In this document: piece after piece, positions 1-64,000 of the stretch | How positions within the stretch are numbered: position 1 is the stretch's first letter | Layout: every line of letters starts with the position of its first letter | IMG/VR virus record: IMGVR_UViG_3300027734_002590 | Location: 37,663-101,662 of that record | Length of the DNA: 64,000 bases | Reading direction: 5' to 3' (one strand) | Source: a virus | Made by a program: the position numbers and the translations under genes | Notes under the pieces: generated by a model | Told to the model about the DNA's origin: nothing | Seen by the model: the letters and a program-made list of their open reading frames with translations, nothing else | Database searches by the model: none

Positions 1-177
1 TGCATCATACCAATATTCAACTTCACCGACTGTTTCGATTTCAACATTGTGGATTAACTCGTCGAGTCGTATTCTAAGATTGTCACGCATATCCTTAATT
101 GTAGATATTTTTGCAAGGAATCTTATTACCTGAATCGACCCATAAATTATAAATCCCCAGATGATAATATCAATCAT
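1..177 (-). CDS. Small membrane-anchored phage protein (3' end missing)
   Basis: Open reading frame running off the left edge; 59 residues are visible from the ATG at 177. An N-terminal hydrophobic stretch of about 20 residues (MIDIIIWGFIIYGSIQVI) predicts one membrane segment. An acidic and basic helical part follows. The start overlaps the stop of the next upstream gene by ATGA and is preceded by GGAGTAAG, a usable ribosome site. No family is recognised; short one-segment proteins of this type are common in T4-like phages. Confidence 0.6.
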   Translation of the reverse strand, partial: MIDIIIWGFIIYGSIQVIRFLAKISTIKDMRDNLRIRLDELIHNVEIETVGEVEYWYDA

Positions 178-953
178 TTCTTACTCCAATGAAAAGGACA
201 CCGTTTCTTTTTTGGCAACCATGTTTTATTTTTGATCCAATCATGCGCCATTTCGTATAACTTATTTAATTTAACATTCTTTACATAGTTCTTTAATACT
301 ACCATTCCGTACATTGTTTTAAGCAATTCGTCATTCTGGTCGACTCGCTCGAGTTCGACTTTACGATCCTTTGGATCTATAAATCGTATATAAAATATAG
401 GGTCTCCTCTTTTAAATACCAATGGTTGGCTAGGATCTAAGACTTCAAAGGTAAAGTCAACAGGTCGAACCCATCGATGAATATTATAAGTTCCCGGAAT
501 AACACGCAGATTTCGTAATGCCGGAGTATCGTGCATCATCGCAGGAAGTGCTTCTAGTATTACATCTTCATCTGCTACAAAAACTAGTTTAGGTCCAAGA
601 GTTACAATAGGTTTGTTTGGGTTGGCAAAGTCGTTGGGCCTTCGTATAACCCATTCTTTATAAAACTTTTGATCATATCCTGCCCCCTCAAGTGTAACAG
701 TTTTGATATCAGTTTTGACTGTTATTGTAATATCGATAGGACTGCGTATAAGAAAAGTATTTTTAAAGTATCCAGTGATACCCGGACATGGTAATATGTC
801 ACTATTTGGCCTATCAGCCGCAATGCTTTTATATGCAGGCTCGGGCGGTTGTACTGCTAAATGTTGCCATTCTGAAAAGTAACCAAAACTTTCGCTAGGA
901 TTACCCTCATTATGGACAAAAGGAGTCCAACCAACTTTTAATATATCGTTCAT
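174..953 (-). CDS. Hypothetical protein, 259 aa
   Basis: Complete frame with no recognised catalytic motif. The composition is rich in Pro, aromatic and beta-branched residues, suggesting a beta-rich soluble fold. The C-terminus is strongly basic (KTWLPKKKRCPFHWSKK). There is no signal peptide or membrane segment. It overlaps the upstream 278-aa gene by four bases (ATGA) and the downstream small membrane gene in the same way, so the three are translated as one unit. Function unknown. Confidence 0.75.
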   Translation of the reverse strand: MNDILKVGWTPFVHNEGNPSESFGYFSEWQHLAVQPPEPAYKSIAADRPNSDILPCPGITGYFKNTFLIRSPIDITITVKTDIKTVTLEGAGYDQKFYKEWVIRRPNDFANPNKPIVTLGPKLVFVADEDVILEALPAMMHDTPALRNLRVIPGTYNIHRWVRPVDFTFEVLDPSQPLVFKRGDPIFYIRFIDPKDRKVELERVDQNDELLKTMYGMVVLKNYVKNVKLNKLYEMAHDWIKNKTWLPKKKRCPFHWSKK

Positions 954-1786
954 GTCCAGAGGCTTCCGCGGATTTTGATAAGACGAATCATCATTTGTTC
1001 TTCTTCTTTTTCGTAGTCTGCCTCCATCTTACGAAGTTTCTTCATAGCAATATCACTAGCCTTTTTAAGTTCAGGAGTCTTATCTCCGCTAAAACTCAAA
1101 CGGCCACCATTAGCTAAACGACTTGCTTCGCAATAAGCAGTCCATCCACTTGCGTCATATGGATCAGGACGATTACGATAGGTAACAGTCCACCAAGTGT
1201 AAAGCTCGATAATTTCCTTAGCGGCCTTTGCTTGATAAGTTGGCTCACCGAATCCTTTGCTACCTGGTTCGGCACCCATGTCTTCACCTACAGTAAGACC
1301 GCTAGCCCATTTTAAGTATTCCATGCCAGCTTCTGGGCAACGCCAAGTACGCCAACGTAGCCAACCGCTACGATACCAAGGCACGTTGAACTTGGTCTTA
1401 GCTTCATCACTCCAAATACAGTGATGCCATGCTTGTTCTATTTCAACGAAGTCCACAAGTTCGTTAAACATACATGGCAAAAACCTATTACCAACGTCAT
1501 TCCAACTGCCAGGAGCGATATCACGAGGGTGAGCGGTAAGACGATGACTGTGACTAACCCAACGATTATTAATATAGTATCTAATATCATTGAGTTTATC
1601 AGGGATATAATACACAACTTTTTGAGCATAATCTAATCCTTCTTCAGCAATCCACCAACGGATAGGATGTGCGACTTTGGCTTTATCTTCCCAGTCGTTC
1701 CACTCTTCGCTAGTGCCGCACTTGAGCTTAGGTGTGCCACGAAGCCAATCTGCAAACTTACTAATGGTCCAATAATGACTACGCAT
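950..1786 (-). CDS. Hypothetical protein, 278 aa, Trp-rich
   Basis: Complete frame with unusually many Trp residues (for example RSGWLRWRTWRCPEAG) and a charged helical C-terminal third (ASDIAMKKLRKMEADYEKEE). It has no signal peptide and no recognised enzyme motif. It is the first gene of a three-gene overlapping string (1786 down to the left edge) and lies 13 bases after the Bax-inhibitor-like gene. Likely a cytoplasmic phage protein; function not known. Confidence 0.75.
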   Translation of the reverse strand: MRSHYWTISKFADWLRGTPKLKCGTSEEWNDWEDKAKVAHPIRWWIAEEGLDYAQKVVYYIPDKLNDIRYYINNRWVSHSHRLTAHPRDIAPGSWNDVGNRFLPCMFNELVDFVEIEQAWHHCIWSDEAKTKFNVPWYRSGWLRWRTWRCPEAGMEYLKWASGLTVGEDMGAEPGSKGFGEPTYQAKAAKEIIELYTWWTVTYRNRPDPYDASGWTAYCEASRLANGGRLSFSGDKTPELKKASDIAMKKLRKMEADYEKEEEQMMIRLIKIRGSLWT

Positions 1787-1799
1787 TTGTATTCCTTAA

Positions 1800-2495
1800 T
1801 TATTTTCTATCACCAAATAACTGCAACAAGTTAATGAACAAGTTGATAAAGTCCATGTACAATGTTAGTGCTCCACGAACTTCTGCGGCGGGCGTAGTAT
1901 CTACACTTAGTTCTTCACGGATCTGTTGCGTATCGTATGCTGTTAATCCTAAGAAGATGATAATTGCTAACGCACTGATAACCATAGCCATGACACTTGA
2001 TCCAATAAAGATATTGACAATGCTAGCAATTACAATAGCAACCAAGCCAATAAACATAAACTGCCCAAGGCTGTCTAGACTACGTTTGGTAAAATAGCCA
2101 TAAAAGCTCATAGTACCAAATAGAATTGCCGCGCCCATAAATGCTGATACAATACTCCCCATAGTGAACACAGCAAAGATTGTGGCAAAGCTCAAGCCCA
2201 TAAGTGCCGCAAATCCGTGCAAACATAACTGTGCTACACCTTTACTAGGATTGTTAGCCAATACTGCAGAAATACCAAATATTGCTAATAGCGGTGAAAA
2301 GATTACAATCCATTTTGTTACGCCTGTAAAAAAGAACTGCAATAATTCTGGGCTAGTACCAACAAAGTAACTAACCAACATTGATACGATGACAGCTAGA
2401 CTCATGTGTCCATATACACGACCCATAGCTGAATTAATTTCTCCGGCGGAACGATAGTTCATTACGCCATTATCCATATAATTAGAACCAAACAT
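1800..2495 (-). CDS. Bax inhibitor-1 / TMBIM family membrane protein (YccA-like)
   Basis: A 231-aa polytopic protein with about seven hydrophobic segments and the family signature GLTAYDTQQIRE near the C-terminus, followed by a hydrophobic tail. Members of this family are inner-membrane proteins tied to calcium leak and, for YccA, modulation of the FtsH protease. A strong ribosome site (TAAAGGAG) precedes the ATG at 2495. Inference: in a phage it could temper host membrane protease or stress responses during infection. It sits directly downstream of the MazG-like gene. Family assignment is confident; role is not. Confidence 0.9.
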   Translation of the reverse strand: MFGSNYMDNGVMNYRSAGEINSAMGRVYGHMSLAVIVSMLVSYFVGTSPELLQFFFTGVTKWIVIFSPLLAIFGISAVLANNPSKGVAQLCLHGFAALMGLSFATIFAVFTMGSIVSAFMGAAILFGTMSFYGYFTKRSLDSLGQFMFIGLVAIVIASIVNIFIGSSVMAMVISALAIIIFLGLTAYDTQQIREELSVDTTPAAEVRGALTLYMDFINLFINLLQLFGDRK

Positions 2496-2496
2496 T

Positions 2497-2868
2497 TTAT
2501 TCTCCTTTAATAAATGGTTTGAGATCGGGCGATACCCAGCCCACGGGTTTTAACACCTTACCATCTTCACGCTTACGCACCTTACCATCTTCACCAATCT
2601 TGGCAAAGTTCGTACTCATTACTTCTTTCCAAGCACCTTCGGCATCACTGCCCATACTATGAATTGCTCCAATGGTAACAACTAAAATGTCAATAAGAGC
2701 ATCGAGTGTTTCTACTTGGTCGTGTGCTCGAATAGCATCGGCAAGTTCATTAGCTTCTTCTTCAATCAATGTAACATACAAATTAAATTGATCTTCGTCA
2801 AACTTGCCACCGACTGTTTGATCGCAGGCTCGCATAAATTTTTCTTGATCACGAAACGGGTTTGTCAT
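2497..2868 (-). CDS. MazG-like nucleoside triphosphate pyrophosphohydrolase
   Basis: A 123-aa all-alpha NTP pyrophosphatase. The metal-binding pattern is seen as LIEEEANEL followed about 17 residues later by DALIDILVV, matching the EExxE...D...D arrangement of the MazG/HisE superfamily. Such enzymes hydrolyse (d)NTPs to monophosphates plus pyrophosphate. Phage versions are proposed to adjust nucleotide or (p)ppGpp pools. The C-terminal part (KVLKPVGWVSPDLKP) resembles phage family members. It starts right at the end of the exonuclease gene. Confidence 0.85.
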   Translation of the reverse strand: MTNPFRDQEKFMRACDQTVGGKFDEDQFNLYVTLIEEEANELADAIRAHDQVETLDALIDILVVTIGAIHSMGSDAEGAWKEVMSTNFAKIGEDGKVRKREDGKVLKPVGWVSPDLKPFIKGE

Positions 2869-3405
2869 TTACTTGTTCCTTATTATCAATAACATTTCTT
2901 TATATAGTCTAAAAGTATTTTCAGCATCATCTAATGCATCATGCTTTTTTCCCTGAAACTTCAAATTATACTTAGTCATTACCTTGCTGAGGCCACCTTG
3001 AACGGGAAGCCCTTTAGCAATACATTCACTAACATAAAGTGTTTTTGCATCAATCCATCTGCGACCAAACGGCCAATCCATTCGATCCTCTACGGGTAGC
3101 TGATCAAAAATTTCCTGACTATCGCCGCCACCCCATGTTAATGGATTCATGAATGTTGAATGTCTTAGATGAAATTCTTTAAGTTGTAGATACGCTTCGG
3201 TTAGTGTTACGCCTTCTTTGTCAATAACTGATTGAGTGATTCCAGTAAGGTCAATAATGAATTGGGATAGCGGTTCTTGGGGATTTACATAAACTTTTAA
3301 GCGGTGAGTGATATCACCAGTATTAGTGTCTCCAACAACTGCGCCAATTTGGATTATTTTACCACTGGGTTGATTTAATTCTAAATCGATACAAGTTAGT
3401 TTCAT
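2869..3405 (-). CDS. DEDDh 3'-5' exonuclease (RNase T / ERI-1 superfamily)
   Basis: 178 aa. Exo I motif IDLELNQPSGKIIQIGAV near the N-terminus carries the D-x-E pair; a C-terminal KHDALDDAENTFRLY provides the His and Asp of Exo III. These show a DnaQ-fold exonuclease for RNA or single-stranded DNA. The ATG follows a sigma70 -10 box by six bases, so the message is probably leaderless. First gene of the transcription unit continuing to the left. The exact substrate cannot be read from sequence. Confidence 0.88.
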   Translation of the reverse strand: MKLTCIDLELNQPSGKIIQIGAVVGDTNTGDITHRLKVYVNPQEPLSQFIIDLTGITQSVIDKEGVTLTEAYLQLKEFHLRHSTFMNPLTWGGGDSQEIFDQLPVEDRMDWPFGRRWIDAKTLYVSECIAKGLPVQGGLSKVMTKYNLKFQGKKHDALDDAENTFRLYKEMLLIIRNK

Positions 3406-3411
3406 GCTGTT

Positions 3412-3440
3412 AGTATAGCATGTAATTTAGGTTTTGTCAA
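3412..3440 (-). promoter_or_regulatory. Sigma70 promoter, leaderless configuration
   Basis: On the minus strand TTGACA, 17 bases, TATACT, then AACAGC and the ATG of the exonuclease at 3405. Both hexamers are near consensus. The expected start of transcription falls at or next to the A of ATG. Confidence 0.8.
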
Positions 3441-3724
3441 GTTATTCTTTCAACAGGATTACCAAATTTTAGATAATATTCTGTAATATGCTTTTCTTGG
3501 AATGTAGCAGTTATCAAATACTTGTGACCCCAATTTATAGGGTCAGCCATCCTATGCCACACTGGAGTTTCTATAGCACGTTCCATAACCCATTGTCCAA
3601 TAGGACTTTGTTGCCAATTATACAATGGTTCGGCCGCATACAAATCGGGGTCCTCGACATCTCCCATAATAAAGCTATGTACAACAATTTCTTTAGTAGT
3701 CACGACCACTTCATTAAGAACCAT
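3437..3724 (-). CDS. Small phage protein of the aromatic-tail family, 95 aa
   Basis: The frame is open up to 3862, but the ATG at 3724 is preferred. It has GGGGAG eight bases upstream, and the longer form would overlap the upstream gene by 163 bases. The C-terminal motif (LITATFQEKHITEYYLKFG) follows the same pattern as several small proteins in this window: an aromatic beta strand, a charged DA-like turn, then F/Y-x-L-K/R-W/F. Function unknown. Member of a cluster of three such genes. Confidence 0.65.
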   Translation of the reverse strand: MVLNEVVVTTKEIVVHSFIMGDVEDPDLYAAEPLYNWQQSPIGQWVMERAIETPVWHRMADPINWGHKYLITATFQEKHITEYYLKFGNPVERIT

Positions 3725-3996
3725 ATACTCCCCGGGCTTTCTAGCTCGATGCCTGTGGGATACGATGTTCTGGAAATCCAATCGCCAATCATTCTCCGAT
3801 CTTGCCAGCCTTGACAGGGGCACCCTTGCTTGGAAATCCATTCCGTGAGATCCGATTGCCATGTTTCTAACCTCTCATAATATCCGTCGTAATGCCTAGG
3901 CCAATATCCATGATCAGCGTAAAAGGCCTGCATTAAGTCGTTAAACACTCTAGTGCCGTGCTCCCCATCATGAAAATTTATACGTATTCTGCCCAT
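3700..3996 (-). CDS. Small phage protein of the aromatic-tail family, 98 aa
   Basis: A 98-aa frame, acidic and aromatic, ending in ESPGSIWFLMKWS, which matches the F-x-L-K-W endings of neighbouring small proteins. It overlaps the upstream 67-aa gene by 19 bases and the downstream one by 25 bases, the compact packing typical of T4-like genomes. No enzyme motif. The long overlap with the extended form of the next gene makes the boundary call less certain. Confidence 0.55.
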   Translation of the reverse strand: MGRIRINFHDGEHGTRVFNDLMQAFYADHGYWPRHYDGYYERLETWQSDLTEWISKQGCPCQGWQDRRMIGDWISRTSYPTGIELESPGSIWFLMKWS

Positions 3997-4181
3997 CTTA
4001 ATGCAAATATTGTTGCGTCTTGTTTGCGCTTGAACTCAAACGTATAAATGGCAAAACCGATATGATCCATCCACAAGTCCCAATGGTCGAGATCGATATG
4101 GTCACGGCACCATTCGCCTGCTTCGTAGCCAGCCCGTGCTCCTTTGATCTTAATCCTGATCGGGTTCTTGTTCACCGTCAT
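3978..4181 (-). CDS. Small phage protein of the aromatic-tail family, 67 aa
   Basis: 67 aa with the clearest form of the family tail: FEFKRKQDATIFALRWAEYV. The same arrangement (aromatic strand, D-A, F-x-L-R-W) recurs at 48203-49658. It overlaps the upstream gene by about 30 bases. The motif may form a short beta-alpha unit. Function unknown. Confidence 0.65.
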   Translation of the reverse strand: MTVNKNPIRIKIKGARAGYEAGEWCRDHIDLDHWDLWMDHIGFAIYTFEFKRKQDATIFALRWAEYV

Positions 4182-4485
4182 TGTCAGGAGTTTCAGTTAG
4201 TCCAATTCCCGCTCTAGCTAAAAACTTTCTAGCCGCGGCGGGATTTTGTAAAGCTTCACGAATAGATCCTACATGCCCGTCTTTAGTCTGACTAATGTTG
4301 TGCCAAGTTCTAACTTCTAACAGCGGTTCTATCTCTGTTGGAACAGCAACAATGTAATGTTCATCTGCAAAGTTTTCAATCATGCAGGTATGAACTACCT
4401 TGCCTTTGACGCTGACATTAAAACGACTGTCGATACCGTATATCCATACTGTATCGCCGATGCTGTATTGTTTTTTTACTTTCAT
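4150..4485 (-). CDS. Hypothetical protein, 111 aa
   Basis: The start is set at the ATG of 4485 because it overlaps the stop of the DUF3307-like gene by ATGA. The first half (YSIGDTVWIYGIDSRFNVSV) looks like a small SH3-like beta barrel. The middle is helical (SIREALQNPAAARKFLARAG) and the C-terminal tail is acidic. No recognised family. Cytoplasmic, likely co-expressed with its neighbours. Confidence 0.65.
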   Translation of the reverse strand: MKVKKQYSIGDTVWIYGIDSRFNVSVKGKVVHTCMIENFADEHYIVAVPTEIEPLLEVRTWHNISQTKDGHVGSIREALQNPAAARKFLARAGIGLTETPDNDGEQEPDQD

Positions 4486-4850
4486 GCAAACACTAACCAA
4501 GCTAAACAAATATACACAATCTGATGTGACATTTGATCTAATCCTAAATGACTCCAAAAAGCAGGAGTTTGGATATCTCTATTACCGTAATTCATTTTTA
4601 GCCAATCAATATGATAATGAGTGGTAAAATCTAAAAATGCAACAACTGCCGCAAATAATACATACGGCCATCCAGTTATGATTAACACAACTATGAAGGT
4701 GCCTAATCCGTGCTTAATGCTGTGCCAGGCACCCAGTTTATCACCGTAAATGCCTTTACTAGCAACTTCTTCAGTTGTTTGATTAACAAAGTCAATGTAC
4801 CAATGCTTAATTTGAATTAGTACAAGGAACCAAAAAAGACTACTCAGCAT
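4482..4850 (-). CDS. DUF3307-like membrane protein
   Basis: 122 aa with four hydrophobic segments. The conserved His/Asp pattern KHWYIDFV, HSIKHGLGTF, HYHIDWLK and LDQMSHQIVYI is what I know from DUF3307 membrane proteins found in phages and bacteria. The ATG at 4850 is preferred over the TTG at 4871; both overlap the preceding 53-aa gene. Biochemical function of the family is not established. Confidence 0.75.
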   Translation of the reverse strand: MLSSLFWFLVLIQIKHWYIDFVNQTTEEVASKGIYGDKLGAWHSIKHGLGTFIVVLIITGWPYVLFAAVVAFLDFTTHYHIDWLKMNYGNRDIQTPAFWSHLGLDQMSHQIVYICLAWLVFA

Positions 4851-5001
4851 TAACCGTACCCTTGGCTTCAAGCATATCTTTAATAAACTTTAAAGCCTTT
4901 CGGTTAGTGTCGAAAATATATTCTTCGTCAAGGTCTGCGGTACGTAGTAATACGATTACACCGTTTTTAACTTTACGTAACTCAATTGCTTCAAAGTCCA
5001 T
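4840..5001 (-). CDS. Small hypothetical protein, 53 aa
   Basis: Begins MDFEAIELRKVKNGVIVLLR and ends MLEAKGTVNAE. It has a beta-beta-alpha look (two strands with K-V-K-N-G turn, then FDTNRKALKFIKDML helix). The stop overlaps the start of the DUF3307-like gene. GGGGATCCC precedes the ATG. Small size but good codon structure and tight packing support it as real. Function unknown. Confidence 0.6.
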   Translation of the reverse strand: MDFEAIELRKVKNGVIVLLRTADLDEEYIFDTNRKALKFIKDMLEAKGTVNAE

Positions 5002-5010
5002 GGGATCCCC

Positions 5011-5754
5011 TTATTGTGGAACTGAAAGATTATAATTAAAATGGAAGATACCGATATGAGAAATTTCTTTACTCAATTCGTGATCACACCATACATCGAA
5101 ACCTGCTTCTTTTGCTTTGTTGCAGAAGTAGATATCTTCACCAATTTCAAGATTAATTTCTGGAATGTAATCTTGTAGGTAATGTGGTTGCGGAATTTTT
5201 TCGTAAACAGAACGATGAACCATAACGCAACCATGTGGTAGGACATCTACCTTTTGCATTGCTGGACTGTTGTCTTCTGTTACTAATTCAGTGTACTTGC
5301 CAGCAGTACCCATCATACCAGTAAATCCTGGATTTGGAAAACGGCGTCTACGATAGTTAGCACCGACTAGTGCTACTTGACGCTTGAGCAATTTGATAGG
5401 TGCATCGATTGGAAACTTCATGTCTGAGTCAACCCACCATGCATAATCAAAATCACTCTTAAGGAAGATGTCAGTTAGGTTGCGTCGAGCAATAGTAATA
5501 ACACTACCAATGTTAAATGCACAATTAATTTTAATACCATTAGCAACCATATTAGCCGCGGCCATTGCTAGGTGTTGTGCAAATTCTGCATTAACCATTT
5601 CCATTGCTGGAACAAGGATCATAACACTAGGGTTTTTCTTATCGCCCTGTTGGGCAGGTGCTGAAGATTGTTGTGGCGGACTAGCAGGTTTTGCTTGCTG
5701 TGCAGGTTGTTGCGGAACCTGCGGCTTAACATTAATGTTTAGTTTCTTTTTCAT
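5011..5754 (-). CDS. Glycosyltransferase family 2-like (GT-A fold)
   Basis: 247 aa. An N-terminal tail of about 40 residues is rich in Pro, Gln and Ala. It is followed by a GT-A core: the nucleotide-sugar/metal motif AWWVDSDMKFP, then GANYRRRRFP, and the acceptor-side GEDIYFCNKAKEAGFDVW characteristic of phage GT2-like enzymes. It would transfer a sugar to a glycan, protein or modified base; the acceptor cannot be read. The low-complexity N-terminus is unusual and may be a docking tail. Confidence 0.85.
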   Translation of the reverse strand: MKKKLNINVKPQVPQQPAQQAKPASPPQQSSAPAQQGDKKNPSVMILVPAMEMVNAEFAQHLAMAAANMVANGIKINCAFNIGSVITIARRNLTDIFLKSDFDYAWWVDSDMKFPIDAPIKLLKRQVALVGANYRRRRFPNPGFTGMMGTAGKYTELVTEDNSPAMQKVDVLPHGCVMVHRSVYEKIPQPHYLQDYIPEINLEIGEDIYFCNKAKEAGFDVWCDHELSKEISHIGIFHFNYNLSVPQ

Positions 5755-5893
5755 TCTTTACCTTTTTTTTTAATGATTGTTGGCTTAGTCTTTTTGACTG
5801 TGATTCACTCCACAGCGCAGGACCTGTACTATCTAATTTATCTGAAAAAATTTCCTCAAGAGGCAAGTGTGAGTGTTGTGTGCTAGTTGTCAC
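5732..5893 (-). CDS. Possible small protein, 53 aa (GTG start)
   Basis: Frame from a GTG at 5893 inside the end of the upstream gene to a TAA at 5732 inside the start of the glycosyltransferase gene. It fills what would otherwise be a 130-base gap. Sequence is Ser/Gln/Lys-rich (SESQSKRLSQQSLKKKVKNE). No ribosome site is obvious, so this is tentative. Confidence 0.35.
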   Translation of the reverse strand: MTTSTQHSHLPLEEIFSDKLDSTGPALWSESQSKRLSQQSLKKKVKNEKETKH

Positions 5894-6116
5894 TACTTAA
5901 TCCCATAAAAATTAATTCACGTTCGTGAACATGAGCAATAGGTTTGAGCCACCCGTGATTAATACATTCAGCAATAAGATTTCGATAATTTTCCGGGCAT
6001 CGTTGAGTAATTTCAAAACCAGCTCGTTGGGCGGTGACAAAATCATCCACAATGGTAAATCGTGGATCACCTGGTTTGATAGTGCGGATCTTACTTTGAT
6101 GTATTTTAATACTCAT
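5883..6116 (-). CDS. Hypothetical protein, 77 aa
   Basis: 77 aa: an N-terminal strand region (IKIHQSKIRTIKPGDPRFTI), a helix and NLIAECINHGWLKPIAHVH. No recognised motif. The ATG at 6116 sits six bases after a perfect TATAAT, so translation is probably leaderless. Function unknown. Confidence 0.7.
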   Translation of the reverse strand: MSIKIHQSKIRTIKPGDPRFTIVDDFVTAQRAGFEITQRCPENYRNLIAECINHGWLKPIAHVHERELIFMGLSSDN

Positions 6117-6122
6117 GCTAAT

Positions 6123-6151
6123 ATTATAGCACCAGTATTATTAAAAGTCAA
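6123..6151 (-). promoter_or_regulatory. Sigma70 promoter, leaderless configuration
   Basis: TTGACT, 17 bases, TATAAT, then ATTAGC and ATG at 6116. Same layout as the promoters of 3405 and 18255. Confidence 0.8.
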
Positions 6152-6883
6152 TTATCGATGTATCCAATCTTTACATTGGTACGGTTTTGACACTTGAGTT
6201 CTGCTCAAGTAATAGATGGAACGCTTTTTGATACGTTTAATAATTCGATGATTTTGGTCCCAATTGAACGCTTTTAAGTAAGTACGCCACGTATCGTAAT
6301 TGCGTCTTTTACCTTTTTGATCTTCGTTCAAATAGTTCACAATACATCTCATATCTCCGTGGAACTTTTCGTCAAGCTCACAAGCCATATTAAATGCGTA
6401 TGCGTCAATTTCATCGTTGTCGCCCAAGTACTCTTGCTCGTGACGCTGTTTAGTAGATTCAGCAGTTGAGCTATATCCCGGAAGAGCTTTAAAATTGCGC
6501 TTACGTGCCTGTCTCATATGGATTATTTCATGCAGTAGAACGTCTGCAATACGACTACACAAACGGTTAAACCGTCTGCCGGTATATGTTAATTTGGTAT
6601 CTGCTAGGCTATAAGCAAAACAAAGCTCAATAGCCTTTTGCTTATTCATATCGTATTCTGTATGGTAAACGCCCCCTACCCATACAAATGTTGGATCTAC
6701 CTGTAATTCTTGGCTTTTTCTAACTCTAACAGGCATCCATTTTTTAATATGCTTTGTAATGATATTATGGAAATCACTGATGGTTAAAGTTTTGTTCACA
6801 AGATCATCACGCACCATGTAAACCATGTCTACAATAGTGTTTTTATCCCACTCACTCCAGTTATATGAAGAAACTTTGGACAT
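6152..6883 (-). CDS. SprT-like/zincin metallopeptidase, phage type
   Basis: 243 aa. The zinc-binding motif VLLHEIIHMRQARKR (HExxH) lies near residue 120, with acidic residues later (LGDNDEIDAYAFNMACEL) that could provide the third ligand. N-terminal part is helical; C-terminal part is basic and may bind nucleic acid. The arrangement resembles SprT/zincin-like domains that cleave DNA-bound proteins, but the target is unknown. A TAAATA box lies 21 bases upstream of the ATG. Confidence 0.75.
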   Translation of the reverse strand: MSKVSSYNWSEWDKNTIVDMVYMVRDDLVNKTLTISDFHNIITKHIKKWMPVRVRKSQELQVDPTFVWVGGVYHTEYDMNKQKAIELCFAYSLADTKLTYTGRRFNRLCSRIADVLLHEIIHMRQARKRNFKALPGYSSTAESTKQRHEQEYLGDNDEIDAYAFNMACELDEKFHGDMRCIVNYLNEDQKGKRRNYDTWRTYLKAFNWDQNHRIIKRIKKRSIYYLSRTQVSKPYQCKDWIHR

Positions 6884-6903
6884 TGTAGTCTCCGATTGCT
6901 TTG

Positions 6904-6909
6904 TATTTA
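6904..6909 (-). promoter_or_regulatory. Late-type TAAATA promoter element
   Basis: Minus-strand GAATAAATACA upstream of the zincin gene (ATG at 6883). Matches the core of the T4 late consensus TATAAATA. Here a short leader is present. Confidence 0.5.
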
Positions 6910-6945
6910 TTCAGCAATAGAAAAACACATTATATACCTACTTAA

Positions 6946-7104
6946 CTACCAATGTCGGATTACTCCCGCTATAATAAACAAATTGGTAATAATGTAAACT
7001 AGAACTATTGCTGTTCTAATTATAGCAACTAAATCGGCCTCTGTGTTAGTCCTTCCGGACTTCTCTCCAAGAGCTTTTGCCCATAACCGCCACTTCTTGC
7101 CCAT
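6946..7104 (-). CDS. Small one-segment membrane protein, 52 aa
   Basis: Starts MGKKWRLWAKALGEKSGRTN and continues with ADLVAIIRTAIVLVYIITNL and an IRHW end. It has an amphipathic basic N-terminus and one membrane helix. I recall this type of protein as recurrent in T4-like phages. It lies in the gap between the deaminase and zincin genes. Role unknown. Confidence 0.7.
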   Translation of the reverse strand: MGKKWRLWAKALGEKSGRTNTEADLVAIIRTAIVLVYIITNLFIIAGVIRHW

Positions 7105-7106
7105 GG

Positions 7107-7535
7107 TTAAACCTGATTTACTTCTACTCCGGATTTTTCCAGAAACGAGACACCGCTAGTATCCCGATAAGAGTTGCGATATAAAACGTGCCCAATACCA
7201 CTTTGGTAGATAAGTTTGGCACAGTCCAAACATGGAGCATGGGTAATAAACATAGTAGCACCCATACCAGATTCGTTAGACTTAGCCAGTTTCGCGATGG
7301 CGTTAGTTTCTGCATGTAATACCTCTGGCTTACTTTTAAGTGTTACAGTATCGTCGCTATGTTGAACAACATCTTCGCAGTTGTTATCCCATCCACTTGG
7401 CATACCGTTATAACCAATTGAAATGATGCGATCGTCTTTTACAACAATCGCACCAACGTGCAGTCTACGGGCATGGCTGAGTTGTGCAAATCTCTCAGCC
7501 GTGTCCATATAAGCTTCAATCAGCTTTTGTTTCAA
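7107..7535 (-). CDS. Deoxycytidylate (dCMP) deaminase
   Basis: 142 aa. Zinc-site motifs HAETNAI and APCLDCAK define the cytidine/dCMP deaminase fold; substrate-side [14 protein letters not shown] matches phage dCMP deaminases. It converts dCMP to dUMP for dTTP synthesis. Shorter than T4 gene cd (about 190 aa) but complete. The ATG overlaps the dnaK stop by ATGA, so the two are coupled. Confidence 0.92.
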
Positions 7536-9460
7536 GTTGTTTCCTTGAACTCTGCATCAATGGTAGTACTTTCATCTCGATTTTCATCTCGACCGGGTTT
7601 GGCTCCTCGATCCATACTAGTTTCTTGTTTATTAGCTTCTTGAGCTTCAACCATTTTTTGCATGAATGTTTTATGCCATTCTTTTAGTTCGTCTTGAATT
7701 TTTTCGATTGATGCCTTATTGCTACCTTTGCAAACTTCTTTGGCACGTTCAATTGCTGATCTTGCATCGCCTTCTTCGTCGAGAGCAACACCCTTCTCGC
7801 CTAGTTCTTTGATTTGTTTTTCAATCATACCAGACAATACATCAGTTTCGTTACGTAAGTTGATAAGCTCAATTTGTTTCTTATCTTCTTCTGCATTGGC
7901 TTCAGCATCTTGTACCATTTTCTCGATCTCGTCATCGCTAAGACCTGAGCTAGCTTTGATTGTAATCTTTTTCTCTTTGCCTGTTTTCTTATCCTTAGCA
8001 TTTACGTCAAGGATACCGTTGGCATCAATATCAAAAGAAACTTCAATCTGTGCCATACCTCGTGGTGCAGGATCGATACCTTCTAGATTAAATTCACCTA
8101 GTAATTTATTACCAGAAACTAAATCACGTTCACCCTGGTACACCTTAATAGTTACAGCTGGCTGGTTGTCCTCAGCAGTACTAAACGATTGGCTATGCTT
8201 AGTTGGAATAGTTGTATTCTTCTTAATCATTTTAGTCATTACACCGCCTTGGGTTTCGATACCCAATGATAGTGGAGTAACGTCTAGTAGTAAAACGTCT
8301 GTACGTCCACCACTGAGTACTTGTCCCTGGATAGCGGCCCCAACGGCAACTGCCTCGTCTGGGTTAACATCTTTACGTGGTGCTTTACCAAATAGTTTTT
8401 CAACTTCTTCTTGCACCTTTGGCATGCGAGTCTGTCCGCCAACCAAAATTACTTCGTCAATATCTGAAGGACCAACATTTGCATCTTTCATAGCAGTCAT
8501 GCATGGCTTTAGTGAACGCTGGATTAAATCATCTACTAAATTTTCTAACTTGGCACGAGTCAACTTAACGTTCAAGTGTTTAGGACCAGTTGCATCTGCG
8601 GTGATGTATGGCAGGTTAACATCTGTTTGTGCTGAACTTGAAAGTTCGATCTTAGCCTTTTCGGCGGCTTCTTTTAAACGCTGGAGTGCCAAAACATCTT
8701 TCTTAAGATCAACGCCGTTGTCTTTCTTAAATTCATCGACTAGGTAATCCATAATGCGTTGGTCAAAGTCTTCACCACCTAAAAACGTATCGCCATTGGT
8801 GCTGAGAACTTCAATTTGTTTATCACCGTCGACTGAAGCAATTTCAATGATAGACACATCAAAAGTACCACCACCAAGGTCATACACAGCAATCTTACGA
8901 TCTCTTTTATCATTTTTATCTACTCCATAAGCTAACGCGGCCGCAGTTGGCTCGTTAATAATACGTAGTACTTCTAGGCCTGCAATCTTGCCAGCATCTT
9001 TAGTTGCTTGACGCTGACTATCATTAAAGTAAGCTGGTACAGTAATAACTGCCTGTGTTACTTCTTCGCCAAGATAGTCTTCAGCGGTCTTTTTCATCTT
9101 GCGCAGAATTTCAGCTGAAATTTGCGGTGGTGCTAATTTTTGTCCATTAGCCTCAACCCAAGCATCACCGTTCTCTGCTTGAATGATTGTGTAGGGCATC
9201 AGGTCAATATCTTTTTGAACTTCTTTTTCACTGAACTTGCGACCAATAAGGCGCTTAACAGCATAAAGAGTATTTTTCGGATTTGTTACTGCTTGACGTT
9301 TGGCTGTTGCGCCAACTAACACTTCATCGTTAGTGTAAGCAATAATTGAGGGGGTTGTTCTTGCGCCTTCGCTATTTTCTAAAACTTTAGAATTTGCACC
9401 ATCAATAATGGCTACACAAGAGTTGGTTGTACCTAAATCGATACCTATAATTTTTGACAT
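7532..9460 (-). CDS. dnaK: Molecular chaperone DnaK (Hsp70)
   Basis: 642 aa, full cellular length. It opens with [15 protein letters not shown]. Other ATPase motifs are [28 protein letters not shown] and [13 protein letters not shown]. The substrate-binding domain contains [20 protein letters not shown]. The lid is complete and ends [11 protein letters not shown], close to the bacterial tail that binds co-chaperones. It should work with host DnaJ/GrpE, since neither is in the window. Ribosome site TTAAAGGAG. The 20-base leader before ATG is shared with the Hsp20 gene at 45075. A sigma70-type and a late-type promoter overlap upstream. A complete DnaK in a phage is unusual. Confidence 0.97.
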
Positions 9461-9517
9461 ATTTTTCTCCTTTAATAAGCAAGTCTATCAACGACCCTTA
9501 CGGCGCCATCGATAATA

Positions 9518-9553
9518 TATTTATATTATACAATCTTGCAGTTTTTAATACAA
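9518..9553 (-). promoter_or_regulatory. Overlapping sigma70 and late-type promoters of dnaK
   Basis: TTGTAT, 17 bases, TATAAT (9525-9530) overlaps TATAAATA at 9518-9525 on the minus strand. The chaperone gene could therefore be read both early and late. Confidence 0.6.
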
Positions 9554-9570
9554 GTATGTATCATATTTTT

Positions 9571-9645
9571 TGGCGGGCCCTGCAGGAATTGAACCCACAT
9601 CGCATGGTTCGAAGCCACGTATTCTATCCATTGAACTAAGGGCCC
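9571..9645 (-). tRNA. tRNA-Arg (UCG)
   Basis: Full cloverleaf with a perfect 7-bp acceptor stem GGGCCCT/AGGGCCC, loop CTTCGAA giving anticodon UCG, and encoded CCA. Its 5' end overlaps the stop codon of the DUF5672-like gene by 10 bases. Confidence 0.92.
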
Positions 9646-10493
9646 GTATAACCGTAAACAGTTATCATTTTTTGCAATTCCCAAATGTCGACATCTGGGT
9701 GAGCTAGCGGAATTCTCCATCGGCATTGATCCCAACATGCATCGGTCCAGCCGTGACTAACTTTGTTGGCCTGTATCATAAATTCTCGCAAACGATCGAG
9801 TTCTCCCCAGGCCCAAAGGTGGTATGGAAATGTGTACATGTTTCGATGATACACACTAAACTCGTTATCTATACTATCCAACCAACGAAGTGTTTCTTCT
9901 TTACTAAGGTATTCGGGGATCATACTATGACCGTGGAATCCAAAACTAGGATGTTTTTTAACTGGTTCAGTTACTGAAAATTGTGCCGCAAGATCCACGG
10001 GCGGGTACTTAATGCCTTGACTTTCTAAATACGCACGACTACTGAGACTAATAACTTGATCTTCCAACATACCTATATCGCCGTCATCGACTTGCGGGCA
10101 GTTAGGAGTAAGGTCTAGTAGTTTTTTACTGCGCAAACTAAATCCGCCATTACCGATAGTCCACACATCATTTTTAAGCCAAGGCGCACCTATATAATCA
10201 TATTGTAAAAATTCATCTGTCCAGTATTCAGAATTAACTGGAAAGCCGTCGTACTGAACAAATAGAGCCCAACTGGTTGTAACATATTTGCCAACTTCTT
10301 GTAAACAGATGCGGGAATGTTCTATTCCATTAAATTTGTTTACCTTTACAAATGTATCACACGGATAAAAATCTTGATCGCTAAAGATTAGAATTTTGGC
10401 TTCGGGGAATATTTTTTTAGTGTAATCTAAGGCTATAGATGTTGCATTGTAGTTAAGACTATCTATTGCAACAATCGTTAAATCTTTTAACAT
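9636..10493 (-). CDS. DUF5672-like glycosyltransferase
   Basis: 285 aa. Features of this GT-like family are visible: LIFSDQDFYP, WALFVQYDGFPVN, YDYIGAPW, IGNGGFSLRSKKLLDL and a C-terminal HLWAWGELDR. It is expected to be a cytoplasmic transferase acting on surface glycans. Its last codons and TAG lie inside the tRNA-Arg gene, so RNA processing would clip the message end. It overlaps the upstream methyltransferase gene by about 7 bases. Confidence 0.75.
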   Translation of the reverse strand: MLKDLTIVAIDSLNYNATSIALDYTKKIFPEAKILIFSDQDFYPCDTFVKVNKFNGIEHSRICLQEVGKYVTTSWALFVQYDGFPVNSEYWTDEFLQYDYIGAPWLKNDVWTIGNGGFSLRSKKLLDLTPNCPQVDDGDIGMLEDQVISLSSRAYLESQGIKYPPVDLAAQFSVTEPVKKHPSFGFHGHSMIPEYLSKEETLRWLDSIDNEFSVYHRNMYTFPYHLWAWGELDRLREFMIQANKVSHGWTDACWDQCRWRIPLAHPDVDIWELQKMITVYGYTGP

Positions 10494-11065
10494 CTTTCAA
10501 TAACAAGTAAACCGTGATTGTTGTCATACTGTTCTTTAATACGCCAGTTTGAATTCTGTTTTAAAAAATTACGAATTGCTTCCATAATTCCTGGCAAGGA
10601 GTCATCAAACTCTCCGCGTTCATCACCGCCGCGCTCTCCGTACTTTTCAGTATCATGAAATACAATATACTTTTTAACAAGGTTTCCGTTGTTCTTAAGT
10701 TCTTGTCCCACAGCGTTTCCGTTATGTAATGCATCAATAAACAACATATCGCATTCGGGGATATAAAACTCCGGGTCAGTAGTATTTTGAATTGTTAAGG
10801 TCCAATCCCATTTTAAATTTTTTACTGTATTAATTAACGGATCAAGTTCTGGATATTGTAAAATATCAAAGCTTCTCATCCACTTAGGTTCTGTAGATAA
10901 AAATGCCCAGGTGCTAGTTCCTGTAGCAACTCCAAACTCGCAAATGCTTTCGCACTCGCTTCCTAATCGTTGTAGTGTTGCTAAGTGTTCATTAATTTCG
11001 TACGGTGGAGCATTTTTAAGATACTCTACGTGTTGTTTTACTTCTTCAATTGTATTAAATGACAT
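10487..11065 (-). CDS. Class I SAM methyltransferase (cephalosporin-hydroxylase-like)
   Basis: 192 aa from the ATG at 11065; a GTG at 11077 overlapping the preceding stop is an alternative. The SAM-binding core is seen as ICEFGVATGTSTWAF, with CDMLFIDALHNGNAVGQEL for the post-core strand and YIVFHDTEKYGERGG after it. This D-x-L-H-x-G arrangement is seen in methyltransferases acting on sugars. In a run of glycan genes, so a sugar O-methyltransferase is the best guess. Confidence 0.75.
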   Translation of the reverse strand: MSFNTIEEVKQHVEYLKNAPPYEINEHLATLQRLGSECESICEFGVATGTSTWAFLSTEPKWMRSFDILQYPELDPLINTVKNLKWDWTLTIQNTTDPEFYIPECDMLFIDALHNGNAVGQELKNNGNLVKKYIVFHDTEKYGERGGDERGEFDDSLPGIMEAIRNFLKQNSNWRIKEQYDNNHGLLVIERC

Positions 11066-11073
11066 TGTTGTTC

Positions 11074-11598
11074 TCACTGTTTAATTCCGTCATCCTTGCC
11101 CCATGTAAACACTTGTTGAGGAGGAGTAAACAAAGTTTGATGACTTATTTTTCTTGCCACGTGCCATAGTAACGTACTATCGCTTTTCCATGTTTCGACA
11201 ATTTCAAAACCGTTTAGTTTAAAAAAAGAAAGTATAGCATCAGCATTAGTTACATGGATTCCGTGATTATTATAATTTTCTACAGGAGCATGGCCTATAA
11301 AATACCCACCGACTTTAACCATCCTTGCGGCATTACTATATGCCTTGTGTGCATCCCAGACATGCTCGATTGTGCCTAAATTAAAAACAGTATCCCATTG
11401 TTGATCCATATGACTTAAATCATCTTGTAGGTCAACATTATAATCACCGTTGTCTAGGTCGAGCGTTTTGTATTCAGTGGAACCAAATACTGTCTGGGCA
11501 TCACCTATTTCACTATCTTGGCGCCCTAACATGAGCATCTTGCCCTTGCAATATGGTCTTAATTTTGTATAAAATAAATGATGCTCTTTAATTAACAT
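11074..11598 (-). CDS. SAM-dependent methyltransferase
   Basis: 174 aa. The longer frame extends into the tRNA-Thr, so the ATG at 11598 is chosen. Motifs: MLMLGRQDSEIGDAQ (glycine-loop variant), KTLDLDNGDYNVDLQ, TVFNLGTIEHVWDAHKAY and MVKVGGYFIGHAPV, as in Methyltransf_11-like enzymes. Probably modifies a glycan with the neighbouring transferases. Lies just downstream of tRNA-Thr on the same strand and may be read from the same transcript. Confidence 0.75.
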   Translation of the reverse strand: MLIKEHHLFYTKLRPYCKGKMLMLGRQDSEIGDAQTVFGSTEYKTLDLDNGDYNVDLQDDLSHMDQQWDTVFNLGTIEHVWDAHKAYSNAARMVKVGGYFIGHAPVENYNNHGIHVTNADAILSFFKLNGFEIVETWKSDSTLLWHVARKISHQTLFTPPQQVFTWGKDDGIKQ

Positions 11599-11619
11599 AA
11601 TAACCTTAAATGAAAATGC

Positions 11620-11697
11620 TGGTGCCCCCACACGGACTCGAACCGCGGACCTACGGTTTACAAAACCGTTGCTCTACCAACTGAGCTATAAGGGCGC
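11620..11697 (-). tRNA. tRNA-Thr (UGU), first copy
   Basis: Canonical D arm AGCTCAGTTGGTAGAGC, anticodon loop TTTGTAA in a perfect ACGGT/ACCGT stem, T arm with TTCGAGT, encoded CCA. The acceptor stem has G:G and T:T mismatches, so it is somewhat degenerate. Confidence 0.88.
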
Positions 11698-11718
11698 ATC
11701 TTTACTTATTTCTAAATA

Positions 11719-11815
11719 TGGTACGGCTGGGAGGTTTCGAACCTCCAAAGGCGATGACTAAGTCGATGCCCCGTCCTGCTTAACGCAGAGGTCTGCCTAT
11801 TCCACTTACAGCCGC
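11719..11815 (-). tRNA. Long-variable-arm tRNA, Leu-like, aberrant anticodon loop
   Basis: 97 bases, acceptor GCGGCTG/CAGCCGT, T arm GGAGG-TTCGAAA-CCTCC, discriminator A and CCA. The variable arm is about 27 bases. The only well-paired anticodon stem gives loop CGTTAAG: position 33 is G instead of U and the nominal anticodon is UUA, which would read UAA. Isotype cannot be assigned safely. Confidence 0.6.
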
Positions 11816-11866
11816 ATATATAATTATACGTAATTCTAAAAATATAAGCAACCATTGACTAGACTA

Positions 11867-11873
11867 TTAAATA
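11867..11873 (+). promoter_or_regulatory. Late-type promoter, leaderless (TTAAATA-N5-ATG)
   Basis: TTAAATA ends five bases before the ATG at 11879. Same spacing as the promoters of 13098, 16328, 19030, 20557, 35350, 51176 and 63790. Confidence 0.65.
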
Positions 11874-11878
11874 TTCAC

Positions 11879-12499
11879 ATGAAAACATTACACGAAATCA
11901 ACAACGAACTAAAAGCTCTATACGGTGAAACCAGTTTAGATTTTACCGATAAGAGTGCAGATTCCGGGCATAGCTACTTGTCTTTTTATGAAAAATACTT
12001 CCAACCAAAACGAACTGACGAAATCCGTATGTTAGAAATTGGCATCAGTATTGGCGGAAGTGCCTACTTGTGGGGGCAGTATTTTACTAATTTTGATTAT
12101 TATAGTTTTGACATTGCTGGAGGTTATGCTGTATTAAGACCTTTCCAAGCGGAAATTGAAGCTGACGAGCGTATTAGTTTGTATTGGGGGTGTAGTGCGT
12201 TTGATCCAGAACTGGCAAAGCAGTTTGGTGAAGAGACAATGGACTTCATTATTGATGACGGTGACCACAGAGCAAATAGCCAGTGGCAAACGTTTCAAAA
12301 CTATTGGCCTCGATTAGCCAAAGGTGGAGTCTATTTTGTTGAAGATGTTGTAAACACCGAAACAGCCAAAAACTTTATTCCCCATTTAGAGAACTATCTT
12401 AAAGGCCGAGGTGATCAGTTTGAGATTGATACCTATTATGGTACACGTATCGCCGAAGGTAGACTTGACGATATTATTATTGCTATTACAAAAAATTAA
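11879..12499 (+). CDS. SAM methyltransferase / cephalosporin-hydroxylase-like
   Basis: 206 aa from the ATG at 11879 chosen by the promoter spacing; a TTG at 11855 would extend it. Core: EIRMLEIGISIGGSAYLWGQ, then DYYSFDIAGG, MDFIIDDGDHRANSQWQTF and LAKGGVYFVEDV. This is the pattern of macrolide and sugar O-methyltransferases related to cephalosporin hydroxylase. Plus strand, convergent with the oxygenase gene, overlapping it by four bases. Likely modifies a surface or virion glycan. Confidence 0.75.
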   Translation: MKTLHEINNELKALYGETSLDFTDKSADSGHSYLSFYEKYFQPKRTDEIRMLEIGISIGGSAYLWGQYFTNFDYYSFDIAGGYAVLRPFQAEIEADERISLYWGCSAFDPELAKQFGEETMDFIIDDGDHRANSQWQTFQNYWPRLAKGGVYFVEDVVNTETAKNFIPHLENYLKGRGDQFEIDTYYGTRIAEGRLDDIIIAITKN

Positions 12500-13098
12500 A
12501 TAACATCAAAGTTTATAATGCATCGGATGTCGCTAGTCGGCCCCGAGCTTGAATGATAGTATCTGCCATCAAATAAGACACATCGACCTTTCTTAGGACT
12601 AATGCGCTGTTTTACAGGCCATTGTACTCGAGAATAATCACTTCCAATTGGGACGTCATTGAACGTCTTATCAAAAATAAATGTATCTCCGTCTGTGTCG
12701 TTGACGTAGTAAAGACACACTAGATGATCCTTGCCAAAGTCCACATGAACGTTATCGTACTCTTTACGTAGTTTATCTGCTAGTGGGATATGCATAAAAC
12801 TACGGGCTTGTATAATCATTTTTGGAGTGACATTAATCTTAGCAAACGCTTCAAACATTAAAGGTAGCGTGAGATTATAAAGCGGACTTCGGATGCCACC
12901 AGAATCAACATCAAAAAAGATATGGCTTAACCCTGGGGTTAAGCCATTGATGTTTTTCATAGCCTTTGGGTCATTAACATCCAGCGCAATATCACGCTGG
13001 AAATGCCAAGGAGCATTTTGGTTAGTTAGTTCGTGTTCAATAAGGTCTTGATACCCTTTGCTGATCACATCGTCAATTACGTATATTTGATTTAGCAT
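12496..13098 (-). CDS. 2-oxoglutarate/Fe(II)-dependent oxygenase
   Basis: 200 aa. Double-stranded beta-helix signature: DNVHVDFGKDHLVCLYYVND supplies H-x-D, and KKGRCVLFDGRYYHSSSGP plus DIRCIINFDV supply the distal His and Arg for 2-oxoglutarate. Such enzymes hydroxylate proteins, bases or small molecules. T4-like phages often carry several. The ATG lies five bases downstream of TAAATA, so a leaderless late message is expected. Confidence 0.82.
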   Translation of the reverse strand: MLNQIYVIDDVISKGYQDLIEHELTNQNAPWHFQRDIALDVNDPKAMKNINGLTPGLSHIFFDVDSGGIRSPLYNLTLPLMFEAFAKINVTPKMIIQARSFMHIPLADKLRKEYDNVHVDFGKDHLVCLYYVNDTDGDTFIFDKTFNDVPIGSDYSRVQWPVKQRISPKKGRCVLFDGRYYHSSSGPTSDIRCIINFDVI

Positions 13099-13103
13099 AA
13101 GGG

Positions 13104-13109
13104 TATTTA
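13104..13109 (-). promoter_or_regulatory. Late-type promoter, leaderless
   Basis: Minus-strand GTAAATACCCTT then ATG at 13098: TAAATA, five bases, start codon. Confidence 0.65.
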
Positions 13110-13116
13110 CGGACTG

Positions 13117-13695
13117 TTAGATTAGGCCTTCTTGATTTAGAACAATCTCAACTTCGGTTGGAAGTTCAATCTCAGTTCTAACATTCAACTCAAGAATCTC
13201 ATCGTTGATTCTTTGTTTGGATTTTTTCAAATCCAATACTTGAGCTTTGAAACCACTAATCTGTTCTTGTGTCAAGACACCTGTGCTAACGGTATCGCTA
13301 TAGCCATAAAGGCTACGACGGCTGTTCTCGCCTTTTTCGGCTTTAAGTTTTTCAACTTTACCGTTGATAACCACCATGCTGTCTTGCACAGCATCTGCCT
13401 GTACAAGGGTAGCCAGTTGACCTAAACGCTTATCAATGTAAGCGGCCTTGGCCAGTCGATCGTTAATACCACTCATGGCATTAGCAGAGCCCACTAGGCT
13501 ACGGATGTCATACAGACATGCTGTTAGACTTGCACGACGATTGTCGCTATTGATTGTGTTGGCATTTGCTTTAGCCAATACTTCTGCTGTATCTTCAAAC
13601 TCGTTAAGTTCTGCCTTAACAGTTACCTCAACAGCCTTGATTGCATCTTGGATGCCAGACTGGAGTGCGGATGCTTTACGTAGGGTTACTTTCAT
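13117..13695 (-). CDS. Hypothetical helical protein, 192 aa
   Basis: The frame is open to 13776, but the ATG at 13695 has AAAGGAAAAG upstream and removes an implausible N-terminus. The protein starts MKVTLRKASALQSGIQDAI and is almost wholly alpha-helical with heptad-like runs (ISGFKAQVLDLKKSKQRIND), ending in an acidic beta tail. Highly charged and soluble. Function unknown; it is the first gene after the large non-coding region, whose transcript may form its leader. Confidence 0.75.
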   Translation of the reverse strand: MKVTLRKASALQSGIQDAIKAVEVTVKAELNEFEDTAEVLAKANANTINSDNRRASLTACLYDIRSLVGSANAMSGINDRLAKAAYIDKRLGQLATLVQADAVQDSMVVINGKVEKLKAEKGENSRRSLYGYSDTVSTGVLTQEQISGFKAQVLDLKKSKQRINDEILELNVRTEIELPTEVEIVLNQEGLI

Positions 13696-13744
13696 TTCTT
13701 TTCCTTTACAATTAACAAACAATAAAAACGGTAAGATAAACAGC

Positions 13745-14331
13745 AAGCGAATAGCTGGACAATATGCAACTGTCAAGCGATCCAGCGATTAACCTTCACT
13801 TACAACTATCAACAAACAGAGAACCTAATATTGCCGGGTGACAATGGACAGAGCTTTCGCTGATTGGTCCCGGAGCACTAAGTTACGGAGGCTATCAAGC
13901 CAATTGTTCAGTAAAAGATTTCAAGTCTTTAACTGTTGTGCTACTCCTCATCTCCGTCTACCTTACCGGAAAACCGAGCAAGCTCGATTTTCAAAACCTT
14001 ATAGGTGCTCTCTGTGGCGCTTGAATCCGCGGTAGCCCAACTCTTCATGGCCGGTCCTTGTACATGGTCGACATTGACAAGTATTTCGGTGTTCCATTGT
14101 AGCTACTCAGAAAGCACGTATAAAGTGTCTAGCTACTCACACCACATGAGCCCTAGACTGAGTTGTTACCCTGTCCACACGTTTTAGTCTTCTGGAAGGA
14201 CTGTAGTTGTCCACCTAATGCGTTCCCGCCACTCCACCACAGAGTACGGATGGTCATAGCACTACATACCCAGCACTCTTTATGGTGACTGCCCCACCCT
14301 CCTTCAGTAACGGGCAGGAGTGCCCGGGTTA
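13745..14331. ncRNA. Candidate large structured RNA in a 636-base gene-free stretch
   Basis: No credible coding frame between 13696 and 14331. Several helices are visible. GCTGGA/TCCAGC pairs 13754 with 13786. CCGGG/CCCGG (13834/13873) closes a longer hairpin. CAGT-A-AAAGA pairs with TCTTT-A-ACTG around 13910-13935. GAAAA-CGAGC pairs with GCTCG-TTTTC at about 13968-13992. GTCTAG/CTAGAC lies near 14128-14158. CGGGCA/TGCCCG is at 14311-14326. The helix near 13980 gains a G:U pair on the minus strand, favouring minus transcription in line with flanking genes. Another helix near 14186-14203 fits the plus strand better, so the strand is unresolved. Size and phage/tRNA context recall GOLLD and ROOL RNAs, but no match was tested. 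Confidence 0.4.
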
Positions 14332-15216
14332 TTACAAGTATGTTCCGTCTTTTAAGAACTGAACATAATCTTCTATTCCTTCGCTAACTGTTCTACATAG
14401 TGTAACGTCAAAACCTGATTTTGTCAATGCCGTTGTGTCTGCTTTGGTATCTATTTGATACTGTTTGGACAAATCACTTGGCATATCGATGTAATCAAAA
14501 TAAACTTCTTGGTCGACATGTTTTGCCAATTCTCTAGCAACACGTTCGAAACTCTCACTTCGGCCTGTGCCCAAATCGTAAGTACCCGGTTTAAAGTCTT
14601 CAATAAAATGCCAACAAGCACGACACACATCTTCAACATAGATAAAATCTCTATAGTATTGATCGCTATCTTTAAAGATCTTGATGCTACCTGTTTCTTG
14701 TATTTGGTTATACCAATTTAGCATGGTAGATGCCATTCGACCTTTATGATATTCATTAGGACCATATACGTTAAAGAAACGTAGTACCGCTACAGAATTA
14801 TCTAATTCGTTTTCGCTCATTTGTTTGCTAAACGCATATTGGTTTAGCGGGCCGTTTCCGTTACCATACACAGCCGCAGAGCTTGCAAACACAAACGGAA
14901 TCTGAACTCTCCGTGCAAAGTTAGCCCATTGGCGTGTGCTTAGTACATTGGTCTTGTAAACGCTTGCCCAGTCATTAGCCAACGTGTTACTGTTAGCACC
15001 TAGGTGAATGATACCTTGTATACTACCAGGACTAAATGCCTCTACTATTTCCATTTCGTTAGTAGATATGATCCCACAACTTTTACCAACTAGGTTCTTA
15101 TATTGTTCTGGGTGTGGCATATCATCGACAGCAAGAATGTCTGTAATCCCAATGCTGTTGAGATGGCCTACCATTGCGCTACCAATAAAACCACCTGCTC
15201 CTGTAACAACTATCAT
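14332..15216 (-). CDS. hldD: ADP-L-glycero-D-manno-heptose 6-epimerase-like SDR
   Basis: 294 aa extended SDR: IVVTGAGGFIGSAMVGHLNS (NAD(P) loop), SSAAVYG, active-site Y-x-x-x-K in NQYAFSKQM, and LRFFNVYGPNEYHKGRMAS, which is the HldD-type substrate signature. It would epimerise ADP-heptose for LPS inner core. Full length. Ribosome site CAGGAG. Context is a glycan-modification region, so it may supply heptose to the phage-encoded transferases. Confidence 0.85.
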   Translation of the reverse strand: MIVVTGAGGFIGSAMVGHLNSIGITDILAVDDMPHPEQYKNLVGKSCGIISTNEMEIVEAFSPGSIQGIIHLGANSNTLANDWASVYKTNVLSTRQWANFARRVQIPFVFASSAAVYGNGNGPLNQYAFSKQMSENELDNSVAVLRFFNVYGPNEYHKGRMASTMLNWYNQIQETGSIKIFKDSDQYYRDFIYVEDVCRACWHFIEDFKPGTYDLGTGRSESFERVARELAKHVDQEVYFDYIDMPSDLSKQYQIDTKADTTALTKSGFDVTLCRTVSEGIEDYVQFLKDGTYL

Positions 15217-15255
15217 GCTATCTCCTGAATTTTTATATAGTATAACATCTTTGTT

Positions 15256-15261
15256 TAAATA
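15256..15261 (+). promoter_or_regulatory. Late-type promoter
   Basis: GTTTAAATATG: TAAATA ends eight bases before the ATG at 15270 and overlaps an upstream in-frame ATG at 15261, which argues for the downstream start. Confidence 0.5.
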
Positions 15262-15269
15262 TGTCTACT

Positions 15270-15896
15270 ATGAAAACAGACAATATCGGTGTATTTCCAC
15301 TCTTTGCTTGGCCATTAATGCGCCATACCTTAGAACAGGATCAATCAAATTCAGCTATAGATTATATTGCTAATAACGAAGAACTAAGATCAAATCAGGG
15401 TAATTTAATACATCCAAGTATTGAAATACTTGAGCGTCCAGAATTAGCTCTTCTAAAACAAGACATACTAGAACATGTTGACTTTTTTGCTAAACAAGTT
15501 TTATGCTATGTTGATGTCGAAGTTGAATTACTGCAAAGCTGGATTAACGTGACTCCACCTGGGATGATTCATCATGTCCATAGTCATCGAAACTCGATTA
15601 TATCAGGTACTTACTATCCGTTTGGTACAGATAAAAGTCCTATTGTATTTCACAATCCCAACAACTTTCAATTCCAACCAAACACAGATGATTCTAATCA
15701 AAGTCCATTAGGAATGATCAGTAGAAACTGCATATTTGTTAATCCGGGCCCTGGCGAATTAATGCTGTGGCTAAGTCCTCTCAGCCACGAAGTGCGTGAA
15801 AACAAAAGCGATAAAGACCGACTTAGTCTTAGCTTTAATGTGATGATTAGAGGGTTTGTTGGCCACAAAGAAAGTCTAAGCGGGGTCAGTCTTTAA
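15270..15896 (+). CDS. 2OG/Fe(II) oxygenase-like protein (TIGR02466-type)
   Basis: 208 aa from ATG 15270. N-terminus NIGVFPLFAWPLMRHTL is typical of the family I know as TIGR02466. The beta-helix core has TPPGMIHHVHSHRNSIISG for the first metal ligands, NPGPGELMLWLSPLSHEV for the distal His, and RLSLSFNVMI for the cosubstrate Arg. Predicted hydroxylase of unknown substrate. Convergent with the acetyltransferase gene, overlapping by 21 bases. Confidence 0.75.
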   Translation: MKTDNIGVFPLFAWPLMRHTLEQDQSNSAIDYIANNEELRSNQGNLIHPSIEILERPELALLKQDILEHVDFFAKQVLCYVDVEVELLQSWINVTPPGMIHHVHSHRNSIISGTYYPFGTDKSPIVFHNPNNFQFQPNTDDSNQSPLGMISRNCIFVNPGPGELMLWLSPLSHEVRENKSDKDRLSLSFNVMIRGFVGHKESLSGVSL

Positions 15897-16328
15897 TACC
15901 TGATACTCGTAGTTAATACTTTCATCATTTTCGCGAAAAATCTCGGCGCCGTTCTTAAGATGGAATCTACGTGCCATTTCTGATTTAGGACTGAGTGTTA
16001 CAAAACGTGTAACATTAGGGAATTGTTCTTTGATTTGGTCAACTGTTTGCATTAACAGTTCTTTGCCCGCACCCGGAGCATAACTCCAAATAGTATAAAA
16101 TATAGCAGTTGTCGGAGCAAGTGCTTCTTGTGTTAGTTCTGCTACACTACTCGGAACTTGGTCGCATAGGCTTACGCACACCATAGCTTGGGGATCTTCT
16201 CCTTCGATCAGGCCACTAACAAAACGATTTGGACTTACTCTAAAATCAACAGGAATTTCTGGACGTACAGGATCATCCTTAATGAATTCAAGTAACGGAT
16301 CAGTAATGTCTGTAATAAATTTTAGCAT
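15876..16328 (-). CDS. GNAT-family N-acetyltransferase-like
   Basis: 150 aa from the ATG at 16328, chosen because TATAAATA ends exactly five bases upstream. The frame is open further but overlaps the preceding gene. A GNAT-like core is suggested by PTTAIFYTIWSYAPGAGKEL (acetyl-CoA loop region), VTRFVTLSPKSEMARRFHLK and GAEIFRENDESINYEYQV at the C-terminus. Motif A is weak, so the family call is moderate and the substrate unknown. Confidence 0.65.
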   Translation of the reverse strand: MLKFITDITDPLLEFIKDDPVRPEIPVDFRVSPNRFVSGLIEGEDPQAMVCVSLCDQVPSSVAELTQEALAPTTAIFYTIWSYAPGAGKELLMQTVDQIKEQFPNVTRFVTLSPKSEMARRFHLKNGAEIFRENDESINYEYQVLKTDPA

Positions 16329-16333
16329 ATACA

Positions 16334-16341
16334 TATTTATA
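16334..16341 (-). promoter_or_regulatory. Exact T4-type late promoter TATAAATA
   Basis: Minus-strand TATAAATA followed by TGTAT and ATG at 16328. Full eight-base match to the T4 late consensus with the leaderless five-base spacing. Confidence 0.75.
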
Positions 16342-16357
16342 TACCCACTTAAAAAAA

Positions 16358-16510
16358 TTAAAGATTTCTCCAAAATTTTCTGATGATCCACTTTAACCAA
16401 AAATATTTTATTGGCCGAGATGGAATAAAGTCAAACATGTTTGCATTCATGCCAACTTCTTTAGGCACGTTACCGTATGCCCGATTCAGTGTATCATTTG
16501 AATTACTCAT
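16358..16510 (-). CDS. Small hypothetical protein, 50 aa
   Basis: MSNSNDTLNRAYGNVPKEVG at the start, a basic aromatic C-terminus (KYFWLKWIIRKFWRNL) that could lie on a membrane. Ribosome site AAGGAAGCCGT then ATG. It fills the gap between the acetyltransferase and tRNA-Gly. Function unknown. Confidence 0.6.
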   Translation of the reverse strand: MSNSNDTLNRAYGNVPKEVGMNANMFDFIPSRPIKYFWLKWIIRKFWRNL

Positions 16511-16526
16511 ACGGCTTCCTTAATTA

Positions 16527-16600
16527 TGGAGCGGGATGGGAGAATCGAACTCCCAACAACAGATTGGAAATCTGTAGTTTTACCATTAAACTAATCCCGC
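16527..16600 (-). tRNA. tRNA-Gly (UCC)
   Basis: Acceptor GCGGGAT/ATCCCGC, loop TTTCCAA, T arm GGGAG-TTCGATT-CTCCC, discriminator T, CCA encoded. Confidence 0.95.
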
Positions 16601-16605
16601 ATATT

Positions 16606-16692
16606 TGGTGCTCGAGGCCGGAATCGAACCGGCATGCCCTTTCGAGCGAGAGATTTTAAGTCTCTTGTGTCTACCTATTTCACCACCCGAGC
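16606..16692 (-). tRNA. tRNA-Leu (UAA)
   Basis: 87 bases with a normal long variable arm, loop CTTAAAA, discriminator A, CCA encoded. This is the regular leucine UUA reader of the set. Confidence 0.95.
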
Positions 16693-16716
16693 AAAATCTT
16701 TCTAGTCTATATTATA

Positions 16717-17178
16717 CTACACTCGCCATATTTCTGCAAACCCTTCGGCAGTATCAGGCATCTCAAAATGGTCCAACATACCTTGTACAACTTCCCAAGG
16801 AATAATTTTGCCTGGACGACTTGCTAATCTTCTATTTAATTCTTCTATTGTCGGGGTACTAAAAACTACGGCAATATGATAATAGTCTGGGAGCATAGCA
16901 AACTTGCGAGCACGACTTTTAACAGTAGTGCTGGTCTGATCCCAGACTATATCACGTCCTACTGTACGTGCTTCTATAACCTCGGCGGCCATTAGTTCAA
17001 CGGCCTTAGGCATATATTCTGTAAACACTTCGGAATAGGTCTTGCCTTGTTGTTCAGCATATACTTCTACATGATGATCAGTGGACACATATTCCATACC
17101 CTCAATCCAATTTTGATTCCAGAACCAGGTACTTTTACCCGAACCCGGCACTCCAATCAATTGATAGCATTTTGGCAT
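16717..17178 (-). CDS. P-loop kinase (polynucleotide-kinase-like, AAA_33)
   Basis: 153 aa. Walker A CYQLIGVPGSGKSTWFWNQ at the N-terminus, DIVWDQTSTTVKSRARK as the Walker B/substrate region, and NRRLASRPGKIIPWEVVQGM, the lid-like segment of the T4 Pnkp kinase domain family. A 5'-hydroxyl polynucleotide kinase is plausible; there is no attached phosphatase domain. It overlaps the phosphoesterase gene by one base, so they could act together on nucleic acid ends. Confidence 0.8.
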   Translation of the reverse strand: MPKCYQLIGVPGSGKSTWFWNQNWIEGMEYVSTDHHVEVYAEQQGKTYSEVFTEYMPKAVELMAAEVIEARTVGRDIVWDQTSTTVKSRARKFAMLPDYYHIAVVFSTPTIEELNRRLASRPGKIIPWEVVQGMLDHFEMPDTAEGFAEIWRV

Positions 17179-17768
17179 TACATCTCCACCTTTCCGTTAC
17201 CGTTCTTAAATCCTACACTTCCGCCTTCTTCTTCGATGCGTTTAATAACATCTTCAAACAAGATAGGAGCAAAGTCTGGTGTTTGTTCTACACAAACACA
17301 GTGATAACGGGTATCTACTATGTCGGTGATCTTACCACCAAACCCAGGTAACATAACACGATTAGCATGAGTGTGTCCGTGAATGTTAACTCCAAACCGA
17401 CCCAAACTTTCTGGATGCAGTGGAATATGACTCAAGATCATTCCGTTCATAACGTGATATGCACGTAACTCTCTAAAGTGTTCGCGATATTCGTCATCCC
17501 TAAAGATGTCGTGGTTACCACGGATCAACACTTTGTCACCATTCAACCTACGCATGATACCTAAAGCCTTGCGGTTAATAACAACGTCACCTAAGTGGTA
17601 GACTTTGTCTGTTGGCTTGACTCTTTCGTTCCAAGCCTTGACCATAGCTTCGTCCATTTCTTCAGGACTATTCCACGGCCTTAACTTTGTTACACCGTCG
17701 TTGCGAGTAAAATTACATACGCCAACGTGTCCAAAGTGCGTGTCACTTACTAAAAAAACACTTGGCAT
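17178..17768 (-). CDS. Calcineurin-like metallophosphoesterase
   Basis: 196 aa. Metal-binding motifs in order: FLVSDTHFGHVG (D-x-H), VYHLGDVV (GD), LIRGNHDIF (GNHD), LSHIPLH and NIHGHTHANR (GHTH). The set is complete, so it is likely active. Substrate unknown; phage homologues are often annotated as phosphoesterases of nucleic acids or nucleotides. Ribosome site AAGGAG. Directly upstream of the P-loop kinase. Confidence 0.9.
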   Translation of the reverse strand: MPSVFLVSDTHFGHVGVCNFTRNDGVTKLRPWNSPEEMDEAMVKAWNERVKPTDKVYHLGDVVINRKALGIMRRLNGDKVLIRGNHDIFRDDEYREHFRELRAYHVMNGMILSHIPLHPESLGRFGVNIHGHTHANRVMLPGFGGKITDIVDTRYHCVCVEQTPDFAPILFEDVIKRIEEEGGSVGFKNGNGKVEM

Positions 17769-17778
17769 ATCTTTCTCC

Positions 17779-18255
17779 TTAGTTTAATCGAGCCTGGAAA
17801 AGTTCGCCCAAGGATGGCTCTGGCTCTTTAGCCACTGTTACTCCTGACACAAACAATTCTACAGACTCGCTGTAATAACCGTTACTTTCACCTAACCAGC
17901 GAACGTCCACATAGCCCTTGCGGGTAGCAAACTTATAGAAGGTATAAGTGTAGCTCTCATGGTACTCTGGCTCTGGGCCAACGTATCCAGATACTTCTTC
18001 TGCCATTAACAATGGCTCGCCTACCAAGTCCTGCAGGTCACCAACGATGTCGTTGATAGCCACAGACTCACAGCAGTCTTGCATATGAGCAAAGAGGAAT
18101 CGCTCGCCTTCTGCGGTTACGAACAGCATCTCTCCATCATTTACATCACCAGTAACCTTAACAAAGGTCTTGCCCTTCATTAGTTCCATACCCTTTTGTG
18201 TGTCTACTATGTTATTGTAATCCATCTCAATTTCCTCAATTTCTTTGTTTCTCAT
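17779..18255 (-). CDS. DUF7448-like protein
   Basis: 158 aa (148 if the ATG at 18225 is used). Conserved stretch FAHMQDCCESVAINDIVGDL and EPLLMAEEVSG match a family I know from phages and bacteria as DUF7448; function not established. The ATG at 18255 follows a sigma70 -10 box by six bases; the second ATG has GAGGAAATTGAG in front. Both starts are possible. Confidence 0.75.
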   Translation of the reverse strand: MRNKEIEEIEMDYNNIVDTQKGMELMKGKTFVKVTGDVNDGEMLFVTAEGERFLFAHMQDCCESVAINDIVGDLQDLVGEPLLMAEEVSGYVGPEPEYHESYTYTFYKFATRKGYVDVRWLGESNGYYSESVELFVSGVTVAKEPEPSLGELFQARLN

Positions 18256-18261
18256 GCTATA

Positions 18262-18290
18262 AGTATAGCACCGGTTTTACCATTTGTCAA
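18262..18290 (-). promoter_or_regulatory. Sigma70 promoter, leaderless configuration
   Basis: Minus strand TTGACA, 17 bases, TATACT, TATAGC, ATG at 18255. Third copy of this exact layout. Confidence 0.8.
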
Positions 18291-18328
18291 CAAACGATTT
18301 GTCCAAAATAGGTAAACTTTAGTATTAA

Positions 18329-18405
18329 TGGAGCATAGGGTGGGACTCAAACCCACGAATCAACGGATTTGCAATCCGCGCCATTAGTCGCTCTGGTACC
18401 TATGC
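18329..18405 (-). tRNA. tRNA-Cys (GCA)
   Basis: Loop TTGCAAA in a perfect stem, discriminator T as expected for Cys, CCA encoded. T loop reads TTTGAGT instead of TTCGANN. Confidence 0.92.
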
Positions 18406-18490
18406 ATATATAGCGGTAACACCGCCATTTTGATTTCTTTGTTGCTAAGTGTGTATTATAGCAAGGTTTAGGGAAGTTGTCAACTTACCA

Positions 18491-19030
18491 CTAATCGAGC
18501 AAATACGATAAATCTTTGTTAGGTTCCATTGTACAGGAAATTCTAACAGTTGAAGGATTATTAAAACGTATGATATTATGTGGGACCCCTACTCTAAACA
18601 ATACTGGTCTAGTCAAATAAAATTGATCGACTTGAACACACATAGTCTCATCAATTTTTTCGAATCTCATTCCGTTAGGTTGAACGCCAGGCATGGGTAT
18701 ACCAGAGCATTTATAGAACCTAGTTTCAGAATTTTCGCAATTAAATAATGGTATATTGATTCTACAAGGAACAACATTTTCATCAGTGTGTATTTGTCCT
18801 ATTTCTCTACAGGTACTGAAAATTGCCAAGTTTTCAATTTGAAAATCTAATCCAGTCGTCATATTATCTAGTTCAGCAGAAGCGTACTTTAATAAGTCTT
18901 CTTTATCGATTCGAAGAACCGGGTCATACGGATCGACCCTTGACATTTCAGGTCTTATTTGTGTAATGTAATGCCCTAGCTTTTCTGCAAATGGCTTCCA
19001 ATCTAATTCTAAATATTTGAAATATTTCAT
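18491..19030 (-). CDS. Cupin/2OG-oxygenase-like protein, 179 aa
   Basis: The start is placed at the ATG of 19030 because TAAATA lies five bases upstream. The beta-helix core is indicated by IGQIHTDENVVPCRINIPLF (H-x-D), then LTRPVLFRVGVPHNIIRF (distal His) and STVRISCTM (Arg). This matches aspartyl/asparaginyl hydroxylase-like proteins. Substrate unknown. Third of the four oxygenase-type genes from left to right in the window. It stands alone between tRNA-Cys and tRNA-Ser. Confidence 0.65.
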   Translation of the reverse strand: MKYFKYLELDWKPFAEKLGHYITQIRPEMSRVDPYDPVLRIDKEDLLKYASAELDNMTTGLDFQIENLAIFSTCREIGQIHTDENVVPCRINIPLFNCENSETRFYKCSGIPMPGVQPNGMRFEKIDETMCVQVDQFYLTRPVLFRVGVPHNIIRFNNPSTVRISCTMEPNKDLSYLLD

Positions 19031-19035
19031 GAATT

Positions 19036-19041
19036 TATTTA
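19036..19041 (-). promoter_or_regulatory. Late-type promoter, leaderless
   Basis: Minus strand GTAAATA, five bases, ATG at 19030. Confidence 0.65.
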
Positions 19042-19051
19042 CACTCATTAT

Positions 19052-19141
19052 TGGCGGAAGCGGTGAGATTCGAACTCACGGACCCTTTCGAGCCTTTAGT
19101 TTTCAAGACTAACGCATTAAGCCGGGCTCTGCCACGCTTCC
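19052..19141 (-). tRNA. tRNA-Ser (UGA)
   Basis: 90 bases, long variable arm, loop CTTGAAA, discriminator G, CCA encoded. Confidence 0.95.
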
Positions 19142-19146
19142 TAAAT

Positions 19147-19629
19147 TTAAATGTCGCCCTCGTGTGTCTTATTGGGGGTTATTAATCCCCATTCATTCAC
19201 CGTACCGTTAACATCGTATGATTTTTCTTGTTCATCGTAGGTCCATCCTAGCACCCGCATCATTTTATGTTTGACCAACAAGTTAGGTGCTCGGAAACGC
19301 TCGCAATCATTGAAGCCCATCATAACACCGACTTCGCAAACTGCACCACTGCGACAAATACCTGCGTGGCAATGTACAACAACGTTCATGCGATTTTCCT
19401 GGGCATGTTGTAACAGACGAACAAGCTGTTCTGCCTGCGCATCGGTAATGGCAAAATCGCTTTCTTCTTCAATGTCTAAGAATATAAATTGATGAACTTC
19501 TTTGAACTTGTGTTTTGGAGTTGGGAATGCCATGTCGTGATCCGAAATTTGGATCAGCATACTGTTCTCACCACATGCGTGATGCTTTCCTTTTGCTACA
19601 TTTTCCAATGGAATATTTTCAATCCACAT
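19147..19629 (-). CDS. Dual-specificity/tyrosine phosphatase-like protein
   Basis: 160 aa. P-loop NVVVHCHAGICRSGAVCEVG fits the HCxxGxxRS signature of cysteine phosphatases; an upstream Asp in FLDIEEESD could serve as general acid. Acts on phosphoprotein or another phosphoester; target unknown. The gene lies between tRNA-Ser and tRNA-His on the same strand and is probably co-transcribed with them. Confidence 0.85.
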   Translation of the reverse strand: MWIENIPLENVAKGKHHACGENSMLIQISDHDMAFPTPKHKFKEVHQFIFLDIEEESDFAITDAQAEQLVRLLQHAQENRMNVVVHCHAGICRSGAVCEVGVMMGFNDCERFRAPNLLVKHKMMRVLGWTYDEQEKSYDVNGTVNEWGLITPNKTHEGDI

Positions 19630-19648
19630 GATACTCTCCTTAAAAATT

Positions 19649-19724
19649 TGGGGTGTCTTACGAGTATCGATCTCGTACTACCAGTTTCACAGACTAGGGT
19701 GCAGGCCACTACACTAAAGACACC
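19649..19724 (-). tRNA. tRNA-His (GUG)
   Basis: Loop CTGTGAA; the extra G at -1 opposite C73 characteristic of tRNA-His is present (GGTGTCTT/AAGACACC), CCA encoded. Confidence 0.94.
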
Positions 19725-19733
19725 ATTGTTGAA

Positions 19734-19872
19734 TTTGCTTACCGTTATTCAATGTCCAAGTCAAACACGGAGCCCGGCATGGAGCCAGGCCTGCTACGGG
19801 CTTCAGGTACATTAACAAGTGTCTTGGGCGACTCGCTAATCACATATGGGTAACCGTACACACGTAAGCAAA
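19734..19872. ncRNA. Structured spacer closed by a 9-bp stem
   Basis: TTTGCTTAC (19734-19742) pairs perfectly with GTAAGCAAA (19864-19872). Inside, GGAGCCCG (19769-19776) pairs with CGGGCTTC (19797-19804) using one G:U on the plus strand. No coding frame. Lies between the 57-aa gene and tRNA-His. Strand uncertain; may be a processing element or small RNA. Confidence 0.4.
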
Positions 19873-19875
19873 ACT

Positions 19876-20049
19876 TTAAAAAGGTCGCCACTCTACACGA
19901 CCGTGTTGGTCTATTTTGGCGACACTTTGTTGTCTCTTAATTTCTACAAAATCTTTTTTCACAGTAATCACTTCTCCGCCACGCTTGACAAGATCGGTGA
20001 TCATTTGCTTTGCCAAAATATTAATAGGCTCAAAACGTTTTAGTTCCAT
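19876..20049 (-). CDS. Small hypothetical protein, 57 aa
   Basis: ATG at 20049 with AAAGGAG in front; the frame extends further up but through tRNA sequence. Begins MELKRFEPINILAKQMITDL and ends in a basic beta part (GRVEWRPF). Helix followed by strands, possibly a small nucleic-acid-binding protein, but that is a guess. Embedded in the tRNA array. Confidence 0.6.
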   Translation of the reverse strand: MELKRFEPINILAKQMITDLVKRGGEVITVKKDFVEIKRQQSVAKIDQHGRVEWRPF

Positions 20050-20064
20050 GACATTCTCCTTTAA

Positions 20065-20139
20065 TGGTCCGGCCAGCAAGAATCGAACTCACATTCAAGA
20101 GGTAGAAGCTCTTTGTATTATCCATTATACTATGGCCGG
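20065..20139 (-). tRNA. tRNA-Arg (UCU)
   Basis: Acceptor CCGGCCA/TGGCCGG, loop CTTCTAC, discriminator A, CCA encoded. Confidence 0.92.
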
Positions 20140-20145
20140 ATTGTT

Positions 20146-20225
20146 TGGTACCCCAGGCGGGAGTTGAACCCGCATTAAATTTCTCCTTTTGAGAGAGACG
20201 ACTTTGCCAATTTGTCCACTGGGGC
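20146..20225 (-). tRNA. tRNA-Leu (CAA), short variable loop
   Basis: Loop CTCAAAA in a TCTCT/GGAGA stem; acceptor GCCCCAG/CTGGGGT, discriminator A. The variable loop is only about 8 bases, whereas bacterial leucine tRNAs normally have a long arm. Confidence 0.8.
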
Positions 20226-20227
20226 AT

Positions 20228-20305
20228 TGGCGCGACTTAAGAGATTCGAACTCCTGACCCCCTGCTTCGTAGGCAAGTGCTCTGATCCAGCTGAGCTAAA
20301 GTCGC
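20228..20305 (-). tRNA. tRNA-Arg (ACG)
   Basis: Loop CTACGAA, acceptor GCGACTT/AAGTCGC, D arm AGCTCAGCTGGATCAGAGC, CCA encoded. A34 would need host TadA to read CGC/CGA. Confidence 0.94.
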
Positions 20306-20311
20306 ATTGTA

Positions 20312-20387
20312 TGGTGGGTCGTGACAGTCTCGAACTGCCGACATTCTGCGTGTAAGGCAGACGCTCTACCAACTGAGCTAACGACCC
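20312..20387 (-). tRNA. tRNA-Val (UAC)
   Basis: Loop CTTACAC, acceptor GGGTCGT/ACGACCC, discriminator A, CCA encoded. Confidence 0.95.
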
Positions 20388-20437
20388 GAAAAGAAAAACT
20401 TCTAGCAGTATCTACGATACACCTAAAAGCCGTAATA

Positions 20438-20516
20438 TGGTCTCGGAAGTGGGATTCGAACTCACGATCTCCTGCTCCCAAAGCAGGCGCTTTAAACCGG
20501 ACTAAGCTACACCGAG
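20438..20516 (-). tRNA. tRNA-Pro (UGG)
   Basis: Loop TTTGGGA in a CCTGC/GCAGG stem, discriminator A, CCA encoded; acceptor begins CTCGG. Confidence 0.92.
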
Positions 20517-20545
20517 AAATATTTTTTGGTAAATCTAGATTATTT

Positions 20546-20551
20546 TAAATA
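20546..20551 (+). promoter_or_regulatory. Late-type promoter, leaderless
   Basis: TTTAAATACTAAAATG: TAAATA, five bases, ATG at 20557. The only plus-strand promoter of this type inside the tRNA array. Confidence 0.65.
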
Positions 20552-20556
20552 CTAAA

Positions 20557-21441
20557 ATGTATATAAAACTAATATATGATCTTGACCAATTTATAACAAT
20601 AAGATTATTCGATAATACTGCTGTAACCAAATGGTTTACAAAATTCTCTGAGATTGAGTATCGACAGCATTATATAAATTCAAACACGACTAAACTTTTT
20701 GTACGTTTAAAACATCCTAAACTTAAAGTTAACAACTGGAATATCATACTTTCTACAATTAAAGATCTAAAATCTTTAGGCTACGTGTTCCCTTTTGAAC
20801 TTCCAAATAAGTTTACCAACGATCAAGAATTATTGAATAATCTACACAGGTTTTTTACGTATAACATTATGTGGGATCAGTCTAATGAAGTTAATCCGTA
20901 CGATACACAATTTCAAACTGATTTAAGTTTTGAACAATGGCACGATTTGCTTGATAAAATTAATCATGCTGTACACTGGTTAGAAGTTATCACTACTAAT
21001 CCGAATAAAAAAATATTAAACAAACTGCCTATGAAGTTCTTACATATACTACCAAAGCAAGGATCTCCTAAAACAGTATTAGGATTTGATCAAAATGATC
21101 AACTTCAAAACTTTACCTACTTTGACTATGACCAAAAACCACTAGTACTTTTAAGTGGATCGATCACAGGCAAAAGTATACTTGAAAGTTTTTTGACTAA
21201 CGATAATCCCACACTAAAAGATTGCACTGGAAGAACTATATCACACGGAGGATTTGTAATAGATCTAAATAATTCAAGATCCAAAATATATCAAAGCACC
21301 GAGTTTAGATCTTGGTATAATAAATTTAGTTTAACATCTCCTCTACCTTTAGAATTTCCTATAGGTCATGTAATAAATCCGGAGAAACTATCTTTAGTCA
21401 AACTATTACGTTTAAGAAAAGTACTGTTTTTAAATATCTAA
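20557..21441 (+). CDS. Hypothetical protein, 294 aa, inserted in the tRNA array
   Basis: Plus-strand gene between tRNA-Pro and tRNA-Met, opposite to all surrounding tRNAs and more AT-rich than average. Sequence is rich in Asn, Lys and aromatic residues (FSEIEYRQHYINSNTTKLFV), with GRTISHGGFVIDLNN near the C-terminus. No signal peptide and no recognised catalytic motif. It has its own leaderless promoter. Could be an inserted cargo gene. Function unknown. Confidence 0.75.
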   Translation: MYIKLIYDLDQFITIRLFDNTAVTKWFTKFSEIEYRQHYINSNTTKLFVRLKHPKLKVNNWNIILSTIKDLKSLGYVFPFELPNKFTNDQELLNNLHRFFTYNIMWDQSNEVNPYDTQFQTDLSFEQWHDLLDKINHAVHWLEVITTNPNKKILNKLPMKFLHILPKQGSPKTVLGFDQNDQLQNFTYFDYDQKPLVLLSGSITGKSILESFLTNDNPTLKDCTGRTISHGGFVIDLNNSRSKIYQSTEFRSWYNKFSLTSPLPLEFPIGHVINPEKLSLVKLLRLRKVLFLNI

Positions 21442-21442
21442 T

Positions 21443-21516
21443 TGGTTGCGGGAGGCGGAATCGAACCACCATCTGAAGCTTATGAGACTTCTGAATTACC
21501 GTTACTCTATCCCGCT
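21443..21516 (-). tRNA. tRNA-Met (CAU), possible initiator type
   Basis: Loop CTCATAA. The 3' end CCCGCAACCA with A72 unpaired to A1 resembles initiator tRNA, where the 1:72 pair is broken. The three G:C pairs of initiator anticodon stems are absent (stem GAAGT/GCTTC), so the initiator call is uncertain. Confidence 0.85.
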
Positions 21517-21522
21517 ATTAAA

Positions 21523-21599
21523 TGGTGCCCCAGAGGAGACTCGAACTCCTAAAATTTGGCTTCTAAGACCAACACGTATACCAATTCCGTCACCGGGGC
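21523..21599 (-). tRNA. tRNA-Leu (UAG), short variable loop
   Basis: Loop CTTAGAA, D arm of leucine type, acceptor GCCCCGG, discriminator A, CCA encoded. Like the CAA leucine tRNA it lacks a long variable arm. Confidence 0.85.
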
Positions 21600-21610
21600 A
21601 TAAACTTACT

Positions 21611-21773
21611 ATTAAAAAATAACATTACCCCTTACAGGACGGAGCGGATTTCTGAGTGGAGTTCGATTTTCCTCATCAGCCATTGCCCACGGTTTTATCA
21701 GAGGAGTAAGATGGCCCTATTCCTCATGAGCCTATGCGTCCATAAGCGATACCCGTTAATGCTATTTTTTAAT
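21611..21773 (-). ncRNA. Structured spacer RNA closed by a 17-bp stem
   Basis: ATTAAAAAATAACATTA (21611-21627) pairs along its whole length with TAATGCTATTTTTTAAT (21757-21773). The single non-Watson-Crick position is A:C on the plus strand but G:U on the minus strand, so the minus strand is likely transcribed. It begins right after the CCA of tRNA-Glu and ends 11 bases before tRNA-Leu. The 129-base interior has further local pairing. No coding potential. Confidence 0.55.
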
Positions 21774-21848
21774 GGTACTCGGTAGGGGAATCGAACCCCT
21801 CTTCCCGCCGTGAAAGGGCGGTGTCCTAGACCGATAGACGAACCGAGC
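21773..21848 (-). tRNA. tRNA-Glu (UUC), first copy
   Basis: Loop CTTTCAC in a perfect CCGCC/GGCGG stem, T arm GGGG-TTCGATT-CCCC, CCA encoded. Confidence 0.94.
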
Positions 21849-21891
21849 AAAAACTTATTATACAATAAGAATTTAATTTTGTCAACTATTT

Positions 21892-21965
21892 TGGCACGGG
21901 AACTAGGGCTCGAACCTAGAATGACAGAGTCAAAGTCTGTAGTGTTACCATTACACTATTCCCGA
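21892..21965 (-). tRNA. tRNA-Gln (UUG)
   Basis: Loop CTTTGAC in ACAGA/TCTGT stem, T loop TTCGAGC, discriminator G, CCA encoded; weak 1:72 pair. Confidence 0.93.
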
Positions 21966-21975
21966 ACAGATTGAA

Positions 21976-22198
21976 TTTGTAAGCCTACGCCGCTTTTATC
22001 GTAGATTTATTCAGGACTTACCGGCCGCCTAGCCTGACCTCGAGCACGATGGATATCACTTGGGTACCTGTCCAGTTTAGTCGCCTCAATGGACCCCTGC
22101 AGTTCCCCGCAGGGTGGGTGTCGAACCCATCGCCTTCTACTGTTTCGGTCCTTCGAAGAAACCTAGACAGCGTGACTGTACTTGCTGACACTTACAAA
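21976..22198 (-). ncRNA. Structured spacer RNA with tRNA-like T arm
   Basis: TTTGTAAG (21976-21983) pairs with CTTACAAA (22191-22198). Inside are GTCCA/TGGAC (22070/22094), CCCTGC/GCAGGG (22095/22114) and CTACG/CGTAG (about 21986/22003). On the minus strand a T-arm-like GGGTTCGACACCC occurs around 22116-22128, but no acceptor, D or anticodon arm fits, so it is not a standard tRNA or tmRNA. Fills the gap between tRNA-Met and tRNA-Gln. Confidence 0.45.
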
Positions 22199-22201
22199 AC
22201 T

Positions 22202-22277
22202 TGGTAGTAACGGTCGGACTCGAACCGACGATAAACACCGTATGAAGGTGGTGCATTAGCCACTATGCTACGTTACC
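22202..22277 (-). tRNA. tRNA-Met (CAU), elongator type
   Basis: Loop TTCATAC in CACC/GGTG stem, acceptor GGTAACG/CGTTACT, T arm CGTCGG-TTCGAGT, CCA encoded. Confidence 0.92.
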
Positions 22278-22372
22278 ATATGTAAACACACTTCATGAGC
22301 ATGAGCTCACTTGTCTCCTTGCCCTAACTCTTGTGTTAAGGATCCGAAGGATAGAGTGTGTTTACATATGGT
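22275..22372 (-). ncRNA. Cruciform spacer RNA with an 18-bp perfect stem
   Basis: ACCATATGTAAACACACT (22275-22292) and AGTGTGTTTACATATGGT (22355-22372) are exact reverse complements. The stem overlaps the 5' GGT of tRNA-Met and the CCA of tRNA-Lys. On the minus strand the loop holds three small hairpins (ATCC-TTC-GGAT; CCTTAAC/GTTAGGG with a G:U; TGAGC-TCAT-GCTCA), a four-way junction. The G:U supports minus transcription. Confidence 0.6.
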
Positions 22373-22444
22373 AGGACCGCCCGGACTCGAACCGGGAATT
22401 GGCAGATTAAAAGTCTGCTGTGATAACCATTTCACTACGATCCC
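22369..22444 (-). tRNA. tRNA-Lys (UUU)
   Basis: Loop CTTTTAA in GCAGA/TCTGC stem, T arm CCCGG-TTCGAGT-CCGGG, CCA encoded. Confidence 0.95.
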
Positions 22445-22476
22445 ATATACAGTACTAAGTTGATTTAATGTGCCAA

Positions 22477-22502
22477 CCTTAGACCGTACATGGGATCTAA
22501 GG
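22477..22502 (-). other. Hairpin upstream of tRNA-Lys
   Basis: CCTTAG/CTAAGG (22477-22482 with 22497-22502), 14-base loop, in the 98-base gap between rpoZ and tRNA-Lys. Possibly a processing signal separating message from tRNA. A six-codon frame with a ribosome site also lies in the gap. Confidence 0.3.
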
Positions 22503-22542
22503 AGACACTAACGTTTACTACGTTTCATGTCATTCTCCTTTG

Positions 22543-22770
22543 TTAAACTACTTTCTTAAGATACTCTGTACCTACCTTACCTTCTTGAATTTCAAGCAAT
22601 GCAGTTACATTTGGATGCAAATGCTCAAACTTCAAACTTTCTTTGTTACGTCGACTAATCTCACGTGAACGAACCGCGGCCATCAATACTAAATCATATC
22701 GATTGCCACCTGCAAGCTCAACACATTTATCGGTGTCGATTTCCGAACTACGACTGATACCTTTTTTCAT
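22543..22770 (-). CDS. rpoZ: RNA polymerase omega subunit-like protein
   Basis: 75 aa. The core matches bacterial omega: AGGNRYDLVLMAAVRSREIS corresponds to the conserved N-R-F-D-L-V-L-x-A-x-x-R-A-R-Q block, followed by PNVTALLEIQEGKVG, which aligns with the A-L-R-E-I-E-E-G segment. The C-terminal tail present in E. coli omega is missing. Omega clamps the beta-prime subunit and aids assembly. Located inside the tRNA array between tRNA-Phe and tRNA-Lys, with AAAGGTAATAT before ATG. A phage copy could mark or retune host polymerase. Confidence 0.82.
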   Translation of the reverse strand: MKKGISRSSEIDTDKCVELAGGNRYDLVLMAAVRSREISRRNKESLKFEHLHPNVTALLEIQEGKVGTEYLKKVV

Positions 22771-22789
22771 ATATTACCTTTTTAAAACT

Positions 22790-22865
22790 TGGTGCTACCT
22801 CCAGGGATCGAACCTGGTTCCTCGGTTCTTCAGACCGGTGCTATGACCACATCAGCTAAAGTAGC
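22790..22865 (-). tRNA. tRNA-Phe (GAA)
   Basis: Loop CTGAAGA, T arm CCAGG-TTCGATC-CCTGG, discriminator A, CCA encoded. Confidence 0.95.
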
Positions 22866-22866
22866 A

Positions 22867-22942
22867 TGGCGTACCCTCAGGGCCTCGAACCCCGAACCTC
22901 TGGTTTTGGAGACCAGCACTCTGCCAATTGAGCTAAGGATAC
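22867..22942 (-). tRNA. tRNA-Trp (CCA)
   Basis: Loop CTCCAAA in CTGGT/ACCAG stem, discriminator G, CCA encoded; one base from tRNA-Phe. Confidence 0.95.
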
Positions 22943-22948
22943 ATAATT

Positions 22949-23038
22949 TGGTCCCCCAGTGTGGAATCGAACCACATCCTGGACCTTATCTAGATTAATC
23001 GCTTATAAAACGACCTGCTCTCCTTGAGCTACTGGGGG
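22949..23038 (-). tRNA. tRNA-Ile (UAU), long variable region
   Basis: Acceptor CCCCCAG/CTGGGGG, D stem GCTC/GAGC, loop TTTATAA, T arm TGTGG-TTCGATT-CCACA. The variable region is about 21 bases, abnormal for isoleucine. Confidence 0.75.
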
Positions 23039-23044
23039 AGCGTT

Positions 23045-23119
23045 TGGTATAGCGTACGGGGATCGAACCCGCCTAGTCACCTTGAAAGGGTGATGACCTC
23101 CCCAGAAGTCGAACGCTAT
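23045..23119 (-). tRNA. tRNA-Glu (UUC), second copy
   Basis: Loop CTTTCAA in TCACC/GGTGA stem, acceptor ATAGCGT/ACGCTAT, T arm GCGGG-TTCGATC-CCCGT, CCA encoded. Sequence differs strongly from the first copy. Confidence 0.88.
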
Positions 23120-23125
23120 ATAATT

Positions 23126-23199
23126 TGGAGCGGGATAGGAGAATCGAACTCCTGACTAAACCTTGGCAAGGTTTCGTTTGACCATTAAACTAATCCCGC
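23126..23199 (-). tRNA. tRNA-Gly (GCC)
   Basis: Same acceptor as tRNA-Gly(UCC) at 16527, loop TTGCCAA, discriminator T, CCA encoded; the two probably derive from one another. Confidence 0.95.
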
Positions 23200-23204
23200 A
23201 TACT

Positions 23205-23279
23205 TGGTGGAGGATGGGAGGATCGAACTCCCACTTCATGCTTGCAAAGCACATGTGCTCCCATTATCACTAATCCCCC
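23205..23279 (-). tRNA. tRNA-Ala (UGC)
   Basis: Loop TTTGCAA; the G3:U70 pair that marks alanine tRNA is present (GGGGGAT/ATCCTCC), discriminator A, CCA encoded. Confidence 0.95.
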
Positions 23280-23286
23280 AATAAAC

Positions 23287-23363
23287 TGGCTCCCCGTCGT
23301 GGGCTCGAACCACGGACATCGACATTAACAGTGTCGCGCAACTACCAACTGTGCTAACGGGGA
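23287..23363 (-). tRNA. tRNA-Asn (GUU)
   Basis: Loop CTGTTAA in CGACA/TGTCG stem, acceptor TCCCCGT/ACGGGGA, discriminator G, CCA encoded. Confidence 0.95.
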
Positions 23364-23370
23364 ATAAACT

Positions 23371-23445
23371 TGGTGCCCCAGGAAGGAATCGAACCTCCAC
23401 ACCCTGATTACAAAACAGGACCTCTACCACTAAGGATACAAGGGC
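23371..23445 (-). tRNA. tRNA-Thr (UGU), second copy
   Basis: Loop TTTGTAA in CCTGT/TCAGG, acceptor GCCCTTG/CTGGGGC with one mismatch, CCA encoded. Same anticodon as 11620 but different sequence. Confidence 0.88.
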
Positions 23446-23453
23446 GTAAAACT

Positions 23454-23528
23454 TGGTAGCCTATCTTGGGAACGATCCAAGGACCCCCGCCTTATCAAGA
23501 CGGTGCTCTACCACTGAGCTAATAGGCT
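23454..23528 (-). tRNA. tRNA-Ile (GAU)
   Basis: Loop TTGATAA in CCGTC/GGCGG, acceptor AGCCTAT/ATAGGCT, CCA encoded. The T loop reads ATCGTTC, a departure from the nearly universal TTCGANN. Confidence 0.9.
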
Positions 23529-23533
23529 ATATA

Positions 23534-23621
23534 TGGCGGAGGATATAGGAATCGAACCTATCCACCCATTACTGAATGACAGTTTAGCAAACTGTTGCCT
23601 TAACCGCTCGGCCAATCCTCC
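23534..23621 (-). tRNA. tRNA-Ser (GCU)
   Basis: 88 bases with long variable arm, loop TTGCTAA, discriminator G, CCA encoded. Confidence 0.95.
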
Positions 23622-23627
23622 ATAACT

Positions 23628-23702
23628 TGGCGATCCTGCGGGGAATCGAACCCCGATATCCGACTAGACAGGCCGGTATAATAACCACTATATGACAGGA
23701 CC
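23628..23702 (-). tRNA. tRNA-Asp (GUC)
   Basis: Loop CTGTCTA in CCGGC/GTCGG stem, T arm CGGGG-TTCGATT-CCCCG, discriminator G, CCA encoded. Confidence 0.93.
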
Positions 23703-23707
23703 AAATT

Positions 23708-23796
23708 TGGTGGAGATGATAGGATTCGAACCTATTGCGTTTCTTAAGTACCGGATTTACAGTCCGGGGCCACTCCACCATCGTAGCCGCATCTCC
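23708..23796 (-). tRNA. tRNA-Tyr (GUA)
   Basis: 89 bases with long variable arm as usual for bacterial Tyr, loop CTGTAAA, acceptor GGAGATG/CATCTCC, CCA encoded. First tRNA of the main array in transcription order. Confidence 0.95.
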
Positions 23797-23801
23797 AAAT
23801 T

Positions 23802-23866
23802 TATTAACACTCTCCGGCTATGCCTGTCCAGGGCCCGAATGGACGTCCCTAAGGAGAGTGTGTATT
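23802..23866 (-). ncRNA. Structured leader element 1 of the tRNA array
   Basis: ACACTCTCC (23807-23815) pairs with GGAGAGTGT (23853-23861); inside, GTCCA/TGGAC (23826/23844). Interior shares AGGGACG, CTGG and GCATAGC with element 2 on the minus strand, so the two look related. Just upstream of tRNA-Tyr. Confidence 0.5.
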
Positions 23867-23940
23867 AAAACATACTGATAACGCCTGCTATGCAGTACCA
23901 GACTATGGGTTTGGCCGTCCCTTTCAATATGCTTTAATAC
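23862..23940 (-). ncRNA. Structured leader element 2 of the tRNA array
   Basis: GTATTAAAACATACTG (23862-23877) pairs with CAATATGCTTTAATAC (23925-23940). The two non-canonical positions are A:C on plus but G:U on minus, which supports minus transcription. It shares GTATTAA with the outer edge of element 1, so the two stems may compete. Confidence 0.55.
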
Positions 23941-24045
23941 GCTGTAATTTTTCATCTCACAAAAGAGACTTCATCCTACAGGCCGCCCGTTTACTACTGT
24001 TTAGCGTGTGTAGCGAGGACCTCGTTTCCCCTACCACGTTGTACT

Positions 24046-24210
24046 TTAGTTTACACTAAACGTTGGACATTTGTTCAACGATTCACTGTAAATTTTAGCA
24101 CGTTCAAACTTATTTTGAATAAGTTTTTGAAATTGTTCTTTAGTTAGAACACTTTCATAAGCCTGTTCAACAATTCGTTCATTCAATTTTTCGTAATCTA
24201 TCTCTGTCAT
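24046..24210 (-). CDS. Small hypothetical helical protein, 54 aa
   Basis: ATG at 24210 with AAAAGGAAAAA in front. Sequence opens MTEIDYEKLNERIVEQAYES and is charged and helical throughout. First gene before the tRNA array; about 100 bases of non-coding sequence with small hairpins (23945-24045) separate it from element 2. Function unknown. Confidence 0.6.
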   Translation of the reverse strand: MTEIDYEKLNERIVEQAYESVLTKEQFQKLIQNKFERAKIYSESLNKCPTFSVN

Positions 24211-24227
24211 TTTTTCCTTTTGTAAAA

Positions 24228-24257
24228 ACAAAAAACCCTGGGTTTTTAATCCAGGGT
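24228..24257 (-). terminator. Intrinsic terminator or attenuator
   Basis: Minus strand ACCCTGG-N9-CCAGGGT followed by a T-rich run (TTTTTGTTTT). It lies between the 49-aa and 54-aa genes, downstream of the array promoters, so it could attenuate entry into the array. Confidence 0.75.
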
Positions 24258-24286
24258 CCTTGAAGTTTTGAAATGTAATTAAGTTG

Positions 24287-24436
24287 TTACTTAACCATCC
24301 CAGCCCCCCGGACCCTTGTAATCTCTACTGGTAAACGATCTGAATGTAGACTATTGATCGCTAACCAATAAGAGGGCATTACGCCGCCTTGTTTGGCTAT
24401 CGTATTCAGTTGTCTAAAATTACAGGTTGCTTTCAT
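24287..24436 (-). CDS. Small hypothetical protein, 49 aa
   Basis: ATG at 24436, downstream of the predicted transcription start near 24488; an upstream extension would begin inside the promoter. Starts MKATCNFRQLNTIAKQGGVM and ends in a basic, Gly-containing tail. Only gene between the tandem promoters and the terminator, hence a candidate regulator or leader peptide. Function unknown. Confidence 0.5.
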   Translation of the reverse strand: MKATCNFRQLNTIAKQGGVMPSYWLAINSLHSDRLPVEITRVRGAGMVK

Positions 24437-24494
24437 TTCTGTTTCCAGTTCTCTTTCTTTAAAAATTACATCGTTATCTCTAACGTATGTGTAT

Positions 24495-24523
24495 ATTGTA
24501 TGATCTTTTGCACTTGCTGTCAA
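24495..24523 (-). promoter_or_regulatory. Sigma70 promoter, proximal of a tandem pair
   Basis: GGGG-TTGACA, 17 bases, TACAAT on the minus strand. Drives the 49-aa gene and possibly the tRNA array. A GTTGTA-TTTT-TACAAC palindrome lies 21 bases upstream of the -35. Confidence 0.75.
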
Positions 24524-24543
24524 CCCCTACTTGCATCTTTTTT

Positions 24544-24559
24544 GTTGTATTTTTACAAC
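24544..24559. promoter_or_regulatory. Palindromic operator-like site 1
   Basis: GTTGTATTTTTACAAC, 6-bp arms, followed on plus by GGTGAT. Same design as site 2. Confidence 0.55.
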
Positions 24560-24597
24560 GGTGATTTGCCTGTAGACAGTTTCTAGCGTATGTCTAT

Positions 24598-24626
24598 ATT
24601 ATGTACTTATTTATCTCTCTTGTCAA
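24598..24626 (-). promoter_or_regulatory. Sigma70 promoter, distal of a tandem pair
   Basis: GGGG-TTGACA, 17 bases, CATAAT on the minus strand; second copy of the same promoter design, with palindrome site 2 about 28 bases upstream. Confidence 0.65.
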
Positions 24627-24654
24627 CCCCTATATAATAGGCCGATTTTGAATC

Positions 24655-24670
24655 GTTGTAAATTTACAAC
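24655..24670. promoter_or_regulatory. Palindromic operator-like site 2
   Basis: GTTGTAAATTTACAAC, a perfect 16-bp palindrome followed on plus by AGTGAT. Also close to a TATAAT on the plus strand that could serve the sugar cluster, so it may regulate both directions. Confidence 0.6.
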
Positions 24671-24727
24671 AGTGATGTTATAATTTATATTAGCATCAAG
24701 AACGCGGCCTGTCAATCTGAGCCGCTG

Positions 24728-24733
24728 TAAATA
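24728..24733 (+). promoter_or_regulatory. Late-type TAAATA element of the sugar cluster
   Basis: GTAAATAAT, 20 bases before the ATG at 24754, leaving room for the AAAGGAAC ribosome site. Confidence 0.45.
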
Positions 24734-24753
24734 ATAACAACAAAGGAACTTAT

Positions 24754-25299
24754 ATGCAAATCTACAGACTCGAATCAGATGCCTTTGTAGTCACGTTCAA
24801 CCAATTCAAAGACAACCGAGGATGGTTTTCTGAAACATGGTCAGACAAGTGGCTACCAGACCTAGGCATTCCATCTCCCTTCGTCCAACAGAACACAGTT
24901 TGGACAGAAAATAAAAATACCATTAGAGGATTACATGCACAATCTGCACCAGCAGAGGTTGCAAAATTTATCCGAGTGATTAAAGGCAGTATCTTAGATG
25001 TGTTTGTCGATGCTCGTCAACAAAGTCCAACATTTGGTAAATGGTTTAGTTATGAACTGAACGAATCTACTCCACAGATACTTTACATTCCAACTGGTTT
25101 TTATCACGGGTATATGACTTTAACAGATGATGTTATTGTTCACTATCAACAAGATGCATTCTTTGAGCCTGCATATGAGCAAGGTTTGATATGGAATGAC
25201 CCAACACTACAAATTGATTGGCAGTTAAACGGTGCAGTACCCGTTGTTTCAACAAAAGATGCACAACAACAGACTTGGGATCAAGTCCACAAATTTTAA
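24754..25299 (+). CDS. rmlC: dTDP-4-dehydrorhamnose 3,5-epimerase-like protein
   Basis: 181 aa cupin-fold epimerase. Signatures: FKDNRGWFSETW, TIRGLHAQSAPAEVAKFI (catalytic His region), ILDVFVDARQQSPTFGKW and LYIPTGFYHGYMTL. The full set of RmlC landmarks is present. It would prepare a deoxysugar for surface glycan. First gene of a three-gene plus-strand cluster with a glycosyltransferase and an SDR enzyme. Confidence 0.88.
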   Translation: MQIYRLESDAFVVTFNQFKDNRGWFSETWSDKWLPDLGIPSPFVQQNTVWTENKNTIRGLHAQSAPAEVAKFIRVIKGSILDVFVDARQQSPTFGKWFSYELNESTPQILYIPTGFYHGYMTLTDDVIVHYQQDAFFEPAYEQGLIWNDPTLQIDWQLNGAVPVVSTKDAQQQTWDQVHKF

Positions 25300-25308
25300 G
25301 AGGCAAAA

Positions 25309-25977
25309 ATGGCAAGCAAAATAGCAATGACAGCAATTCACACTCATCACATTAAGCCGATGAGTGATATGACTTGGGAAGGCAACAAACTTCAATACGC
25401 TGAAAAATGGGGATATGATACGTATGTTCGCACAGAAAGCACAATGGAATGGCATCCAAGTTACGAAAAAATATTCTTTCAACTGCAATTATTAGAAGAG
25501 CATCCAGAACACGAATGGTTGTACTGGAGTGGTGCTGACAGTATCATCACTAACTTTAACATTCCGTTAGAAACGTTTGTTGATGATGACTACCATATTA
25601 TTATGGCTACTGACCGTTTGAATATTAATGCAGACAGTTATTTGATTAAGAATAGTCCAGAAGCTCGTGCATATTGGAAACACATTTGTGATCTAGCACC
25701 TCAATATAATGCTCATCCTAGTGGAACTTGGGAACAGCAGGCTCTTATTGATACTATTGCAGAATATAGACACTTGTGGAAATTTATGCCACAGCGTCAT
25801 ATGAACGCCTATCTATACAGAGAAGTTTATCCACAACACTATATTACAGGCACACATGACTATCTCGGCTATGACGGACAGTGGCAACCGGGCGATTTCC
25901 TATTACATTGGCCCGGTACACCTATGCAATTACGTATGCAGATGATTCCTCATTTTATGCAAATGGTGGTTAGATGA
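25309..25977 (+). CDS. Galactosyl/mannosyltransferase (GT34-like)
   Basis: 222 aa. GT-A features: EHEWLYWSGADSIITNFNIP (D-x-D-like metal site variant), NINADSYLIKNSPEARAYWK and a C-terminal GDFLLHWPGTP, the pattern of GMA12/MNN10-type enzymes. No signal peptide. Overlaps the next gene by ATGA, so the two are translationally coupled. Acceptor unknown. Confidence 0.75.
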   Translation: MASKIAMTAIHTHHIKPMSDMTWEGNKLQYAEKWGYDTYVRTESTMEWHPSYEKIFFQLQLLEEHPEHEWLYWSGADSIITNFNIPLETFVDDDYHIIMATDRLNINADSYLIKNSPEARAYWKHICDLAPQYNAHPSGTWEQQALIDTIAEYRHLWKFMPQRHMNAYLYREVYPQHYITGTHDYLGYDGQWQPGDFLLHWPGTPMQLRMQMIPHFMQMVVR

Positions 25978-26777
25978 AGGTATTTGTTACCGGGAGTGCC
26001 GGATTTATTGGTAGCAAACTAGTAACTTACTTTAAGTCTCAAGGACACGAGGTTGTACATCCTATACGTCAAGAACTTGATCTAGCTAACTTTCAACAAG
26101 TAGATAAGTTTTTTAATGAACAGAGTATAGATGCAGTAGTTCATTGTGCTGTTGCAGGCCGTACTAACATGGTCGGACAGGATAATGCCATCTCAGGTGA
26201 GATCGTTAACATGATCAGTAACTTGTATAGAAACAAGGGCAAGTTTAATCGATTGATTAACGTAGCTAGTGGATACGAGTTTGATCACTTTCGTCCAAAT
26301 AATTTAGTTAGCGAAGCAACTATTGAATCGGTGTTGCCCAAAGCCAGCTACGGACTAGGCAAGAACCTTGCTAGCCGTATTGTAAGAAGCACAGACAATT
26401 GGGTAAACTTACGGTTGTTTGGGATGTTTCATGAGGATGAGTCAGACATACGTTTCTTTAAAAAGTTAAAAAGCGGAACAGGTGCTTTTACTATAGACGA
26501 AGATCGGCAGTTTGACTTTGTCTACTTAAATGATACCTTACCGATGTTTGATCTAGCATTAGCAGGAAATTTAAAACACAAAGATATTAATCTAGTCTAC
26601 CCTGAAAAACATTATATGGGTGAATTAGTAAAATACTTCTGTGAAGTTAACAACGTTAACAGGGAAGTAGCAGTCAACAAGCAAGGCACTAATCATTATA
26701 CAGGTGCATGGAATCGTTGGCAAGAATACGAGTATCCTCGTATTGGGCTTAAAGAAGCTCTTAAAAAATACAATTAA
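25974..26777 (+). CDS. NAD(P)-dependent sugar epimerase/reductase (extended SDR)
   Basis: 267 aa. N-terminal MKVFVTGSAGFIGSKLVTYF loop, DAVVHCAVAGRTNM, NVASGYEFDH, active-site Y-x-x-x-K in KASYGLGKNLASRIV. Similar in outline to GDP-fucose synthase and dTDP-dehydrorhamnose reductase. Together with RmlC it suggests deoxysugar synthesis. Last gene of the cluster. Confidence 0.82.
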   Translation: MKVFVTGSAGFIGSKLVTYFKSQGHEVVHPIRQELDLANFQQVDKFFNEQSIDAVVHCAVAGRTNMVGQDNAISGEIVNMISNLYRNKGKFNRLINVASGYEFDHFRPNNLVSEATIESVLPKASYGLGKNLASRIVRSTDNWVNLRLFGMFHEDESDIRFFKKLKSGTGAFTIDEDRQFDFVYLNDTLPMFDLALAGNLKHKDINLVYPEKHYMGELVKYFCEVNNVNREVAVNKQGTNHYTGAWNRWQEYEYPRIGLKEALKKYN

Positions 26778-26807
26778 ACACCAAGTTTAAAAGAATTAAC
26801 TGCCCAG

Positions 26808-26813
26808 TAAATA
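26808..26813 (+). promoter_or_regulatory. Late-type TAAATA element
   Basis: AGTAAATACTCC, 21 bases before the ATG at 26835, which also has a GGGGTG ribosome site. Would drive the holin-like/lectin operon. Confidence 0.5.
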
Positions 26814-26834
26814 CTCCATAACAGGGGTGTTTAT

Positions 26835-27116
26835 ATGGGCGAAATTTTTAAGATTATTGGTGATCTTGGTATGCCAGTCGCGGCCGCACTAGCCGGTGGT
26901 TACTTTGTATACCTAACAATCAAACTACTACTACAGGGCGTACTCGGTTCCATTAACGGAATGAAGGGCATTATCATTGCATTAGACAATCGTGTTAAAA
27001 CAATGAATCACGATGTTGTCCGTATTGATACTATTGTAAGTAACGCTCTAGGACTTAGACCGGACGTTGACCGTATTGCGCGAGCAGACGGCAAGAACGA
27101 TGCTAGGAGAGACTAA
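26835..27116 (+). CDS. Small membrane protein, holin-like, copy 1
   Basis: 93 aa: one or two N-terminal hydrophobic segments (GMPVAAALAGGYFVYLTIKL), a helical middle and a charged C-terminus (GLRPDVDRIARADGKND). It resembles the 124-aa protein at 28578 in layout and in the ALDNRVKTMNHDVVRIDT / ALIDRIRMLDNDLIRLNQ region. Holin-like topology, but the role is not shown. Confidence 0.7.
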   Translation: MGEIFKIIGDLGMPVAAALAGGYFVYLTIKLLLQGVLGSINGMKGIIIALDNRVKTMNHDVVRIDTIVSNALGLRPDVDRIARADGKNDARRD

Positions 27117-27244
27117 TGGAACTAAAAGACAAGATTATTCAATTGCATGATATTGCTCGTGCAGTTGAGAAAGAAATTGGAGTGGGGCAATTAAGCGAAG
27201 ATATACGTAAGGCCGCAGATAGATTGAGTGAATTGTTAAAATGA
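27116..27244 (+). CDS. Small helical protein, 42 aa
   Basis: Begins MELKDKIIQLHDIARAVEKE, ends DRLSELLK; almost entirely amphipathic helix. Start overlaps the previous stop (TAATG), stop overlaps the next start (ATGA). Function unknown. Confidence 0.6.
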   Translation: MELKDKIIQLHDIARAVEKEIGVGQLSEDIRKAADRLSELLK

Positions 27245-27435
27245 AATACTACGATTACGATTGGGACTTAGAGCCCAATAGAATCCTATTAGATAAAGAA
27301 TTAAACATAGACAAGTTAGGGTGGAAACACGGAGATTGTTTTAAAGTTACTAACGTTGACGGACAGACTATGTTAGTTAAGTTAGATCCGTTAGAGCAGT
27401 TTATTAGAGGATATAAGGTAAATTCAAATGCATAA
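27241..27435 (+). CDS. Small hypothetical protein, 64 aa
   Basis: Starts MKYYDYDWDLEPNRILLDKE and contains GWKHGDCFKVTNVDGQTMLV, a small beta-sheet fold suggested. Coupled by overlap at both ends. Function unknown. Confidence 0.65.
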   Translation: MKYYDYDWDLEPNRILLDKELNIDKLGWKHGDCFKVTNVDGQTMLVKLDPLEQFIRGYKVNSNA

Positions 27436-27577
27436 ATGGGACGGATGGTACGATAGTTTACCAGCACATACAAAAGAATCTTTAAAGGATGCCGCCATTT
27501 GGCGCGATAAGGATCTTGCACTTTTTGTTAGCATAGCATTGGTTGTGGGATTCTTCCTTGGATTCATAGTAGGTTAA
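27428..27577 (+). CDS. Small membrane protein, 49 aa
   Basis: MHKWDGWYDSLPAHTKESLK then a single C-terminal membrane helix (ALFVSIALVVGFFLGFIVG). Overlaps the preceding gene by 8 bases and ends 9 bases before the lectin gene. Possibly part of a lysis or surface module. Confidence 0.6.
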   Translation: MHKWDGWYDSLPAHTKESLKDAAIWRDKDLALFVSIALVVGFFLGFIVG

Positions 27578-27586
27578 GGTTTAAGA

Positions 27587-28567
27587 ATGCCAATATACAT
27601 TTGGAATGGAAAAGAATTTACAGACCAATGGGCGCCAATCCATGATGGCGGACAATGTGTGTTTATGCCGTTGATAGATTATCGTAGCAACGAAGAAGGG
27701 GAAGAACCTGTGTTCAATACAGAAACTATATTAAAATATTATGAAACATTAAGTGATGCTGATCGGTTAGCATTAGTTGCGGCAATGAAAATTGACGAGC
27801 AGGCTATCCTAGCACGTGAACGAGCAGAAAGAACAGCACGTAACAAAGCCCTGGGCGTTCATACTGGCAAAACTATAGATGAATATAGCACCAGTGCTTG
27901 GCAGATCAAACAAGACTATCCAGATAGTGAGGATGGAGTATATTGGATACAGAATGACACAATTAACAACGGTGAGCCATTCCAAGTCTATTGCGACATG
28001 ACTACCTTAGGCGGAGGCTGGACATTGATAGTACAAAATTCAGCTTGCGAATGGCAAACTAATCAAGTGTTTTTACACAATGAAACAACGGCTCCTACAC
28101 AACTAGTAGGTTATGATGTACAGTCAACTGACTATAACTACAGCATCCTAAGTTGGGCTGATAAAATTAAAAGTGCAGAGTCAGGATTTGATTTTATGAT
28201 CACAGCTCGCGAACACGGATCACTAGGTGGTGCGTGGACTGCTAATGAACCATACTCATTTGTACAGACTCTTGAAGATGGTGACTTGGGTGATGCACAG
28301 TTAGGTACACCAGGCTGGCGCAAGAACATTACAGAACTAGCACGTTGGGGGTATAATGGCAACACATGGAACTACGATGACAACGCTATGGAGGCACGTA
28401 TGCCCTGGGTTGGTATTGGTATCAACTACGGTTGGTTAACTACAGACGGTTTCCGCGGTGGTTGGTGGGGTACATTAATCACTGGTGGTGGGTGGAATCC
28501 TGCTCCGTGGTTAAGCACTATCGAAGACGGTGCTCGTCCGGGTGCAATTTGGTATTGGGTAAGATAA
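27587..28567 (+). CDS. Fibrinogen-related (FReD) lectin-domain protein
   Basis: 326 aa. Residues 1 to about 100 form a phage-type N-terminal part with a charged helix. From about 105 onward a fibrinogen/intelectin-like domain is seen: DYPDSEDGVYWIQNDTINNG, PFQVYCDMTTLGGGWTLIVQ, ending in Trp/Gly-rich WGTLITGGGWNPAPW. Such domains bind sugars. No signal peptide, so it is probably a virion (tail tip or fibre adhesin) or lysis-released protein. Uncommon in phages to my knowledge. Confidence 0.8.
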   Translation: MPIYIWNGKEFTDQWAPIHDGGQCVFMPLIDYRSNEEGEEPVFNTETILKYYETLSDADRLALVAAMKIDEQAILARERAERTARNKALGVHTGKTIDEYSTSAWQIKQDYPDSEDGVYWIQNDTINNGEPFQVYCDMTTLGGGWTLIVQNSACEWQTNQVFLHNETTAPTQLVGYDVQSTDYNYSILSWADKIKSAESGFDFMITAREHGSLGGAWTANEPYSFVQTLEDGDLGDAQLGTPGWRKNITELARWGYNGNTWNYDDNAMEARMPWVGIGINYGWLTTDGFRGGWWGTLITGGGWNPAPWLSTIEDGARPGAIWYWVR

Positions 28568-28577
28568 GGAGTAATAT

Positions 28578-28952
28578 ATGGATGTCGTAGAATTAGTAAA
28601 CAAATATGGCTTTCCCATCGTCATGGCAGTGGGAATGGGCTTCATTATCAAATACGTTTGGGAATGGGCAACAAAAGAAGTTAAGCCTGTAATCTCAGAA
28701 GCCAACTCAGTTCTTATTGCTCTTATTGATCGTATCCGTATGTTGGACAACGATTTAATTCGTCTAAATCAGAAAGTTAATACTGTGTTGACCATCCGTG
28801 GCAAGATGATCGAAAGTGATCGTGTTATGGAAACAGCCGTAGTTGAAGCGCAGGCTAACAAGAAGTTCCACGATGCTATGGACGAAGCTGATAGTATCGC
28901 TAAAAAAGTTGATCCTAGCGACAAGAAAGAAGCCGCAGGCGGAAGTAGTTAA
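28578..28952 (+). CDS. Small membrane protein, holin-like, copy 2
   Basis: 124 aa: hydrophobic N-terminal segment (GFPIVMAVGMGFIIKYVW), amphipathic helix (ALIDRIRMLDNDLIRLNQKV) and an acidic, Lys-rich tail. Paralogue of the 93-aa protein at 26835. Ribosome site AAGGAG. Convergent with the D,D-peptidase gene, overlapping by four bases. Confidence 0.7.
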   Translation: MDVVELVNKYGFPIVMAVGMGFIIKYVWEWATKEVKPVISEANSVLIALIDRIRMLDNDLIRLNQKVNTVLTIRGKMIESDRVMETAVVEAQANKKFHDAMDEADSIAKKVDPSDKKEAAGGSS

Positions 28953-29656
28953 TACCTAGCCAACAAGTATTCCGCATCAGGAATACGAGTCTTAATTGTT
29001 TTACTGTTTAGAACAATAATAATACGTCGACCTACATCAGTATCAACTAACATAACAAGACACCCTCCGCTGGCCCGTATCCAGCCTGTCTTGCTTACAA
29101 TAATATCATTGCGTTTACGAGTAATGGGATTAGTATTATTAACTGATACTAATCTTTTCTTATTTTGTACAGTAGTTGTTGATTTACTTGCGGCAACAAT
29201 TTCAGGATATTTGCTTGCTTCAAGAACAATATCAATCAGATCAGTTGCGGTGCTTACATTAAACACACTTAACCCTGTCGGTTCATGATACTGTGTATTC
29301 CTTAGGCCTAGCATGTGTGCTTTGTGATTCATTGCTCTAACACAATCTAGTTTGCCACCTGGATATTTTTCACATAGGGTATTAGCGGCCTTGTTATCTG
29401 AATGGGTGATCATTAACTGTACTAGATCTCGTCTAGTGTATATTCCGATCTTTTCATCTAAACTTTGTCCAACATCTAATACAACCATTGCAGTCATTAG
29501 TTTAGTAACACTAGCGATAGGACGAATTTCTTGATAATTTTCGCCATCGATTATTTTACCTTTATAATCAGCCACTAACCAACTTGTTGCTGTTATATCT
29601 TTAGCTGTTGCCGTGTTAACAAATAGGGCAAATATTAATATAATTACTTTGAACAT
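28949..29656 (-). CDS. D-alanyl-D-alanine endopeptidase/carboxypeptidase (peptidase S11)
   Basis: 235 aa with a signal peptide (about 18 residues, ends NTATAKD). Active-site triad motifs are complete: SVTK near residue 49, SDN near 86 and SKTG near 196. Cuts peptide cross-links or terminal D-Ala of periplasmic murein. PbpG-like without the C-terminal anchor of carboxypeptidases. In a phage it may support lysis or cell-wall remodelling. Leaderless late-type promoter upstream. Confidence 0.9.
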   Translation of the reverse strand: MFKVIILIFALFVNTATAKDITATSWLVADYKGKIIDGENYQEIRPIASVTKLMTAMVVLDVGQSLDEKIGIYTRRDLVQLMITHSDNKAANTLCEKYPGGKLDCVRAMNHKAHMLGLRNTQYHEPTGLSVFNVSTATDLIDIVLEASKYPEIVAASKSTTTVQNKKRLVSVNNTNPITRKRNDIIVSKTGWIRASGGCLVMLVDTDVGRRIIIVLNSKTIKTRIPDAEYLLARY

Positions 29657-29660
29657 GTAC

Positions 29661-29666
29661 TATTTA
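29661..29666 (-). promoter_or_regulatory. Late-type promoter, leaderless
   Basis: Minus strand CTTAAATAGTAC then ATG at 29656: four-base gap. Confidence 0.6.
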
Positions 29667-29682
29667 AGCTAAGTACTAGACT

Positions 29683-30405
29683 ATGTTTACTATCACTTTC
29701 CTACAGGGCCTGGTAATAACCCTTATACTTACACATATTACTATAATCAGTGTAACACTTTACCTACATCGTTGTCAAGCACATAGGGGAATAGAGTTTC
29801 ACCCTATACTAAGTCATTTTATGCGCTTTTGGTTATGGTTAACCACTGGCATGACTACTAAGCAATGGGTAGCAATTCATCGCAAACATCATCAAAACAC
29901 AGATGTAGAAGGTGATCCACATAGCCCGCACGTATTTGGTATTTGGCAATTAGTATTTGGTGGGGTTAAGTTCTATAATCTTGCTGGCAAAGATGCACAC
30001 ATGGTTATGAAATACGGAGCAGGAACTCCTAAAGACTGGATCGAACGCAAACTATATACACCCCACCATCGTCTTGGAATTCTTGTAATGCTAGTTATAG
30101 ACCTATTGTTATTTGGGCCATGGGGATTTATAGTGTGGGGGTTTCAGATGATATGGATACCGTTCTGGGCCGCAGGATTTATTAACGGAATTGGACACTG
30201 GTGGGGTTATCGCAATGGCGAAACTAAAGATCACTCACACAATGTAAGTCCTTGGGGTATCTTAATTGGTGGAGAAGAACTACACAACAACCACCACTTG
30301 GACCCTGCTAATCCTAAACTAAGCCGTCGTTGGTTTGAGTTTGATATTGGTTGGATGTGGTTTAAAGTGTTTGAATTTTTAAGACTGGCAAAACTTAGAA
30401 CTTAA
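29683..30405 (+). CDS. Fatty acid desaturase (delta-9 acyl-CoA type)
   Basis: 240 aa, membrane protein with three histidine boxes: LHRCQAHRG, HRKHHQNTDVEGDPHSP and GGEELHNNHHLDP. These bind the di-iron centre of stearoyl-CoA-type desaturases. It introduces a double bond in membrane lipid acyl chains using host electron donors. The start lies downstream of a TAAGTA box. It could fluidise host membranes during infection. Confidence 0.92.
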   Translation: MFTITFLQGLVITLILTHITIISVTLYLHRCQAHRGIEFHPILSHFMRFWLWLTTGMTTKQWVAIHRKHHQNTDVEGDPHSPHVFGIWQLVFGGVKFYNLAGKDAHMVMKYGAGTPKDWIERKLYTPHHRLGILVMLVIDLLLFGPWGFIVWGFQMIWIPFWAAGFINGIGHWWGYRNGETKDHSHNVSPWGILIGGEELHNNHHLDPANPKLSRRWFEFDIGWMWFKVFEFLRLAKLRT

Positions 30406-32448
30406 TTATTTCTCATGTGCGACAAACTCGCCGTTCCAATTGTCGCCTAGATCTTGTTGTTTCATAAAGTCGCAACGTTCAATCCACATTTTATAGTACT
30501 TGTCCATTTGTCCGCCAAAGTTGCCTTTTAGTTTTTTACACATTGCCGCGGCTTCGTCAAACTTTTTCTGTTTGTACAAGGCATGCATCGCTTCGTGATG
30601 CTCTTTGTCTTTACTATAATCAACACCGCGTGTGCGTAGTGCTGTGTAGATCAAATCTGCTACTGTCTTACCTTTTGGTTGTAAGTTGTCTAACATTAGA
30701 TAGAAGAAGTCGTCTTTAGTACGATTGTAAGTTTCAGCACCGATGATACATAACACACCATAAGCCTTACAACGTGCTTCTAGTCGTGCCGCAGTACTAA
30801 CCATATCGCCTAAGATGTCATAGCTGTGTCGTTCTGTTGAACCCATTTCACCAATAAAGCCGATACCCGAGTTACAACCCCAACCCATTGCGGCTGGTGG
30901 TAAACCTTGTGCTTCCATTAGCTTAGTGTACTCGTCTACTTTGTCCAACATCTCTAGTCCCACTTTAACGATAGTACAAGCATGATTAGGATCTTCAATA
31001 GGGGCACCGTGTATATGCATACTTGCATCGCCTACATACTTGATAACCATACCTTTGTTGTCTAACATTGGTTGGCTAATAGCATCCATGTAACCGTTCA
31101 TGTACTTGCCAAGTCCAGCAACATCATCACCATAGTGTTCACCAATTGGTGTAAAACCACGCAAGTCACTAAACATAACTGATACGTCTTTACGTACACC
31201 ACGCTTGATTAAGTCTGGATCTTTTTGTAGTAACTCTACAACTTCCTTACTACAGTAGCCAGCAAACTGTTTCTTAATTGCCTGCTTCTGTAAGAACTCG
31301 CTTACAAACTTAACACCGTAAGCATGAAGCAGAATAAGAGTAGTACCCACAGCAATGGCAGTAATGTCAACAAGCCAAAGATCATGCGTGTAAACATACT
31401 GAGATAAAGGATACAAAACACCAAGAGCGATAACGCCACTAGCAAGTCCAACATAAGTCCACCTTGTTAAAAAGAGTAAAGCTATGCCCAATACTGCTAG
31501 GGCTATAATTTCTGCGCCATCTGCCCAATCAGGACGTTGTATAACAACTCCGTTCATCATGGTGCCTATAACAGCGGCTTGTACATCATGAGGCCATATT
31601 GCGCCTTTGCTTGTTGGTAATGGGTTACCGATACCTGCGGCTGTAGGTCCTACTATAACAATAGCACCTTCTAAATCTTTTGGTAAGTTAGTTAAACTAA
31701 AACTGCGATTCTGTTGACTCCAGTCAATCCACACACGACCTAGGTTGTCTGTAGTAACAGGACCAAACTTAGGTATACGCATTTTTTCAACTCCGCCTTC
31801 GAATAGTTTAACTTGGAAGGTTGTGTCGCCTGCGGCAACACGTAGAGTTTCTAAACTCATCGCCGGATATAGTTTGCCATCAACTGATACGATTAAAGGC
31901 ATACGGCGATTAACACCATCAATCTCTGGGAGTGTGTTTACAATGCCAACACCTGCCGCAGTATTTTCTAAACTTGGTATGTTAGCAATAAGTCCCGGAT
32001 ACTGTACTATTTGATCTAACCACTCTGGACCTAGTACAGCACTACCTGGTACACGCGGAGTATTTTTTGTTTTGTTACTAGGTACTGATCCTAGTACGAC
32101 TGGATAATGTTTAAGAGCGGTGGCCAGATCGCGATCCCCACCAGTACGATCGCGCTCAGCCATAAGCACATTGAGCACAACAAGGCCAGCATTGCGATGA
32201 TAAAGGTCTTCAATAATTTCAGCATAGTTAACCCTCGGTAGTGGCCATTGGCCGTATTTGTCTAAACTAGCTTCGTCAATGTTAACTGTGACAATGTTGT
32301 TAAATGTTGGAGCTTTGTTAATGATCAGTGTGTCAAAGTAGCGTAGTCTTACGCTTTCAACAAATGTAGGGTCTGCAATGCGTATGCCCAGTACTAACGC
32401 AAGGGTTAGTAGTGCAGTCCATGGGCTTAATAGAAGTTTTTTAAGCAT
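30406..32448 (-). CDS. CHASE2-domain class III adenylate cyclase
   Basis: 680 aa. N-terminal membrane helix, CHASE2 periplasmic sensor (about 30-300, e.g. VTVNIDEASLDKYGQWPLPR), a group of membrane helices near 305-385, and a cyclase domain from about 415. Metal aspartates are in VMFSDLRGFTPIGE and KYVGDASMHIHG; RHSYDILGDMVSTAARLEAR carries the Asp, and the Lys before YVGD completes the pair that selects ATP. So cAMP synthesis is predicted. A complete sensor cyclase is unusual in a phage. Near the curli module; the ATG is four bases after a TAAATA box. Confidence 0.92.
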   Translation of the reverse strand: MLKKLLLSPWTALLTLALVLGIRIADPTFVESVRLRYFDTLIINKAPTFNNIVTVNIDEASLDKYGQWPLPRVNYAEIIEDLYHRNAGLVVLNVLMAERDRTGGDRDLATALKHYPVVLGSVPSNKTKNTPRVPGSAVLGPEWLDQIVQYPGLIANIPSLENTAAGVGIVNTLPEIDGVNRRMPLIVSVDGKLYPAMSLETLRVAAGDTTFQVKLFEGGVEKMRIPKFGPVTTDNLGRVWIDWSQQNRSFSLTNLPKDLEGAIVIVGPTAAGIGNPLPTSKGAIWPHDVQAAVIGTMMNGVVIQRPDWADGAEIIALAVLGIALLFLTRWTYVGLASGVIALGVLYPLSQYVYTHDLWLVDITAIAVGTTLILLHAYGVKFVSEFLQKQAIKKQFAGYCSKEVVELLQKDPDLIKRGVRKDVSVMFSDLRGFTPIGEHYGDDVAGLGKYMNGYMDAISQPMLDNKGMVIKYVGDASMHIHGAPIEDPNHACTIVKVGLEMLDKVDEYTKLMEAQGLPPAAMGWGCNSGIGFIGEMGSTERHSYDILGDMVSTAARLEARCKAYGVLCIIGAETYNRTKDDFFYLMLDNLQPKGKTVADLIYTALRTRGVDYSKDKEHHEAMHALYKQKKFDEAAAMCKKLKGNFGGQMDKYYKMWIERCDFMKQQDLGDNWNGEFVAHEK

Positions 32449-32452
32449 GAAA

Positions 32453-32458
32453 TATTTA
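32453..32458 (-). promoter_or_regulatory. Late-type promoter, leaderless
   Basis: Minus strand GCTAAATATTTC then ATG at 32448: four-base gap. Confidence 0.6.
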
Positions 32459-32529
32459 GCTGGCTTATGTAGTAGGCCGCACCTATACTAGACCCAGCAT
32501 CTCCAGGATATTTTGGTATACTAAATGCC

Positions 32530-33558
32530 TTAAATGTTTTTGCGAGTAATTGTAGTCGGTTTCATTTCTATTAAATTATCTCTAAATATTTTCCAAGCCC
32601 GGGTCCAAGACCAACGTTGACTACCTTCTAGTACCCGATCTCTGTTTAGTCCAATACACCGATGCACAGCCGTTGCAAGATCTTCTTCTAAGAATCCTGT
32701 TACACCCGGCTCTACTACATCTTCCGGCCCCTGGCATGGGTAAGCCGCAACAGGTGTACCGCAGGCCATAGCTTCGATCATCACAATGCCAAATGTTTCC
32801 CAACGTGACGGAAATACAAATACATCGGCGTTGGCATAATATTCTGCTAGTTCTACCCCAGTTTTAAATCCCACAAATTCTACATCAGGATAGTCTTTTT
32901 CGTATTGTTCACGCATAGGGCCATCACCTACCATAATCTTACGACTCTTAGGATATTCAAGTTTAAAGAAATCTTCTAAGTTTTTCTCTTTACTTACACG
33001 ACTAACACATACAAGTACTTTCATATCGTTGTCTCTGTCTCTTAAGGCAGGAGAAAATATGCTACGATCCACTCCCCTAGTCCAGGGTATAACATCGCCA
33101 TCAAATCCATGATCACGTAACTCCTTTACCATAGTATCAGTAGTGGTCAATACCTTGCCACTGTGCTTATGGAACCAACGTACTAAAGGCCAAGTAAGAG
33201 CTTCAGGGATACCAAATAAGGCTCTAAGTCCTTCAGGGAACTTAGTATGATAAGCAGTATTGTACCGAAGATTATGTTTTGAAAGATATTTTCTAGCAGA
33301 CAGACCAATAGGACCCTCTGTGGCGATATGGATATAATCCGGACTGATCTCCTCAATCTTCTTGCCCATCGCCCTCGGATAGGCAATCTTGACTTCGTTG
33401 TAGCCAGGACAATCAAAGTAGCGGAAGTCCCCGGGAGTAATGTAAACAACGCGATAACCATCCAGAATCGCACAAGCCTCGATATTTTTGTAAGTTGTGA
33501 CAACGCCATTGATCTGCTCCGGTAAGTTATCTGTAATAATTAAAATCGTTTTTGTCAT
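32530..33558 (-). CDS. GT4 family glycosyltransferase
   Basis: 342 aa, GT-B fold. N-terminal domain INGVVTTYKNIEA; C-terminal nucleotide-sugar site VCVSRVSKEKNLEDFFKL, MVGDGPMREQYE and the E-x7-E motif in PSRWETFGIVMIEAMACGTP. Resembles GDP-mannose-dependent and sulfoquinovosyl-type lipid glycosyltransferases. It overlaps the ATP-grasp gene by ATGA and belongs to a trio with an LpxH-like phosphoesterase. Confidence 0.88.
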   Translation of the reverse strand: MTKTILIITDNLPEQINGVVTTYKNIEACAILDGYRVVYITPGDFRYFDCPGYNEVKIAYPRAMGKKIEEISPDYIHIATEGPIGLSARKYLSKHNLRYNTAYHTKFPEGLRALFGIPEALTWPLVRWFHKHSGKVLTTTDTMVKELRDHGFDGDVIPWTRGVDRSIFSPALRDRDNDMKVLVCVSRVSKEKNLEDFFKLEYPKSRKIMVGDGPMREQYEKDYPDVEFVGFKTGVELAEYYANADVFVFPSRWETFGIVMIEAMACGTPVAAYPCQGPEDVVEPGVTGFLEEDLATAVHRCIGLNRDRVLEGSQRWSWTRAWKIFRDNLIEMKPTTITRKNI

Positions 33559-34445
33559 TGAGTCTTTAGTTTTATAAAATCTACAATACGCTGAGCCATG
33601 TCCTGACCGCAGTACTGATCCATGCCTTCAAAGCCCGGGCTTGAATTGGCTTCACAGATCTTGTAGCCGTCCTTGTCAAATAGTAGATCTACACCTGCTA
33701 TTTGCAGGCCCAGCACACGGGCAGTTTCACGTGCCAAATAATCCACTTCGTCTGTAACTTCAAATAGTTCAGCAGTGCCGCCTTGACTGATGTTGGCACG
33801 AAAGTCGCCTTCAGTACCAATACGTTTCATAGCCACTACTGTCTTGCCTCCAATAACCCATACACGGAGATCCGTACCAGGTTGCGCATCCACAAACTCC
33901 TGTATGATCATGGTTTTCTTTAAACTGATACTAGATAACAAACTCATTAGGCTGATAAAGTCTTTTTTGGTTTGACACAAATGCACAGTTTTGCCCTTGC
34001 TACCGCTAGTGGCCTTGACCACACAAGGAAACCCAATTTCTTTTTCAATCAGCTCAACATCGACATCTCCGTTAACCAATATGGTTTTTGGAATGGGCAA
34101 ATTTTCTTTAACTAATAATTGACTAGTCAATAACTTGTCGGACACACGACTTATACTGTCGGCGTCGTTGTATACAGGAATACCAAATTTTTCAATTTGT
34201 CGCATTACTGAACGTGTGAAATAGTTAGTACCAGCACCTGTCCTACTTAGCACTAGATCTGGTAGTTCAATCTTTTCACCTTTGTAACGTATGCTTTTAG
34301 AACTGCTACGACTCACAATAATATCAAAATATTTAGGTTCAAGAACACGACCTTGCATGCCATTCTTTTCTAAACATTTCAATAGCTGTTGATTTTCGTA
34401 TGCATCAATACCTGAAGCATAATGCAAGATCCATACTTGTTTCAT
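33555..34445 (-). CDS. RimK/LysX-type ATP-grasp ligase
   Basis: 296 aa from the ATG at 34445. ATP-grasp landmarks: SDKLLTSQLLVKENLPIPKT, FPCVVKATSGSKGKTVHL (ATP-binding loop), IIQEFVDAQPGTDLRVWVIG and YKICEANSSPGFEGMDQY (metal site). RimK-like enzymes add amino acids, often glutamate, to proteins or cofactors. In a phage it could modify S6-like ribosomal proteins or peptides. Overlaps the small acidic gene upstream; substrate unknown. Confidence 0.87.
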   Translation of the reverse strand: MKQVWILHYASGIDAYENQQLLKCLEKNGMQGRVLEPKYFDIIVSRSSSKSIRYKGEKIELPDLVLSRTGAGTNYFTRSVMRQIEKFGIPVYNDADSISRVSDKLLTSQLLVKENLPIPKTILVNGDVDVELIEKEIGFPCVVKATSGSKGKTVHLCQTKKDFISLMSLLSSISLKKTMIIQEFVDAQPGTDLRVWVIGGKTVVAMKRIGTEGDFRANISQGGTAELFEVTDEVDYLARETARVLGLQIAGVDLLFDKDGYKICEANSSPGFEGMDQYCGQDMAQRIVDFIKLKTQ

Positions 34446-34452
34446 TATAGAT

Positions 34453-34602
34453 TTACTCAGTTGTATCTTCTTCGTCTTCAACTAAGTCGTCAAAGTCTTC
34501 GGGTAGATCTTCTTCGTCTACGGGTGCTACTACACCAGGCTGAGCAGGTGGGGTAAACATACTGAACCAAGCAAACGGATTAAAAATATTAAACCACATC
34601 AT
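34453..34602 (-). CDS. Small acidic-tail protein, 49 aa
   Basis: Starts MMWFNIFNPFAWFSMFTPPA, then a Pro-rich link and a strongly acidic C-terminus. The acidic tail (glutamate/aspartate-rich) could be a substrate for or partner of the adjacent ATP-grasp enzyme, which is inference only. Start overlaps the end of the LpxH-like gene; GGAGAAAG precedes it. Confidence 0.55.
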   Translation of the reverse strand: MMWFNIFNPFAWFSMFTPPAQPGVVAPVDEEDLPEDFDDLVEDEEDTTE

Positions 34603-35350
34603 CTTTCTCCTTTGTCCATGTAATTATCTCCCAGCGGCCGTCATGGTGCTCAACTAAGGCTGTGCATGATTCGACCCAGTCCCCGTCATTCATGTATGTG
34701 ATGCCATTGATATCTTTGATCTCTGCGTGATGTATGTGTCCACATATAACACCATCGTATCCACGCTTCTTGCAATAGCCTGCTAGATTCTTTTCAAATT
34801 GAAACATAAAGTCACTGGCCTTCTTGACTCTATGCTTGAGATATTTACTAAGGCTCCAGTATCCAAAGCCTAATTTATGACGCACCCAATTGAACTTGCT
34901 GTTCCAGTCTAATACTAGGTCATATAACTTATCACCAAGAAATGCAAGCCAAGGAGCAAGACGAGTAATACCGTCAAATAGATCACCATGTGTAACCAAA
35001 TAGTGTTTGCCATCTGCACCTATATGTTCTGTTTGATTTTGTATTTCAATAAGGCCAAATGAGAAACCATATGGTATCATTGGTCTTAAAAACTCATCGT
35101 GATTACCTGCTATGAATACCACACGAGTTCCACGTTTGGCATGACCAAGTACACGTCGAACTACATTGGTATGACTTTGTTTCCAACGCCATTTGTTTTG
35201 TTGTATCTTCCATGCGTCAATGATATCACCAACAAGATAAAGTGTATCGCATGTGTTGTGTTTGAGGAAGTTGTTGAGCTTGTCTGCTTGACAATCTCGT
35301 GTGCCTAAGTGTACATCAGAAATAAAAATGCTACGATAAGTTTTCTGCAT
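34589..35350 (-). CDS. LpxH-like UDP-2,3-diacylglucosamine hydrolase family phosphoesterase
   Basis: 253 aa calcineurin-like enzyme: SIFISDVHLGTRDCQADKLN, LYLVGDIIDAWK, VVFIAGNHDEFLRP, LVTHGDLFDG and GVICGHIHHAEIKD. This spacing and HGD motif match the LpxH/UDP-diacylglucosamine pyrophosphatase family. Acts on lipid A precursor or a related phospho-lipid. In bacteria such genes often neighbour a GT4 gene, as here. Leaderless promoter, ATG five bases after TAAATA. Confidence 0.85.
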   Translation of the reverse strand: MQKTYRSIFISDVHLGTRDCQADKLNNFLKHNTCDTLYLVGDIIDAWKIQQNKWRWKQSHTNVVRRVLGHAKRGTRVVFIAGNHDEFLRPMIPYGFSFGLIEIQNQTEHIGADGKHYLVTHGDLFDGITRLAPWLAFLGDKLYDLVLDWNSKFNWVRHKLGFGYWSLSKYLKHRVKKASDFMFQFEKNLAGYCKKRGYDGVICGHIHHAEIKDINGITYMNDGDWVESCTALVEHHDGRWEIITWTKEKDDVV

Positions 35351-35355
35351 AGCAG

Positions 35356-35361
35356 TATTTA
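35356..35361 (-). promoter_or_regulatory. Late-type promoter, leaderless
   Basis: Minus strand GATAAATACTGCT then ATG at 35350: five-base gap. Confidence 0.65.
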
Positions 35362-35394
35362 TCGTAGCATGGTGTGTGTAATGTTACAGTTGTA

Positions 35395-35553
35395 TTAAAT
35401 CTGTACCAAGGTCCATTTACGTGTAAATGGTTTGCCTTCGGCCTTGTGTTTCAGTATCTTAGCGAACTCTTTTTTACGCAGTTCGGAAACCGTTTCTGTA
35501 TCATGGTCGACGCAAGCCCTGTACAGTTTAGCTAATAGCTTTTGCTGTTTCAT
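35395..35553 (-). CDS. Small basic protein, 52 aa
   Basis: [20 protein letters not shown] at the start; ends [12 protein letters not shown]. Basic and helical. A very strong ribosome site (AGGAGGACACAACC) precedes the ATG and a TAAATA box lies at 35574-35579. Function unknown. Confidence 0.7.
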
Positions 35554-35573
35554 GGTTGTGTCCTCCTGACAAA

Positions 35574-35579
35574 TATTTA
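35574..35579 (-). promoter_or_regulatory. Late-type TAAATA promoter element with leader
   Basis: Minus strand ACTAAATATTTG about 20 bases upstream of the ATG at 35553. Confidence 0.5.
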
Positions 35580-35584
35580 GTCAT

Positions 35585-35606
35585 AAAAAATGGAACTTGC
35601 GTTCCA
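35585..35606 (-). terminator. Intrinsic terminator after the curli operon
   Basis: Minus strand TGGAAC-GCAA-GTTCCA followed by TTTTTT. Lies downstream of the 52-aa membrane gene that closes the curli operon. Confidence 0.8.
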
Positions 35607-35655
35607 CTGTGGATTACGGATTCCCACGACACCTTATCTTGTGCCCGTACTTTAT

Positions 35656-35814
35656 TTATCTCAAAAATTTAGATAAAACCCATAATATCGGAAACCACCC
35701 CAACATCAGTACAGGTGCCAGGATCATTCCTTGTATAAGTTTGGCTCGTTGTTCTGCTTCACGTTCTTTAGTTCTTTGGCGTTCATATTCTATTTGTTGT
35801 TGGGTTGAATACAT
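35656..35814 (-). CDS. Small membrane protein at the end of the curli operon, 52 aa
   Basis: Charged Gln/Glu/Arg-rich N-terminus (MYSTQQQIEYERQRTKEREA) and a C-terminal membrane helix (MILAPVLMLGWFPILWVL). It starts two bases from the stop of the large curlin-repeat gene, so it is in the same unit. Function unknown. Confidence 0.6.
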   Translation of the reverse strand: MYSTQQQIEYERQRTKEREAEQRAKLIQGMILAPVLMLGWFPILWVLSKFLR

Positions 35815-35815
35815 A

Positions 35816-37177
35816 TTAATATCCTTGTCTTATTGTGATAGGGGCACACCCGCCTGCTGTGGCACATGATGTAGTAACACTTACATTTTGTCCACCGTTT
35901 TGTTGTAGAATAACACTTGCTGGCCCTCCAGCATTTGTTAAGTCTAACGTAGCTCGGTTAGCTAACGAGCCTTCCTGTACAGCACTAATGCTATTGCTAT
36001 TGCCAGTTAATTTGTTTTCTAAGTAATGTTGACCTGTACCTTTTTGTATGGCTTCGACAGTATTGTTGTTGCCTGCAATACTATTAAACATTATTTTATT
36101 ACCGTTATCTGTCTGTCGGGCTGTAACACTATTTTGATTACCATTTATAGTGGTTTCTATGTAGTGTCCACCAACTCCGCCTGTGTTGCTTTGCTGTGTA
36201 GTTAATGTATTATTAGATCCGTTGATATCTACATTTTGATAGTGTCCGTTCCCGCCTGAAGCAGAGCCCTGTGTTGTCCGTGCTTGGTTAATATTAAGTG
36301 TATTACTATCCCCAACTACATTAAAATTAACTTCATTTTGACCTATTCCGCTTACACCTTGATTTAACGTAATGCTGTTAGAGCTACCTTGTATTGTAGC
36401 GTACTGAGTTCCGTTACCACCAATAAGGTTTTTACCTCCGGTCTGATTTATGGTCACAGTATTGTTATTACCACTAACTTGATCAATGTAAATTTTATTG
36501 CCATCTGCAACTGTTTTATTTGCCCAAGCAGTTACTTTATTTTGTTGAGAGGTAGTTATTGTAGTTGTTTCGGTAAATGTCATAGTACCGGCTGTACCGC
36601 CACCGATAGTAACATAAGTCGGATATTGAGGAGGCGGTGGCGTTGCAGGTTGTGCTGTTTGGCCTGCGGCTAATGGAGTTGTGCTTCCGTTGGTTGCGTA
36701 TGCGTTGACTTGTGCCACTGTTGGGTTCAATGTGCCAGTCCACGATACACCGTTGGTGTTAGAAAACCCCTGAGTCATACTAAACAACTGTCCAGTGTCG
36801 TTATCATTTCCAACGAAGAAGAAATAGTCTGCACCCATATTGATAATATGTCCAGTACCCATAACTGCCTTTTGTGTTCCGTTAGCAGTATATTGAATTG
36901 CGTTCCACGGATTAGTAGAATCCCCAGTTGCTACAAATTTAACATAGTCTCCAGCACCCCAGGTTAGCTGTCCGTTATACCAAGGAATCATATATGCGGT
37001 TCCAGGATTTTTACTATAGATTTGGCAAGTTGCTGTTTGTGTACACGCCTGCACATTCCATTGGCTATCTGCTATTTGTGCTTGTCCAAACTTTAAATCA
37101 GCCAAGCCAGATGCTTGACTGTATGCAGTAATGCATAACATACACAGTATGAAGAAAAGCAGGATAGAACGTTTCAT
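35816..37177 (-). CDS. Large curlin-repeat protein with N-terminal extra domain
   Basis: 453 aa with signal peptide (cleavage near AYSQA). Residues 25-200 form a non-repeated domain; residues 230-440 carry about eight curlin-type repeats with the pattern G-x-N-N-x-V-x-I-x-Q (e.g. VSGNNNTVTINQTG, VGDSNTLNINQ, IAGNNNTVEAIQKG). Curlin repeats stack into beta-solenoid amyloid. Larger than CsgA/CsgB (about 150 aa); the extra domain may cap, anchor or bind. It overlaps the FecR gene's stop by one base and would be exported through CsgG. Confidence 0.85.
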   Translation of the reverse strand: MKRSILLFFILCMLCITAYSQASGLADLKFGQAQIADSQWNVQACTQTATCQIYSKNPGTAYMIPWYNGQLTWGAGDYVKFVATGDSTNPWNAIQYTANGTQKAVMGTGHIINMGADYFFFVGNDNDTGQLFSMTQGFSNTNGVSWTGTLNPTVAQVNAYATNGSTTPLAAGQTAQPATPPPPQYPTYVTIGGGTAGTMTFTETTTITTSQQNKVTAWANKTVADGNKIYIDQVSGNNNTVTINQTGGKNLIGGNGTQYATIQGSSNSITLNQGVSGIGQNEVNFNVVGDSNTLNINQARTTQGSASGGNGHYQNVDINGSNNTLTTQQSNTGGVGGHYIETTINGNQNSVTARQTDNGNKIMFNSIAGNNNTVEAIQKGTGQHYLENKLTGNSNSISAVQEGSLANRATLDLTNAGGPASVILQQNGGQNVSVTTSCATAGGCAPITIRQGY

Positions 37178-38286
37178 TATTTTTGTGTTAATGATATTAT
37201 GGTATTGTTACCTTGATTAACACGGTTCTTAAATTCAATATTATTTTGTGTCATATATAATGTTGAATTTTGAGTTTGAGGTGTTGTTATACACATACGA
37301 TCAGCACCGTTATCACGACATAGTGTAACTGTCGGATCGTCCTTGGTAACAATGATGCCACTGGCTTTTTTATAGTCAGGCAACATACTGTCAACTTCTT
37401 CTAGCAATTTTTCATTAAGGGCATTACCAACCATGTCAAACATATTGGCTAGAAAATTATTATCTAAAAAATTACGACTAAGTTTGTCTTGGAAGAATTG
37501 ACGAGCACTATCATCTAGCGCATTAGTAAGTCCTTGCTCTTTTAGGAAATCAACATCCAACGGACCACGCATATCTCTACGTTGGTCTTTGTTATTGTCT
37601 TTTTTCATTTCATCAGGAGTTGATATTAATAAACTTTCAATAGCATTTTCGCTAAGGTTTAATGTTACAGGTTTACTAGGAGGAGAGCTACGACTGTTTA
37701 CTTTAGTTGCTTGAAATGGTTGATTTAGGATAACCATTCCAGCATCTGTTTCTACGCTGATCTCTCCTGTATGACAACTTGACTCAATGTCTTTAATTGA
37801 TCGTGTAGTTCTATTTGTGGGACAGCTGGGCAACAATATAACTGTTGACTGTCCGAGTTCGTCTACTGAGGCTGTGAAGTCTGTGCCACGTACAGAGATA
37901 GTTGCTGTTGGGGTATTAAGTGCTACGTTCTGTGGGCTGTTCTTGGCAATCTGTCCACTAGCATAACGAACAGTACCTAATGCCATCTTAGCACTTAGTT
38001 TACCGCTTTTACTTTTTGGATCGTAGACAAAATCGTCAATTACAAGTTTACTATTTTCGTTAACTTGAACTTTTGTATCATCTTGGAAAGTTATTCCTAA
38101 TTTTCCCGACTGCGTTCTGATCGAGTCGTTCATCTCCACTCCTGTGCCCTTGGCGCCCGTTAGTGTTTGTTTGTCCCGCTGGATGCTGGCCGGTGTGTTG
38201 ACCTGCTCGGTTACTGTTCCGACTGCGGCGCGACTCAACGAGGTACTTAGCAACAGCGAGCATAGTACGACTATCCATGTTTTCAT
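37177..38286 (-). CDS. FecR-domain exported protein with C-terminal curlin-like repeat
   Basis: 369 aa with signal peptide (ends LSRAAVGT). FecR-type beta region about 50-170: KLGITFQDDTKVQVNENSKL, GKLSAKMALGTVRYASGQIA, NTPTATISVRGTDFTASVDE. A helical middle follows, and the C-terminal ~30 residues (FKNRVNQGNNTIISLTQK) look like one curlin repeat. FecR domains relay signals or bind murein/surface polymers. The repeat end suggests co-assembly with the fibre. Same operon as the curlin genes. Confidence 0.8.
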   Translation of the reverse strand: MKTWIVVLCSLLLSTSLSRAAVGTVTEQVNTPASIQRDKQTLTGAKGTGVEMNDSIRTQSGKLGITFQDDTKVQVNENSKLVIDDFVYDPKSKSGKLSAKMALGTVRYASGQIAKNSPQNVALNTPTATISVRGTDFTASVDELGQSTVILLPSCPTNRTTRSIKDIESSCHTGEISVETDAGMVILNQPFQATKVNSRSSPPSKPVTLNLSENAIESLLISTPDEMKKDNNKDQRRDMRGPLDVDFLKEQGLTNALDDSARQFFQDKLSRNFLDNNFLANMFDMVGNALNEKLLEEVDSMLPDYKKASGIIVTKDDPTVTLCRDNGADRMCITTPQTQNSTLYMTQNNIEFKNRVNQGNNTIISLTQK

Positions 38287-38459
38287 TCTTCACCTTTTTC
38301 GAACCAGGTATATTTTTGCAATTCTCTCATGATATTGTCGCCCGTTGTACCATACTGTTTGGCCGCAAATTCTACAAACGAGCACCAGTCACGGAGGTAG
38401 TCTGGATTGCCCTGCATCCATGCCTGGTACATGTGCTGTAGTGTACGCAAGTCTATCAT
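38283..38459 (-). CDS. Small protein in the curli operon, 58 aa
   Basis: MIDLRTLQHMYQAWMQGNPD at the start, helical, acidic/aromatic. No signal peptide, so cytoplasmic. ATG lies one base after the stop of the curlin gene and its TGA overlaps the FecR start. Helper of unknown function. Confidence 0.65.
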   Translation of the reverse strand: MIDLRTLQHMYQAWMQGNPDYLRDWCSFVEFAAKQYGTTGDNIMRELQKYTWFEKGEE

Positions 38460-38460
38460 G

Positions 38461-39312
38461 TTACTGTTTTTGTGTTATACTATATGTGTTAGTATTAGAC
38501 GCATTACCCGAACTACCTAATTTCAAATTAAACACGTTAGCATTTGCAGAACCTGTTTGACTTAGTGTAATAGTGTTTCCAGTACCATTAACATCCATCC
38601 ATGCTTGATGGCCTGTTGATCCGCCTGAACCACTCTGAGCAATGTCAACAGTATTTGTTGCACCTTCTAATTTTACATAAACATTTCCGTTGTCACCTGT
38701 TAAGTTAGTAGTTACGCTGTTAGCTGTACCACCGGATGTCGTAATATCTTGTCTTGTTCCAGTAGCATCAACTGTTGAAATTAATGTAGCGCCGCCACCA
38801 CTTTGTGTAGCAGTTAATTGATTATCACTGCCTACCATACTAACATTAGCAGTATTGCTACCGTTCAACTGCGTAACACTAACAATAGTATCACTAGCTC
38901 TTGAATTACTAGTACCTAATTGGAATGTTGCCAAGTTATTGCTTCCACTTATGTTACCACTATTAACGGTACTATAAGTTAAATCAACACTCTTGCTAGT
39001 ACCCATAGTAGCATCAATTCCTAACCCCATTTTGTTGTTACTACCAGTTTGATTGATATTAACATTAACACCATCACCTCTAATAAGAGCAGGGTCCGTT
39101 GGACTGTTAATTGAAACAGACGAAGATAACCCTTTAACTTGGTTACCGGCCCCGTCCTGATTAATTGTAACGTTTGTAAAATCACCTGCCTGATCAATGT
39201 AAATGCTATTGTCAGCCGCTAACAGTGAGCCCGATGATAGCATCCCAGCCATCATTAGAATTGTAAGTAATTTTCTCGACAACTTACCAGCGCCTTTGAT
39301 TCTTTGTTCCAT
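38461..39312 (-). CDS. Curlin-repeat protein (CsgA/CsgB-like)
   Basis: 283 aa with signal peptide (…GSLLAADN). Curlin-like repeats of about 20-30 residues: IYIDQAGDFTNVTINQDGAG, GDGVNVNINQTGSNN, VSMVGSDNQLTATQSGG, WMDVNGTGNTITLSQTG and a final TNTYSITQKQ. Ser/Thr/Asn/Gly-rich between repeats. Predicted exported amyloid subunit. First gene of the lower half of the module, with an intergenic region of 192 bases upstream. Confidence 0.85.
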   Translation of the reverse strand: MEQRIKGAGKLSRKLLTILMMAGMLSSGSLLAADNSIYIDQAGDFTNVTINQDGAGNQVKGLSSSVSINSPTDPALIRGDGVNVNINQTGSNNKMGLGIDATMGTSKSVDLTYSTVNSGNISGSNNLATFQLGTSNSRASDTIVSVTQLNGSNTANVSMVGSDNQLTATQSGGGATLISTVDATGTRQDITTSGGTANSVTTNLTGDNGNVYVKLEGATNTVDIAQSGSGGSTGHQAWMDVNGTGNTITLSQTGSANANVFNLKLGSSGNASNTNTYSITQKQ

Positions 39313-39504
39313 CTTATTACAGAATTAGGTTGCAACACCTTGTTTGTAATTGTTTACAAACGCTTAGTTCTACCCTAACTCAGCTCCTTGGTCAATGACC
39401 ATATATTGTACTGCTATTTTATTTAAACACCTTTGCCTCTCAATAATACTATGCTGTTATTTTTACAACATGTAAAAAAATTAACATGTAAAAATTACAA
39501 CACC
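39313..39504 (-). promoter_or_regulatory. Intergenic region of the curlin genes with TTGTAA palindromes
   Basis: Contains TTTGTAA-TTG-TTTACAAA (about 39348-39366) and further on repeats of ACATGTAAAAA with TTTTTACAAC (about 39452-39500). These resemble the GTTGTA/TACAAC sites at 24.5-24.7 kb. A TTTAAATAA box occurs near 39420. Likely promoter/operator region of the curlin operon. Confidence 0.4.
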
Positions 39505-40731
39505 TTACTCTAACTTATCAGCTCGAATCCAACCACCACGGTCAGTTCCGTCTGCTATGTTTACTCTCCACCAACCTTCTGTTCCTGGTTGTCTTACACT
39601 TACTATACTACCTTTGGGAAACCACCATTTCTTCGTACCCGCTTCGTTTTCACTTGCGTACAAATACGATCCCTCTTTTAGTTTCTTCTCACCAAATAAC
39701 GGCCTTGCAGTATCTTGTGCCATTTTGCTTTCATTTGGCTTAATGTCTTTTTCTACTTTCTTTTCTATCTTTACTTCTGAGGAGGTACTGGGTACGGCCT
39801 CGGGCTTGGTTTCGGTGACGGCTTGCGGTTGAACCACGACATCTTTCTTCTCCTCCTGTTTCTTTATTTCAGAACTTATAACAGGAGCAACTGGTTGTGT
39901 TGGGATAAACGACATTGCTGGAGGTTCTTTGACTTCTGGTTTGTAATCCCATACTCCTTTGCGCTGTCCCTCTTTAATCAATTCAACTACTGCCATTTCT
40001 GTTGCGGCTTTGACTGCGTATGTGCCGGGCTCGTTAATAGTTAAGCCGGCTTCTGCTTCAAATGATTGTGTAGCATTATCAAAGAATTTTAATGCTGTTA
40101 CGCTATCGCCAGTACTTAAAATTGTTTTTTGTACTGTAACGGTTATTAGCACCTTACCTGTGTTTACACTAACTGCTCGTAAACTTACTGTTACGGTGTC
40201 TGAACTCCACTGTGTCTGTTTACCAATACCAAATATACGCATACCAGCACCACCGCTGGTTGTACTTGTGTCATAACCTACAATACCGCCTTCAATAATC
40301 ATTCCGGCGAACTGCATTGGCATTAGTGGTTTGGCATTGTTGCCCTCATAGGCTTCACGCATCTGACGAATAATTAATCTTTCTTTAGTTAAGTTATCAA
40401 TACCTACACGTTCAACAACTTCAAACCAGCGTCCTTGCCCTACATCGCTTAGAGCTTTGATTAAGAATGTTTCAGCACCTTGCGTAACGGCAGTACTTAA
40501 ACTTGCTACGTTGGCTTGTGGACGGCGCTGTCCAGTCTTGTCTTGGAAACTATATACTGCCACGCTAATAGGTTTACCTGCGGCAGGTGCAGGCATACTA
40601 TCAAATTCTTTCTTAATATTTTCACGTTGCCCGGTTACAGTAGGGTCGGTCTCATTTAGGCCAGTGCTTTGTATTACAGCACAGCCACTGATCATTGTTG
40701 CTATCAATAATGCAATTAAATTCTTTTTCAT
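39505..40731 (-). CDS. csgG: CsgG-type curli secretion channel with C-terminal SH3-like domain
   Basis: 408 aa. Lipoprotein signal with lipobox ISGC. CsgG/HfaB domain about 45-265: ISVAVYSFQDKTGQRRPQAN, WFEVVERVGIDNLTKERLII, GIVGYDTSTTSGGAGMRIFG, ITVTVQKTILSTGDSVTAL. CsgG is a nonameric outer-membrane pore for curli subunits. Unusually, a Lys/Glu/Pro-rich linker (about 270-340) leads to an SH3-like domain (YLYASENEAGTKKWWFPKGS, WWRVNIADGTDRGGWI). The extension is absent in E. coli CsgG (277 aa). Partner CsgF is encoded directly upstream. Confidence 0.93.
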   Translation of the reverse strand: MKKNLIALLIATMISGCAVIQSTGLNETDPTVTGQRENIKKEFDSMPAPAAGKPISVAVYSFQDKTGQRRPQANVASLSTAVTQGAETFLIKALSDVGQGRWFEVVERVGIDNLTKERLIIRQMREAYEGNNAKPLMPMQFAGMIIEGGIVGYDTSTTSGGAGMRIFGIGKQTQWSSDTVTVSLRAVSVNTGKVLITVTVQKTILSTGDSVTALKFFDNATQSFEAEAGLTINEPGTYAVKAATEMAVVELIKEGQRKGVWDYKPEVKEPPAMSFIPTQPVAPVISSEIKKQEEKKDVVVQPQAVTETKPEAVPSTSSEVKIEKKVEKDIKPNESKMAQDTARPLFGEKKLKEGSYLYASENEAGTKKWWFPKGSIVSVRQPGTEGWWRVNIADGTDRGGWIRADKLE

Positions 40732-40740
40732 GCCCTAGCC

Positions 40741-41220
40741 TTAAAATGTCCATTGATACATCGGAACAGTAATAGACGTTGGCGGTTGCCCGGGTTGATA
40801 AACAGTTATAGTAATGTTATCACCTGATGTTGCTTTTGACCATTCCATCCAAGTCATAGGAGTTCCGTCTGCATTTTTTGACATAACAAAACTACCTGAA
40901 GTAGGTGTAGTTCCATCTGCATTTGTTTTAAACATTGCAGATGCTAAATTTTGACTTATCTGTGCATACACACGAGATTCTAAGTTACTTAAAAACTTAG
41001 ACATATTGGTGTTTGCTTTATCTGCGGCGGCTTTATCTACTGCGGCCTGTATTTGATCACGAACTGCTTTTTGCCTTGTGTACTCTTGATTTTCTATAGT
41101 TAAGACGTGAGAACTATAACCAGACCCAGTAAAGGCTGGACTTTTAAATGAATAGTCGGCTAGAGGTGCCGCATTTAATAATAGTGGAAATACCCCGAGT
41201 GTTAGGGCAAGTATACGCAT
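40741..41220 (-). CDS. csgF: CsgF-like curli assembly protein
   Basis: 159 aa. Signal peptide (MRILALTLGVFPLLLNA), then the N-terminal plug-like segment YSFKSPAFTGSGYSSHVL, helix KFLSNLESRVYAQISQNLAS and C-terminal strands ITITVYQPGQPPTSITVPMY, all in the order of CsgF. In E. coli the N-terminus of CsgF inserts into the CsgG pore and anchors nucleation. Strong ribosome site CGGAGGAG; nine bases before csgG. No csgE, csgC or csgD seen. Confidence 0.87.
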   Translation of the reverse strand: MRILALTLGVFPLLLNAAPLADYSFKSPAFTGSGYSSHVLTIENQEYTRQKAVRDQIQAAVDKAAADKANTNMSKFLSNLESRVYAQISQNLASAMFKTNADGTTPTSGSFVMSKNADGTPMTWMEWSKATSGDNITITVYQPGQPPTSITVPMYQWTF

Positions 41221-41245
41221 GATCGCTCCTCCGGTAATACAAATG

Positions 41246-41251
41246 TATTTA
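41246..41251 (-). promoter_or_regulatory. Late-type TAAATA promoter of csgFG within a hairpin
   Basis: Minus strand CGTAAATACA, 25 bases before the csgF ATG. The box lies in an inverted repeat CCTCCG...CGGAGG whose right arm contains the ribosome site, so the leader could fold and hide it. Confidence 0.5.
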
Positions 41252-41281
41252 CGGAGGTATTAGATCTGATTTAGTACGTGT

Positions 41282-42991
41282 TTATTGATTGGTGTAACTA
41301 GGCGTTTGCCCAGTTAATGGTGCGCCTGCTGGGTTCCTGCCCATCGGCTTGCCTACATTAGGAAGAGGTTTAGTAGCAGATTTTGTTTGTACTACTGGTG
41401 CTTTTTGCACTGATGGGTTAGTACCGGCCGGAGTAACACCTTGTGCTGGCGCGGGAGTTTTTGCCGCAGGTTGTTTTTGTTGCTGAGACTGATCTTCAAT
41501 CTTTTCAATGTAGTTTGCAATATCAGAAATATCTTTTAGTAATCCGCCCATTGCAGTCATATTTCTAACTGTGCCATCTTTAAATTGAGACTTTAAATCT
41601 ACTAACTTGTTAGTGGCGTCTTTTCTACCTGCCGGAACAAACTTTTTAGCAATACTTCCTATAGGATATCCGTAAATGGAAATAATATGGGCCTTACCTT
41701 CCATATTTTCAACAACAACTAATTGTAGTTGTCGCATTGCTTTTTCAAATTCTGAACCAAAACTTAATTCTCTAAAAGCCTTCTTATCATCTGGATCGAG
41801 GATAACCATTTCAACACCTTCTTCTTTTCTAGTAAGATGTTGGAGTAATCCCTGATAAACGTCTTCGACTAATCCAGCCTGGTCAGTTCTTGCTTTTGCT
41901 TTTAACTTCTTGCCCGCATCTTCGTAGGCCGCAAGCATTCCGTTATCAAAATTGTGCTTTTTTTCTTCAGCTGATCCTCGAGCTCCTTTTGCAATCTCAT
42001 AAAAGTATTTTTTAACAGACGGGGATAATGGAACATTAAATGAGCTAAAAAATTCAGTAACGTGTTCAAAGCTAGAACCAACAACTTGTCCAAACTGCGC
42101 TACATCTCCCGCTTTAACGCTTAATAAACGTTTGGCTGTAGGTTGTCCGTCAACTAAAATCCTAAGATCGACCTTAGTCGTACTTTGATTTTCTTTTTCG
42201 CCACCGTCACTGATAACATCTACTTTGTTGTTTCTTGGATCATCTTGTGCGGCCTGTATAGCACCTGCTACACGTTCAGACGTATTAGCATACTCAACAG
42301 CAATTCTCGATCTTCTTTCTATTAGGTCGATCGATTCTTGAGGAACTTTATAATCTTGTAGAGTTTTACGACCTTCGCCTAGCCAAGCATAAAATGCTTT
42401 CTTATCCATAAACGGTATAGATACTTTAAATTCTAGGGTGTCTTTACCTGCTTTTGCTTGTATCACTCCGCCGTTTTGAGCTATTTGTCTACCCATATCT
42501 GCAAGATCTTTTTCAGTAACAGTTCCGCCACCTTTAACAAACTTAGCGGCTACAGCACAACCTAATAAGGCTTCTGTTACATTACCCATATTAGGTTTTA
42601 TTTCGCCTTTAATTTTTTCATCTTTATAGATATTAGTTAATCTTACATTATGGACTACTTCGCCAGTTGGTTCGCTTGTGTCTTCGTCTACAACATTAAC
42701 TGAGAATACAATTCCGGACAAGTTTCCGGTTTTCATTGCACTTTTAATATTTGCTTTTACTGTGAGTGGGTCAACTATTGTTCCTTCGAAGTTTTTTCCT
42801 GCGTGAGAAACTATTCCTTTCTTTTTATTTGCAGGTCTAAAGCCTGTATTAAAAGCGTATATCTGCCCCTCTATATTGTCTAAGAATGGATTTATGTATT
42901 TGGCAGATCTTGGCCCCGACCAATCTGGTAATTTCATAAGTCCTTCAAGTAAGGCTAATTTTGATTCAATAATAAATTCACGTGCTCGCAT
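41282..42991 (-). CDS. Putative virion/internal protein with MRAREFI N-terminus, 569 aa
   Basis: Begins MRAREFIIESKLALLEGLMK, a short basic-plus-acidic N-terminal tag I know from many proteins of T4-like marine phages. Middle: alpha/beta with STTKVDLRILVDGQPTAKRL. The C-terminal 90 residues are Pro/Ala/Gln/Thr-rich and disordered. No signal peptide. It could be a structural or injected protein. Leaderless-type promoter (TAAATA, seven bases, ATG). Directly upstream of the curli module on the same strand. Confidence 0.7.
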   Translation of the reverse strand: MRAREFIIESKLALLEGLMKLPDWSGPRSAKYINPFLDNIEGQIYAFNTGFRPANKKKGIVSHAGKNFEGTIVDPLTVKANIKSAMKTGNLSGIVFSVNVVDEDTSEPTGEVVHNVRLTNIYKDEKIKGEIKPNMGNVTEALLGCAVAAKFVKGGGTVTEKDLADMGRQIAQNGGVIQAKAGKDTLEFKVSIPFMDKKAFYAWLGEGRKTLQDYKVPQESIDLIERRSRIAVEYANTSERVAGAIQAAQDDPRNNKVDVISDGGEKENQSTTKVDLRILVDGQPTAKRLLSVKAGDVAQFGQVVGSSFEHVTEFFSSFNVPLSPSVKKYFYEIAKGARGSAEEKKHNFDNGMLAAYEDAGKKLKAKARTDQAGLVEDVYQGLLQHLTRKEEGVEMVILDPDDKKAFRELSFGSEFEKAMRQLQLVVVENMEGKAHIISIYGYPIGSIAKKFVPAGRKDATNKLVDLKSQFKDGTVRNMTAMGGLLKDISDIANYIEKIEDQSQQQKQPAAKTPAPAQGVTPAGTNPSVQKAPVVQTKSATKPLPNVGKPMGRNPAGAPLTGQTPSYTNQ

Positions 42992-42998
42992 AATCTAA

Positions 42999-43004
42999 TA
43001 TTTA
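42999..43004 (-). promoter_or_regulatory. Late-type promoter
   Basis: Minus strand GTTAAATATTAGATT then ATG at 42991: seven-base gap. Confidence 0.55.
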
Positions 43005-43697
43005 ACCAATTTCCGGGAATAGAACTTCCTGCACAAAACGCTTAATTTTACCCTCTTCTATACCCATAGCAACCATACTGCGAACTACTTGGGGGTTCTG
43101 CTTTTGATAATGGCAATAGCGATTCTGTGCTTGATGGAAGTCAAAACCGCTATGTTGTGCTATACCTACGTTCTTTATGTAAAAATCTAGAGTTGTTTTG
43201 GCAAGATCACATAGTTGCTGTATTTCTAGTTCGCTACGTAAATTGCCGGCCGCTACCATTGCAGGGCTGAATATTTGTCGAGCCCATTCTGGTAGCTCTC
43301 GTGGTTTATTCCACTCCAAATCATTAACCTGGGCTTTAAACCACAAGTACATAGGACTCAATGGATCTCCGCTAATACTATAGTCGTGGAATGCTCCTGT
43401 TATTTTATTGCGGCCGCAGACAGCGTCAAACCCGAATATAGGACTAGAGTCATTAGTGTGCGGAAACACAGTGGTGTGCAGGATATACATCCCGTGACTT
43501 TCACGTTTGTCTACAATTTCAACGTGTGCTCTACGGTATCGTGAGCTAGACCAAAGAGAATTGTGCCATTCATAATCGCTAACATCCTGGCTGATCAACT
43601 CACCTGTGTTGTTAAACACGTTAGTAAAGTGTTCAGATAGTTCTTCTATCTGCGTCCAAGCTTCAATCGATGTTAGGGAGTCTGTCATTGAATTCAT
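43002..43697 (-). CDS. Ferredoxin-dependent bilin reductase (PcyA/PebS/PcyX family)
   Basis: 231 aa. Core W-x-x-S-x-R-Y-R-R-A-H-V-E; the PcyA catalytic trio aligns with E60 (RAHVEIVDK), H74 (YILHTTVFP) and D91 (PIFGFDAV), and the H-to-D spacing of 17 equals that of PcyA. Reduces biliverdin to a phyco-bilin using ferredoxin. It overlaps the heme oxygenase gene by 35 bases, giving a heme-to-bilin cassette. The phage PcyX type is known to make phycoerythrobilin; which product is made here cannot be told. A second in-frame ATG is at 43688. Confidence 0.85.
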   Translation of the reverse strand: MNSMTDSLTSIEAWTQIEELSEHFTNVFNNTGELISQDVSDYEWHNSLWSSSRYRRAHVEIVDKRESHGMYILHTTVFPHTNDSSPIFGFDAVCGRNKITGAFHDYSISGDPLSPMYLWFKAQVNDLEWNKPRELPEWARQIFSPAMVAAGNLRSELEIQQLCDLAKTTLDFYIKNVGIAQHSGFDFHQAQNRYCHYQKQNPQVVRSMVAMGIEEGKIKRFVQEVLFPEIG

Positions 43698-44202
43698 TCA
43701 TTATTCTAATTGCCCAGTTGAACGATTTTAATGCTTCTTCGCCCAAGCTGTCATCTAATTTTGCACGGATCTTTTCTTTAAGTCCGTCACCATCTTTAAA
43801 TTCTAAATTGCGATGGGGTGGAGGCAAAATTTTCTTAATCATTTGACCACCAAATAAGTCGCCCATATGCCAAGTGTATAAGTGAGCCAGTACTTGTCCT
43901 TTTGGGAGATCTAAAATGTAACGATGGTATTCAATTGCGCCGGGAGTAAACTTGCCGTCAAATCTATTTTCGCAAAGATCTTTGTAGTCTTGGTATAGTT
44001 TGTATGCACGATCGATATCTGGTAGATCGTCTAGTAGCCCTTCGGAGCGGGCTTTAGTTTCGATAGCACCATACCATAACATTTTGTTGTAGGTAAAGTC
44101 TTTCCATACATCAACTGGCATCTGCTTTTTAAAAACAGAACGCATGAATTTAGTATCCTCTGCGGCCTGATGTACTTCTTTGGTAATTTCTTTTAAGCTC
44201 AT
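43663..44202 (-). CDS. Heme oxygenase
   Basis: 179 aa, alpha-helical. The proximal His is likely in KEVHQAAEDTKFMRSVF (H11), and the distal-helix glycine motif is seen as YTWHMGDLFGGQMIKKIL. Cleaves heme to biliverdin, CO and iron with a ferredoxin-type donor. Size suits the bacterial/cyanobacterial HO family (usually 200-240 aa, here slightly short). A TATAAATA box at 44221 and AGGAG ribosome site precede it; it heads the bilin cassette. Confidence 0.88.
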   Translation of the reverse strand: MSLKEITKEVHQAAEDTKFMRSVFKKQMPVDVWKDFTYNKMLWYGAIETKARSEGLLDDLPDIDRAYKLYQDYKDLCENRFDGKFTPGAIEYHRYILDLPKGQVLAHLYTWHMGDLFGGQMIKKILPPPHRNLEFKDGDGLKEKIRAKLDDSLGEEALKSFNWAIRIMNEFNDRLPNID

Positions 44203-44220
44203 TATATTCTCCTGTACGGA

Positions 44221-44228
44221 TATTTATA
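44221..44228 (-). promoter_or_regulatory. Exact late-type promoter TATAAATA with leader
   Basis: Minus strand CTATAAATATCC, 18 bases before the heme oxygenase ATG at 44202. Confidence 0.7.
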
Positions 44229-44236
44229 GTGGGCTT

Positions 44237-44539
44237 TTACTCTGGTTCGACTTTAATGACTAAAGGGAATCCGTGTTCACGGGATAGTTCTGTTGCTTCT
44301 ACGGTCTTCTGCTCGGCAATTTCATAGCTGTAAATTCCTGCTACGGCCGCACCTTCATGGTGTATTTTCATAGTCAACGCTTCGGCAGAACTGTGATTGT
44401 GTTTGAACACACGAATCAACATAGCTATAACAAAATCCATAGGAGTTCTGTCATCATTAAGAACGATGCATTTATATTTGCTTGGACGTACTACTTCAAG
44501 ATCTTGTTTAGTAGTTTCTTTAGTTAGAGTTTCTGCCAT
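44237..44539 (-). CDS. clpS: ClpS, N-degron adaptor for Clp protease
   Basis: 100 aa. Family motifs: YKCIVLNDDRTPMDFVIAML (N-end pocket), LTMKIHHEGAAVAGIYSYEI and AEQKTVEATELSREHGFPL. Pocket residues equivalent to the Asp pair and His of E. coli ClpS are present. ClpS normally works with ClpA, not ClpX; neither ClpA nor ClpP is in the window, so it should act on the host protease. It could redirect N-end-rule degradation during infection. Confidence 0.93.
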   Translation of the reverse strand: MAETLTKETTKQDLEVVRPSKYKCIVLNDDRTPMDFVIAMLIRVFKHNHSSAEALTMKIHHEGAAVAGIYSYEIAEQKTVEATELSREHGFPLVIKVEPE

Positions 44540-44562
44540 TGTGTAGCCCGTTTTATAGTTGA

Positions 44563-44589
44563 TAATAAAGGGAGGGTCACCCCTCCCTT
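44563..44589 (-). terminator. Terminator after the Hsp20 gene
   Basis: AAGGGAGGG-TCAC-CCCTCCCTT hairpin, 9 bp, followed on the minus strand by TATTAT. Separates hsp20 from clpS. Confidence 0.7.
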
Positions 44590-44592
44590 ACT

Positions 44593-45075
44593 TTATGCGG
44601 CCTTTGACAGCCTCGGTTTTTGTGTAGTTTCGAAAGTATTAGCAATTTCAATCTTACGTGGCTTCAGTGATTCTGGAAGTACACGCTCGAGTTTAATTGT
44701 TAAGATACCATCGTTGATTTCGGCTCCACGTACTTCAACATACTGTTCAAGAGTCCACGCACGATAGAAATCACGTGCGGCAAGACCGCGGTAGTGATAT
44801 ACCTGTCCTTCTGGTGGTTCTTTTTCAGCTTTCTTACCTTCTACAGTAAGTTGATGTTGATCGATAGTGATCTCAATCTCGTCCTTTTTAAAACCTGCTA
44901 CAGCGACTTCAATTTGATATTCGCTTTCACTAGTTTGAAGGATGTTGAATGGGGGATAGTTGTTGCCTGCGGAATTGGCCAATCTGCCGTCTAAACTGTC
45001 GAACAGTTGATCAAATCCAATGAGTGCTCTGTTGATATTCGCTAGAGCGTTTGTGTCGATACGATATGCTTTCAT
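44593..45075 (-). CDS. Small heat-shock protein Hsp20 (IbpA-like)
   Basis: 160 aa. Alpha-crystallin domain about 38-130: YPPFNILQTSESEYQIEVAV, AGFKKDEIEITIDQHQLTVE, VYHYRGLAARDFYRAWTLEQ, DGILTIKLERVLPESLKPRK. An I-x-I-like LPESLKPRKIEI follows. Holdase for unfolded proteins. T4-like phages commonly carry one. Its 20-base leader before ATG is identical to that of dnaK, and a sigma70 promoter lies upstream. Confidence 0.93.
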   Translation of the reverse strand: MKAYRIDTNALANINRALIGFDQLFDSLDGRLANSAGNNYPPFNILQTSESEYQIEVAVAGFKKDEIEITIDQHQLTVEGKKAEKEPPEGQVYHYRGLAARDFYRAWTLEQYVEVRGAEINDGILTIKLERVLPESLKPRKIEIANTFETTQKPRLSKAA

Positions 45076-45153
45076 AATTTTCTCCTTTAATAAGCAAGAT
45101 ATTTTGGGCTACTTGCCCAATGTAGGAAACCCAATTGGCATCTCCTACATGTT

Positions 45154-45187
45154 TATTTATTATACACGATATCAGTTACTCTGTCAA
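45154..45187 (-). promoter_or_regulatory. Sigma70 promoter plus late-type box of hsp20
   Basis: TTGACA (45182-45187), 17 bases, TATAAT (45159-45164), with TAAATA immediately downstream at 45154-45159. Lies partly inside the end of the epimerase gene. Confidence 0.75.
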
Positions 45188-46216
45188 ATCCGACAGCTCG
45201 CGGGCATGATCTTGATAGAATTCAAAAATCTTATCTAGTGCGTCTACTAGTGTTACTGTAGGAGTCCAGCCCAATTCTTCTCTGGTGTTAGTGATCTTTG
45301 GAACACGGCTTTGTACGTCTTGATAACCCTTACCGTAGAAGTCACTACTCAATGTGCCAATAATATTAACCTTGTGTGCATTTGAGTACGCAGGGTACTT
45401 TCTAGCCAAGTCTAACATCATTCCTGCAAGGGCGGAAATTGAGTGGTCTTCTACTGGATTACCAATGTTGTAGATCTTGCCCGTAGCAATGCCATTCTTG
45501 TTTTCTATAATTTTCATTAGCGCACTAATGCCATCATCGATGTAGGTAAAGCAACGTCTCTGCTCTCCGCCATCTACAAGTTCTAAATTTTTACCGTATA
45601 CAATATTAGAAAGGAACTGTGTAATAACACGGGGACTACCTTCCTTCTGTGTACTGATCTTATCTAGTCCAGGTCCGACCCAATTGAACGGACGGAATAG
45701 CGTATAGTTAAATCCTTGCTCTTGCCCATAGGCCGCAATGACGCGATCCATCATTTGTTTTGCACAAGCATAGATCCAACGTTGCTTGTTGATAGGTCCG
45801 TAGGTCAATTCTGACTCGTAAGGGTCAAACGGAGTATCTTTACTCATACCATATACTTCGCTTGTACTTGGCCAAATCAAATGCTTCTTATACTTGACCG
45901 CATCTTTAATGATCGGCAAGTTTGCTTCAAAGTCTAGTTCAAAAACTCGAAGAGGATTTTGTACATAGGTCGCAGGAGTGGCCACAGCAACTAAGGGTAG
46001 AATTACATCACACTTTTTAACATGATAGGTAACCCACTCTTTGTTAATAGTAATGTCGCCTTCAACAAAGTGAACACGTTTGTCATTTACCATATCGCCT
46101 AGTTTGTCACTAGACATATCCATACCATAGACTTCCCAGTCTGTGGTCTCTAAAATTCGTTTAGTCAAATGATGACCAATAAAACCGTTAACACCTAAAA
46201 TTAAAACTTTTTTCAT
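45176..46216 (-). CDS. ArnA-like UDP-glucuronate decarboxylase/epimerase
   Basis: 346 aa. KKVLILGVNGFIGHHLTKRI (NAD loop), PLVAVATPATYVQNPLRVFE and STSEVYGMSKDTPFDPYESE are close to the dehydrogenase half of ArnA; catalytic Tyr/Lys in WIYACAKQMMDR. Oxidative decarboxylation of UDP-glucuronate leads toward aminoarabinose or xylose-type sugars. The formyltransferase half of ArnA is absent. ATG at 46216 with GAGGTG; a GTG at 46222 is also in frame. Confidence 0.85.
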   Translation of the reverse strand: MKKVLILGVNGFIGHHLTKRILETTDWEVYGMDMSSDKLGDMVNDKRVHFVEGDITINKEWVTYHVKKCDVILPLVAVATPATYVQNPLRVFELDFEANLPIIKDAVKYKKHLIWPSTSEVYGMSKDTPFDPYESELTYGPINKQRWIYACAKQMMDRVIAAYGQEQGFNYTLFRPFNWVGPGLDKISTQKEGSPRVITQFLSNIVYGKNLELVDGGEQRRCFTYIDDGISALMKIIENKNGIATGKIYNIGNPVEDHSISALAGMMLDLARKYPAYSNAHKVNIIGTLSSDFYGKGYQDVQSRVPKITNTREELGWTPTVTLVDALDKIFEFYQDHARELSDLTE

Positions 46217-46231
46217 AAGCACCTCTGCAAT

Positions 46232-46237
46232 TATTTA
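46232..46237 (-). promoter_or_regulatory. Late-type TAAATA element
   Basis: Minus strand TTTAAATAATTG, 16 bases before the ATG at 46216; merges with the T-run of the porin terminator. Confidence 0.4.
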
Positions 46238-46262
46238 AAAAAATAAGGACCCGTAGGTCCCT
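46236..46262 (-). terminator. Terminator after the porin gene
   Basis: Minus strand AGGGACC-TACG-GGTCCTT then TATTTTTTT. Confidence 0.8.
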
Positions 46263-46283
46263 ATTCTTGAAAGTATTCTAAAA

Positions 46284-46994
46284 TTAGAATGCTTTGCTTA
46301 CAGAAACAACAAATGTGTCTTTGTATAACTTTTGACCGTTTACGGTATTTGTAGCGTTGAATGAGCTACCTTGATTGCTGTTTGTGTAATACTTACCAGC
46401 AATATCCCAACCTTGTAAATTGTAAACAGCACCGACGTTCCAGTCAGTGTAGTTTAAGCCACTGTTGTTGTTAACATCAGTACGGCCGGCGTGAGCAACG
46501 GCGCTCAATTTACCAACGATTGGCTGAACTAAATCAACTTGATAGTATTGTGAGTTTTTACTGTTAGTAGTACCGAAGTAGTTGCTCAAAGAATTACTTG
46601 CTTTGAATGTAACTGGACCTTTGCCAACTGCAACATAAAGTTCGTTAGTGTCAAAGTTAGTACTAGTACCATTAGTAGCACGTGGATAAAAGTAGTTCAT
46701 TGAACCAACGTCTAAATCAAATCCCAAGAACTTGCTTTTGTAGCCAGCATATAGATCTGATTCAACGCCAGCACCATTACCGTAGAGTTCTGAACTTACG
46801 GAACTGTTCCAGTTACCGACGTATAAACCGCTTGAGTGAGCGTAGTCGATTCCACCTTGTACTGCTGGTGCGTTTTGAGTTTGGCTAACCCCACGGAATC
46901 TGTAGTCAGAGGTAAGAGACATATTGCCTGATACTTGAGCTTGTGCTGTGGCAAATCCTACTGCCAACATAAATGCTAAAAATAGCTTTTTCAT
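46284..46994 (-). CDS. TorF-family putative porin
   Basis: 236 aa with signal peptide (ends ATAQAQ). Mature start VSGNMSLTSDYRFRGVSQTQ is the family hallmark (TIGR02001/TorF): S-D-Y-R-F-R-G. Alternating beta strands and a C-terminal Phe (VVSVSKAF) as in outer-membrane barrels. Known from proteobacteria as diffusion pores. A phage copy may alter uptake or receptor display. Own sigma70 promoter and terminator, so it is independently expressed. Confidence 0.85.
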   Translation of the reverse strand: MKKLFLAFMLAVGFATAQAQVSGNMSLTSDYRFRGVSQTQNAPAVQGGIDYAHSSGLYVGNWNSSVSSELYGNGAGVESDLYAGYKSKFLGFDLDVGSMNYFYPRATNGTSTNFDTNELYVAVGKGPVTFKASNSLSNYFGTTNSKNSQYYQVDLVQPIVGKLSAVAHAGRTDVNNNSGLNYTDWNVGAVYNLQGWDIAGKYYTNSNQGSSFNATNTVNGQKLYKDTFVVSVSKAF

Positions 46995-47037
46995 ATTTTA
47001 TATTTCCTTTTAAAAATGACATATGAGTCATGTCTAT

Positions 47038-47066
47038 ATTATATAGTATTATTACTGATTAGTCAA
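47038..47066 (-). promoter_or_regulatory. Sigma70 promoter of the porin gene
   Basis: TTGACT, 17 bases, TATAAT on the minus strand; leader of about 40 bases with AAAGGAAA. Confidence 0.8.
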
Positions 47067-47070
47067 CCGT

Positions 47071-47102
47071 AAAAATGGCTACCGAAGTAGCCATCGTTTT
47101 TA
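47071..47102 (-). terminator. Terminator after the DUF401-like gene
   Basis: Minus strand GATGGCTAC-TTCG-GTAGCCAT then TTTTTA; 8-bp stem with UUCG tetraloop. Confidence 0.85.
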
Positions 47103-47106
47103 CCAG

Positions 47107-48147
47107 TTAGATTAAGAATGTTATTGTGCCTGCTGTAGCAAGTAATAACGCTCCCCATCCGCCCAATGCTTTGTAATATGTGCTGATAGGTGTGCCGAAA
47201 TAACGGTTACCAATCATAACACACTTATGCGTAGGGCTAATGAGATAGCCAGCAAAGTCTAATGCAAAGAACCATAAGAAGTACTCTTGTCCAAAGACTT
47301 GAGACATAATTACAGCGATTGCAATAAACTTGCCGCTACTTCCCATTAGGAAGCTGGCAATAAAGCCGATAGCCGAAATAGCTACCATGCCAACGAAAGT
47401 ATGCGGATCAAGCACACTTGCCTTTAACATAGTTTGCCATGCGGCATCATAAGTTTTCATGTAGTTGCCTAAGGCGATAACTGCACCAACCCATGCTAAT
47501 ACATCCCAGCGAACATAGCCCAATAATTTCTTAATGTTCCATTGTTGGCTGATGATGATATAGTATAGGGTTAGGAAACCAAAACATCCAATCATCCATT
47601 TGCTTTCGTAGATGTACAAGCCAATGGCTACGAACATCGGTAAAACATTGCGAAGGACTGACGATAGTTTAAAGTTTCCTGGTGTAATTGTAATTTCTTC
47701 ATCATGCACTTGTGACCAAATGTACCAAGCGATGAATACAAAACTAACAACCAACAGTGGTGCGATTAGGCCAAGCCATGCACCATAAGTTAGACCAAAT
47801 GCCGCGATGGGTAGGATTACTGTTTTCTCGAGTGGCGACCACAAATAATAGTGGTGCGTACTCAAATAATCAACAATGCCTAACTTCTCACGGCCTGGTC
47901 CGTCTTTTGGTGCAACTGTGTCAAGCAGACCTGCTGACACAGTGACTCGACCTTCAATTGGCAGAACTCCACCAATTGCGCTTAAGAGTACTACAACGAA
48001 CCTGTTGCTACGGAATGTGTTTCTTACATAGGCAAATGCTGGGGCAAATAGAGCGTACTCTTTTGCTAATCCAGCAGTGATCATAATGAAGAATATCATC
48101 CATAGATACGATATGTCCTTTAACAGGACGTTTGTGATGAAGTCCAT
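47107..48147 (-). CDS. DUF401-like polytopic membrane transporter
   Basis: 346 aa with about ten hydrophobic segments. Two related half-motifs: SAIGGVLPIEGRVTVSAGLL and SFLMGSSGKFIAIAVIMSQV, each with small residues in a broken helix, as in DUF401/ion-transporter superfamily proteins. Probably imports or exports an organic acid; substrate unknown. AAGGAG ribosome site; ends at its own terminator. Transporter genes of this size are rare in phages. Confidence 0.7.
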   Translation of the reverse strand: MDFITNVLLKDISYLWMIFFIMITAGLAKEYALFAPAFAYVRNTFRSNRFVVVLLSAIGGVLPIEGRVTVSAGLLDTVAPKDGPGREKLGIVDYLSTHHYYLWSPLEKTVILPIAAFGLTYGAWLGLIAPLLVVSFVFIAWYIWSQVHDEEITITPGNFKLSSVLRNVLPMFVAIGLYIYESKWMIGCFGFLTLYYIIISQQWNIKKLLGYVRWDVLAWVGAVIALGNYMKTYDAAWQTMLKASVLDPHTFVGMVAISAIGFIASFLMGSSGKFIAIAVIMSQVFGQEYFLWFFALDFAGYLISPTHKCVMIGNRYFGTPISTYYKALGGWGALLLATAGTITFLI

Positions 48148-48158
48148 CGTTTCTCCTT

Positions 48159-48187
48159 AAAAAAGCGACACAACCTAGTGCCGCTTT
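48159..48187 (-). terminator. Terminator upstream of the transporter gene
   Basis: Minus strand AAGCGGCAC-N6-GTGTCGCTT followed by TTTT; ends the 51-48 kb minus-strand operon. Confidence 0.8.
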
Positions 48188-48202
48188 CTTACTTATGCAT
48201 CA

Positions 48203-48460
48203 CTACATCCATCGTAAAATGAAATTGACAGCATCCTTTTTATCTTCAAAAATAAAATCTCTGCCATTGCGTTCAAATGGATTTTTAATGTTTTCTTCTA
48301 ACCAATATGTAATATCAATAGCGTGGTTATTATCTTGTAGACGATTAAGCATAACACGGGTCCATCCTATCCCTTGTAACATACCCCATAGAATTTCTCG
48401 GTCAATTTCGCGGGCCATTTCGTTGCCTGCTTTGTTGAGAATTTCTTCTTCTATACTCAT
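48203..48460 (-). CDS. Small aromatic-tail family protein, 85 aa
   Basis: ATG at 48460 overlaps the preceding stop by ATGA. Helical acidic N-terminus (MSIEEEILNKAGNEMAREID) and the family tail FIFEDKKDAVNFILRWM. Last gene of the operon before the terminator. Function unknown. Confidence 0.7.
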   Translation of the reverse strand: MSIEEEILNKAGNEMAREIDREILWGMLQGIGWTRVMLNRLQDNNHAIDITYWLEENIKNPFERNGRDFIFEDKKDAVNFILRWM

Positions 48461-48633
48461 GCCCATCTCAAGGTACACATCAAATGATCTTTGCTATCTC
48501 TAAAGTATATTTTATAATAACTAATCCACCATCGAGGTCCAGGAGGACCGAATTGTTTATTCAACCAAGAGATTAACTCGGGTGTGAGTCTTTCCAATTC
48601 TATGATAGAATATTCGTGGTCAACTTCTATCAT
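48457..48633 (-). CDS. Small aromatic-tail family protein, 58 aa
   Basis: Starts MIEVDHEYSIIELERLTPEL; ends YKIYFRDSKDHLMCTLRWA, a clear family tail. Overlaps neighbours on both sides. Contains FGPPGPRWW in the middle. Function unknown. Confidence 0.65.
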   Translation of the reverse strand: MIEVDHEYSIIELERLTPELISWLNKQFGPPGPRWWISYYKIYFRDSKDHLMCTLRWA

Positions 48634-49120
48634 GTAGGATTGTTCCTAGCCATTCTTTACAGGGTTGCCATGTTTTATAAATGTGTGACAGTCCGCCTGC
48701 ACGAGTCCATTCGTCACAGTTGCTAGTACGATCATCGATTAAAATATCGCCTGGCTTACAATGCTTCCATTTGTCGTAACTGTATGGGCCGAGGAACACT
48801 GGAATTCCTTCAAAGTGTTCGTGCGCCCACCATACTTTATCCTGTGCCGTAAACTGCATATCATTATTGCGTGGAAGTGCAGATAAGAACGCAAGTCCGT
48901 CAGCTTGTCCATTACTAACAGCATCACGACAATATTGTACAAGATCGTGTGCATTTTCTTTTAATGGTAGGTGCCTATAGAACCTAGCGTTCATTTTAAT
49001 CTTATCCCAATCCTCTTGGGGTATGCGTTCGTTGTCTTTGTTCCAACGCATACGCAAAAACTCTTGTGCGGCAGTATGCCAATCGGCTACTACATCATCC
49101 ATATCTAAATATATAATCAA
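48620..49120 (-). CDS. 5'(3')-deoxyribonucleotidase, HAD superfamily
   Basis: 166 aa. HAD motif I IIYLDMDDVVADWHTAAQEF, later FLSALPRNND (motif II region) and GDILIDDRTSNCDEW (motif IV). This arrangement is that of the NT5C type seen in phages, dephosphorylating dNMPs. Fits with the dCMP deaminase and MazG-like genes in nucleotide-pool control. TAG/TGA region overlaps the next small gene. Confidence 0.88.
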   Translation of the reverse strand: MIIYLDMDDVVADWHTAAQEFLRMRWNKDNERIPQEDWDKIKMNARFYRHLPLKENAHDLVQYCRDAVSNGQADGLAFLSALPRNNDMQFTAQDKVWWAHEHFEGIPVFLGPYSYDKWKHCKPGDILIDDRTSNCDEWTRAGGLSHIYKTWQPCKEWLGTILHDRS

Positions 49121-49121
49121 T

Positions 49122-49445
49122 TTAACTCCATTTCATTATAAACATCGTACGGTCTTTTTCTTCACGAAACCAAAACTTGCGATTGTTAGCATACCAACGT
49201 TCTCCGGGCTGGGGTGCTTTTTTATCTACTTGCTCTGCCCAAATGCTACCTGTAGTTTCCCCACAGGTCTGAATACACCAATCTTCTAGCACTCGCCAGT
49301 TACCGCCGACTGGCTCTATACAATAATATCTATTACCGTAAACTTTACCTTCGCTAAGAACCAAATCAGTAATTGGTTGACTAAGCAAATCATCCATTAA
49401 TCGATCGATAGCTTGAGCACTCCACTGACTCATTTTGCTAGACAT
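49122..49445 (-). CDS. Small aromatic-tail family protein, 107 aa
   Basis: N-terminal helix (MSQWSAQAIDRLMDDLLSQP), a beta region with Trp, and tail KFWFREEKDRTMFIMKWS. Longest member of the family here. Function unknown. Confidence 0.7.
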   Translation of the reverse strand: MSSKMSQWSAQAIDRLMDDLLSQPITDLVLSEGKVYGNRYYCIEPVGGNWRVLEDWCIQTCGETTGSIWAEQVDKKAPQPGERWYANNRKFWFREEKDRTMFIMKWS

Positions 49446-49448
49446 ATA

Positions 49449-49658
49449 TTATGAAACAGCCATCATAAACATAAGAGCATCTTTCTCATCTACGAATTGA
49501 AAGTCCATCCATTCTTCGTTTGAGTGGCACTCAAACTTATCTCCGGGGAGCCCAAAGGTCTCAACAGCATACATACATGCTTTATCCCATGTGCGGTTGT
49601 CGTCTTTAGACTCCCAAGAAAGTCGAACAGTTTTTGAATCGTATGAACGTACCCTCAT
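49449..49658 (-). CDS. Small aromatic-tail family protein, 69 aa
   Basis: Starts MRVRSYDSKTVRLSWESKDD; tail MDFQFVDEKDALMFMMAVS. Compact beta-alpha fold expected. Separated from the 107-aa paralogue by 3 bases. Function unknown. Confidence 0.7.
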   Translation of the reverse strand: MRVRSYDSKTVRLSWESKDDNRTWDKACMYAVETFGLPGDKFECHSNEEWMDFQFVDEKDALMFMMAVS

Positions 49659-49660
49659 CC

Positions 49661-49837
49661 CTATACCATCTCGTCAATGTTGTTACCCTTGTTTAGATCC
49701 TGAGGCTTGATACGTGCTAGCTCTTGTTGTCTATCTTTGATCACTTTGATCTGTTGCTGTTTAATAGTTTCTTGTTGGGCAAGTTTCTGCAACTCAATCT
49801 TGTGAGCTATTGCTGGATTGATGCCGCCTACTTTCAT
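49661..49837 (-). CDS. Small Gln-rich helical protein, 58 aa
   Basis: Starts MKVGGINPAIAHKIELQKLA, then a Gln/Lys/Ile helix likely to form a coiled coil. The ATG overlaps the phosphoesterase stop by ATGA. Function unknown. Confidence 0.65.
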   Translation of the reverse strand: MKVGGINPAIAHKIELQKLAQQETIKQQQIKVIKDRQQELARIKPQDLNKGNNIDEMV

Positions 49838-50664
49838 ACTTCGAAACTAAAACCTGGATCAAACGTATTGGCGATAGTTTCGTATCCCATATAACCACGT
49901 GGGTTAGTAACAACACGAGTATCACCGATCATATAATCACTTTGATTATGCATATGGCCATGTACCCAAGTTTTAATCTGAGGATTATCCAAGATCAATT
50001 CACTTAGGTCACTGTAGTAAGCACCATTCATATGATGGTCGTCTTTATACATAGGGTCAATGCTCAATGATGTCGGAGCATGATGGCTAACCACAACTAC
50101 TTTATCGTCTTTGTGTTCATCTAAAAATACCCGGAGTTTGCCCACAGTATCTTTAAACACACTAGCCGCATAAGCAGGAGTGAAACTATTAGTATAGTAG
50201 CTGTCACCATATAGCGAATCCATCTTGATGCCATGACCAAATTTAATAACTTTAAAATCACTCATGCTTTGCTTGATAACTTGCATACTAGTAGGATTGC
50301 CTTTGTTCATGTCCGTCCAGAATGTGGCTCCAAAGAACCATACGTCATCAATTTGCACCGATTCTTGTTCAAGGAAGTGAACGTTGTCTGGCAGTTCTCT
50401 ACGCAGGCGATCTGGGGTATCATCATAACTGTTATTATAGTGTTCGTGATTGCCCATAATGTAAATCACCTTACGATACTTAGGCATTTCTTCTGCAAGA
50501 AATCTACGATACCTATCTGCTAGGAAAGTATCTTTCTTTGCGTTATCTGCACGACGAAAATGACCTGCTTCCATAATATCGCCAGCCATAATCAGAACAT
50601 CACCACCGGGCAATTCAATGTCCGCAAAGTTAAGATGCATGTCGCTGACTAAATTAATTTTCAT
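49834..50664 (-). CDS. Calcineurin-like metallophosphoesterase
   Basis: 276 aa. Motifs: INLVSDMHLNFADIE, VLIMAGDIMEAGHF, IYIMGNHEHYNNS, VVVSHHAPTSLSI and TWVHGHMHNQSDYM; complete metal set. Third calcineurin-like enzyme in the window, distinct from those at 17178 and 34589. Substrate not evident. Overlaps the upstream 143-aa gene by four bases. Confidence 0.9.
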   Translation of the reverse strand: MKINLVSDMHLNFADIELPGGDVLIMAGDIMEAGHFRRADNAKKDTFLADRYRRFLAEEMPKYRKVIYIMGNHEHYNNSYDDTPDRLRRELPDNVHFLEQESVQIDDVWFFGATFWTDMNKGNPTSMQVIKQSMSDFKVIKFGHGIKMDSLYGDSYYTNSFTPAYAASVFKDTVGKLRVFLDEHKDDKVVVVSHHAPTSLSIDPMYKDDHHMNGAYYSDLSELILDNPQIKTWVHGHMHNQSDYMIGDTRVVTNPRGYMGYETIANTFDPGFSFEV

Positions 50665-51092
50665 TGATAATCCTTATCTAAATTTACATTGGTTAACCCG
50701 GCAATAACTTGGAAGTTATCCCACGCTTTCTTAGCGGCCGGATTACTTTCCAGTTCGCTACTAGGCAACACAGCTTCTAACCAAATTTCTGGACGTCGAA
50801 TAGGATGTGCGCCAAACTTGCGTGGCTGATGCATCTTACCACTATCATACAATTCGATGCTGATGTCGCGGAACTTGGACTCATCCTCCGGGGGATAGTT
50901 TGCCCATTCTGGATTACTCCACAGTCCTCCAAGATTTTGGCCGCCGCCGTACCCTTCCCAAATACCTGCCCATTGTTCATCATTGTTGGGATCAAAATCT
51001 GTGCGAGTAATGAGAACGAGTACTTCATTGATATCTACTTCCCCGTCTACGATATCTCTAATACAACGGCTGTAACTTAATCCGATTTTCAT
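50661..51092 (-). CDS. Conserved phage protein of unknown function, 143 aa
   Basis: The ATG at 51092 is chosen; it gives MKIGLSYSRCIRDIVDGEVD, the N-terminus I recall in phage proteins of this type, with LVLITRTDFDPNNDEQWAGI next. The frame opens further upstream only into the promoter. First gene of a long minus-strand operon (51.1 to 48.2 kb). Function unknown. Confidence 0.75.
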   Translation of the reverse strand: MKIGLSYSRCIRDIVDGEVDINEVLVLITRTDFDPNNDEQWAGIWEGYGGGQNLGGLWSNPEWANYPPEDESKFRDISIELYDSGKMHQPRKFGAHPIRRPEIWLEAVLPSSELESNPAAKKAWDNFQVIAGLTNVNLDKDYQ

Positions 51093-51122
51093 AGTAGTAG
51101 CTTTCTGAATAATATAACAACT

Positions 51123-51151
51123 ATTATACACTCAAATGGTAAACCTGTCAA
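51123..51151 (-). promoter_or_regulatory. Sigma70 promoter of the 51-48 kb operon
   Basis: TTGACA, 17 bases, TATAAT on the minus strand, back to back with the late-type promoter of the ALAS gene. Confidence 0.8.
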
Positions 51152-51164
51152 TTAAATTAGCACA

Positions 51165-51170
51165 TAAATA
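51165..51170 (+). promoter_or_regulatory. Late-type promoter, leaderless
   Basis: ACATAAATATTGCT then ATG at 51176: TAAATA, five bases, start codon. Confidence 0.7.
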
Positions 51171-51175
51171 TTGCT

Positions 51176-52390
51176 ATGATTAAGCCAAAAACACAAGATG
51201 CAATCGCCAAAAGTTTAGAAAAACTCAAAACTGAAGGCAATTACAGAGTATTTACAGACATCCTGCGACAGCGGGGAGACTTTCCAAAAGCTATTTGGTA
51301 CGGAAAATACAACATCAAACATATTACAAATTGGTGTTCAAATGATTACTTAGGTATGGGTCAACATAAAGTAGTAGTTGATGCCATGCATACCGCATTA
51401 GATACTGCCGGTGCCGGCGCCGGTGGCACTCGCAACATTAGCGGTACAACTCACTATCACGTTGCACTTGAACACGAACTTGCCAAGTTACACGACAAGA
51501 CCAGTGCGCTTACGTTTACGTCAGGTTACGTTGCTAATCAGGCTACTCTTAGTGTTTTAGGTCGTATGATACCAAATGTACATTACATTAGCGACAAGCA
51601 TAATCATAACTCAATGATTGTTGGCATCAAGAGCACTAAAGTAGATCGTACTGTTTGGCGACACAATGATTTAGATCACCTACGTGAAATACTACAAGGA
51701 TTGCCGGTTGACTGTCAGCCTATTATTGCCTTAGAAGGAGTCTACTCCATGGACGGTGATCGAGGATTAGTCAGCGATGTATGTGAAATTGCTCGTATGC
51801 ATGGTGCTATGGTTTATGTTGACGAAGTACATGCTGTTGGCCTGTACGGAGCTCGTGGTGCAGGAGTTGCTGAAGAACAATTCTGCGTAGATGGTGTTGA
51901 TATCATACAAGGTACACTGGCCAAAGCGTTTGGCGTACAAGGTGGATACATTGCTGGAAGCCGAGACTTAGTTGATATGGTTCGCAGTTACGCAGACGGC
52001 TTTATCTTTTCAACTAGTATGAGTCCTGTGCTGTGTGCAGGCGCTTTAGCGTCAGTTAAGTACGTTCAAGATCATCCCGAGCTTCGAAATAGAATATTTG
52101 AAGTAGCGCATAATACAAGAGAGCACCTACGTGCTACAGGATTAGAAATCAACCCATTATCAGAGAACGGACATATTGTCCCTGTTATGGTACGTGATGC
52201 TAAGAAAACTAAGGCAATCTCAGATTGGCTATTAGAAGAAAAAGCATTGTACGTACAACCTATCAACTACCCGACTGTTCCGTGGGGTAGTGAAAGATTG
52301 CGCTTTACACCAACGCCCAATCACACTGAGGCAGATATTGATTATCTTGCCCGAAGCCTAAAGGAGGCATTTGATGTTTACAAAAATTAA
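51176..52390 (+). CDS. hemA: 5-aminolevulinate synthase (ALAS)
   Basis: 404 aa PLP enzyme of the alpha-oxoamine synthase family, of alphaproteobacterial ALAS type: TEGNYRVFTDILRQRGDFPK, NWCSNDYLGMGQH, GAGAGGTRNISGTTHYHVAL, VYVDEVHAVGLYGARGAG, PLP-lysine in GTLAKAFGVQGGYIAG and YVQPINYPTVPWGSERLRFT. Condenses glycine and succinyl-CoA to 5-aminolevulinate, the first step of heme synthesis (Shemin route). With the heme oxygenase and bilin reductase it gives the start and end of a heme-to-bilin path. Complete; leaderless late promoter. Confidence 0.95.
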   Translation: MIKPKTQDAIAKSLEKLKTEGNYRVFTDILRQRGDFPKAIWYGKYNIKHITNWCSNDYLGMGQHKVVVDAMHTALDTAGAGAGGTRNISGTTHYHVALEHELAKLHDKTSALTFTSGYVANQATLSVLGRMIPNVHYISDKHNHNSMIVGIKSTKVDRTVWRHNDLDHLREILQGLPVDCQPIIALEGVYSMDGDRGLVSDVCEIARMHGAMVYVDEVHAVGLYGARGAGVAEEQFCVDGVDIIQGTLAKAFGVQGGYIAGSRDLVDMVRSYADGFIFSTSMSPVLCAGALASVKYVQDHPELRNRIFEVAHNTREHLRATGLEINPLSENGHIVPVMVRDAKKTKAISDWLLEEKALYVQPINYPTVPWGSERLRFTPTPNHTEADIDYLARSLKEAFDVYKN

Positions 52391-52796
52391 AAAGTATTTG
52401 TGGTTTACGGCAGGTATACTATTCTTAGGAGTAGCATACATCGGAGTTATCGTTCCGGGCATTCCTTGGTCAACGCCTAGTTTAATTGCGGCATATTGTT
52501 TTGCTCGTAGTTCGAAACGATTCCATGACTATATGCTTAATCATAAACTATTTGGTCCGTTTATTAAGAACTGGGCCGATGGCCGTGTTTATCCTAGCAA
52601 AGTAAAATGGATCATGTTCTTGTGTATGGATGCTAGTTTAATAATTATGTGGTTTGCTACACAGAACTGGAAAGCAGTTGCAGGTATGAGCGTGTTCTTT
52701 GCCCTAGTATTAATTTGGGCAAGCCGTTATCCTAGCACAAAAGAAGAAAGCGACCGTAGAAAGGCCGCTGGCGAAAAAATTGGGTGGTTAAAATGA
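52374..52796 (+). CDS. DUF454 (YbaN-like) inner-membrane protein
   Basis: 140 aa with about four hydrophobic segments; family pattern GVIVPGIPWSTPSLIAAYCF ARSSKRFHDYMLNHKLFGP visible. The ATG at 52374 lies inside the end of the ALAS gene with AAGGAGGC upstream, so the two are coupled. DUF454 genes occur near heme-related genes in bacteria, supporting a heme link; function not established. Confidence 0.82.
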   Translation: MFTKIKKYLWFTAGILFLGVAYIGVIVPGIPWSTPSLIAAYCFARSSKRFHDYMLNHKLFGPFIKNWADGRVYPSKVKWIMFLCMDASLIIMWFATQNWKAVAGMSVFFALVLIWASRYPSTKEESDRRKAAGEKIGWLK

Positions 52797-52885
52797 TTTT
52801 AGATATTATTCTTTATGGCTTTATCGCAGGCATTGCTTACGGCGTTTACAAATTTGTAAAGTTAGCCGTAAGCGATTGTGACTAA
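52793..52885 (+). CDS. Very small membrane protein, 30 aa
   Basis: MILDIILYGFIAGIAYGVYK then FVKLAVSDCD: one membrane helix. ATGA overlap with the DUF454 stop suggests translational coupling. It converges on the exonuclease gene (4-base overlap). Tentative but well placed. Confidence 0.5.
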   Translation: MILDIILYGFIAGIAYGVYKFVKLAVSDCD

Positions 52886-53409
52886 GCAGTTTTGCCTAGT
52901 TTGCGATAAACGGTCTGTACACCTTTAGCTTGACGAATTGCGTCGAACAGCGCATTATGTTGTTCGGCGCTTTTTTCCATCTCAGGATCAGCCAGATCAA
53001 ACAATGTGCGTGTATCGCGACAGCGCCAGAATTCCCAAGGCGGAGTTCTATTAACTTGACGATACATATCTTCAAGAATCATTAAGTCAAATACTGCACC
53101 GTGACTCCAGAATTTATCGCAACCCCAAGCAAATTTGTGAAATGCACTTATAGCATCTTCAAAACTAATACGGCCGTCTGAACTAAATGCTTCTTCCATT
53201 ACTTCTGGATTTTGTTTAGCCCACCAATCTAATGTATTAGGGTCAATATCTCGACCCAACTTATCTTGATCATCTAAATCAATTTTCAAATAGAGCTCGT
53301 CATAAATCTCATTAGTAAATGGATTGAAGGTTACCGCTCCGAGTGTAAGAACTGTAGTGCGAGGTGTAACTGCCATTGTTTCCAAATCTACCATTAGATG
53401 CTTTGCCAT
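52882..53409 (-). CDS. DnaQ-fold 3'-5' exoribonuclease (DUF5051/Rv2179c-like)
   Basis: 175 aa from ATG 53409. KHLMVDLETMAVTPRTTVLT gives D-x-E, FWSHGAVFDLMILEDMYRQV gives the Exo II Asp, and SAEQHNALFDAIRQAKGVQT the His and Asp of Exo III. The W-x-C-R-D-T-R-T segment fits the Rv2179c-like family. Acts on RNA or single-stranded DNA ends; resembles phage DexA-type enzymes. AAAGGCATATT precedes the ATG. Confidence 0.87.
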   Translation of the reverse strand: MAKHLMVDLETMAVTPRTTVLTLGAVTFNPFTNEIYDELYLKIDLDDQDKLGRDIDPNTLDWWAKQNPEVMEEAFSSDGRISFEDAISAFHKFAWGCDKFWSHGAVFDLMILEDMYRQVNRTPPWEFWRCRDTRTLFDLADPEMEKSAEQHNALFDAIRQAKGVQTVYRKLGKTA

Positions 53410-53461
53410 AATATGCCTTTGTATATGATTATACAAACATTATAGCATCAAATTTGAAAAA

Positions 53462-53710
53462 TTAATAGAGTTTTGGCGGTAATTGTTGATCACGTAAATG
53501 TTTTAACCAGCGAGCTCTTGCGGCTCCTTTTTTACGTTTTCTTACGGTGGTGGGTTTTTCGTAGCTTTGACGTTTTAGCACATCCATTAATAGATTGCTG
53601 TCATCTACTTTCTTTTTAAATTTTCTAAGTGAGGAGTTAAAATTATCCCCTACTTCTACCCGTAATCCTTTTACAGGTCTATTTGGCTGTCTCTGCATTC
53701 TTTTCTTCAA
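53462..53710 (-). CDS. rpsU: Ribosomal protein bS21
   Basis: 82 aa. GLRVEVGDNFNSSLRKFKKK, then LLMDVLKRQSYEKPTTVRKR and RWLKHLRDQQLPPKLY: a basic bS21 with the central helix and R-K-K tail. bS21 contacts the anti-Shine-Dalgarno region of 16S rRNA and helps initiation; phage copies are known from large phages and may bias ribosomes to phage mRNAs. It overlaps the clpX end by 32 bases, so expression is coupled. Confidence 0.9.
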   Translation of the reverse strand: MKKRMQRQPNRPVKGLRVEVGDNFNSSLRKFKKKVDDSNLLMDVLKRQSYEKPTTVRKRKKGAARARWLKHLRDQQLPPKLY

Positions 53711-54911
53711 AAATCATTTTAGGTGTTCCACCTAAAACTGTATTTTTACTTATCCTAATCCCAGTTAAACCGCGCTCGACTAAATCCATACTTTGGAATT
53801 GATAGGGAACTAGCAGTTTTTCTAATGCAGTTTTAAGTCCCCGTGCATTGGTTTTAAGATCTTTGGCTTGTTTAGCAATGGATTCGATCGCATTATCTTC
53901 AAATGTTAATTTAACACCGTCTAGTTCAAAGATATATTGATATTGTTTAATTAAACTATTTTTTGGTTCTTTAAGAATTTGTATTAGATCAGTAATATCT
54001 AATTCATTTACGTGTGTAAGAATACCAAATCTTCCAACAAACTCGGGTATCAGGCCGAATGTAATAAGATCCTTAGTAGTTACATCTTTGTAAAAGACTG
54101 CTGTCTCGTTGGTACTGGAAATTTTCGAGTTAAATCCAATCGAATTGGCATTAACACGACGGTCAATAATTTTATCCAATCCCACAAATGCACCACCACA
54201 GATAAACAATATTTCACTAGTATCAATCTCGGTCATATCGCTCTTTGGGTTCTTGCGCTTGTCTCCCGGCACCCGCATAATTGTGCCTTCGATCATCTTT
54301 AGCAAGCCCTGTTGAACTCCTTCTCCCGATACGTCTCGGGTAATTGACATATTCTCGCCTTTACGAGCAATTTTATCAATTTCATCAATATAGACAATAC
54401 CACGTTGCGCTTTCTTAATGTCACCATCTGCGACAGCAATTAATCGAGTAAGAATACTTTCAACGTCATCTCCAACATATCCTGCTTCAGTTAGACCAGT
54501 AGCATCTGCAATAGCAAACGGCAAGTCTAGAAATTCTGCAATCTTCTTGGCCATCATAGTTTTGCCGCAACCAGTTGGACCTAACATAAGCACATTAGAT
54601 TTTTCTAATTTAATATTATCGTTTGGATTATTAATACGTTTATAATGTTGACAAACTGCAACACTTAATGCAATCTTAGCATCGTCTTGTCCAATAACAT
54701 ATTGATCCAAATAATCCTTAATTCTTACAGGATTGAAATGACTAATTTTTTCTTCACCATCAGGGAACGCTTTTATTTTTTCGTCAATAAGGATTCGTTG
54801 ACAAAGATCTACACACTCGTTGCAAATTCCTACATCGTTTCCGACAATAAGTTTTTCAACGTCTTCTTTAGGTTTGCCGCAGAAATTACAGCTATGTTTC
54901 TCTTTACTCAT
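53679..54911 (-). CDS. clpX: ClpX, AAA+ unfoldase
   Basis: 410 aa, near full bacterial length. Zinc-binding domain with two Cys pairs (CNFCGKPKEDVEKL, ICNECVDLC), Walker A MLGPTGCGKTMMAKKIAEFL, Walker B IVYIDEIDKIARKGE, pore loop GYVGDD and sensor VSGEGVQQGLLKMIE. The I-G-F loop that docks ClpP is retained as NSIGFNSK. No ClpP in the window, so it likely uses the host protease or acts alone as a remodelling motor. Upstream of bS21. Confidence 0.96.
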   Translation of the reverse strand: MSKEKHSCNFCGKPKEDVEKLIVGNDVGICNECVDLCQRILIDEKIKAFPDGEEKISHFNPVRIKDYLDQYVIGQDDAKIALSVAVCQHYKRINNPNDNIKLEKSNVLMLGPTGCGKTMMAKKIAEFLDLPFAIADATGLTEAGYVGDDVESILTRLIAVADGDIKKAQRGIVYIDEIDKIARKGENMSITRDVSGEGVQQGLLKMIEGTIMRVPGDKRKNPKSDMTEIDTSEILFICGGAFVGLDKIIDRRVNANSIGFNSKISSTNETAVFYKDVTTKDLITFGLIPEFVGRFGILTHVNELDITDLIQILKEPKNSLIKQYQYIFELDGVKLTFEDNAIESIAKQAKDLKTNARGLKTALEKLLVPYQFQSMDLVERGLTGIRISKNTVLGGTPKMIFEEKNAETAK

Positions 54912-55290
54912 CTACTAGCCCTTTAAAAAAGTCTTCAATAGTATTTACATAGTGTCCGTTTATATAGCTATATAGCTTCTTGATATCTTCGTCTGTTGTA
55001 GTCCAATAAACATTAGGTCTACTTAAAATGTAACTTAATAGATTCCGTACTGTAAAGTTTTCGCAATCTCCGTTAACAAAGGTTGCTCCAGATCGAGCTA
55101 ATGCATAAAACAACCATTCTAAGTTATCTTCGTCTTGATAATAATATACATTTAGTTGCGGAGCAACGTCATTGTCTCGCAGACATATGGTTATTTGATC
55201 TTGCTGTTCTTCGTCAAGGCCGATTAGTAATATGCCAGGGTTTGAGTTTTCAAAAAAATCCGGTGGAGTTATAAGAGTAATTTTATTCAC
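54904..55290 (-). CDS. Hypothetical protein, 128 aa
   Basis: ITLITPPDFFENSNPGILLI at the start, then VAPQLNVYYYQDEDNLEWLF and CENFTVRNLLSYILSRPNVY. Looks like an alpha/beta fold; nucleotide- or toprim-like folds cannot be excluded. Overlaps clpX by 8 bases and follows the membrane protein by 2 bases. Function unknown. Confidence 0.75.
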   Translation of the reverse strand: MNKITLITPPDFFENSNPGILLIGLDEEQQDQITICLRDNDVAPQLNVYYYQDEDNLEWLFYALARSGATFVNGDCENFTVRNLLSYILSRPNVYWTTTDEDIKKLYSYINGHYVNTIEDFFKGLVDE

Positions 55291-55292
55291 GC

Positions 55293-56708
55293 TTAGTCTT
55301 TCTTTTCTTTAGCTTGTTTGCTTTTTTCAATATATTCTTCTTCAGTAATATTATTTTTAATTTTTTGCCAAAGTGTTTCGCCTTCTTTTTGTTCTTCATT
55401 TTGAACATAAGTAGGGGCTGTTTCAACAGATACTGTAGTAGTTATACCTTTGTCATCGCTTAGTATTACACTATCGGCTGTGTGGGTTATCATGTAGTAC
55501 TTGCCAGTTGCTAACAATTTATTAGCCAAGTCTGTAGCATTCTTAATTGTAGGATCGCCGCCACCCATCGAATTATAAAATACCATCTGTCCGTCAATAC
55601 TAATATACTCATGATTCATTATTATAATTTCTTTTTTGGGTTCGTCATCAGGGACCACCTCTTTAACTGTTACAGGCTCTTCTGGCTTGTAAACTTGCGG
55701 AGGAACATCAACCCACCCTTCGGGTTTTTCCCAAAAAGATTTTTCTGTGTTAAGGTACGCAGGCTCGACTGCATTTTTAACAATTATTGTATCGTTATCA
55801 GCATCTTCATTATCTATGTTTTCTGGATGCATAGAAAAAGGCATCACAGGTTCTGGAATTTTTTCTTGTTTTTTAACTACAACCTCTTGAGGTGTTAACT
55901 CTTTAAAAAAGTCTGATGTTAATTGGCCGTCTTCGTCTGTTAGCCTAGGTTTAGGTTTACTTTGTTCGAGACTAAATTGTGCGGCCATTAGTAATGATAC
56001 TGCAAGAGGATCAAATACGATAACAATTAATATAATAACCCAAGTTACTGCTTTATCTAAAATATTTTGATCTGGATTGTCTCCGTATAGTAAAGCCGCA
56101 ATATATTTTATAGGCCCAACTTCCGCTTCGACTTTGCGGACTTCAGCCGCAATTGGCGCACGTTCTTCGTTAAGGCTCGCGATTCTTTTCTGAGAGTCTG
56201 CAATGTCCTGAGCGATGCGACTACGTTCTTTCTGCTGGGCTCTTCGAATGGCAACGGCTTTTTCTGCGCCCTTTTCGTCCTGACTGCGACCCATAATTTG
56301 GTCCACTGATTCATCAAGCTGTTTGAGGATTTTGCGATTAGCATCTATATTCTCTCTTTCTGTTTTGATTTTTTCGTCGTAGATGGCAATCTTGCTTTGA
56401 ACATCGCCTGACGTAATATTTTGATCTAAGTGTGCTTTTGAAAGATAACCAAAAATACCCATCGATGTGATCAACATCAAAACGGCAACTGCTACTACCA
56501 AATATGTTTTTAGCGCAATAGGCGCAATCTTCCAATTTTGTTTTAACCAGCTAGCCGCTACAAGTTTAGCAACTTCTAGGGCGGTACCCATGATCATGAT
56601 CGGAATAACGGCGGCCGCAAACACGCTGGCAAGACCTACAATACTGTAGTAGATAGCTACTGCCGAAATAAAAAGGCCCGATACAAGGGCCAAGTACGCC
56701 ATGATCAT
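55293..56708 (-). CDS. Membrane/coiled-coil protein of T4-like phages, 471 aa
   Basis: Three membrane helices in the first 90 residues (GLFISAVAIYYSIVGLASVF, PIMIMGTALEVAKLVAASWL, VAVAVLMLITSMGIFGYLSK), a coiled coil about 100-200, a fourth membrane helix near 215-240, then a long acidic soluble tail to 471. I recall a protein with this N-terminus as widespread in T4-like cyanophages and relatives; its role is not established. TAAATA box and GGGAG upstream. Confidence 0.82.
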   Translation of the reverse strand: MIMAYLALVSGLFISAVAIYYSIVGLASVFAAAVIPIMIMGTALEVAKLVAASWLKQNWKIAPIALKTYLVVAVAVLMLITSMGIFGYLSKAHLDQNITSGDVQSKIAIYDEKIKTERENIDANRKILKQLDESVDQIMGRSQDEKGAEKAVAIRRAQQKERSRIAQDIADSQKRIASLNEERAPIAAEVRKVEAEVGPIKYIAALLYGDNPDQNILDKAVTWVIILIVIVFDPLAVSLLMAAQFSLEQSKPKPRLTDEDGQLTSDFFKELTPQEVVVKKQEKIPEPVMPFSMHPENIDNEDADNDTIIVKNAVEPAYLNTEKSFWEKPEGWVDVPPQVYKPEEPVTVKEVVPDDEPKKEIIIMNHEYISIDGQMVFYNSMGGGDPTIKNATDLANKLLATGKYYMITHTADSVILSDDKGITTTVSVETAPTYVQNEEQKEGETLWQKIKNNITEEEYIEKSKQAKEKKD

Positions 56709-56726
56709 AAAATTGTTCTCCCTGTC

Positions 56727-57173
56727 CTATTTATTGTAAAATGACCAGCTTTTTTGTCCCTGTTGAAGACACGCCGTTTCTTGATACTGTCTTACATCCC
56801 CATCATTGTTTACTAGGCTCTGAAACACTCTACAATATCCAGCACCTGCATCATACGTATAAACAATTCGAATCTTACCGTATGATGGTGATGTACGGCT
56901 ATACCAGACTGCTTCTTCGCCGTTGTCGGCGTTGTTTAATGCCATTAGTATTGTACGTACATGTAAATTTCGATCTCCGGAAGAAAGTTTTCCAGACCAA
57001 AATCTAATCAATCCACCTAAAGGATCACCACCTGCGTCATATACTGCGGCAGTAGAGCCAGTTGCCGAATGCGGAAGGTAATCTGCTTTAACGGCCTGCG
57101 TACTCAGGAATAAGCTCCCACTTACCATCAAACCTTTGACAAACCAAGTTACGATTTTGAATTTCTCTACCAT
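56727..57173 (-). CDS. Exported surface-antigen-like protein, 148 aa
   Basis: Signal peptide region WFVKGLMVSGSLFLSTQAVK. The C-terminal half (YSRTSPSYGKIRIVYTYDAG, then YCRVFQS and YQETACLQQGQKSWSF) resembles the 17-kDa/RT0821 surface-antigen type domain with paired Cys. Overlaps the upstream lipoprotein gene by 86 bases in another frame, which is unusually long. Third gene of an envelope cluster. Confidence 0.65.
   Translation of the reverse strand: MVEKFKIVTWFVKGLMVSGSLFLSTQAVKADYLPHSATGSTAAVYDAGGDPLGGLIRFWSGKLSSGDRNLHVRTILMALNNADNGEEAVWYSRTSPSYGKIRIVYTYDAGAGYCRVFQSLVNNDGDVRQYQETACLQQGQKSWSFYNK
56728..56733 (-). promoter_or_regulatory. Late-type TAAATA element
   Basis: Minus strand AATAAATAGG, 20 bases before the ATG at 56708, at the very end of the preceding gene. 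Confidence 0.5.
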
Positions 57174-57450
57174 TTGGCAACCTTATCCAATCTGTTGATT
57201 CACCGCAGTTCTGTGCAATACCTGCTTTCTTAATAACGATCTGTTCAATTGGATCGTCATTACATTTAACAAGGGTTTCACTAGAAACATTGGTCCCATT
57301 TTTAACACGAACTTCTTGACTAGTATGACAATACTGTCGAGCTGTCTGCTTCGGAGCAGAACTACAGCCAGTTAGCGCCATTACACATGCCAAAGCAAGG
57401 GTAGGTACTACGGCGATAGCCATACTCCGAAGTTCTAGTTTGATGTTCAT
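57088..57450 (-). CDS. Lipoprotein, 120 aa
   Basis: Signal with lipobox MALTGCSSAPKQTA; mature part has two Cys pairs (YCHTSQEV, VKCNDDP, NCGEST, VCQRF) and a W-E-L-I-P end. Outer-membrane or inner-leaflet lipoprotein. Overlaps the upstream LPP20-like gene by four bases (ATGA). Function unknown. Confidence 0.75.
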   Translation of the reverse strand: MNIKLELRSMAIAVVPTLALACVMALTGCSSAPKQTARQYCHTSQEVRVKNGTNVSSETLVKCNDDPIEQIVIKKAGIAQNCGESTDWIRLPNGREIQNRNLVCQRFDGKWELIPEYAGR

Positions 57451-57917
57451 TGCTTGCTCTTAGCTTCTGCAATTAACGCATCAAAAGTTGCCTTAGGCAT
57501 TTTCAAACGTACAAAGGTGTAATGTTTCCCACCCATTGTAAATTGGCCTACTTCGTGTTGAAGGTGTTCACGAATTGCGGTGTCAGAAACTTTATACGAA
57601 ATTACTGTACGAGTTGACTTTTTGTCATCTACAAATTTAATTTCAGTTTCTGAGTTTACTTTGCCGTTAATACGCTTGGCAAAGTTGTTCATTGCAATAG
57701 CATACATCTGTTCTTCAGCGGCCTGTGCATATACGCTTTCACCTGCACCGCAAGCATACGCATATTCCTTAGACCACCAGAACCAGCCTTCAGTTCCTGC
57801 CTGAGCACAATCCGAATACCAAGTAGGCGACGCATAAGTCTTGCGGTCCTCAACAGCCTTCATTGAGCCACAAGCCGTTAATACAGCAACTAGTGGGATT
57901 ACTAAAAACTTTTTCAT
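57447..57917 (-). CDS. LPP20-like lipoprotein, 156 aa
   Basis: Lipobox VLTACGSMKAV. The mature region YAQAAEEQMYAIAMNNFAKR with INGKVNSETEIKF and YTFVRLKMPKATFDALIAEA fits LPP20/FlgP-like lipoproteins, which form rings or bind the outer membrane. First of three envelope genes (57917 to 56727). Consensus sigma70 promoter upstream. Confidence 0.78.
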   Translation of the reverse strand: MKKFLVIPLVAVLTACGSMKAVEDRKTYASPTWYSDCAQAGTEGWFWWSKEYAYACGAGESVYAQAAEEQMYAIAMNNFAKRINGKVNSETEIKFVDDKKSTRTVISYKVSDTAIREHLQHEVGQFTMGGKHYTFVRLKMPKATFDALIAEAKSKQ

Positions 57918-57948
57918 ATCAAACCTCTCTGTGTGTTAATGTGTATAT

Positions 57949-57977
57949 AGTATAACATAGGTAATACCTAATGTCAA
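57949..57977 (-). promoter_or_regulatory. Sigma70 promoter of the lipoprotein cluster
   Basis: TTGACA, 17 bases, TATACT on the minus strand, with about 30 bases of leader and GAGAGG. Confidence 0.8.
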
Positions 57978-57980
57978 CCA

Positions 57981-58382
57981 TTATCGACGCATTTTGGAAA
58001 TATCAACTGCTTGTTCGTCCGAAAAAACCGGAACAGCATTTGACTTGTGCATAGTAGCAATACCCAAAACCTTAGTTCCTGTATAGACTTTTGGAGGAGG
58101 AAGTGTTGCATTTCCACCACCTGAATCTCTACTAGGAATATGGGCTGTAGTATTACGACCTTCCGGAATAGACAAGCTATAACCAGTAGAACTTAAATTA
58201 CCAGCACTCATGGCCCGTTTTCGTTTCTTTTCCTCAAGTTCGAGTCCTTGCCGTTTGAGCAATTCTTTCCAACTCTCGTCCAATTCACGAGCTTTCTTAG
58301 CATGATCAGCAGAAGCAAACTTTCGTTTGGATTTCTTCTTGCCAGTTGTACTAAGCCAAGGGCCTTCCAAATGCATTGACAT
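57981..58382 (-). CDS. Conserved phage protein, basic, 133 aa
   Basis: Opens MSMHLEGPWLSTTGKKKSKR, a start I recall from phage hypothetical proteins. Charged helical middle (DESWKELLKRQGLELEEKKR), Gly/Pro-rich second half. Probably nucleic-acid- or virion-associated. Two bases from the preceding gene. Function unknown. Confidence 0.72.
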   Translation of the reverse strand: MSMHLEGPWLSTTGKKKSKRKFASADHAKKARELDESWKELLKRQGLELEEKKRKRAMSAGNLSSTGYSLSIPEGRNTTAHIPSRDSGGGNATLPPPKVYTGTKVLGIATMHKSNAVPVFSDEQAVDISKMRR

Positions 58383-58384
58383 AA

Positions 58385-58714
58385 TTATACTGTAACAGTA
58401 TTAGTTTGTGGTTGGACTTCTAATACAGGAACTTCAACTGCGTTGAGGGTTACCTGTGTCTTTTTGGGCATTCCTGTAAAGCGGATAATTTCGCCTTGAG
58501 GAGTAATTTTGAATGAGCCAGCAACGACCCAAATTTGTTTACCGCTAGCATCAATACCTGCCAATTTGCGGACAACACCATTAACTATACCAGTGGAGGA
58601 GTCGCGACCGCGATTCCAATGATATGTCGTTCCTTTGTTTACCCAAATTTGGGGATCTCCGGAACTGGTTTTGCAAAAGTTACTTAGATTTTCGATCACT
58701 GTGTGTGTAGACAT
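58385..58714 (-). CDS. Hypothetical protein, 109 aa
   Basis: Soluble beta-rich protein: WVNKGTTYHWNRGRDSSTGI, KQIWVVAGSFKITPQGEIIR. No recognised motif. AAAGGAGGACATT precedes the ATG, a strong site. First gene of its unit, with a sigma70 promoter upstream. Confidence 0.72.
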   Translation of the reverse strand: MSTHTVIENLSNFCKTSSGDPQIWVNKGTTYHWNRGRDSSTGIVNGVVRKLAGIDASGKQIWVVAGSFKITPQGEIIRFTGMPKKTQVTLNAVEVPVLEVQPQTNTVTV

Positions 58715-58743
58715 AATGTCCTCCTTTGTTTAACAGTATATTA

Positions 58744-58772
58744 ATTATATGGTATTATCTGGTTTTATGCAA
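58744..58772 (-). promoter_or_regulatory. Sigma70 promoter
   Basis: TTGCAT, 17 bases, TATAAT on the minus strand upstream of the 109-aa gene. Confidence 0.75.
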
Positions 58773-58793
58773 CCACTATTTTTACCAAAATGT

Positions 58794-59435
58794 CTATCTG
58801 TTTACCAAATTGTTAACAAAATCCAAAAGTAATCGATGATGTTGCCCGTTATGGTATTTTCCACGCATCCAACTATAGCCATCATACCAAAATTTTTCAC
58901 TTTCTGGATGGCATCCTATAAGTCCTATGTTTTTCTGAATGATTGCCATCGAGTCGCCATTTGCGTATGTAGCGAGTATATCGTGCTGACCGTTACCAAC
59001 CAAAGCACAACCATCGTAAAAAAACATCGTTGTATTGTGCCCGTTCCAATTGACGTTAATATCCTTAGCATGTGGCCTCCTTGTATCCGTATTTGGTTGT
59101 GTGATATATTGTACAGCATCTACGTTATCAAGCATATTAAGATAGTGTTTTCCTGCCCAATATGCTCCCATACAAATGCCTAAATATTTGCCGCCTTCTT
59201 TGACAAATTCTTTCACTCGTTTGCCGTTGTGTTTAAATGCTCGATCAAAACTGCTAGCATCTCCGAAACCACCGGGAACTGCTATTATGTCCACATCGTC
59301 AAAGAAGTTATCTTCTAAGGGATTGATGCTGAATATTTTAAAATTGTAATCTGATTGTAACGCTTTAATGACACCGTTGCCCGACTGTACTGAACATTTA
59401 GGATCGTACAGGAAAAGAGCGATTGTTGGTTTCAT
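58794..59435 (-). CDS. BPL_N-type class I glutamine amidotransferase-like protein
   Basis: 213 aa. IAVPGGFGDASSFDRAF (oxyanion loop), nucleophile in YLGICMGAYWAGKHYL and H-P-E in LIGCHPESEKFWYDG. This is the triad of the class I amidotransferase fold, of the biotin-protein-ligase N-terminal type (BPL_N). The partner synthetase is not identified. May hydrolyse an amide in a modification pathway. Overlaps the small membrane gene upstream by four bases. Confidence 0.8.
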   Translation of the reverse strand: MKPTIALFLYDPKCSVQSGNGVIKALQSDYNFKIFSINPLEDNFFDDVDIIAVPGGFGDASSFDRAFKHNGKRVKEFVKEGGKYLGICMGAYWAGKHYLNMLDNVDAVQYITQPNTDTRRPHAKDINVNWNGHNTTMFFYDGCALVGNGQHDILATYANGDSMAIIQKNIGLIGCHPESEKFWYDGYSWMRGKYHNGQHHRLLLDFVNNLVNR

Positions 59436-59680
59436 ACTACATTAGATTTTTTTCTAATTTTCATTCCGACGAGGGTGCCAAAAAATGCTCCGAAACATGC
59501 AGGAATCAGCAACCAGTGGTTAGTTGTATAATTTACAACCGCTATAGCCGCTATAACAAACACAATAACAGCCCACATGCTAGCTTTCAAAGTTTCATCG
59601 TTTTGAACTGATCTTAGGTAGTAGGTGTAAAATACATCTGTAAAGAAAAGTGCAAAAAATGTTGTGATATAATCTATCAT
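59432..59680 (-). CDS. Small polytopic membrane protein, 82 aa
   Basis: About three hydrophobic segments (TTFFALFFTDVFYTYYL, WAVIVFVIAAIAVVNY, LLIPACFGAFFGTLVGM) and a basic end. Overlaps both neighbours by ATGA. Function unknown; the topology is compatible with a small transporter or accessory protein. Confidence 0.7.
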   Translation of the reverse strand: MIDYITTFFALFFTDVFYTYYLRSVQNDETLKASMWAVIVFVIAAIAVVNYTTNHWLLIPACFGAFFGTLVGMKIRKKSNVV

Positions 59681-59823
59681 TTTTTGTCTTCTTTCTTTTC
59701 TTTCTTTTCTTCTACTTTACGTTCCATCGGAGGAGGGAAGTACGGCTCGATTACATAGTGATTAGCACCCCACCAGCCAAATGCTGTGAAGAACCCGTAT
59801 ACTACAACTTCTAATATACCCAT
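59677..59823 (-). CDS. Small membrane protein with Lys/Glu tail, 48 aa
   Basis: MGILEVVVYGFFTAFGWWGA then NHYVIEPYFPPPMERK and a Lys/Glu run. Short N-terminal membrane helix and P-P-P turn. This layout is common in T4-like phages. ATGA overlap downstream. Confidence 0.65.
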   Translation of the reverse strand: MGILEVVVYGFFTAFGWWGANHYVIEPYFPPPMERKVEEKKEKKEDKK

Positions 59824-59870
59824 AATGTGTGTCCTTTAATTAACTGCTACTATTATTTAGCAAGCCCGTA

Positions 59871-59896
59871 AAAAAAGGATCCTGAGATCCTTTTTT
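59871..59896. terminator. Bidirectional terminator
   Basis: AAAAAAGGATC-CTGA-GATCCTTTTTT, symmetric stem with A/T runs on both sides, after the rIIA-rIIB unit on the minus strand. Confidence 0.85.
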
Positions 59897-59915
59897 GGTA
59901 TATTAGTGCAACGTG

Positions 59916-60161
59916 CTAGTCAAAAGATACTAATTTTTTAATATCTTTATGCCTCACTACGATAACATTGCGAATTTGTTTATCGTAGATAATTGGCAAA
60001 TCTAAATGAATAGTGATATCAGGAGTCACACCGTCGATCATACGATCGTTACCGACACTTCCAACGAATGGAATTTTATTCCAATAACCGAATACACGAT
60101 CTCCCAAAAAGTATTTTGGTTTATACCCTATCCGATCGAAATAATCAGTTTGGTTGCCCAT
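59916..60161 (-). CDS. Small protein downstream of rIIB, 81 aa
   Basis: ATG 60161 has GGAGTGA eight bases upstream; a GTG at 60170 overlapping the rIIB stop is possible. Contains KPKYFLGDRVFGYWNKIPFV, a small beta-barrel-like stretch (KOW/SH3-like spacing), and DITIHLDLPIIY. Function unknown. Confidence 0.65.
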   Translation of the reverse strand: MGNQTDYFDRIGYKPKYFLGDRVFGYWNKIPFVGSVGNDRMIDGVTPDITIHLDLPIIYDKQIRNVIVVRHKDIKKLVSFD

Positions 60162-60166
60162 CAGTT

Positions 60167-60940
60167 TCACTCCATGTCATTCTGATAAGGTTCTGTGCCC
60201 CAAGCCATTTCTTGCACAGGTGCTGTGAACGCTTCTTCAGGATTAACACCTAACTCGCCGATAACTTCATAACGGCAAGTACGGCCTTTGCTGTTGTTGT
60301 AGTCAGTTGGAATGCTCACAACATCTGCTGGGTTAATCTTAAGGATCATTATACGGCTTTCGCTATCACCAAATGAACTCAAGTATTCTTGCGAGCAAAA
60401 ATGCAAGCCGGAACTGCAAGTATTGTTTTGGTTATCGTCCACCATGTTACGTTCCATTTCGCAGATGCAACCAACTGAGTTGTTAAACGTACCACTATGG
60501 ATATCCATGTAGTCGTTGCGAACTTTCTTGTACGCAAGGAAGCAACCATCTGGAGTAATCGGCAAACTGTTCTTTTCCAAGAAGCCGTACAGTTCGTTTA
60601 CTGCACGGAAACTTGGATTTGTGTGCAAGTTTTCCATAAATGCAATAAGCGGATCAACGGGGAAGCCGTCTTGCAACATTTGGATCATGCGCTTAGAAAG
60701 CGCATTGTGCATCTCTGCACCTTTCCAAAATAGAGTTTCACCTTGTACAGACACATGACCTTGTCCGTAGTTTAGCACAACCTTTTTAGGTTCAATTACG
60801 TCTTTGACAGTTTCCCAATCGCCAGCTTTGATGGCATCCAATACCTTGTTATAGGTAATATGGGTTGAACTGATTGTATGGCTCTTGTTGCCAATTACGA
60901 CAACAACGTTTTTACCTTGGATGATATATGGATAGCTCAT
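60167..60940 (-). CDS. rIIB: rIIB-like protein
   Basis: 257 aa. C-terminal rIIB domain: NSLPITPDGCFLAYKKVRND (helix-turn and conserved F-L-A-Y-K-K), NTCSSGLHFCSQEYLSSFGD and SRIMILKINPADVVSIPTDY. T4 rIIB with rIIA excludes phage lambda rex action and affects lysis inhibition; their biochemical role remains unclear. ATG two bases after the rIIA stop, ribosome site GAAAGGTG, so it is coupled with rIIA. Confidence 0.9.
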   Translation of the reverse strand: MSYPYIIQGKNVVVVIGNKSHTISSTHITYNKVLDAIKAGDWETVKDVIEPKKVVLNYGQGHVSVQGETLFWKGAEMHNALSKRMIQMLQDGFPVDPLIAFMENLHTNPSFRAVNELYGFLEKNSLPITPDGCFLAYKKVRNDYMDIHSGTFNNSVGCICEMERNMVDDNQNNTCSSGLHFCSQEYLSSFGDSESRIMILKINPADVVSIPTDYNNSKGRTCRYEVIGELGVNPEEAFTAPVQEMAWGTEPYQNDME

Positions 60941-60941
60941 T

Positions 60942-63113
60942 TCAAACACCTTTCTGTGTGTCAATTAAATTAATATACTCTGCCACTTTTTCGTTCGGAG
61001 CACTACGCAAATAGGCTAACAACGGATAATGTTGATAAACTACTTTACATTGTTCTTCAAACTTCTCAACTGTGTCTTGCGGGTTGAACGTAACGTTCTT
61101 AGCATACATACGGCACAGATTCTTCAAACTTTGTTCGCTGTAACGAATCTTATCAAATCCCTTAAACTGGTTAACTAATTTAACGTAAGGGCTTGCAGGA
61201 TTGGTTACGGCTTCGACAATGTTACTATTATACTGGCAAAGATTGAAATTGTCAACTGCTTGCAACACCAAACTCATAGTTAATTTGTTGTCAATGGCGC
61301 TCAATTCTTTAGCGATATGGTTTTCGAGGTTAATCCAGTTCTTTTGGGTTTGGATAAACTCAATGTCACTCTTACGGACACCGTAAACTGTAATATTGGT
61401 TAGACTAGATACACCACAGTCTTTTAAGTCTGCGTAGAAACGCTTAACATCAAAGCTATGGCCAATTACGCTGTTAACGATAAAACCACTCAACGGCAAA
61501 TAGTAATAAGTTTTATTTGCATCAAAGCTGTCTGCCTTACCTGCATCACGCCATACCATTTCTTTTTGGGTGTAGTAACCGCCGTACCCTTTTTGTTCGA
61601 GAGCCAAGATTGTTACATTCTTACCTAACGAATTATCCTTACGAGGTTTTTCTTTCAAAGAACTAGCAAGGAATCTGCGGGTAGTAGGAGGCTCAGCAAT
61701 TTCTGCAAAGAAGCCATCAACATTCATCTTGCGACTTTTGTCAACAGGATCTAAAACATAAACACTACGGCTGTATACATCCTTTTCGCTTTCGCGATAA
61801 TGGTACTTGGCACGTTCGCCTGCACCAGTCTTTAGATCGTTAATGATAAAATGACTATCAGCATCAACGGAAATACGCCAAACAGTTTTAATTTGTGTAC
61901 TGCCGTCGGCACCGCGAATATGCTCATTGTTAGACTTAAGACTATGAACGTTTTTAGCACTACGAGTCACTGCCAAACCACGCAAGGCAATATTGTACTT
62001 GCTAGCCAAATTGCTTACTTCTAAATTCCAACTGATTAGTTTAGTCCAACTTTTAGGATCTGCATCATAAGTGGGCAATTTAGCCTTGGCCGCATATTCT
62101 GCAACTGCCGCACCCCACAAAGAATTATCTCGCTTCTTATGAAGGAAGATAGCACGGTCCCACAAGTTAGGAATAGCATCTGCTTCTTTTGCCAAATGAA
62201 CCATCAATTGGTCGTTAACTGCGACCAGTTTACGTTTGATGCTGTCGATTGTACTAGGAATGTAGGACAACCCTTCACGTGAAGCTTGGAAGTCTAACTC
62301 GCCAATTGCAAAGTGCATTTCCAAACCACAACTCAACAGTGGTCGTAATTCACCTAAGCTCTTATCAGCTTCTGGAATTTGGATAGGGTATGCAATATTA
62401 CCCATAACTGCAAGACTGCTAGTTCGACTAGAATTTGTACCATGCACCCCGGGAATGATATCTTTAGTATCGTATTCAACATCAAAGAATTTAAACTCTG
62501 CACTACCGCTAACTACCGGACGCAATTTAAAATAAGTGTAGACCCCGCGAGCTTCATCGCGGAACTTGCTAAAGTCATAACGATCGTTTACAGAGAACTT
62601 AACTTCGACGCCGGCTGGCTCACTAGTTTCCTCAGTCATCATTAACGCAATGCTCGGGACTCCTTCTCCGTTAATGAACGCAGAGTATATGCCTTTCTTA
62701 CCACTTTGAATTGCAGTAACCGTAAAGTTATCAGTGTAACTAAAGGGAGACTTGCTACCTAAACCAAGAGCACCGATAAATTCATTAGAGGCTGTCTTGG
62801 TACTTTCAAAGTAAGTTGTGTAAATTTGAGTAACTTGCTCGTGGCTCAAGCCAGTACCGTAGTCGCGAATAGCGAACCAAGGTTCTAAAGTGTTAGGGAG
62901 ATGTACGTCGAATGGAGTTTCTTGTTTGCCAGCCGCAACATGACTGTCGACAGCATTACAACTCAATTCGCGGATGATAGCACGTATCTTGTTAGCATAT
63001 AAGCCTGAGCTCAAAATAGAGAATGCTTTAGCAGACGCTTTAATTTTAAAGTCGCCAATTTCCCCAACGTTACTCAAAACTGCTTCGTTTTGTGGAGCAT
63101 TGCTAAGAATCAT
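60942..63113 (-). CDS. rIIA: rIIA-like protein with GHKL ATPase domain
   Basis: 723 aa, similar in size to T4 rIIA (725). N-terminal GHKL ATPase: IRAIIRELSCNAVDSHVAAG (E and N of the N-box), FAIRDYGTGLSHEQV (D-x-G-x-G) and GALGLGSKSPFSYTD (G-rich lid). Long C-terminal region with beta and helical parts. With rIIB it defines this genome as T4-like. Sigma70 promoter at 63154, consistent with early or middle expression. Confidence 0.93.
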   Translation of the reverse strand: MILSNAPQNEAVLSNVGEIGDFKIKASAKAFSILSSGLYANKIRAIIRELSCNAVDSHVAAGKQETPFDVHLPNTLEPWFAIRDYGTGLSHEQVTQIYTTYFESTKTASNEFIGALGLGSKSPFSYTDNFTVTAIQSGKKGIYSAFINGEGVPSIALMMTEETSEPAGVEVKFSVNDRYDFSKFRDEARGVYTYFKLRPVVSGSAEFKFFDVEYDTKDIIPGVHGTNSSRTSSLAVMGNIAYPIQIPEADKSLGELRPLLSCGLEMHFAIGELDFQASREGLSYIPSTIDSIKRKLVAVNDQLMVHLAKEADAIPNLWDRAIFLHKKRDNSLWGAAVAEYAAKAKLPTYDADPKSWTKLISWNLEVSNLASKYNIALRGLAVTRSAKNVHSLKSNNEHIRGADGSTQIKTVWRISVDADSHFIINDLKTGAGERAKYHYRESEKDVYSRSVYVLDPVDKSRKMNVDGFFAEIAEPPTTRRFLASSLKEKPRKDNSLGKNVTILALEQKGYGGYYTQKEMVWRDAGKADSFDANKTYYYLPLSGFIVNSVIGHSFDVKRFYADLKDCGVSSLTNITVYGVRKSDIEFIQTQKNWINLENHIAKELSAIDNKLTMSLVLQAVDNFNLCQYNSNIVEAVTNPASPYVKLVNQFKGFDKIRYSEQSLKNLCRMYAKNVTFNPQDTVEKFEEQCKVVYQHYPLLAYLRSAPNEKVAEYINLIDTQKGV

Positions 63114-63153
63114 TTGATACCTTTCTGTGTCTGTTATCTAACTGTATGTATAT

Positions 63154-63182
63154 ATTATACAGTCAGAGTGGTAAAAGGTCAA
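63154..63182 (-). promoter_or_regulatory. Sigma70 promoter of rIIA-rIIB
   Basis: TTGACC, 17 bases, TATAAT on the minus strand, about 40 bases upstream of the ATG with AGAAAGG. Confidence 0.8.
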
Positions 63183-63208
63183 CCTATTTTGGTAAAAAAT
63201 TTACCAAA

Positions 63209-63790
63209 TTATTCGGGTTTTTTGGGAGGATGGTATAAACCCAACATTGGACGGCCATCCATTACGTTTGATGCATGGGGGCCTGCTTGGTTTACATAAT
63301 GTAGGAAAACTTGATATTGCTCATTACCGTTAAATTGCTCACGCCAGTGTTCTACTTCACACCCTTTATAGACTACTGCATCACCTGTCTCTAAAAGTAA
63401 CGGCTCGCCTTCGAAATAAATGGGCCAAGGACTAGGGTCGTTTGAAATATTTAGGCTAATTGAATATTCGCAACTTGGACGATCTGTGTGTTTTTTCATA
63501 TCCGCACCATTAAAGTAGATGCGACAAAAACTATAAGTCGGGTGTACTTTTATTTGAAACACCTCCTCAACAAGTGGTAAACATTGTAAAAGGAGGGCTT
63601 CGGTTACTGGAGTGCCGTAGTTGCCCCAGCAATCATGATCTACTGGTTGCCCGTCTGCAAATGCATTATGATCAGTTTGTGGTATACGATGCACAAAGTA
63701 CTGAGAGTTTTTCATGATCAACATAGTCTTTTTAACTAAGTCAATCGTTTGCGGATCTATTACATTTCGGACAACATGGTAGTTTTTCAT
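63209..63790 (-). CDS. 2OG/Fe(II)-dependent oxygenase (P4H-like)
   Basis: 193 aa. Beta-helix core with MKKHTDRPSCEYSISLNISN (H-x-D), LLETGDAVVYKGCEVEHWRE (distal His) and QVFLHYVNQ. The spacing and sequence fit phage prolyl-hydroxylase-like oxygenases. ATG five bases after TAAATA: leaderless late message. Fourth oxygenase-type gene in the window. Confidence 0.82.
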   Translation of the reverse strand: MKNYHVVRNVIDPQTIDLVKKTMLIMKNSQYFVHRIPQTDHNAFADGQPVDHDCWGNYGTPVTEALLLQCLPLVEEVFQIKVHPTYSFCRIYFNGADMKKHTDRPSCEYSISLNISNDPSPWPIYFEGEPLLLETGDAVVYKGCEVEHWREQFNGNEQYQVFLHYVNQAGPHASNVMDGRPMLGLYHPPKKPE

Positions 63791-63795
63791 ACAGA

Positions 63796-63801
63796 TATTT
63801 A
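63796..63801 (-). promoter_or_regulatory. Late-type promoter, leaderless
   Basis: Minus strand GTTAAATATCTGT then ATG at 63790; overlaps the stop codon of the AhpD-like gene. Confidence 0.65.
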
Positions 63802-64000
63802 ACTATTCAATACCTTGGCAACTGAATTCATGACACTGGCAATACGACCAATGTCACGAAGCTGTTCTACTGAGTAGCCTTCTTGTTTCAAAGTCTCATA
63901 ATGAGCTTTCACACAAAAATGGCATTTGCCAACAATACTAGCGGCCAAACTAAATGCTTCAAAGTTTGATTTGGTAGTACCACCGTGACTTGCAATAGCG
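63799..64000 (-). CDS. AhpD-like peroxidase / carboxymuconolactone decarboxylase family (5' part missing)
   Basis: C-terminal 66 residues visible. The redox motif C-x-x-C-x-x-x-H is present in VGKCHFCVKAHYETLKQEGY, followed by DIGRIASVMNSVAKVLNS, the typical end of AhpD-type alkyl hydroperoxidase D. It would reduce peroxides using a lipoamide-type partner. The start lies beyond the right edge. Confidence 0.85.
   Translation of the reverse strand, partial: AIASHGGTTKSNFEAFSLAASIVGKCHFCVKAHYETLKQEGYSVEQLRDIGRIASVMNSVAKVLNS

Follow-up and report, generated by a model that had tools for sequence, protein, structure and literature searches.

The window analysed here (64,000 nucleotides, positions 37,663 to 101,662 of a virus record with a total of 101,662 bases) carries on its minus strand, read from 41220 to 35656, genes for CsgF, CsgG, a first curlin-repeat protein (curlin-1), a 58-aa protein, a FecR-domain protein, a second curlin-repeat protein (curlin-2) and a 52-aa protein. 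An earlier note on this DNA had seen in the block a phage-borne and nearly complete module for curli export (type VIII secretion). This description is borne out: profile searches support CsgF and the curlin repeats, and the block recurs in dozens of other viral contigs, so that neither of the two outcomes named in the note as refuting it was obtained. All genes sit on the minus strand at the positions given there, and the searches reported below support its naming of csgF, of csgG with lipobox and CsgG domain, of two signal-peptide curlin-repeat proteins and of a FecR protein, as well as its statement that csgE is absent. The note placed the limits of the block at 35656-41220; the genes of this interval are present, but a CHASE2 cyclase gene downstream was missed, and the module extends past 35656 to this gene, its downstream end, after an inserted cassette. 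The features are as follows.

40741..41220, minus strand: csgF homologue, 159 aa, with Sec signal (PF10614, phrog_35372)
39505..40731, minus strand: csgG homologue, 408-aa lipoprotein (PF03783; ISGC lipobox, found by eye)
38461..39312, minus strand: curlin-1, secreted, 283 aa (PF07012 below cut-off, motif count)
38283..38459, minus strand: 58-aa small protein lacking a signal peptide, no profile match
37177..38286, minus strand: secreted FecR-domain protein, 369 aa (PF04773, phrog_37870)
35816..37177, minus strand: curlin-2, 453 aa, with signal peptide (PF07012 above cut-off, motif count)
35656..35814, minus strand: 52-aa protein (open reading frame) with one hydrophobic segment, C-terminal
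32530..35350, minus strand: variable cassette lying after curlin-2 and before the cyclase (Pfam matches), in only a minority of relatives
34589-35350, minus strand: metallophosphoesterase of the cassette (Pfam)
33555-34481, minus strand: RimK-like ligase of the cassette (Pfam)
32530-33558, minus strand: GT4 glycosyltransferase of the cassette (Pfam)
30406..32448, minus strand: CHASE2-domain adenylate/guanylate cyclase, 680 aa (PF05226, PF00211)

Tail-fibre genes, a clamp loader, rIIA and 30 tRNAs identify the record as that of a phage, and the source of the module is a large T4-related phage, for which no DNA-level relatives were found among sequenced phages. A protein scan of viral contigs yielded 153 relatives, 80 of which were kept, and some of the viral contigs with the block exceed 200 kb, the largest reaching 265 kb. 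The order and strand of csgF-csgG-curlin-1-FecR are kept in all 72 viral loci holding the four genes and the CHASE2 cyclase is present in all 45 relatives with at least 7 kb of downstream DNA, some of these loci being near-identical copies, so that the counts are not all independent. Relatives of the 58-aa and the 52-aa proteins occur in 12 and 7 loci, respectively, the former thus belonging to some relatives only and the latter having no convincing family match, and the metallophosphoesterase-RimK-GT4 cassette probably lies outside the export machine. Upstream of the module, also on the minus strand, are genes for a 569-aa protein, a PcyA-like bilin reductase and a heme oxygenase, the last two being found just upstream in 47 of the 66 relatives with enough upstream DNA. 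The late-type promoter of its own that the earlier note gave the block was not confirmed: a T4-type late promoter upstream of csgF was rejected, no TATAAATA being found there. The nearest TATAAATA is at 44228, ahead of the gene for heme oxygenase, and sigma-70-like sites do not exceed their frequency in shuffled sequence.

The pore protein is the most readily recognised component. CsgG matches PF03783 with 159 bits (cut-off 20.8) over positions 6-207 of 210 and a PHROGs family with 310 bits, and its residues 7-266 align to the solved E. coli CsgG (E 6e-46). The CsgG domain (aa 51-262) is intact in a lipobox-bearing protein, as a functional curli pore demands, and a simple scan found the lipobox in 66 of 82 CsgG proteins. 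This domain is followed by a linker and a C-terminal SH3-like domain at about aa 350-408. CsgG proteins of relatives fall into two length classes of 266-317 and 366-472 aa, and bacterial SH3 domains (PF06347/PF08239) were above cut-off in 7 of 10 relatives' long tails tested, the match in the window's own CsgG being weak (13.7 bits). CsgG has its C-terminus on the periplasmic side; it is therefore reasonable to regard the SH3 end as a cell-wall anchor. At the constriction, residues Y51/N55/F56 of E. coli are mostly Q/S/L in the phages, but most of the bacterial loci fetched have S or T/T/L and depart from E. coli as well, so that the phage residues are by themselves no sign of a changed pore. 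CsgE, the periplasmic gate, had no match across the 101,662-base record, which may be a fragment.

The match of CsgF to PF10614 is barely above the cut-off (25.9 versus 25.8 bits), that to phrog_35372 reaching 155 bits; the PHROGs families matched by CsgF, CsgG and the FecR protein carry no assigned function. Because the Pfam score was marginal, a profile was built from the phage CsgF proteins and used to search the neighbourhoods of bacterial csgG genes, where in 67 of 75 loci its match (21.6-126 bits) was the gene immediately before csgG. Further, the N-terminal motif FKSPAFxGxGYSSH of the phage proteins matches the bacterial NPSFGGxxFNSxH and is clearly common to both. Sequence comparison of the family with solved structures returned CsgF itself only at E 0.64. 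A Sec-type N-terminus was recognised by the simple scan in all 81 CsgF proteins.

The predicted substrates combine a Sec signal with regular N/Q-spaced repeats. Curlin-2 is above the PF07012 cut-off of 20.7 bits (22.2 bits), whereas curlin-1 is below it (17.9 bits, in four stretches). The strand-turn motif N-x-hydrophobic-x-hydrophobic-x-Q has 6 copies in curlin-1 (0.57 in shuffled sequence) and 10 in the C-terminal part of curlin-2 (0.82 when shuffled), an excess of about 10-fold in both proteins. Together with the CsgF matches upstream of bacterial csgG genes, this excess rules out chance as an explanation. Sec-type N-termini were scored by the same simple scan in 80 of 81 curlin-1 and 47 of 48 curlin-2 proteins. 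Curlin-2 consists of a variable N-terminal part (about aa 22-205) and a curlin-repeat domain (about aa 206-453). Insertions are almost absent from the repeat domain when relatives are aligned; the N-terminal part, in contrast, shows identities of 0.25-0.74 and up to 306 inserted residues, and ranges from absent to several hundred residues. Accordingly, proteins in the curlin-2 slot measure from 191 to 852 aa, and in about 30% of loci this slot holds a short protein of 191-248 aa lacking the large N-terminal part. The AlphaFold model of curlin-2 is of low confidence (pLDDT 61) and gave no significant match in a fold search; for the N-terminal part it was too weak to yield a fold.

Pairwise dN/dS values for csgF, csgG, curlin-1, FecR, curlin-2 and the cyclase are mostly 0.04-0.3 (0.12-0.18 for curlin-1), indicating purifying selection, with synonymous sites near saturation in many pairs and the exact ratios correspondingly rough. 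Constraint on the curlin genes is similar to that on the pore genes, which argues that the substrates are being kept with the channel. Moreover, joint purifying selection on substrates, pore and sensor points to a real job in infection and speaks against a vestigial pore.

The FecR-domain protein (PF04773, 40.7 bits, cut-off 24.0; phrog_37870, 418 bits) has a Sec-type N-terminus, as have all 75 FecR proteins in the simple scan, with the FecR domain starting at residue 54 and no lipobox. Its AlphaFold model (pLDDT 70) matches the extracytoplasmic domains of the anti-sigma factors 4m0n and 6ovk. A weak fold match of this model to the 'cell surface anchoring domain' 5ix9 (E 0.02) was also noted, for which a sequence search with the FecR domain gave no support. 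The C-terminal tail of the protein (ending ...NRVNQGNNTIISLTQK, modelled as stacked strands) was considered as a curlin repeat and rejected, the repeat motif being absent; in profile comparison with the curlin repeat the tail reached 1-4% probability, near the level of column-shuffled controls. A cytoplasmic N-terminal anti-sigma domain was not found in the protein, and ECF-sigma region 4 (PF08281) had no match in the record, a possible fragment; a role as iron-citrate regulator of the FecI-FecR-FecA type was rejected on both grounds. The cyclase matches PF05226 with 134 bits and PF00211 with 52.5 bits, and CHASE2 genes lie near FecR genes in bacteria as well. When co-location within 5 kb was counted in 76 alphaproteobacterial genomes, 20 of 69 CHASE2 matches had a FecR match at this distance, where random placement predicts about 0.49; this is some 40-fold above chance, in a count that includes proteins of other architectures and hence not always the same arrangement. 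FecR-CHASE2 clusters have been published in Campylobacterota, as a cAMP cluster (PMC9239204), and in Burkholderia, where disruption of the BiofilmReg operon containing them abolishes biofilm (PMC5192318). In these clusters, as in the phage, an extracytoplasmic FecR-domain protein is encoded with a CHASE2 receptor, but they are not tied to curli genes, and the Burkholderia version pairs a histidine kinase receptor with a FecR-LysM fusion. The gene association and the published cases suggest to us that FecR and the cyclase form a periplasmic sensor pair: the 'FecR' protein is probably the partner of the cyclase rather than an iron-citrate regulator, and we have reasonable, though far from full, confidence that the two work together.

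Phage curli clusters are of a kind already published for ocean phages. Such a cluster was described together with a proposal of 'sibling capture' (PMC7029224), CsgG-CsgF was proposed as a lysis-timing pore (PMC9004378), and curlins, FecR and cyclase were recognised in a work suggesting superinfection defence, aggregation or import (PMC9599517); the suggestions of the earlier note, namely cell coating or aggregation, superinfection block and a lysis pore, are hypotheses published before (PMC7029224, PMC9004378, PMC9599517). The novelty implied by the earlier note is therefore unsupported, since two cultured phages, Pelagibacter phage HTVC008M and Methylophilales phage Melnitz, carry the same csgF-csgG-curlin-FecR-curlin-adenylate cyclase order as the window. 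The FecR and cyclase proteins of the window are 41-43% and 36-46% identical to those of the HTVC008M, Melnitz and pelagiphage modules, and CsgE is lacking in its record (again a possible fragment) as it is in the pelagiphage modules (PMC9599517). The window differs from these modules in the SH3-like end of its CsgG, which exceeds theirs by about 130 aa, in the extra metallophosphoesterase-RimK-GT4 cassette before the cyclase, and in the upstream heme oxygenase and bilin reductase genes. The CsgG tree puts it into a well-supported clade (100/99) that is made up of 24 viral sequences and separate from the HTVC008M/Melnitz group, and both phage groups form with Hyphomonas TMED17 one group against other bacteria (98/97), in which the Hyphomonas branch is long and its exact position unsure. 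The distinct CsgG clade, the SH3-ended CsgGs, the variable N-terminal part of curlin-2 and the FecR-CHASE2 co-localisation are new here.

In Hyphomonas TMED17, csgF-csgG-curlin-FecR-CHASE2 cyclase stands among ordinary bacterial genes on a contig of 705 kb, and this locus is a bacterial counterpart of the phage module. Among the bacterial loci fetched, a set from which phage-like contigs in MAGs were left out, it is the only one with FecR and a CHASE2 cyclase. The idea that such operons are common in its family was rejected: no comparable FecR was found in the 104 other genomes of the family, and the FecR-plus-cyclase curli operon is therefore rare there. Alphaproteobacterial curli operons (Sphingomonadales, Caulobacterales and others) do resemble the window in having csgF directly upstream of csgG and one to several curlin genes after it. 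Compared with E. coli csgBAC-csgDEFG, the phage CsgG can be aligned with the solved pore along its length and CsgF is recognisable, but CsgE was not found in the phage record and the constriction residues mostly differ.

For the module, gene content, homology, gene order, secretion signals, purifying selection and the FecR-CHASE2 gene association are established. We propose a mechanism in which CsgG would supply an outer-membrane lipoprotein pore and CsgF a peptide associated with it and a chaperone on the outside, the two making up, during infection, a channel through which the two Sec-exported curlin-repeat proteins would pass to the cell surface. There they could assemble as amyloid-like material, curlin-2 carrying its variable N-terminal part outward, while the FecR-domain protein, in the periplasm, would act with the CHASE2 cyclase as a sensor pair that translates envelope state or curlin export into a cAMP signal. 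That the locus encodes an export module with curlin substrates is very probable; the fuller reading, in which a signalling arm is joined to a type VIII (curli) secretion module encoded by the phage, is one towards which we lean slightly, and the formation of extracellular fibres during infection we hold to be evenly balanced. The most likely benefit would be a changed surface of the infected cell, which could aggregate or be shielded against rival phages. Several observations count against this main reading: neither cytometry nor electron microscopy revealed clumping in cultures infected with Melnitz (PMC9004378), CsgE was not found in the record, curlin-1 scores below the Pfam cut-off, the low-confidence curlin-2 model gave no significant fold match, and the bacterial FecR and CHASE2 matches are partly in proteins built differently. 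It is tempting to speculate on a self-monitoring surface remodelling, with FecR reading export or envelope, CHASE2-derived cAMP timing or tuning amyloid display, interchangeable curlin-2 N-termini on the fibre, and FecR-CHASE2 as a widespread, little-recognised envelope-sensing unit captured with curli; as a whole this extension is doubtful.

The main alternatives concern what the channel is for. A CsgG-CsgF pair repurposed as a gated outer-membrane pore that times or executes lysis (PMC9004378), the curlins being passengers or plugs, would agree with the presence of the pore genes in all these phage modules, with the failure to find a CsgE gate in the record and with a Melnitz infection that proceeds without clumping (PMC9004378), but we consider it unlikely, since across the clade each of the two curlin slots is occupied and under constraint and the pore is always accompanied by FecR and the cyclase, none of which a lysis pore needs. 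Rather unlikely too is a surface adhesin or decoy in place of a fibre, in which the curlin repeats would serve as anchor and polymer scaffold and the N-terminal part of curlin-2 would bind phage, cell or polysaccharide; the contrast between near insertion-free repeats and an N-terminal part strongly variable in length and sequence speaks for this idea, whereas the short 191-248 aa protein in the curlin-2 slot of about 30% of loci and the want of a fold match for the N-terminal part weigh against it. An ungated channel admitting larger nutrients such as heme, siderophores or cobalamin to the infected cell might account for the missing CsgE match, for a protein called 'FecR' and for heme oxygenase and bilin reductase upstream in 47/66 relatives; the conservation of the curlins, a FecR lacking a cytoplasmic part and the negative ECF-sigma region-4 search of the record make such an import route very improbable. 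Finally, misassembly of bacterial DNA onto a phage contig has in its favour that the curli genes are bacterial in origin, but this prospect is practically negligible: tail-fibre, clamp-loader and rIIA genes and 30 tRNAs share the record, and the recurrence of the block in dozens of other viral contigs contradicts an artefact.

Returning to the export module with its sensor arm, our findings extend phage curli export beyond the published marine pelagiphage group to a second branch of large phages. The FecR-CHASE2 association offers an alternative, concrete and open to testing, to the iron-regulation reading in the literature, and this link bears on CHASE2 receptors at large, few of whose signals are known.

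A short way upstream of the curli block are genes for a heme oxygenase and a PcyA-like bilin reductase, a pair also found in 47 of the 66 relatives with enough DNA, and a T4 late-promoter core lies just ahead of this pair:

43002-44202, minus strand: heme oxygenase (PF01126, 60 bits) and PcyA-like bilin reductase
44228, minus strand: TATAAATA, T4 late-promoter core, ~19 bases ahead of the heme oxygenase start

This core could drive the gene run from heme oxygenase into the curli genes; the motif has only three copies in the window, every one of them on the minus strand, and is not over-represented. The hemO-pcyA/X cassette itself is already known from aquatic phages (PMC11480375), the excerpts of that report making no mention of a linkage to curli. 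Three further genes of the window are each unusual as phage cargo:

7532-9460, minus strand: DnaK-like chaperone, 642 aa (phrog_22485, 900 bits)
46284-46994, minus strand: Gcw_chp protein (PF09694, 171 bits)
47107-48147, minus strand: DUF401 protein (PF04165, 37 bits)

The chaperone shares up to 68% identity with phage-collection records, some of them annotated as DnaK.

Among other phage records, Brevundimonas phages of ~350 kb (ON529851-ON529860) encode a protein distantly homologous to CsgG (28% identity), which in most of them is annotated as hypothetical. OR851715.1, 1,499 bases long, bears a Salmonella phage label and is possibly a mislabelled environmental fragment; it encodes a CsgG with 41% identity to that of the window. 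In one relative (L037) the cyclase, located from position 16426, is split into two frames of 110 and 585 aa, perhaps through a sequencing or assembly error; it is intact in the near-identical L035, L036 and L038.

Phage-type modules also occur on short contigs of bacterial genome assemblies labelled Rhodobacteraceae, Pirellulales, Flavobacteriaceae and Pelagibacter (L084, L085, L086, L087 and L091); their CsgGs group with those of the cultured phages HTVC008M and Melnitz, so the contigs probably belong to phages and entered the MAGs through binning. A bacterial counterpart of the phage module is a locus (L088) on a 705 kb contig of Hyphomonas sp. TMED17:

7474-13497: csgF-csgG-curlin-FecR-CHASE2 cyclase

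Across 76 alphaproteobacterial genomes, FecR-domain and CHASE2-domain genes co-localise ~40-fold above chance.

Follow-up and report, generated by a model that had tools for sequence, protein, structure and literature searches.

Gene content of the locus

The window analyzed here, a 64,000-nucleotide stretch of DNA, comprises bases 37663–101662 of a 101,662-base IMG/VR virus record and comes from a large aquatic phage; its gene context is that of a phage (rIIA, clamp loader and tail fibre genes). It harbors a gene for 5-aminolevulinate synthase (ALAS) followed by a gene of the DUF454 family, both oriented against the surrounding genes, as well as genes for a heme oxygenase (HO), a ferredoxin-dependent bilin reductase (FDBR) and the adaptor ClpS (Table 1).

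Table 1. Positions of the genes and sequence signals discussed in the text, numbered from the first base of the window.
Feature	Position	Strand	Evidence and remarks
5-aminolevulinate synthase (viral AlaS)	51176-52390	+	404 aa; PLP lysine K250; TIGR01821, PDB matches, residues, tree
DUF454 (YbaN-like) small inner-membrane protein	52374-52796	+	PF04304; 140 aa from ATG 52374
Shine-Dalgarno AGGAGG for DUF454	52362-52367	+	inside ALAS coding region, 6 nt before ATG 52374
Putative sigma-70 promoter, TTGACA-17-TATAAT	51123-51151	-	12/12 consensus, 17-nt spacer
Heme oxygenase HemO	43663-44202	-	179 aa; PF01126, 59.9 bits; proximal His11, GDxxGG motif
FDBR, PcyA type by triad	43002-43697	-	PF05996, 68.3 bits; overlaps hemO
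ClpS adaptor	44237-44539	-	PF02617, 96.9 bits; directly upstream of hemO
ClpX	53679-54911	-	full-length, 531.7 bits
Hsp20	44593-45075
DnaK/HSP70	7532-9460		849 bits
TorF-family putative porin	46284-46994	-	171 bits
DUF401/TIGR00529 membrane protein	47107-48147	-
FecR-domain protein	37177-38286	-
Protein with weak curlin-repeat match	35816-37177	-
30 tRNA genes	9571-23796		most amino acids covered

The DUF454 frame as listed runs from 52371 to 52796 (+), with TTG 52371 as an alternative start and ATG 52374 as the likely one. This ATG lies inside the 3' end of the ALAS gene, whose stop codon occupies 52388–52390, and the overlap together with the AGGAGG internal to ALAS suggests that the two genes are translationally coupled. 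The preliminary description, which had called the ALAS "coupled to DUF454", was right in this respect, and the linkage reaches further than it knew. The region ending at 52885 also contains a 30-codon ORF (52793–52885), for which a conserved counterpart was looked for and none found. In the gap before ALAS, the promoter match points leftward, away from ALAS and into a leftward gene array; we regard it as a putative sigma-70 promoter, a consensus match being no proof of function.

Identity and ancestry of the viral ALAS

Judged from its sequence, the gene is a complete 5-aminolevulinate synthase, as the preliminary description had it: the ORF is full-length and free of internal stops, and all checked catalytic and succinyl-CoA residues are intact. 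It scored 538.5 bits (E 9e-162) against NCBIfam TIGR01821, passing the curated equivalog cut-off of 338.55, and the closest solved structures were the bacterial ALAS 7x98 and 2bwn (E about 1e-123). Residues R24, N56, T85, N87, H144 and K250, equivalent to Arg21, Asn54, Thr83, Asn85, His142 and Lys248 of the Rhodobacter capsulatus enzyme, were invariant in 84/84 phage and 80/80 bacterial ALAS. The other alpha-oxoamine synthases that could be mistaken for ALAS, namely BioF, Kbl and serine palmitoyltransferase, share its fold family, and the BioF and Kbl models match the ORF too. However, their scores (308.9 and 301 bits) fall below their own cut-offs (426 and 460), as does that of the serine palmitoyltransferase model, and the curated cut-off was passed by the ALAS model only. 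The window enzyme has Thr85 and Asn87, which are specific to ALAS and missing in all three Kbl/BioF-type outgroup sequences, from which a branch with 99% SH-aLRT separates ALAS in the tree. A BioF or Kbl position in the phylogeny had been named beforehand as the refuting outcome; the ALAS identity survived that check, and scores, residues and tree together rule out the other enzymes, whose likelihood we consider negligible.

The window enzyme shares all checked catalytic and succinyl-CoA-binding residues with R. capsulatus ALAS (PDB 2bwn, full-length match, E 2e-123) and differs from it in two respects: the heme-regulatory His342 is Lys344 in the window ALAS, and the C-terminal Cys is absent. 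It has been suggested that losing the heme-regulatory His is useful to the phage (PMC11480375). Since 72/80 sampled bacterial ALAS lack this His as well, its loss is not a phage trait, and loss of heme feedback as a phage-specific adaptation is not supported.

A scan of viral contigs for ALAS yielded 486 relatives, of which 80 were kept; about 20 of these were of the window type (72–97% identity), the remainder sharing 56–61%. In a tree of 61 phage rows, 40 bacterial ALAS and three outgroup rows, all 61 phage ALAS fell on one side of a single branch (99% SH-aLRT). The phage clade has a long stem and is nested inside alphaproteobacterial ALAS, to which phage sequences are only 50–56% identical; the window clade stands apart from other phage ALAS. 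Bacterial sampling was uneven because the rows were taken from the 80 sequences scoring highest with the phage profile. Of the alphaproteobacterial source or host put forward in the preliminary description, the source, broadly taken, therefore finds support in this nesting. The host does not: the phage clade is old, and published phages with viral alaS (valaS) had hosts assigned to both alpha- and gammaproteobacteria (PMC11480375), so that an alphaproteobacterial host is not inferable. Some ALAS-bearing virus records are gp23-bearing T4-type phages of 147–280 kb. Among INPHARED cultured phages no ALAS relatives were found; matches reached at most 36% identity, were Kbl or BioF where annotated, and in several cases were bacterial records. 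No near relative of the window phage was present in the phage record collection.

Viral ALAS has been known since 2024. In marine and freshwater phages, valaS occurs alone, in hemO-pcyA/X-valaS cassettes or in broken cassettes; the CB_2 vAlaS complements a 5-ALA auxotroph, and the CB_2 PcyA produces phycocyanobilin (Wegner et al. 2024, PMC11480375). The novelty implied earlier for a phage ALAS is thus gone, with the enzyme both published and demonstrated to be active, and because phage-encoded ALAS is already known the present locus adds only one more lineage. A contiguous hemO-pcyA/X-valaS cassette is absent from the window, where ALAS lies 7 kb from hemO on the opposite strand, the "broken cassette" form. 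As in the CB_2 broken cassette (PMC11480375), a Shemin-type phage ALAS is accompanied by hemO and pcyA elsewhere in the record, the PLP lysine is at position 250, and the FDBR residues are those of PcyA, not PcyX. Both ALAS fit a phage clade of its own, which stands at about 55% to the alphaproteobacterial enzymes, a comparison with the published viral AlaS that was made without the CB_2 sequence itself. What sets the window ALAS apart is its apparent translational coupling to DUF454, a word absent from the main text of PMC11480375 (supplements aside). We found no report of a link between DUF454 and viral ALAS; the coupling is real and apparently unreported.

Heme oxygenase, bilin reductase and ClpS

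Both the heme oxygenase and the bilin reductase proposed in the preliminary description proved real by their family matches, and they lie 7.0 kb from ALAS. Its phrase that the phage owns both ends of a heme-to-bilin route agrees with the gene layout, with the steps from 5-ALA to heme necessarily being those of the host. The proximal His and the G-D-x-x-G-G motif of HO were invariant across 33 phage HO. The best PDB match of the FDBR was PcyX (5owg), and its overall sequence is closer to PcyX. Its Glu60/His74/Asp91 align with the PcyA triad Glu76/His88/Asp105 (roles described in PMC9800206). PcyX lacks Glu76 (PMC10151467) and has Asp55 (roles from PMC9800206 and PMC10151467). Because the Glu/His/Asp triad is present and Glu76 is absent in PcyX, a PcyA-type product, phycocyanobilin, is predicted for the window FDBR. 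Across 33 phage FDBR, the triad His and Asp were invariant, and the position of PcyA Glu76 was occupied by E (19), S (8), D (3), N (2) or H (1).

Bradyrhizobium sp. ORS278 carries a hemO-pcyA-alaS island (as cited in PMC11480375). It shares all three genes with the window phage and differs in being bacterial and in having an adjoining bacteriophytochrome. A search for a bacterial FDBR (PF05996) donor in 398 other Pseudomonadota genomes found none. Two FDBR genes each were observed in three virus records, and another viral locus (L001, 1668–3010) holds a tandem pair of FDBR genes beside HO.

Linkage of DUF454 with heme genes

The DUF454 ORF matched PF04304 with 98.9 bits (gathering cut-off 35.1) over profile positions 1–114 of 115. 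Like YbaN/DUF454 proteins, it has the full-length domain, a conserved PxxP motif, a His and an FG motif, and its AlphaFold model is all-helical (pLDDT 84.5); a PDB fold search with this model returned no match at E ≤ 0.001. Its His58 and Cys43 are conserved residues. The phage members differ in forming a clade of their own (100% SH-aLRT). DUF454 matches in INPHARED were rejected as phage relatives, as they look like bacterial contigs.

DUF454 was detected in 36/49 ALAS-bearing virus records (35 above the cut-off), more often than HO and FDBR, which were found in the same 20 of the 49. Among 26 T4-type control records chosen by the gp23 capsid protein, neither DUF454 nor ALAS was present (0/26 each; Fisher p 8e-11 for DUF454), although kinship among the virus records means that these counts are not independent. 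None of 80 bacterial ALAS loci had DUF454 within 6 kb. At the locus level, DUF454 lay near ALAS in 44/80 viral ALAS loci: immediately downstream with an overlap or a gap of up to 50 bp (22), downstream within 1 kb (4), directly upstream (2) or on the opposite strand (16). The other 36 loci had no nearby DUF454, and in 26 of them a flank ends before 5 kb. One locus (L057, 9558–11573) displays a DUF454-ALAS-DUF454 sandwich in which each DUF454 ORF overlaps the ALAS ORF by ~10 bp. In the reverse test, comprising 80 viral DUF454 loci, 35 had ALAS within 8 kb and a further 18 had HO or FDBR but no ALAS. The remaining 27, many of them fragments, had neither, which counts against a heme link, as does the lack of DUF454 in 13/49 ALAS virus records.

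Nine relatives of the window lineage have DUF454 in the same slot with ALAS absent. They retain FDBR-HO-ClpS-HSP20 on one side and an exoRNase on the other, with ClpX where the locus extends far enough. DUF454 is thus kept with HO-FDBR in ALAS-less relatives and is therefore part of the heme gene set, in which ALAS is optional. In one viral locus, DUF454 lies 39 bp from HO.

Among 150 Pseudomonadota genomes, DUF454 was present in 57 and HO in 18. Bacterial DUF454 is mostly not beside heme oxygenase, which again counts against a heme link. DUF454 followed HO within 200 bp for 5/20 HO matches, although a genome has only one to three DUF454; in five genomes the two genes shared a strand with under 200 bp between them, and in one more they were 2.4 kb apart. 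Four bacterial neighboring stretches contain what look like TonB-receptor fragments (as judged by reading the ORFs). In the literature, E. coli ybaN belongs to the Fur regulon (PMC7157518), iron starvation raises DUF454 (PMC7970244), and the neighborhoods of T11SS genes have DUF454 and heme oxygenase among their most strongly enriched domains (PMC12282271).

Proposed role and alternatives

We consider it probable that the two genes constitute an auxiliary metabolic unit in which AlaS would supply tetrapyrrole and DUF454 would most likely be its membrane-side partner. During infection, viral AlaS would make 5-ALA and keep the tetrapyrrole supply running, probably outside host control and without use of glutamyl-tRNA. 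Host enzymes would convert 5-ALA to heme, which phage HemO would open to biliverdin and the reductase, PcyA-type by its residues, would turn into phycocyanobilin; HemO and PcyA would thereby break down part of the heme made. The gene content, the intact residues, the overlap with its ribosome site and the recurrent genetic link are observed here, and for DUF454 we infer a molecular task: translated with AlaS, it may act at the inner membrane on heme, a porphyrin intermediate, iron or a product of heme breakdown. More specifically, and only tentatively, we hypothesize that DUF454/YbaN is a heme-pathway inner-membrane carrier, chaperone or exporter (of heme, porphyrin or bilin) serving whichever gene adjoins it, ALAS in phages and HO in bacterial heme-uptake loci. 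If this heme reading is true, the phages would show what a widespread domain of unknown function does. DUF454 is tied to ALAS in phages, to HO in phages as well as bacteria and, by published work, to iron starvation, and this yields a YbaN hypothesis that is concrete, cheap and testable in laboratory E. coli.

ALAS and DUF454 might instead occur together through a single block acquisition or a common cargo slot, with DUF454 performing a general, non-heme task. The phage members of each family form one clade, and the distances among ALAS are correlated with those among DUF454 (Spearman 0.39, Mantel p 0.001), as joint acquisition would give; the 27 viral DUF454 loci without ALAS or HO nearby also fit. 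However, the two genes occur in several arrangements, including opposite strands and the sandwich, DUF454 stays with HO-FDBR after ALAS is gone, it independently adjoins HO in bacteria, and it is iron-regulated (PMC7157518, PMC7970244). On balance, we regard a shared history with a non-heme task as unlikely. Still less credible is a switch of 5-ALA synthesis from a host C5 to a phage Shemin route, in which phage ClpS would help host ClpAP to remove glutamyl-tRNA reductase while AlaS supplied 5-ALA and tRNA-Glu was spared. In Salmonella, glutamyl-tRNA reductase is known as a substrate of Clp, and in plants it interacts with ClpS1 (review PMC7966870); a tRNA-sparing idea already appears in PMC11480375, and in 30/32 phage HO loci no more than 100 bp separate ClpS from HO. 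Yet this proximity also holds where ALAS is absent: relatives without ALAS keep ClpS, which is tied to HO rather than to ALAS. ClpS moreover has many other substrates. We thus consider such a switch very improbable and retain the metabolic unit of AlaS and DUF454 as our preferred reading.

Other genes in the window

ClpS, ClpX, Hsp20 and DnaK/HSP70 together make up a proteostasis set that is unusually full for a phage, and the window also carries a large array of tRNA genes (Table 1). Between the heme genes and ALAS lie the TorF-family putative porin and the DUF401/TIGR00529 membrane protein, and a FecR-domain protein is encoded next to the protein with the weak curlin-repeat match.
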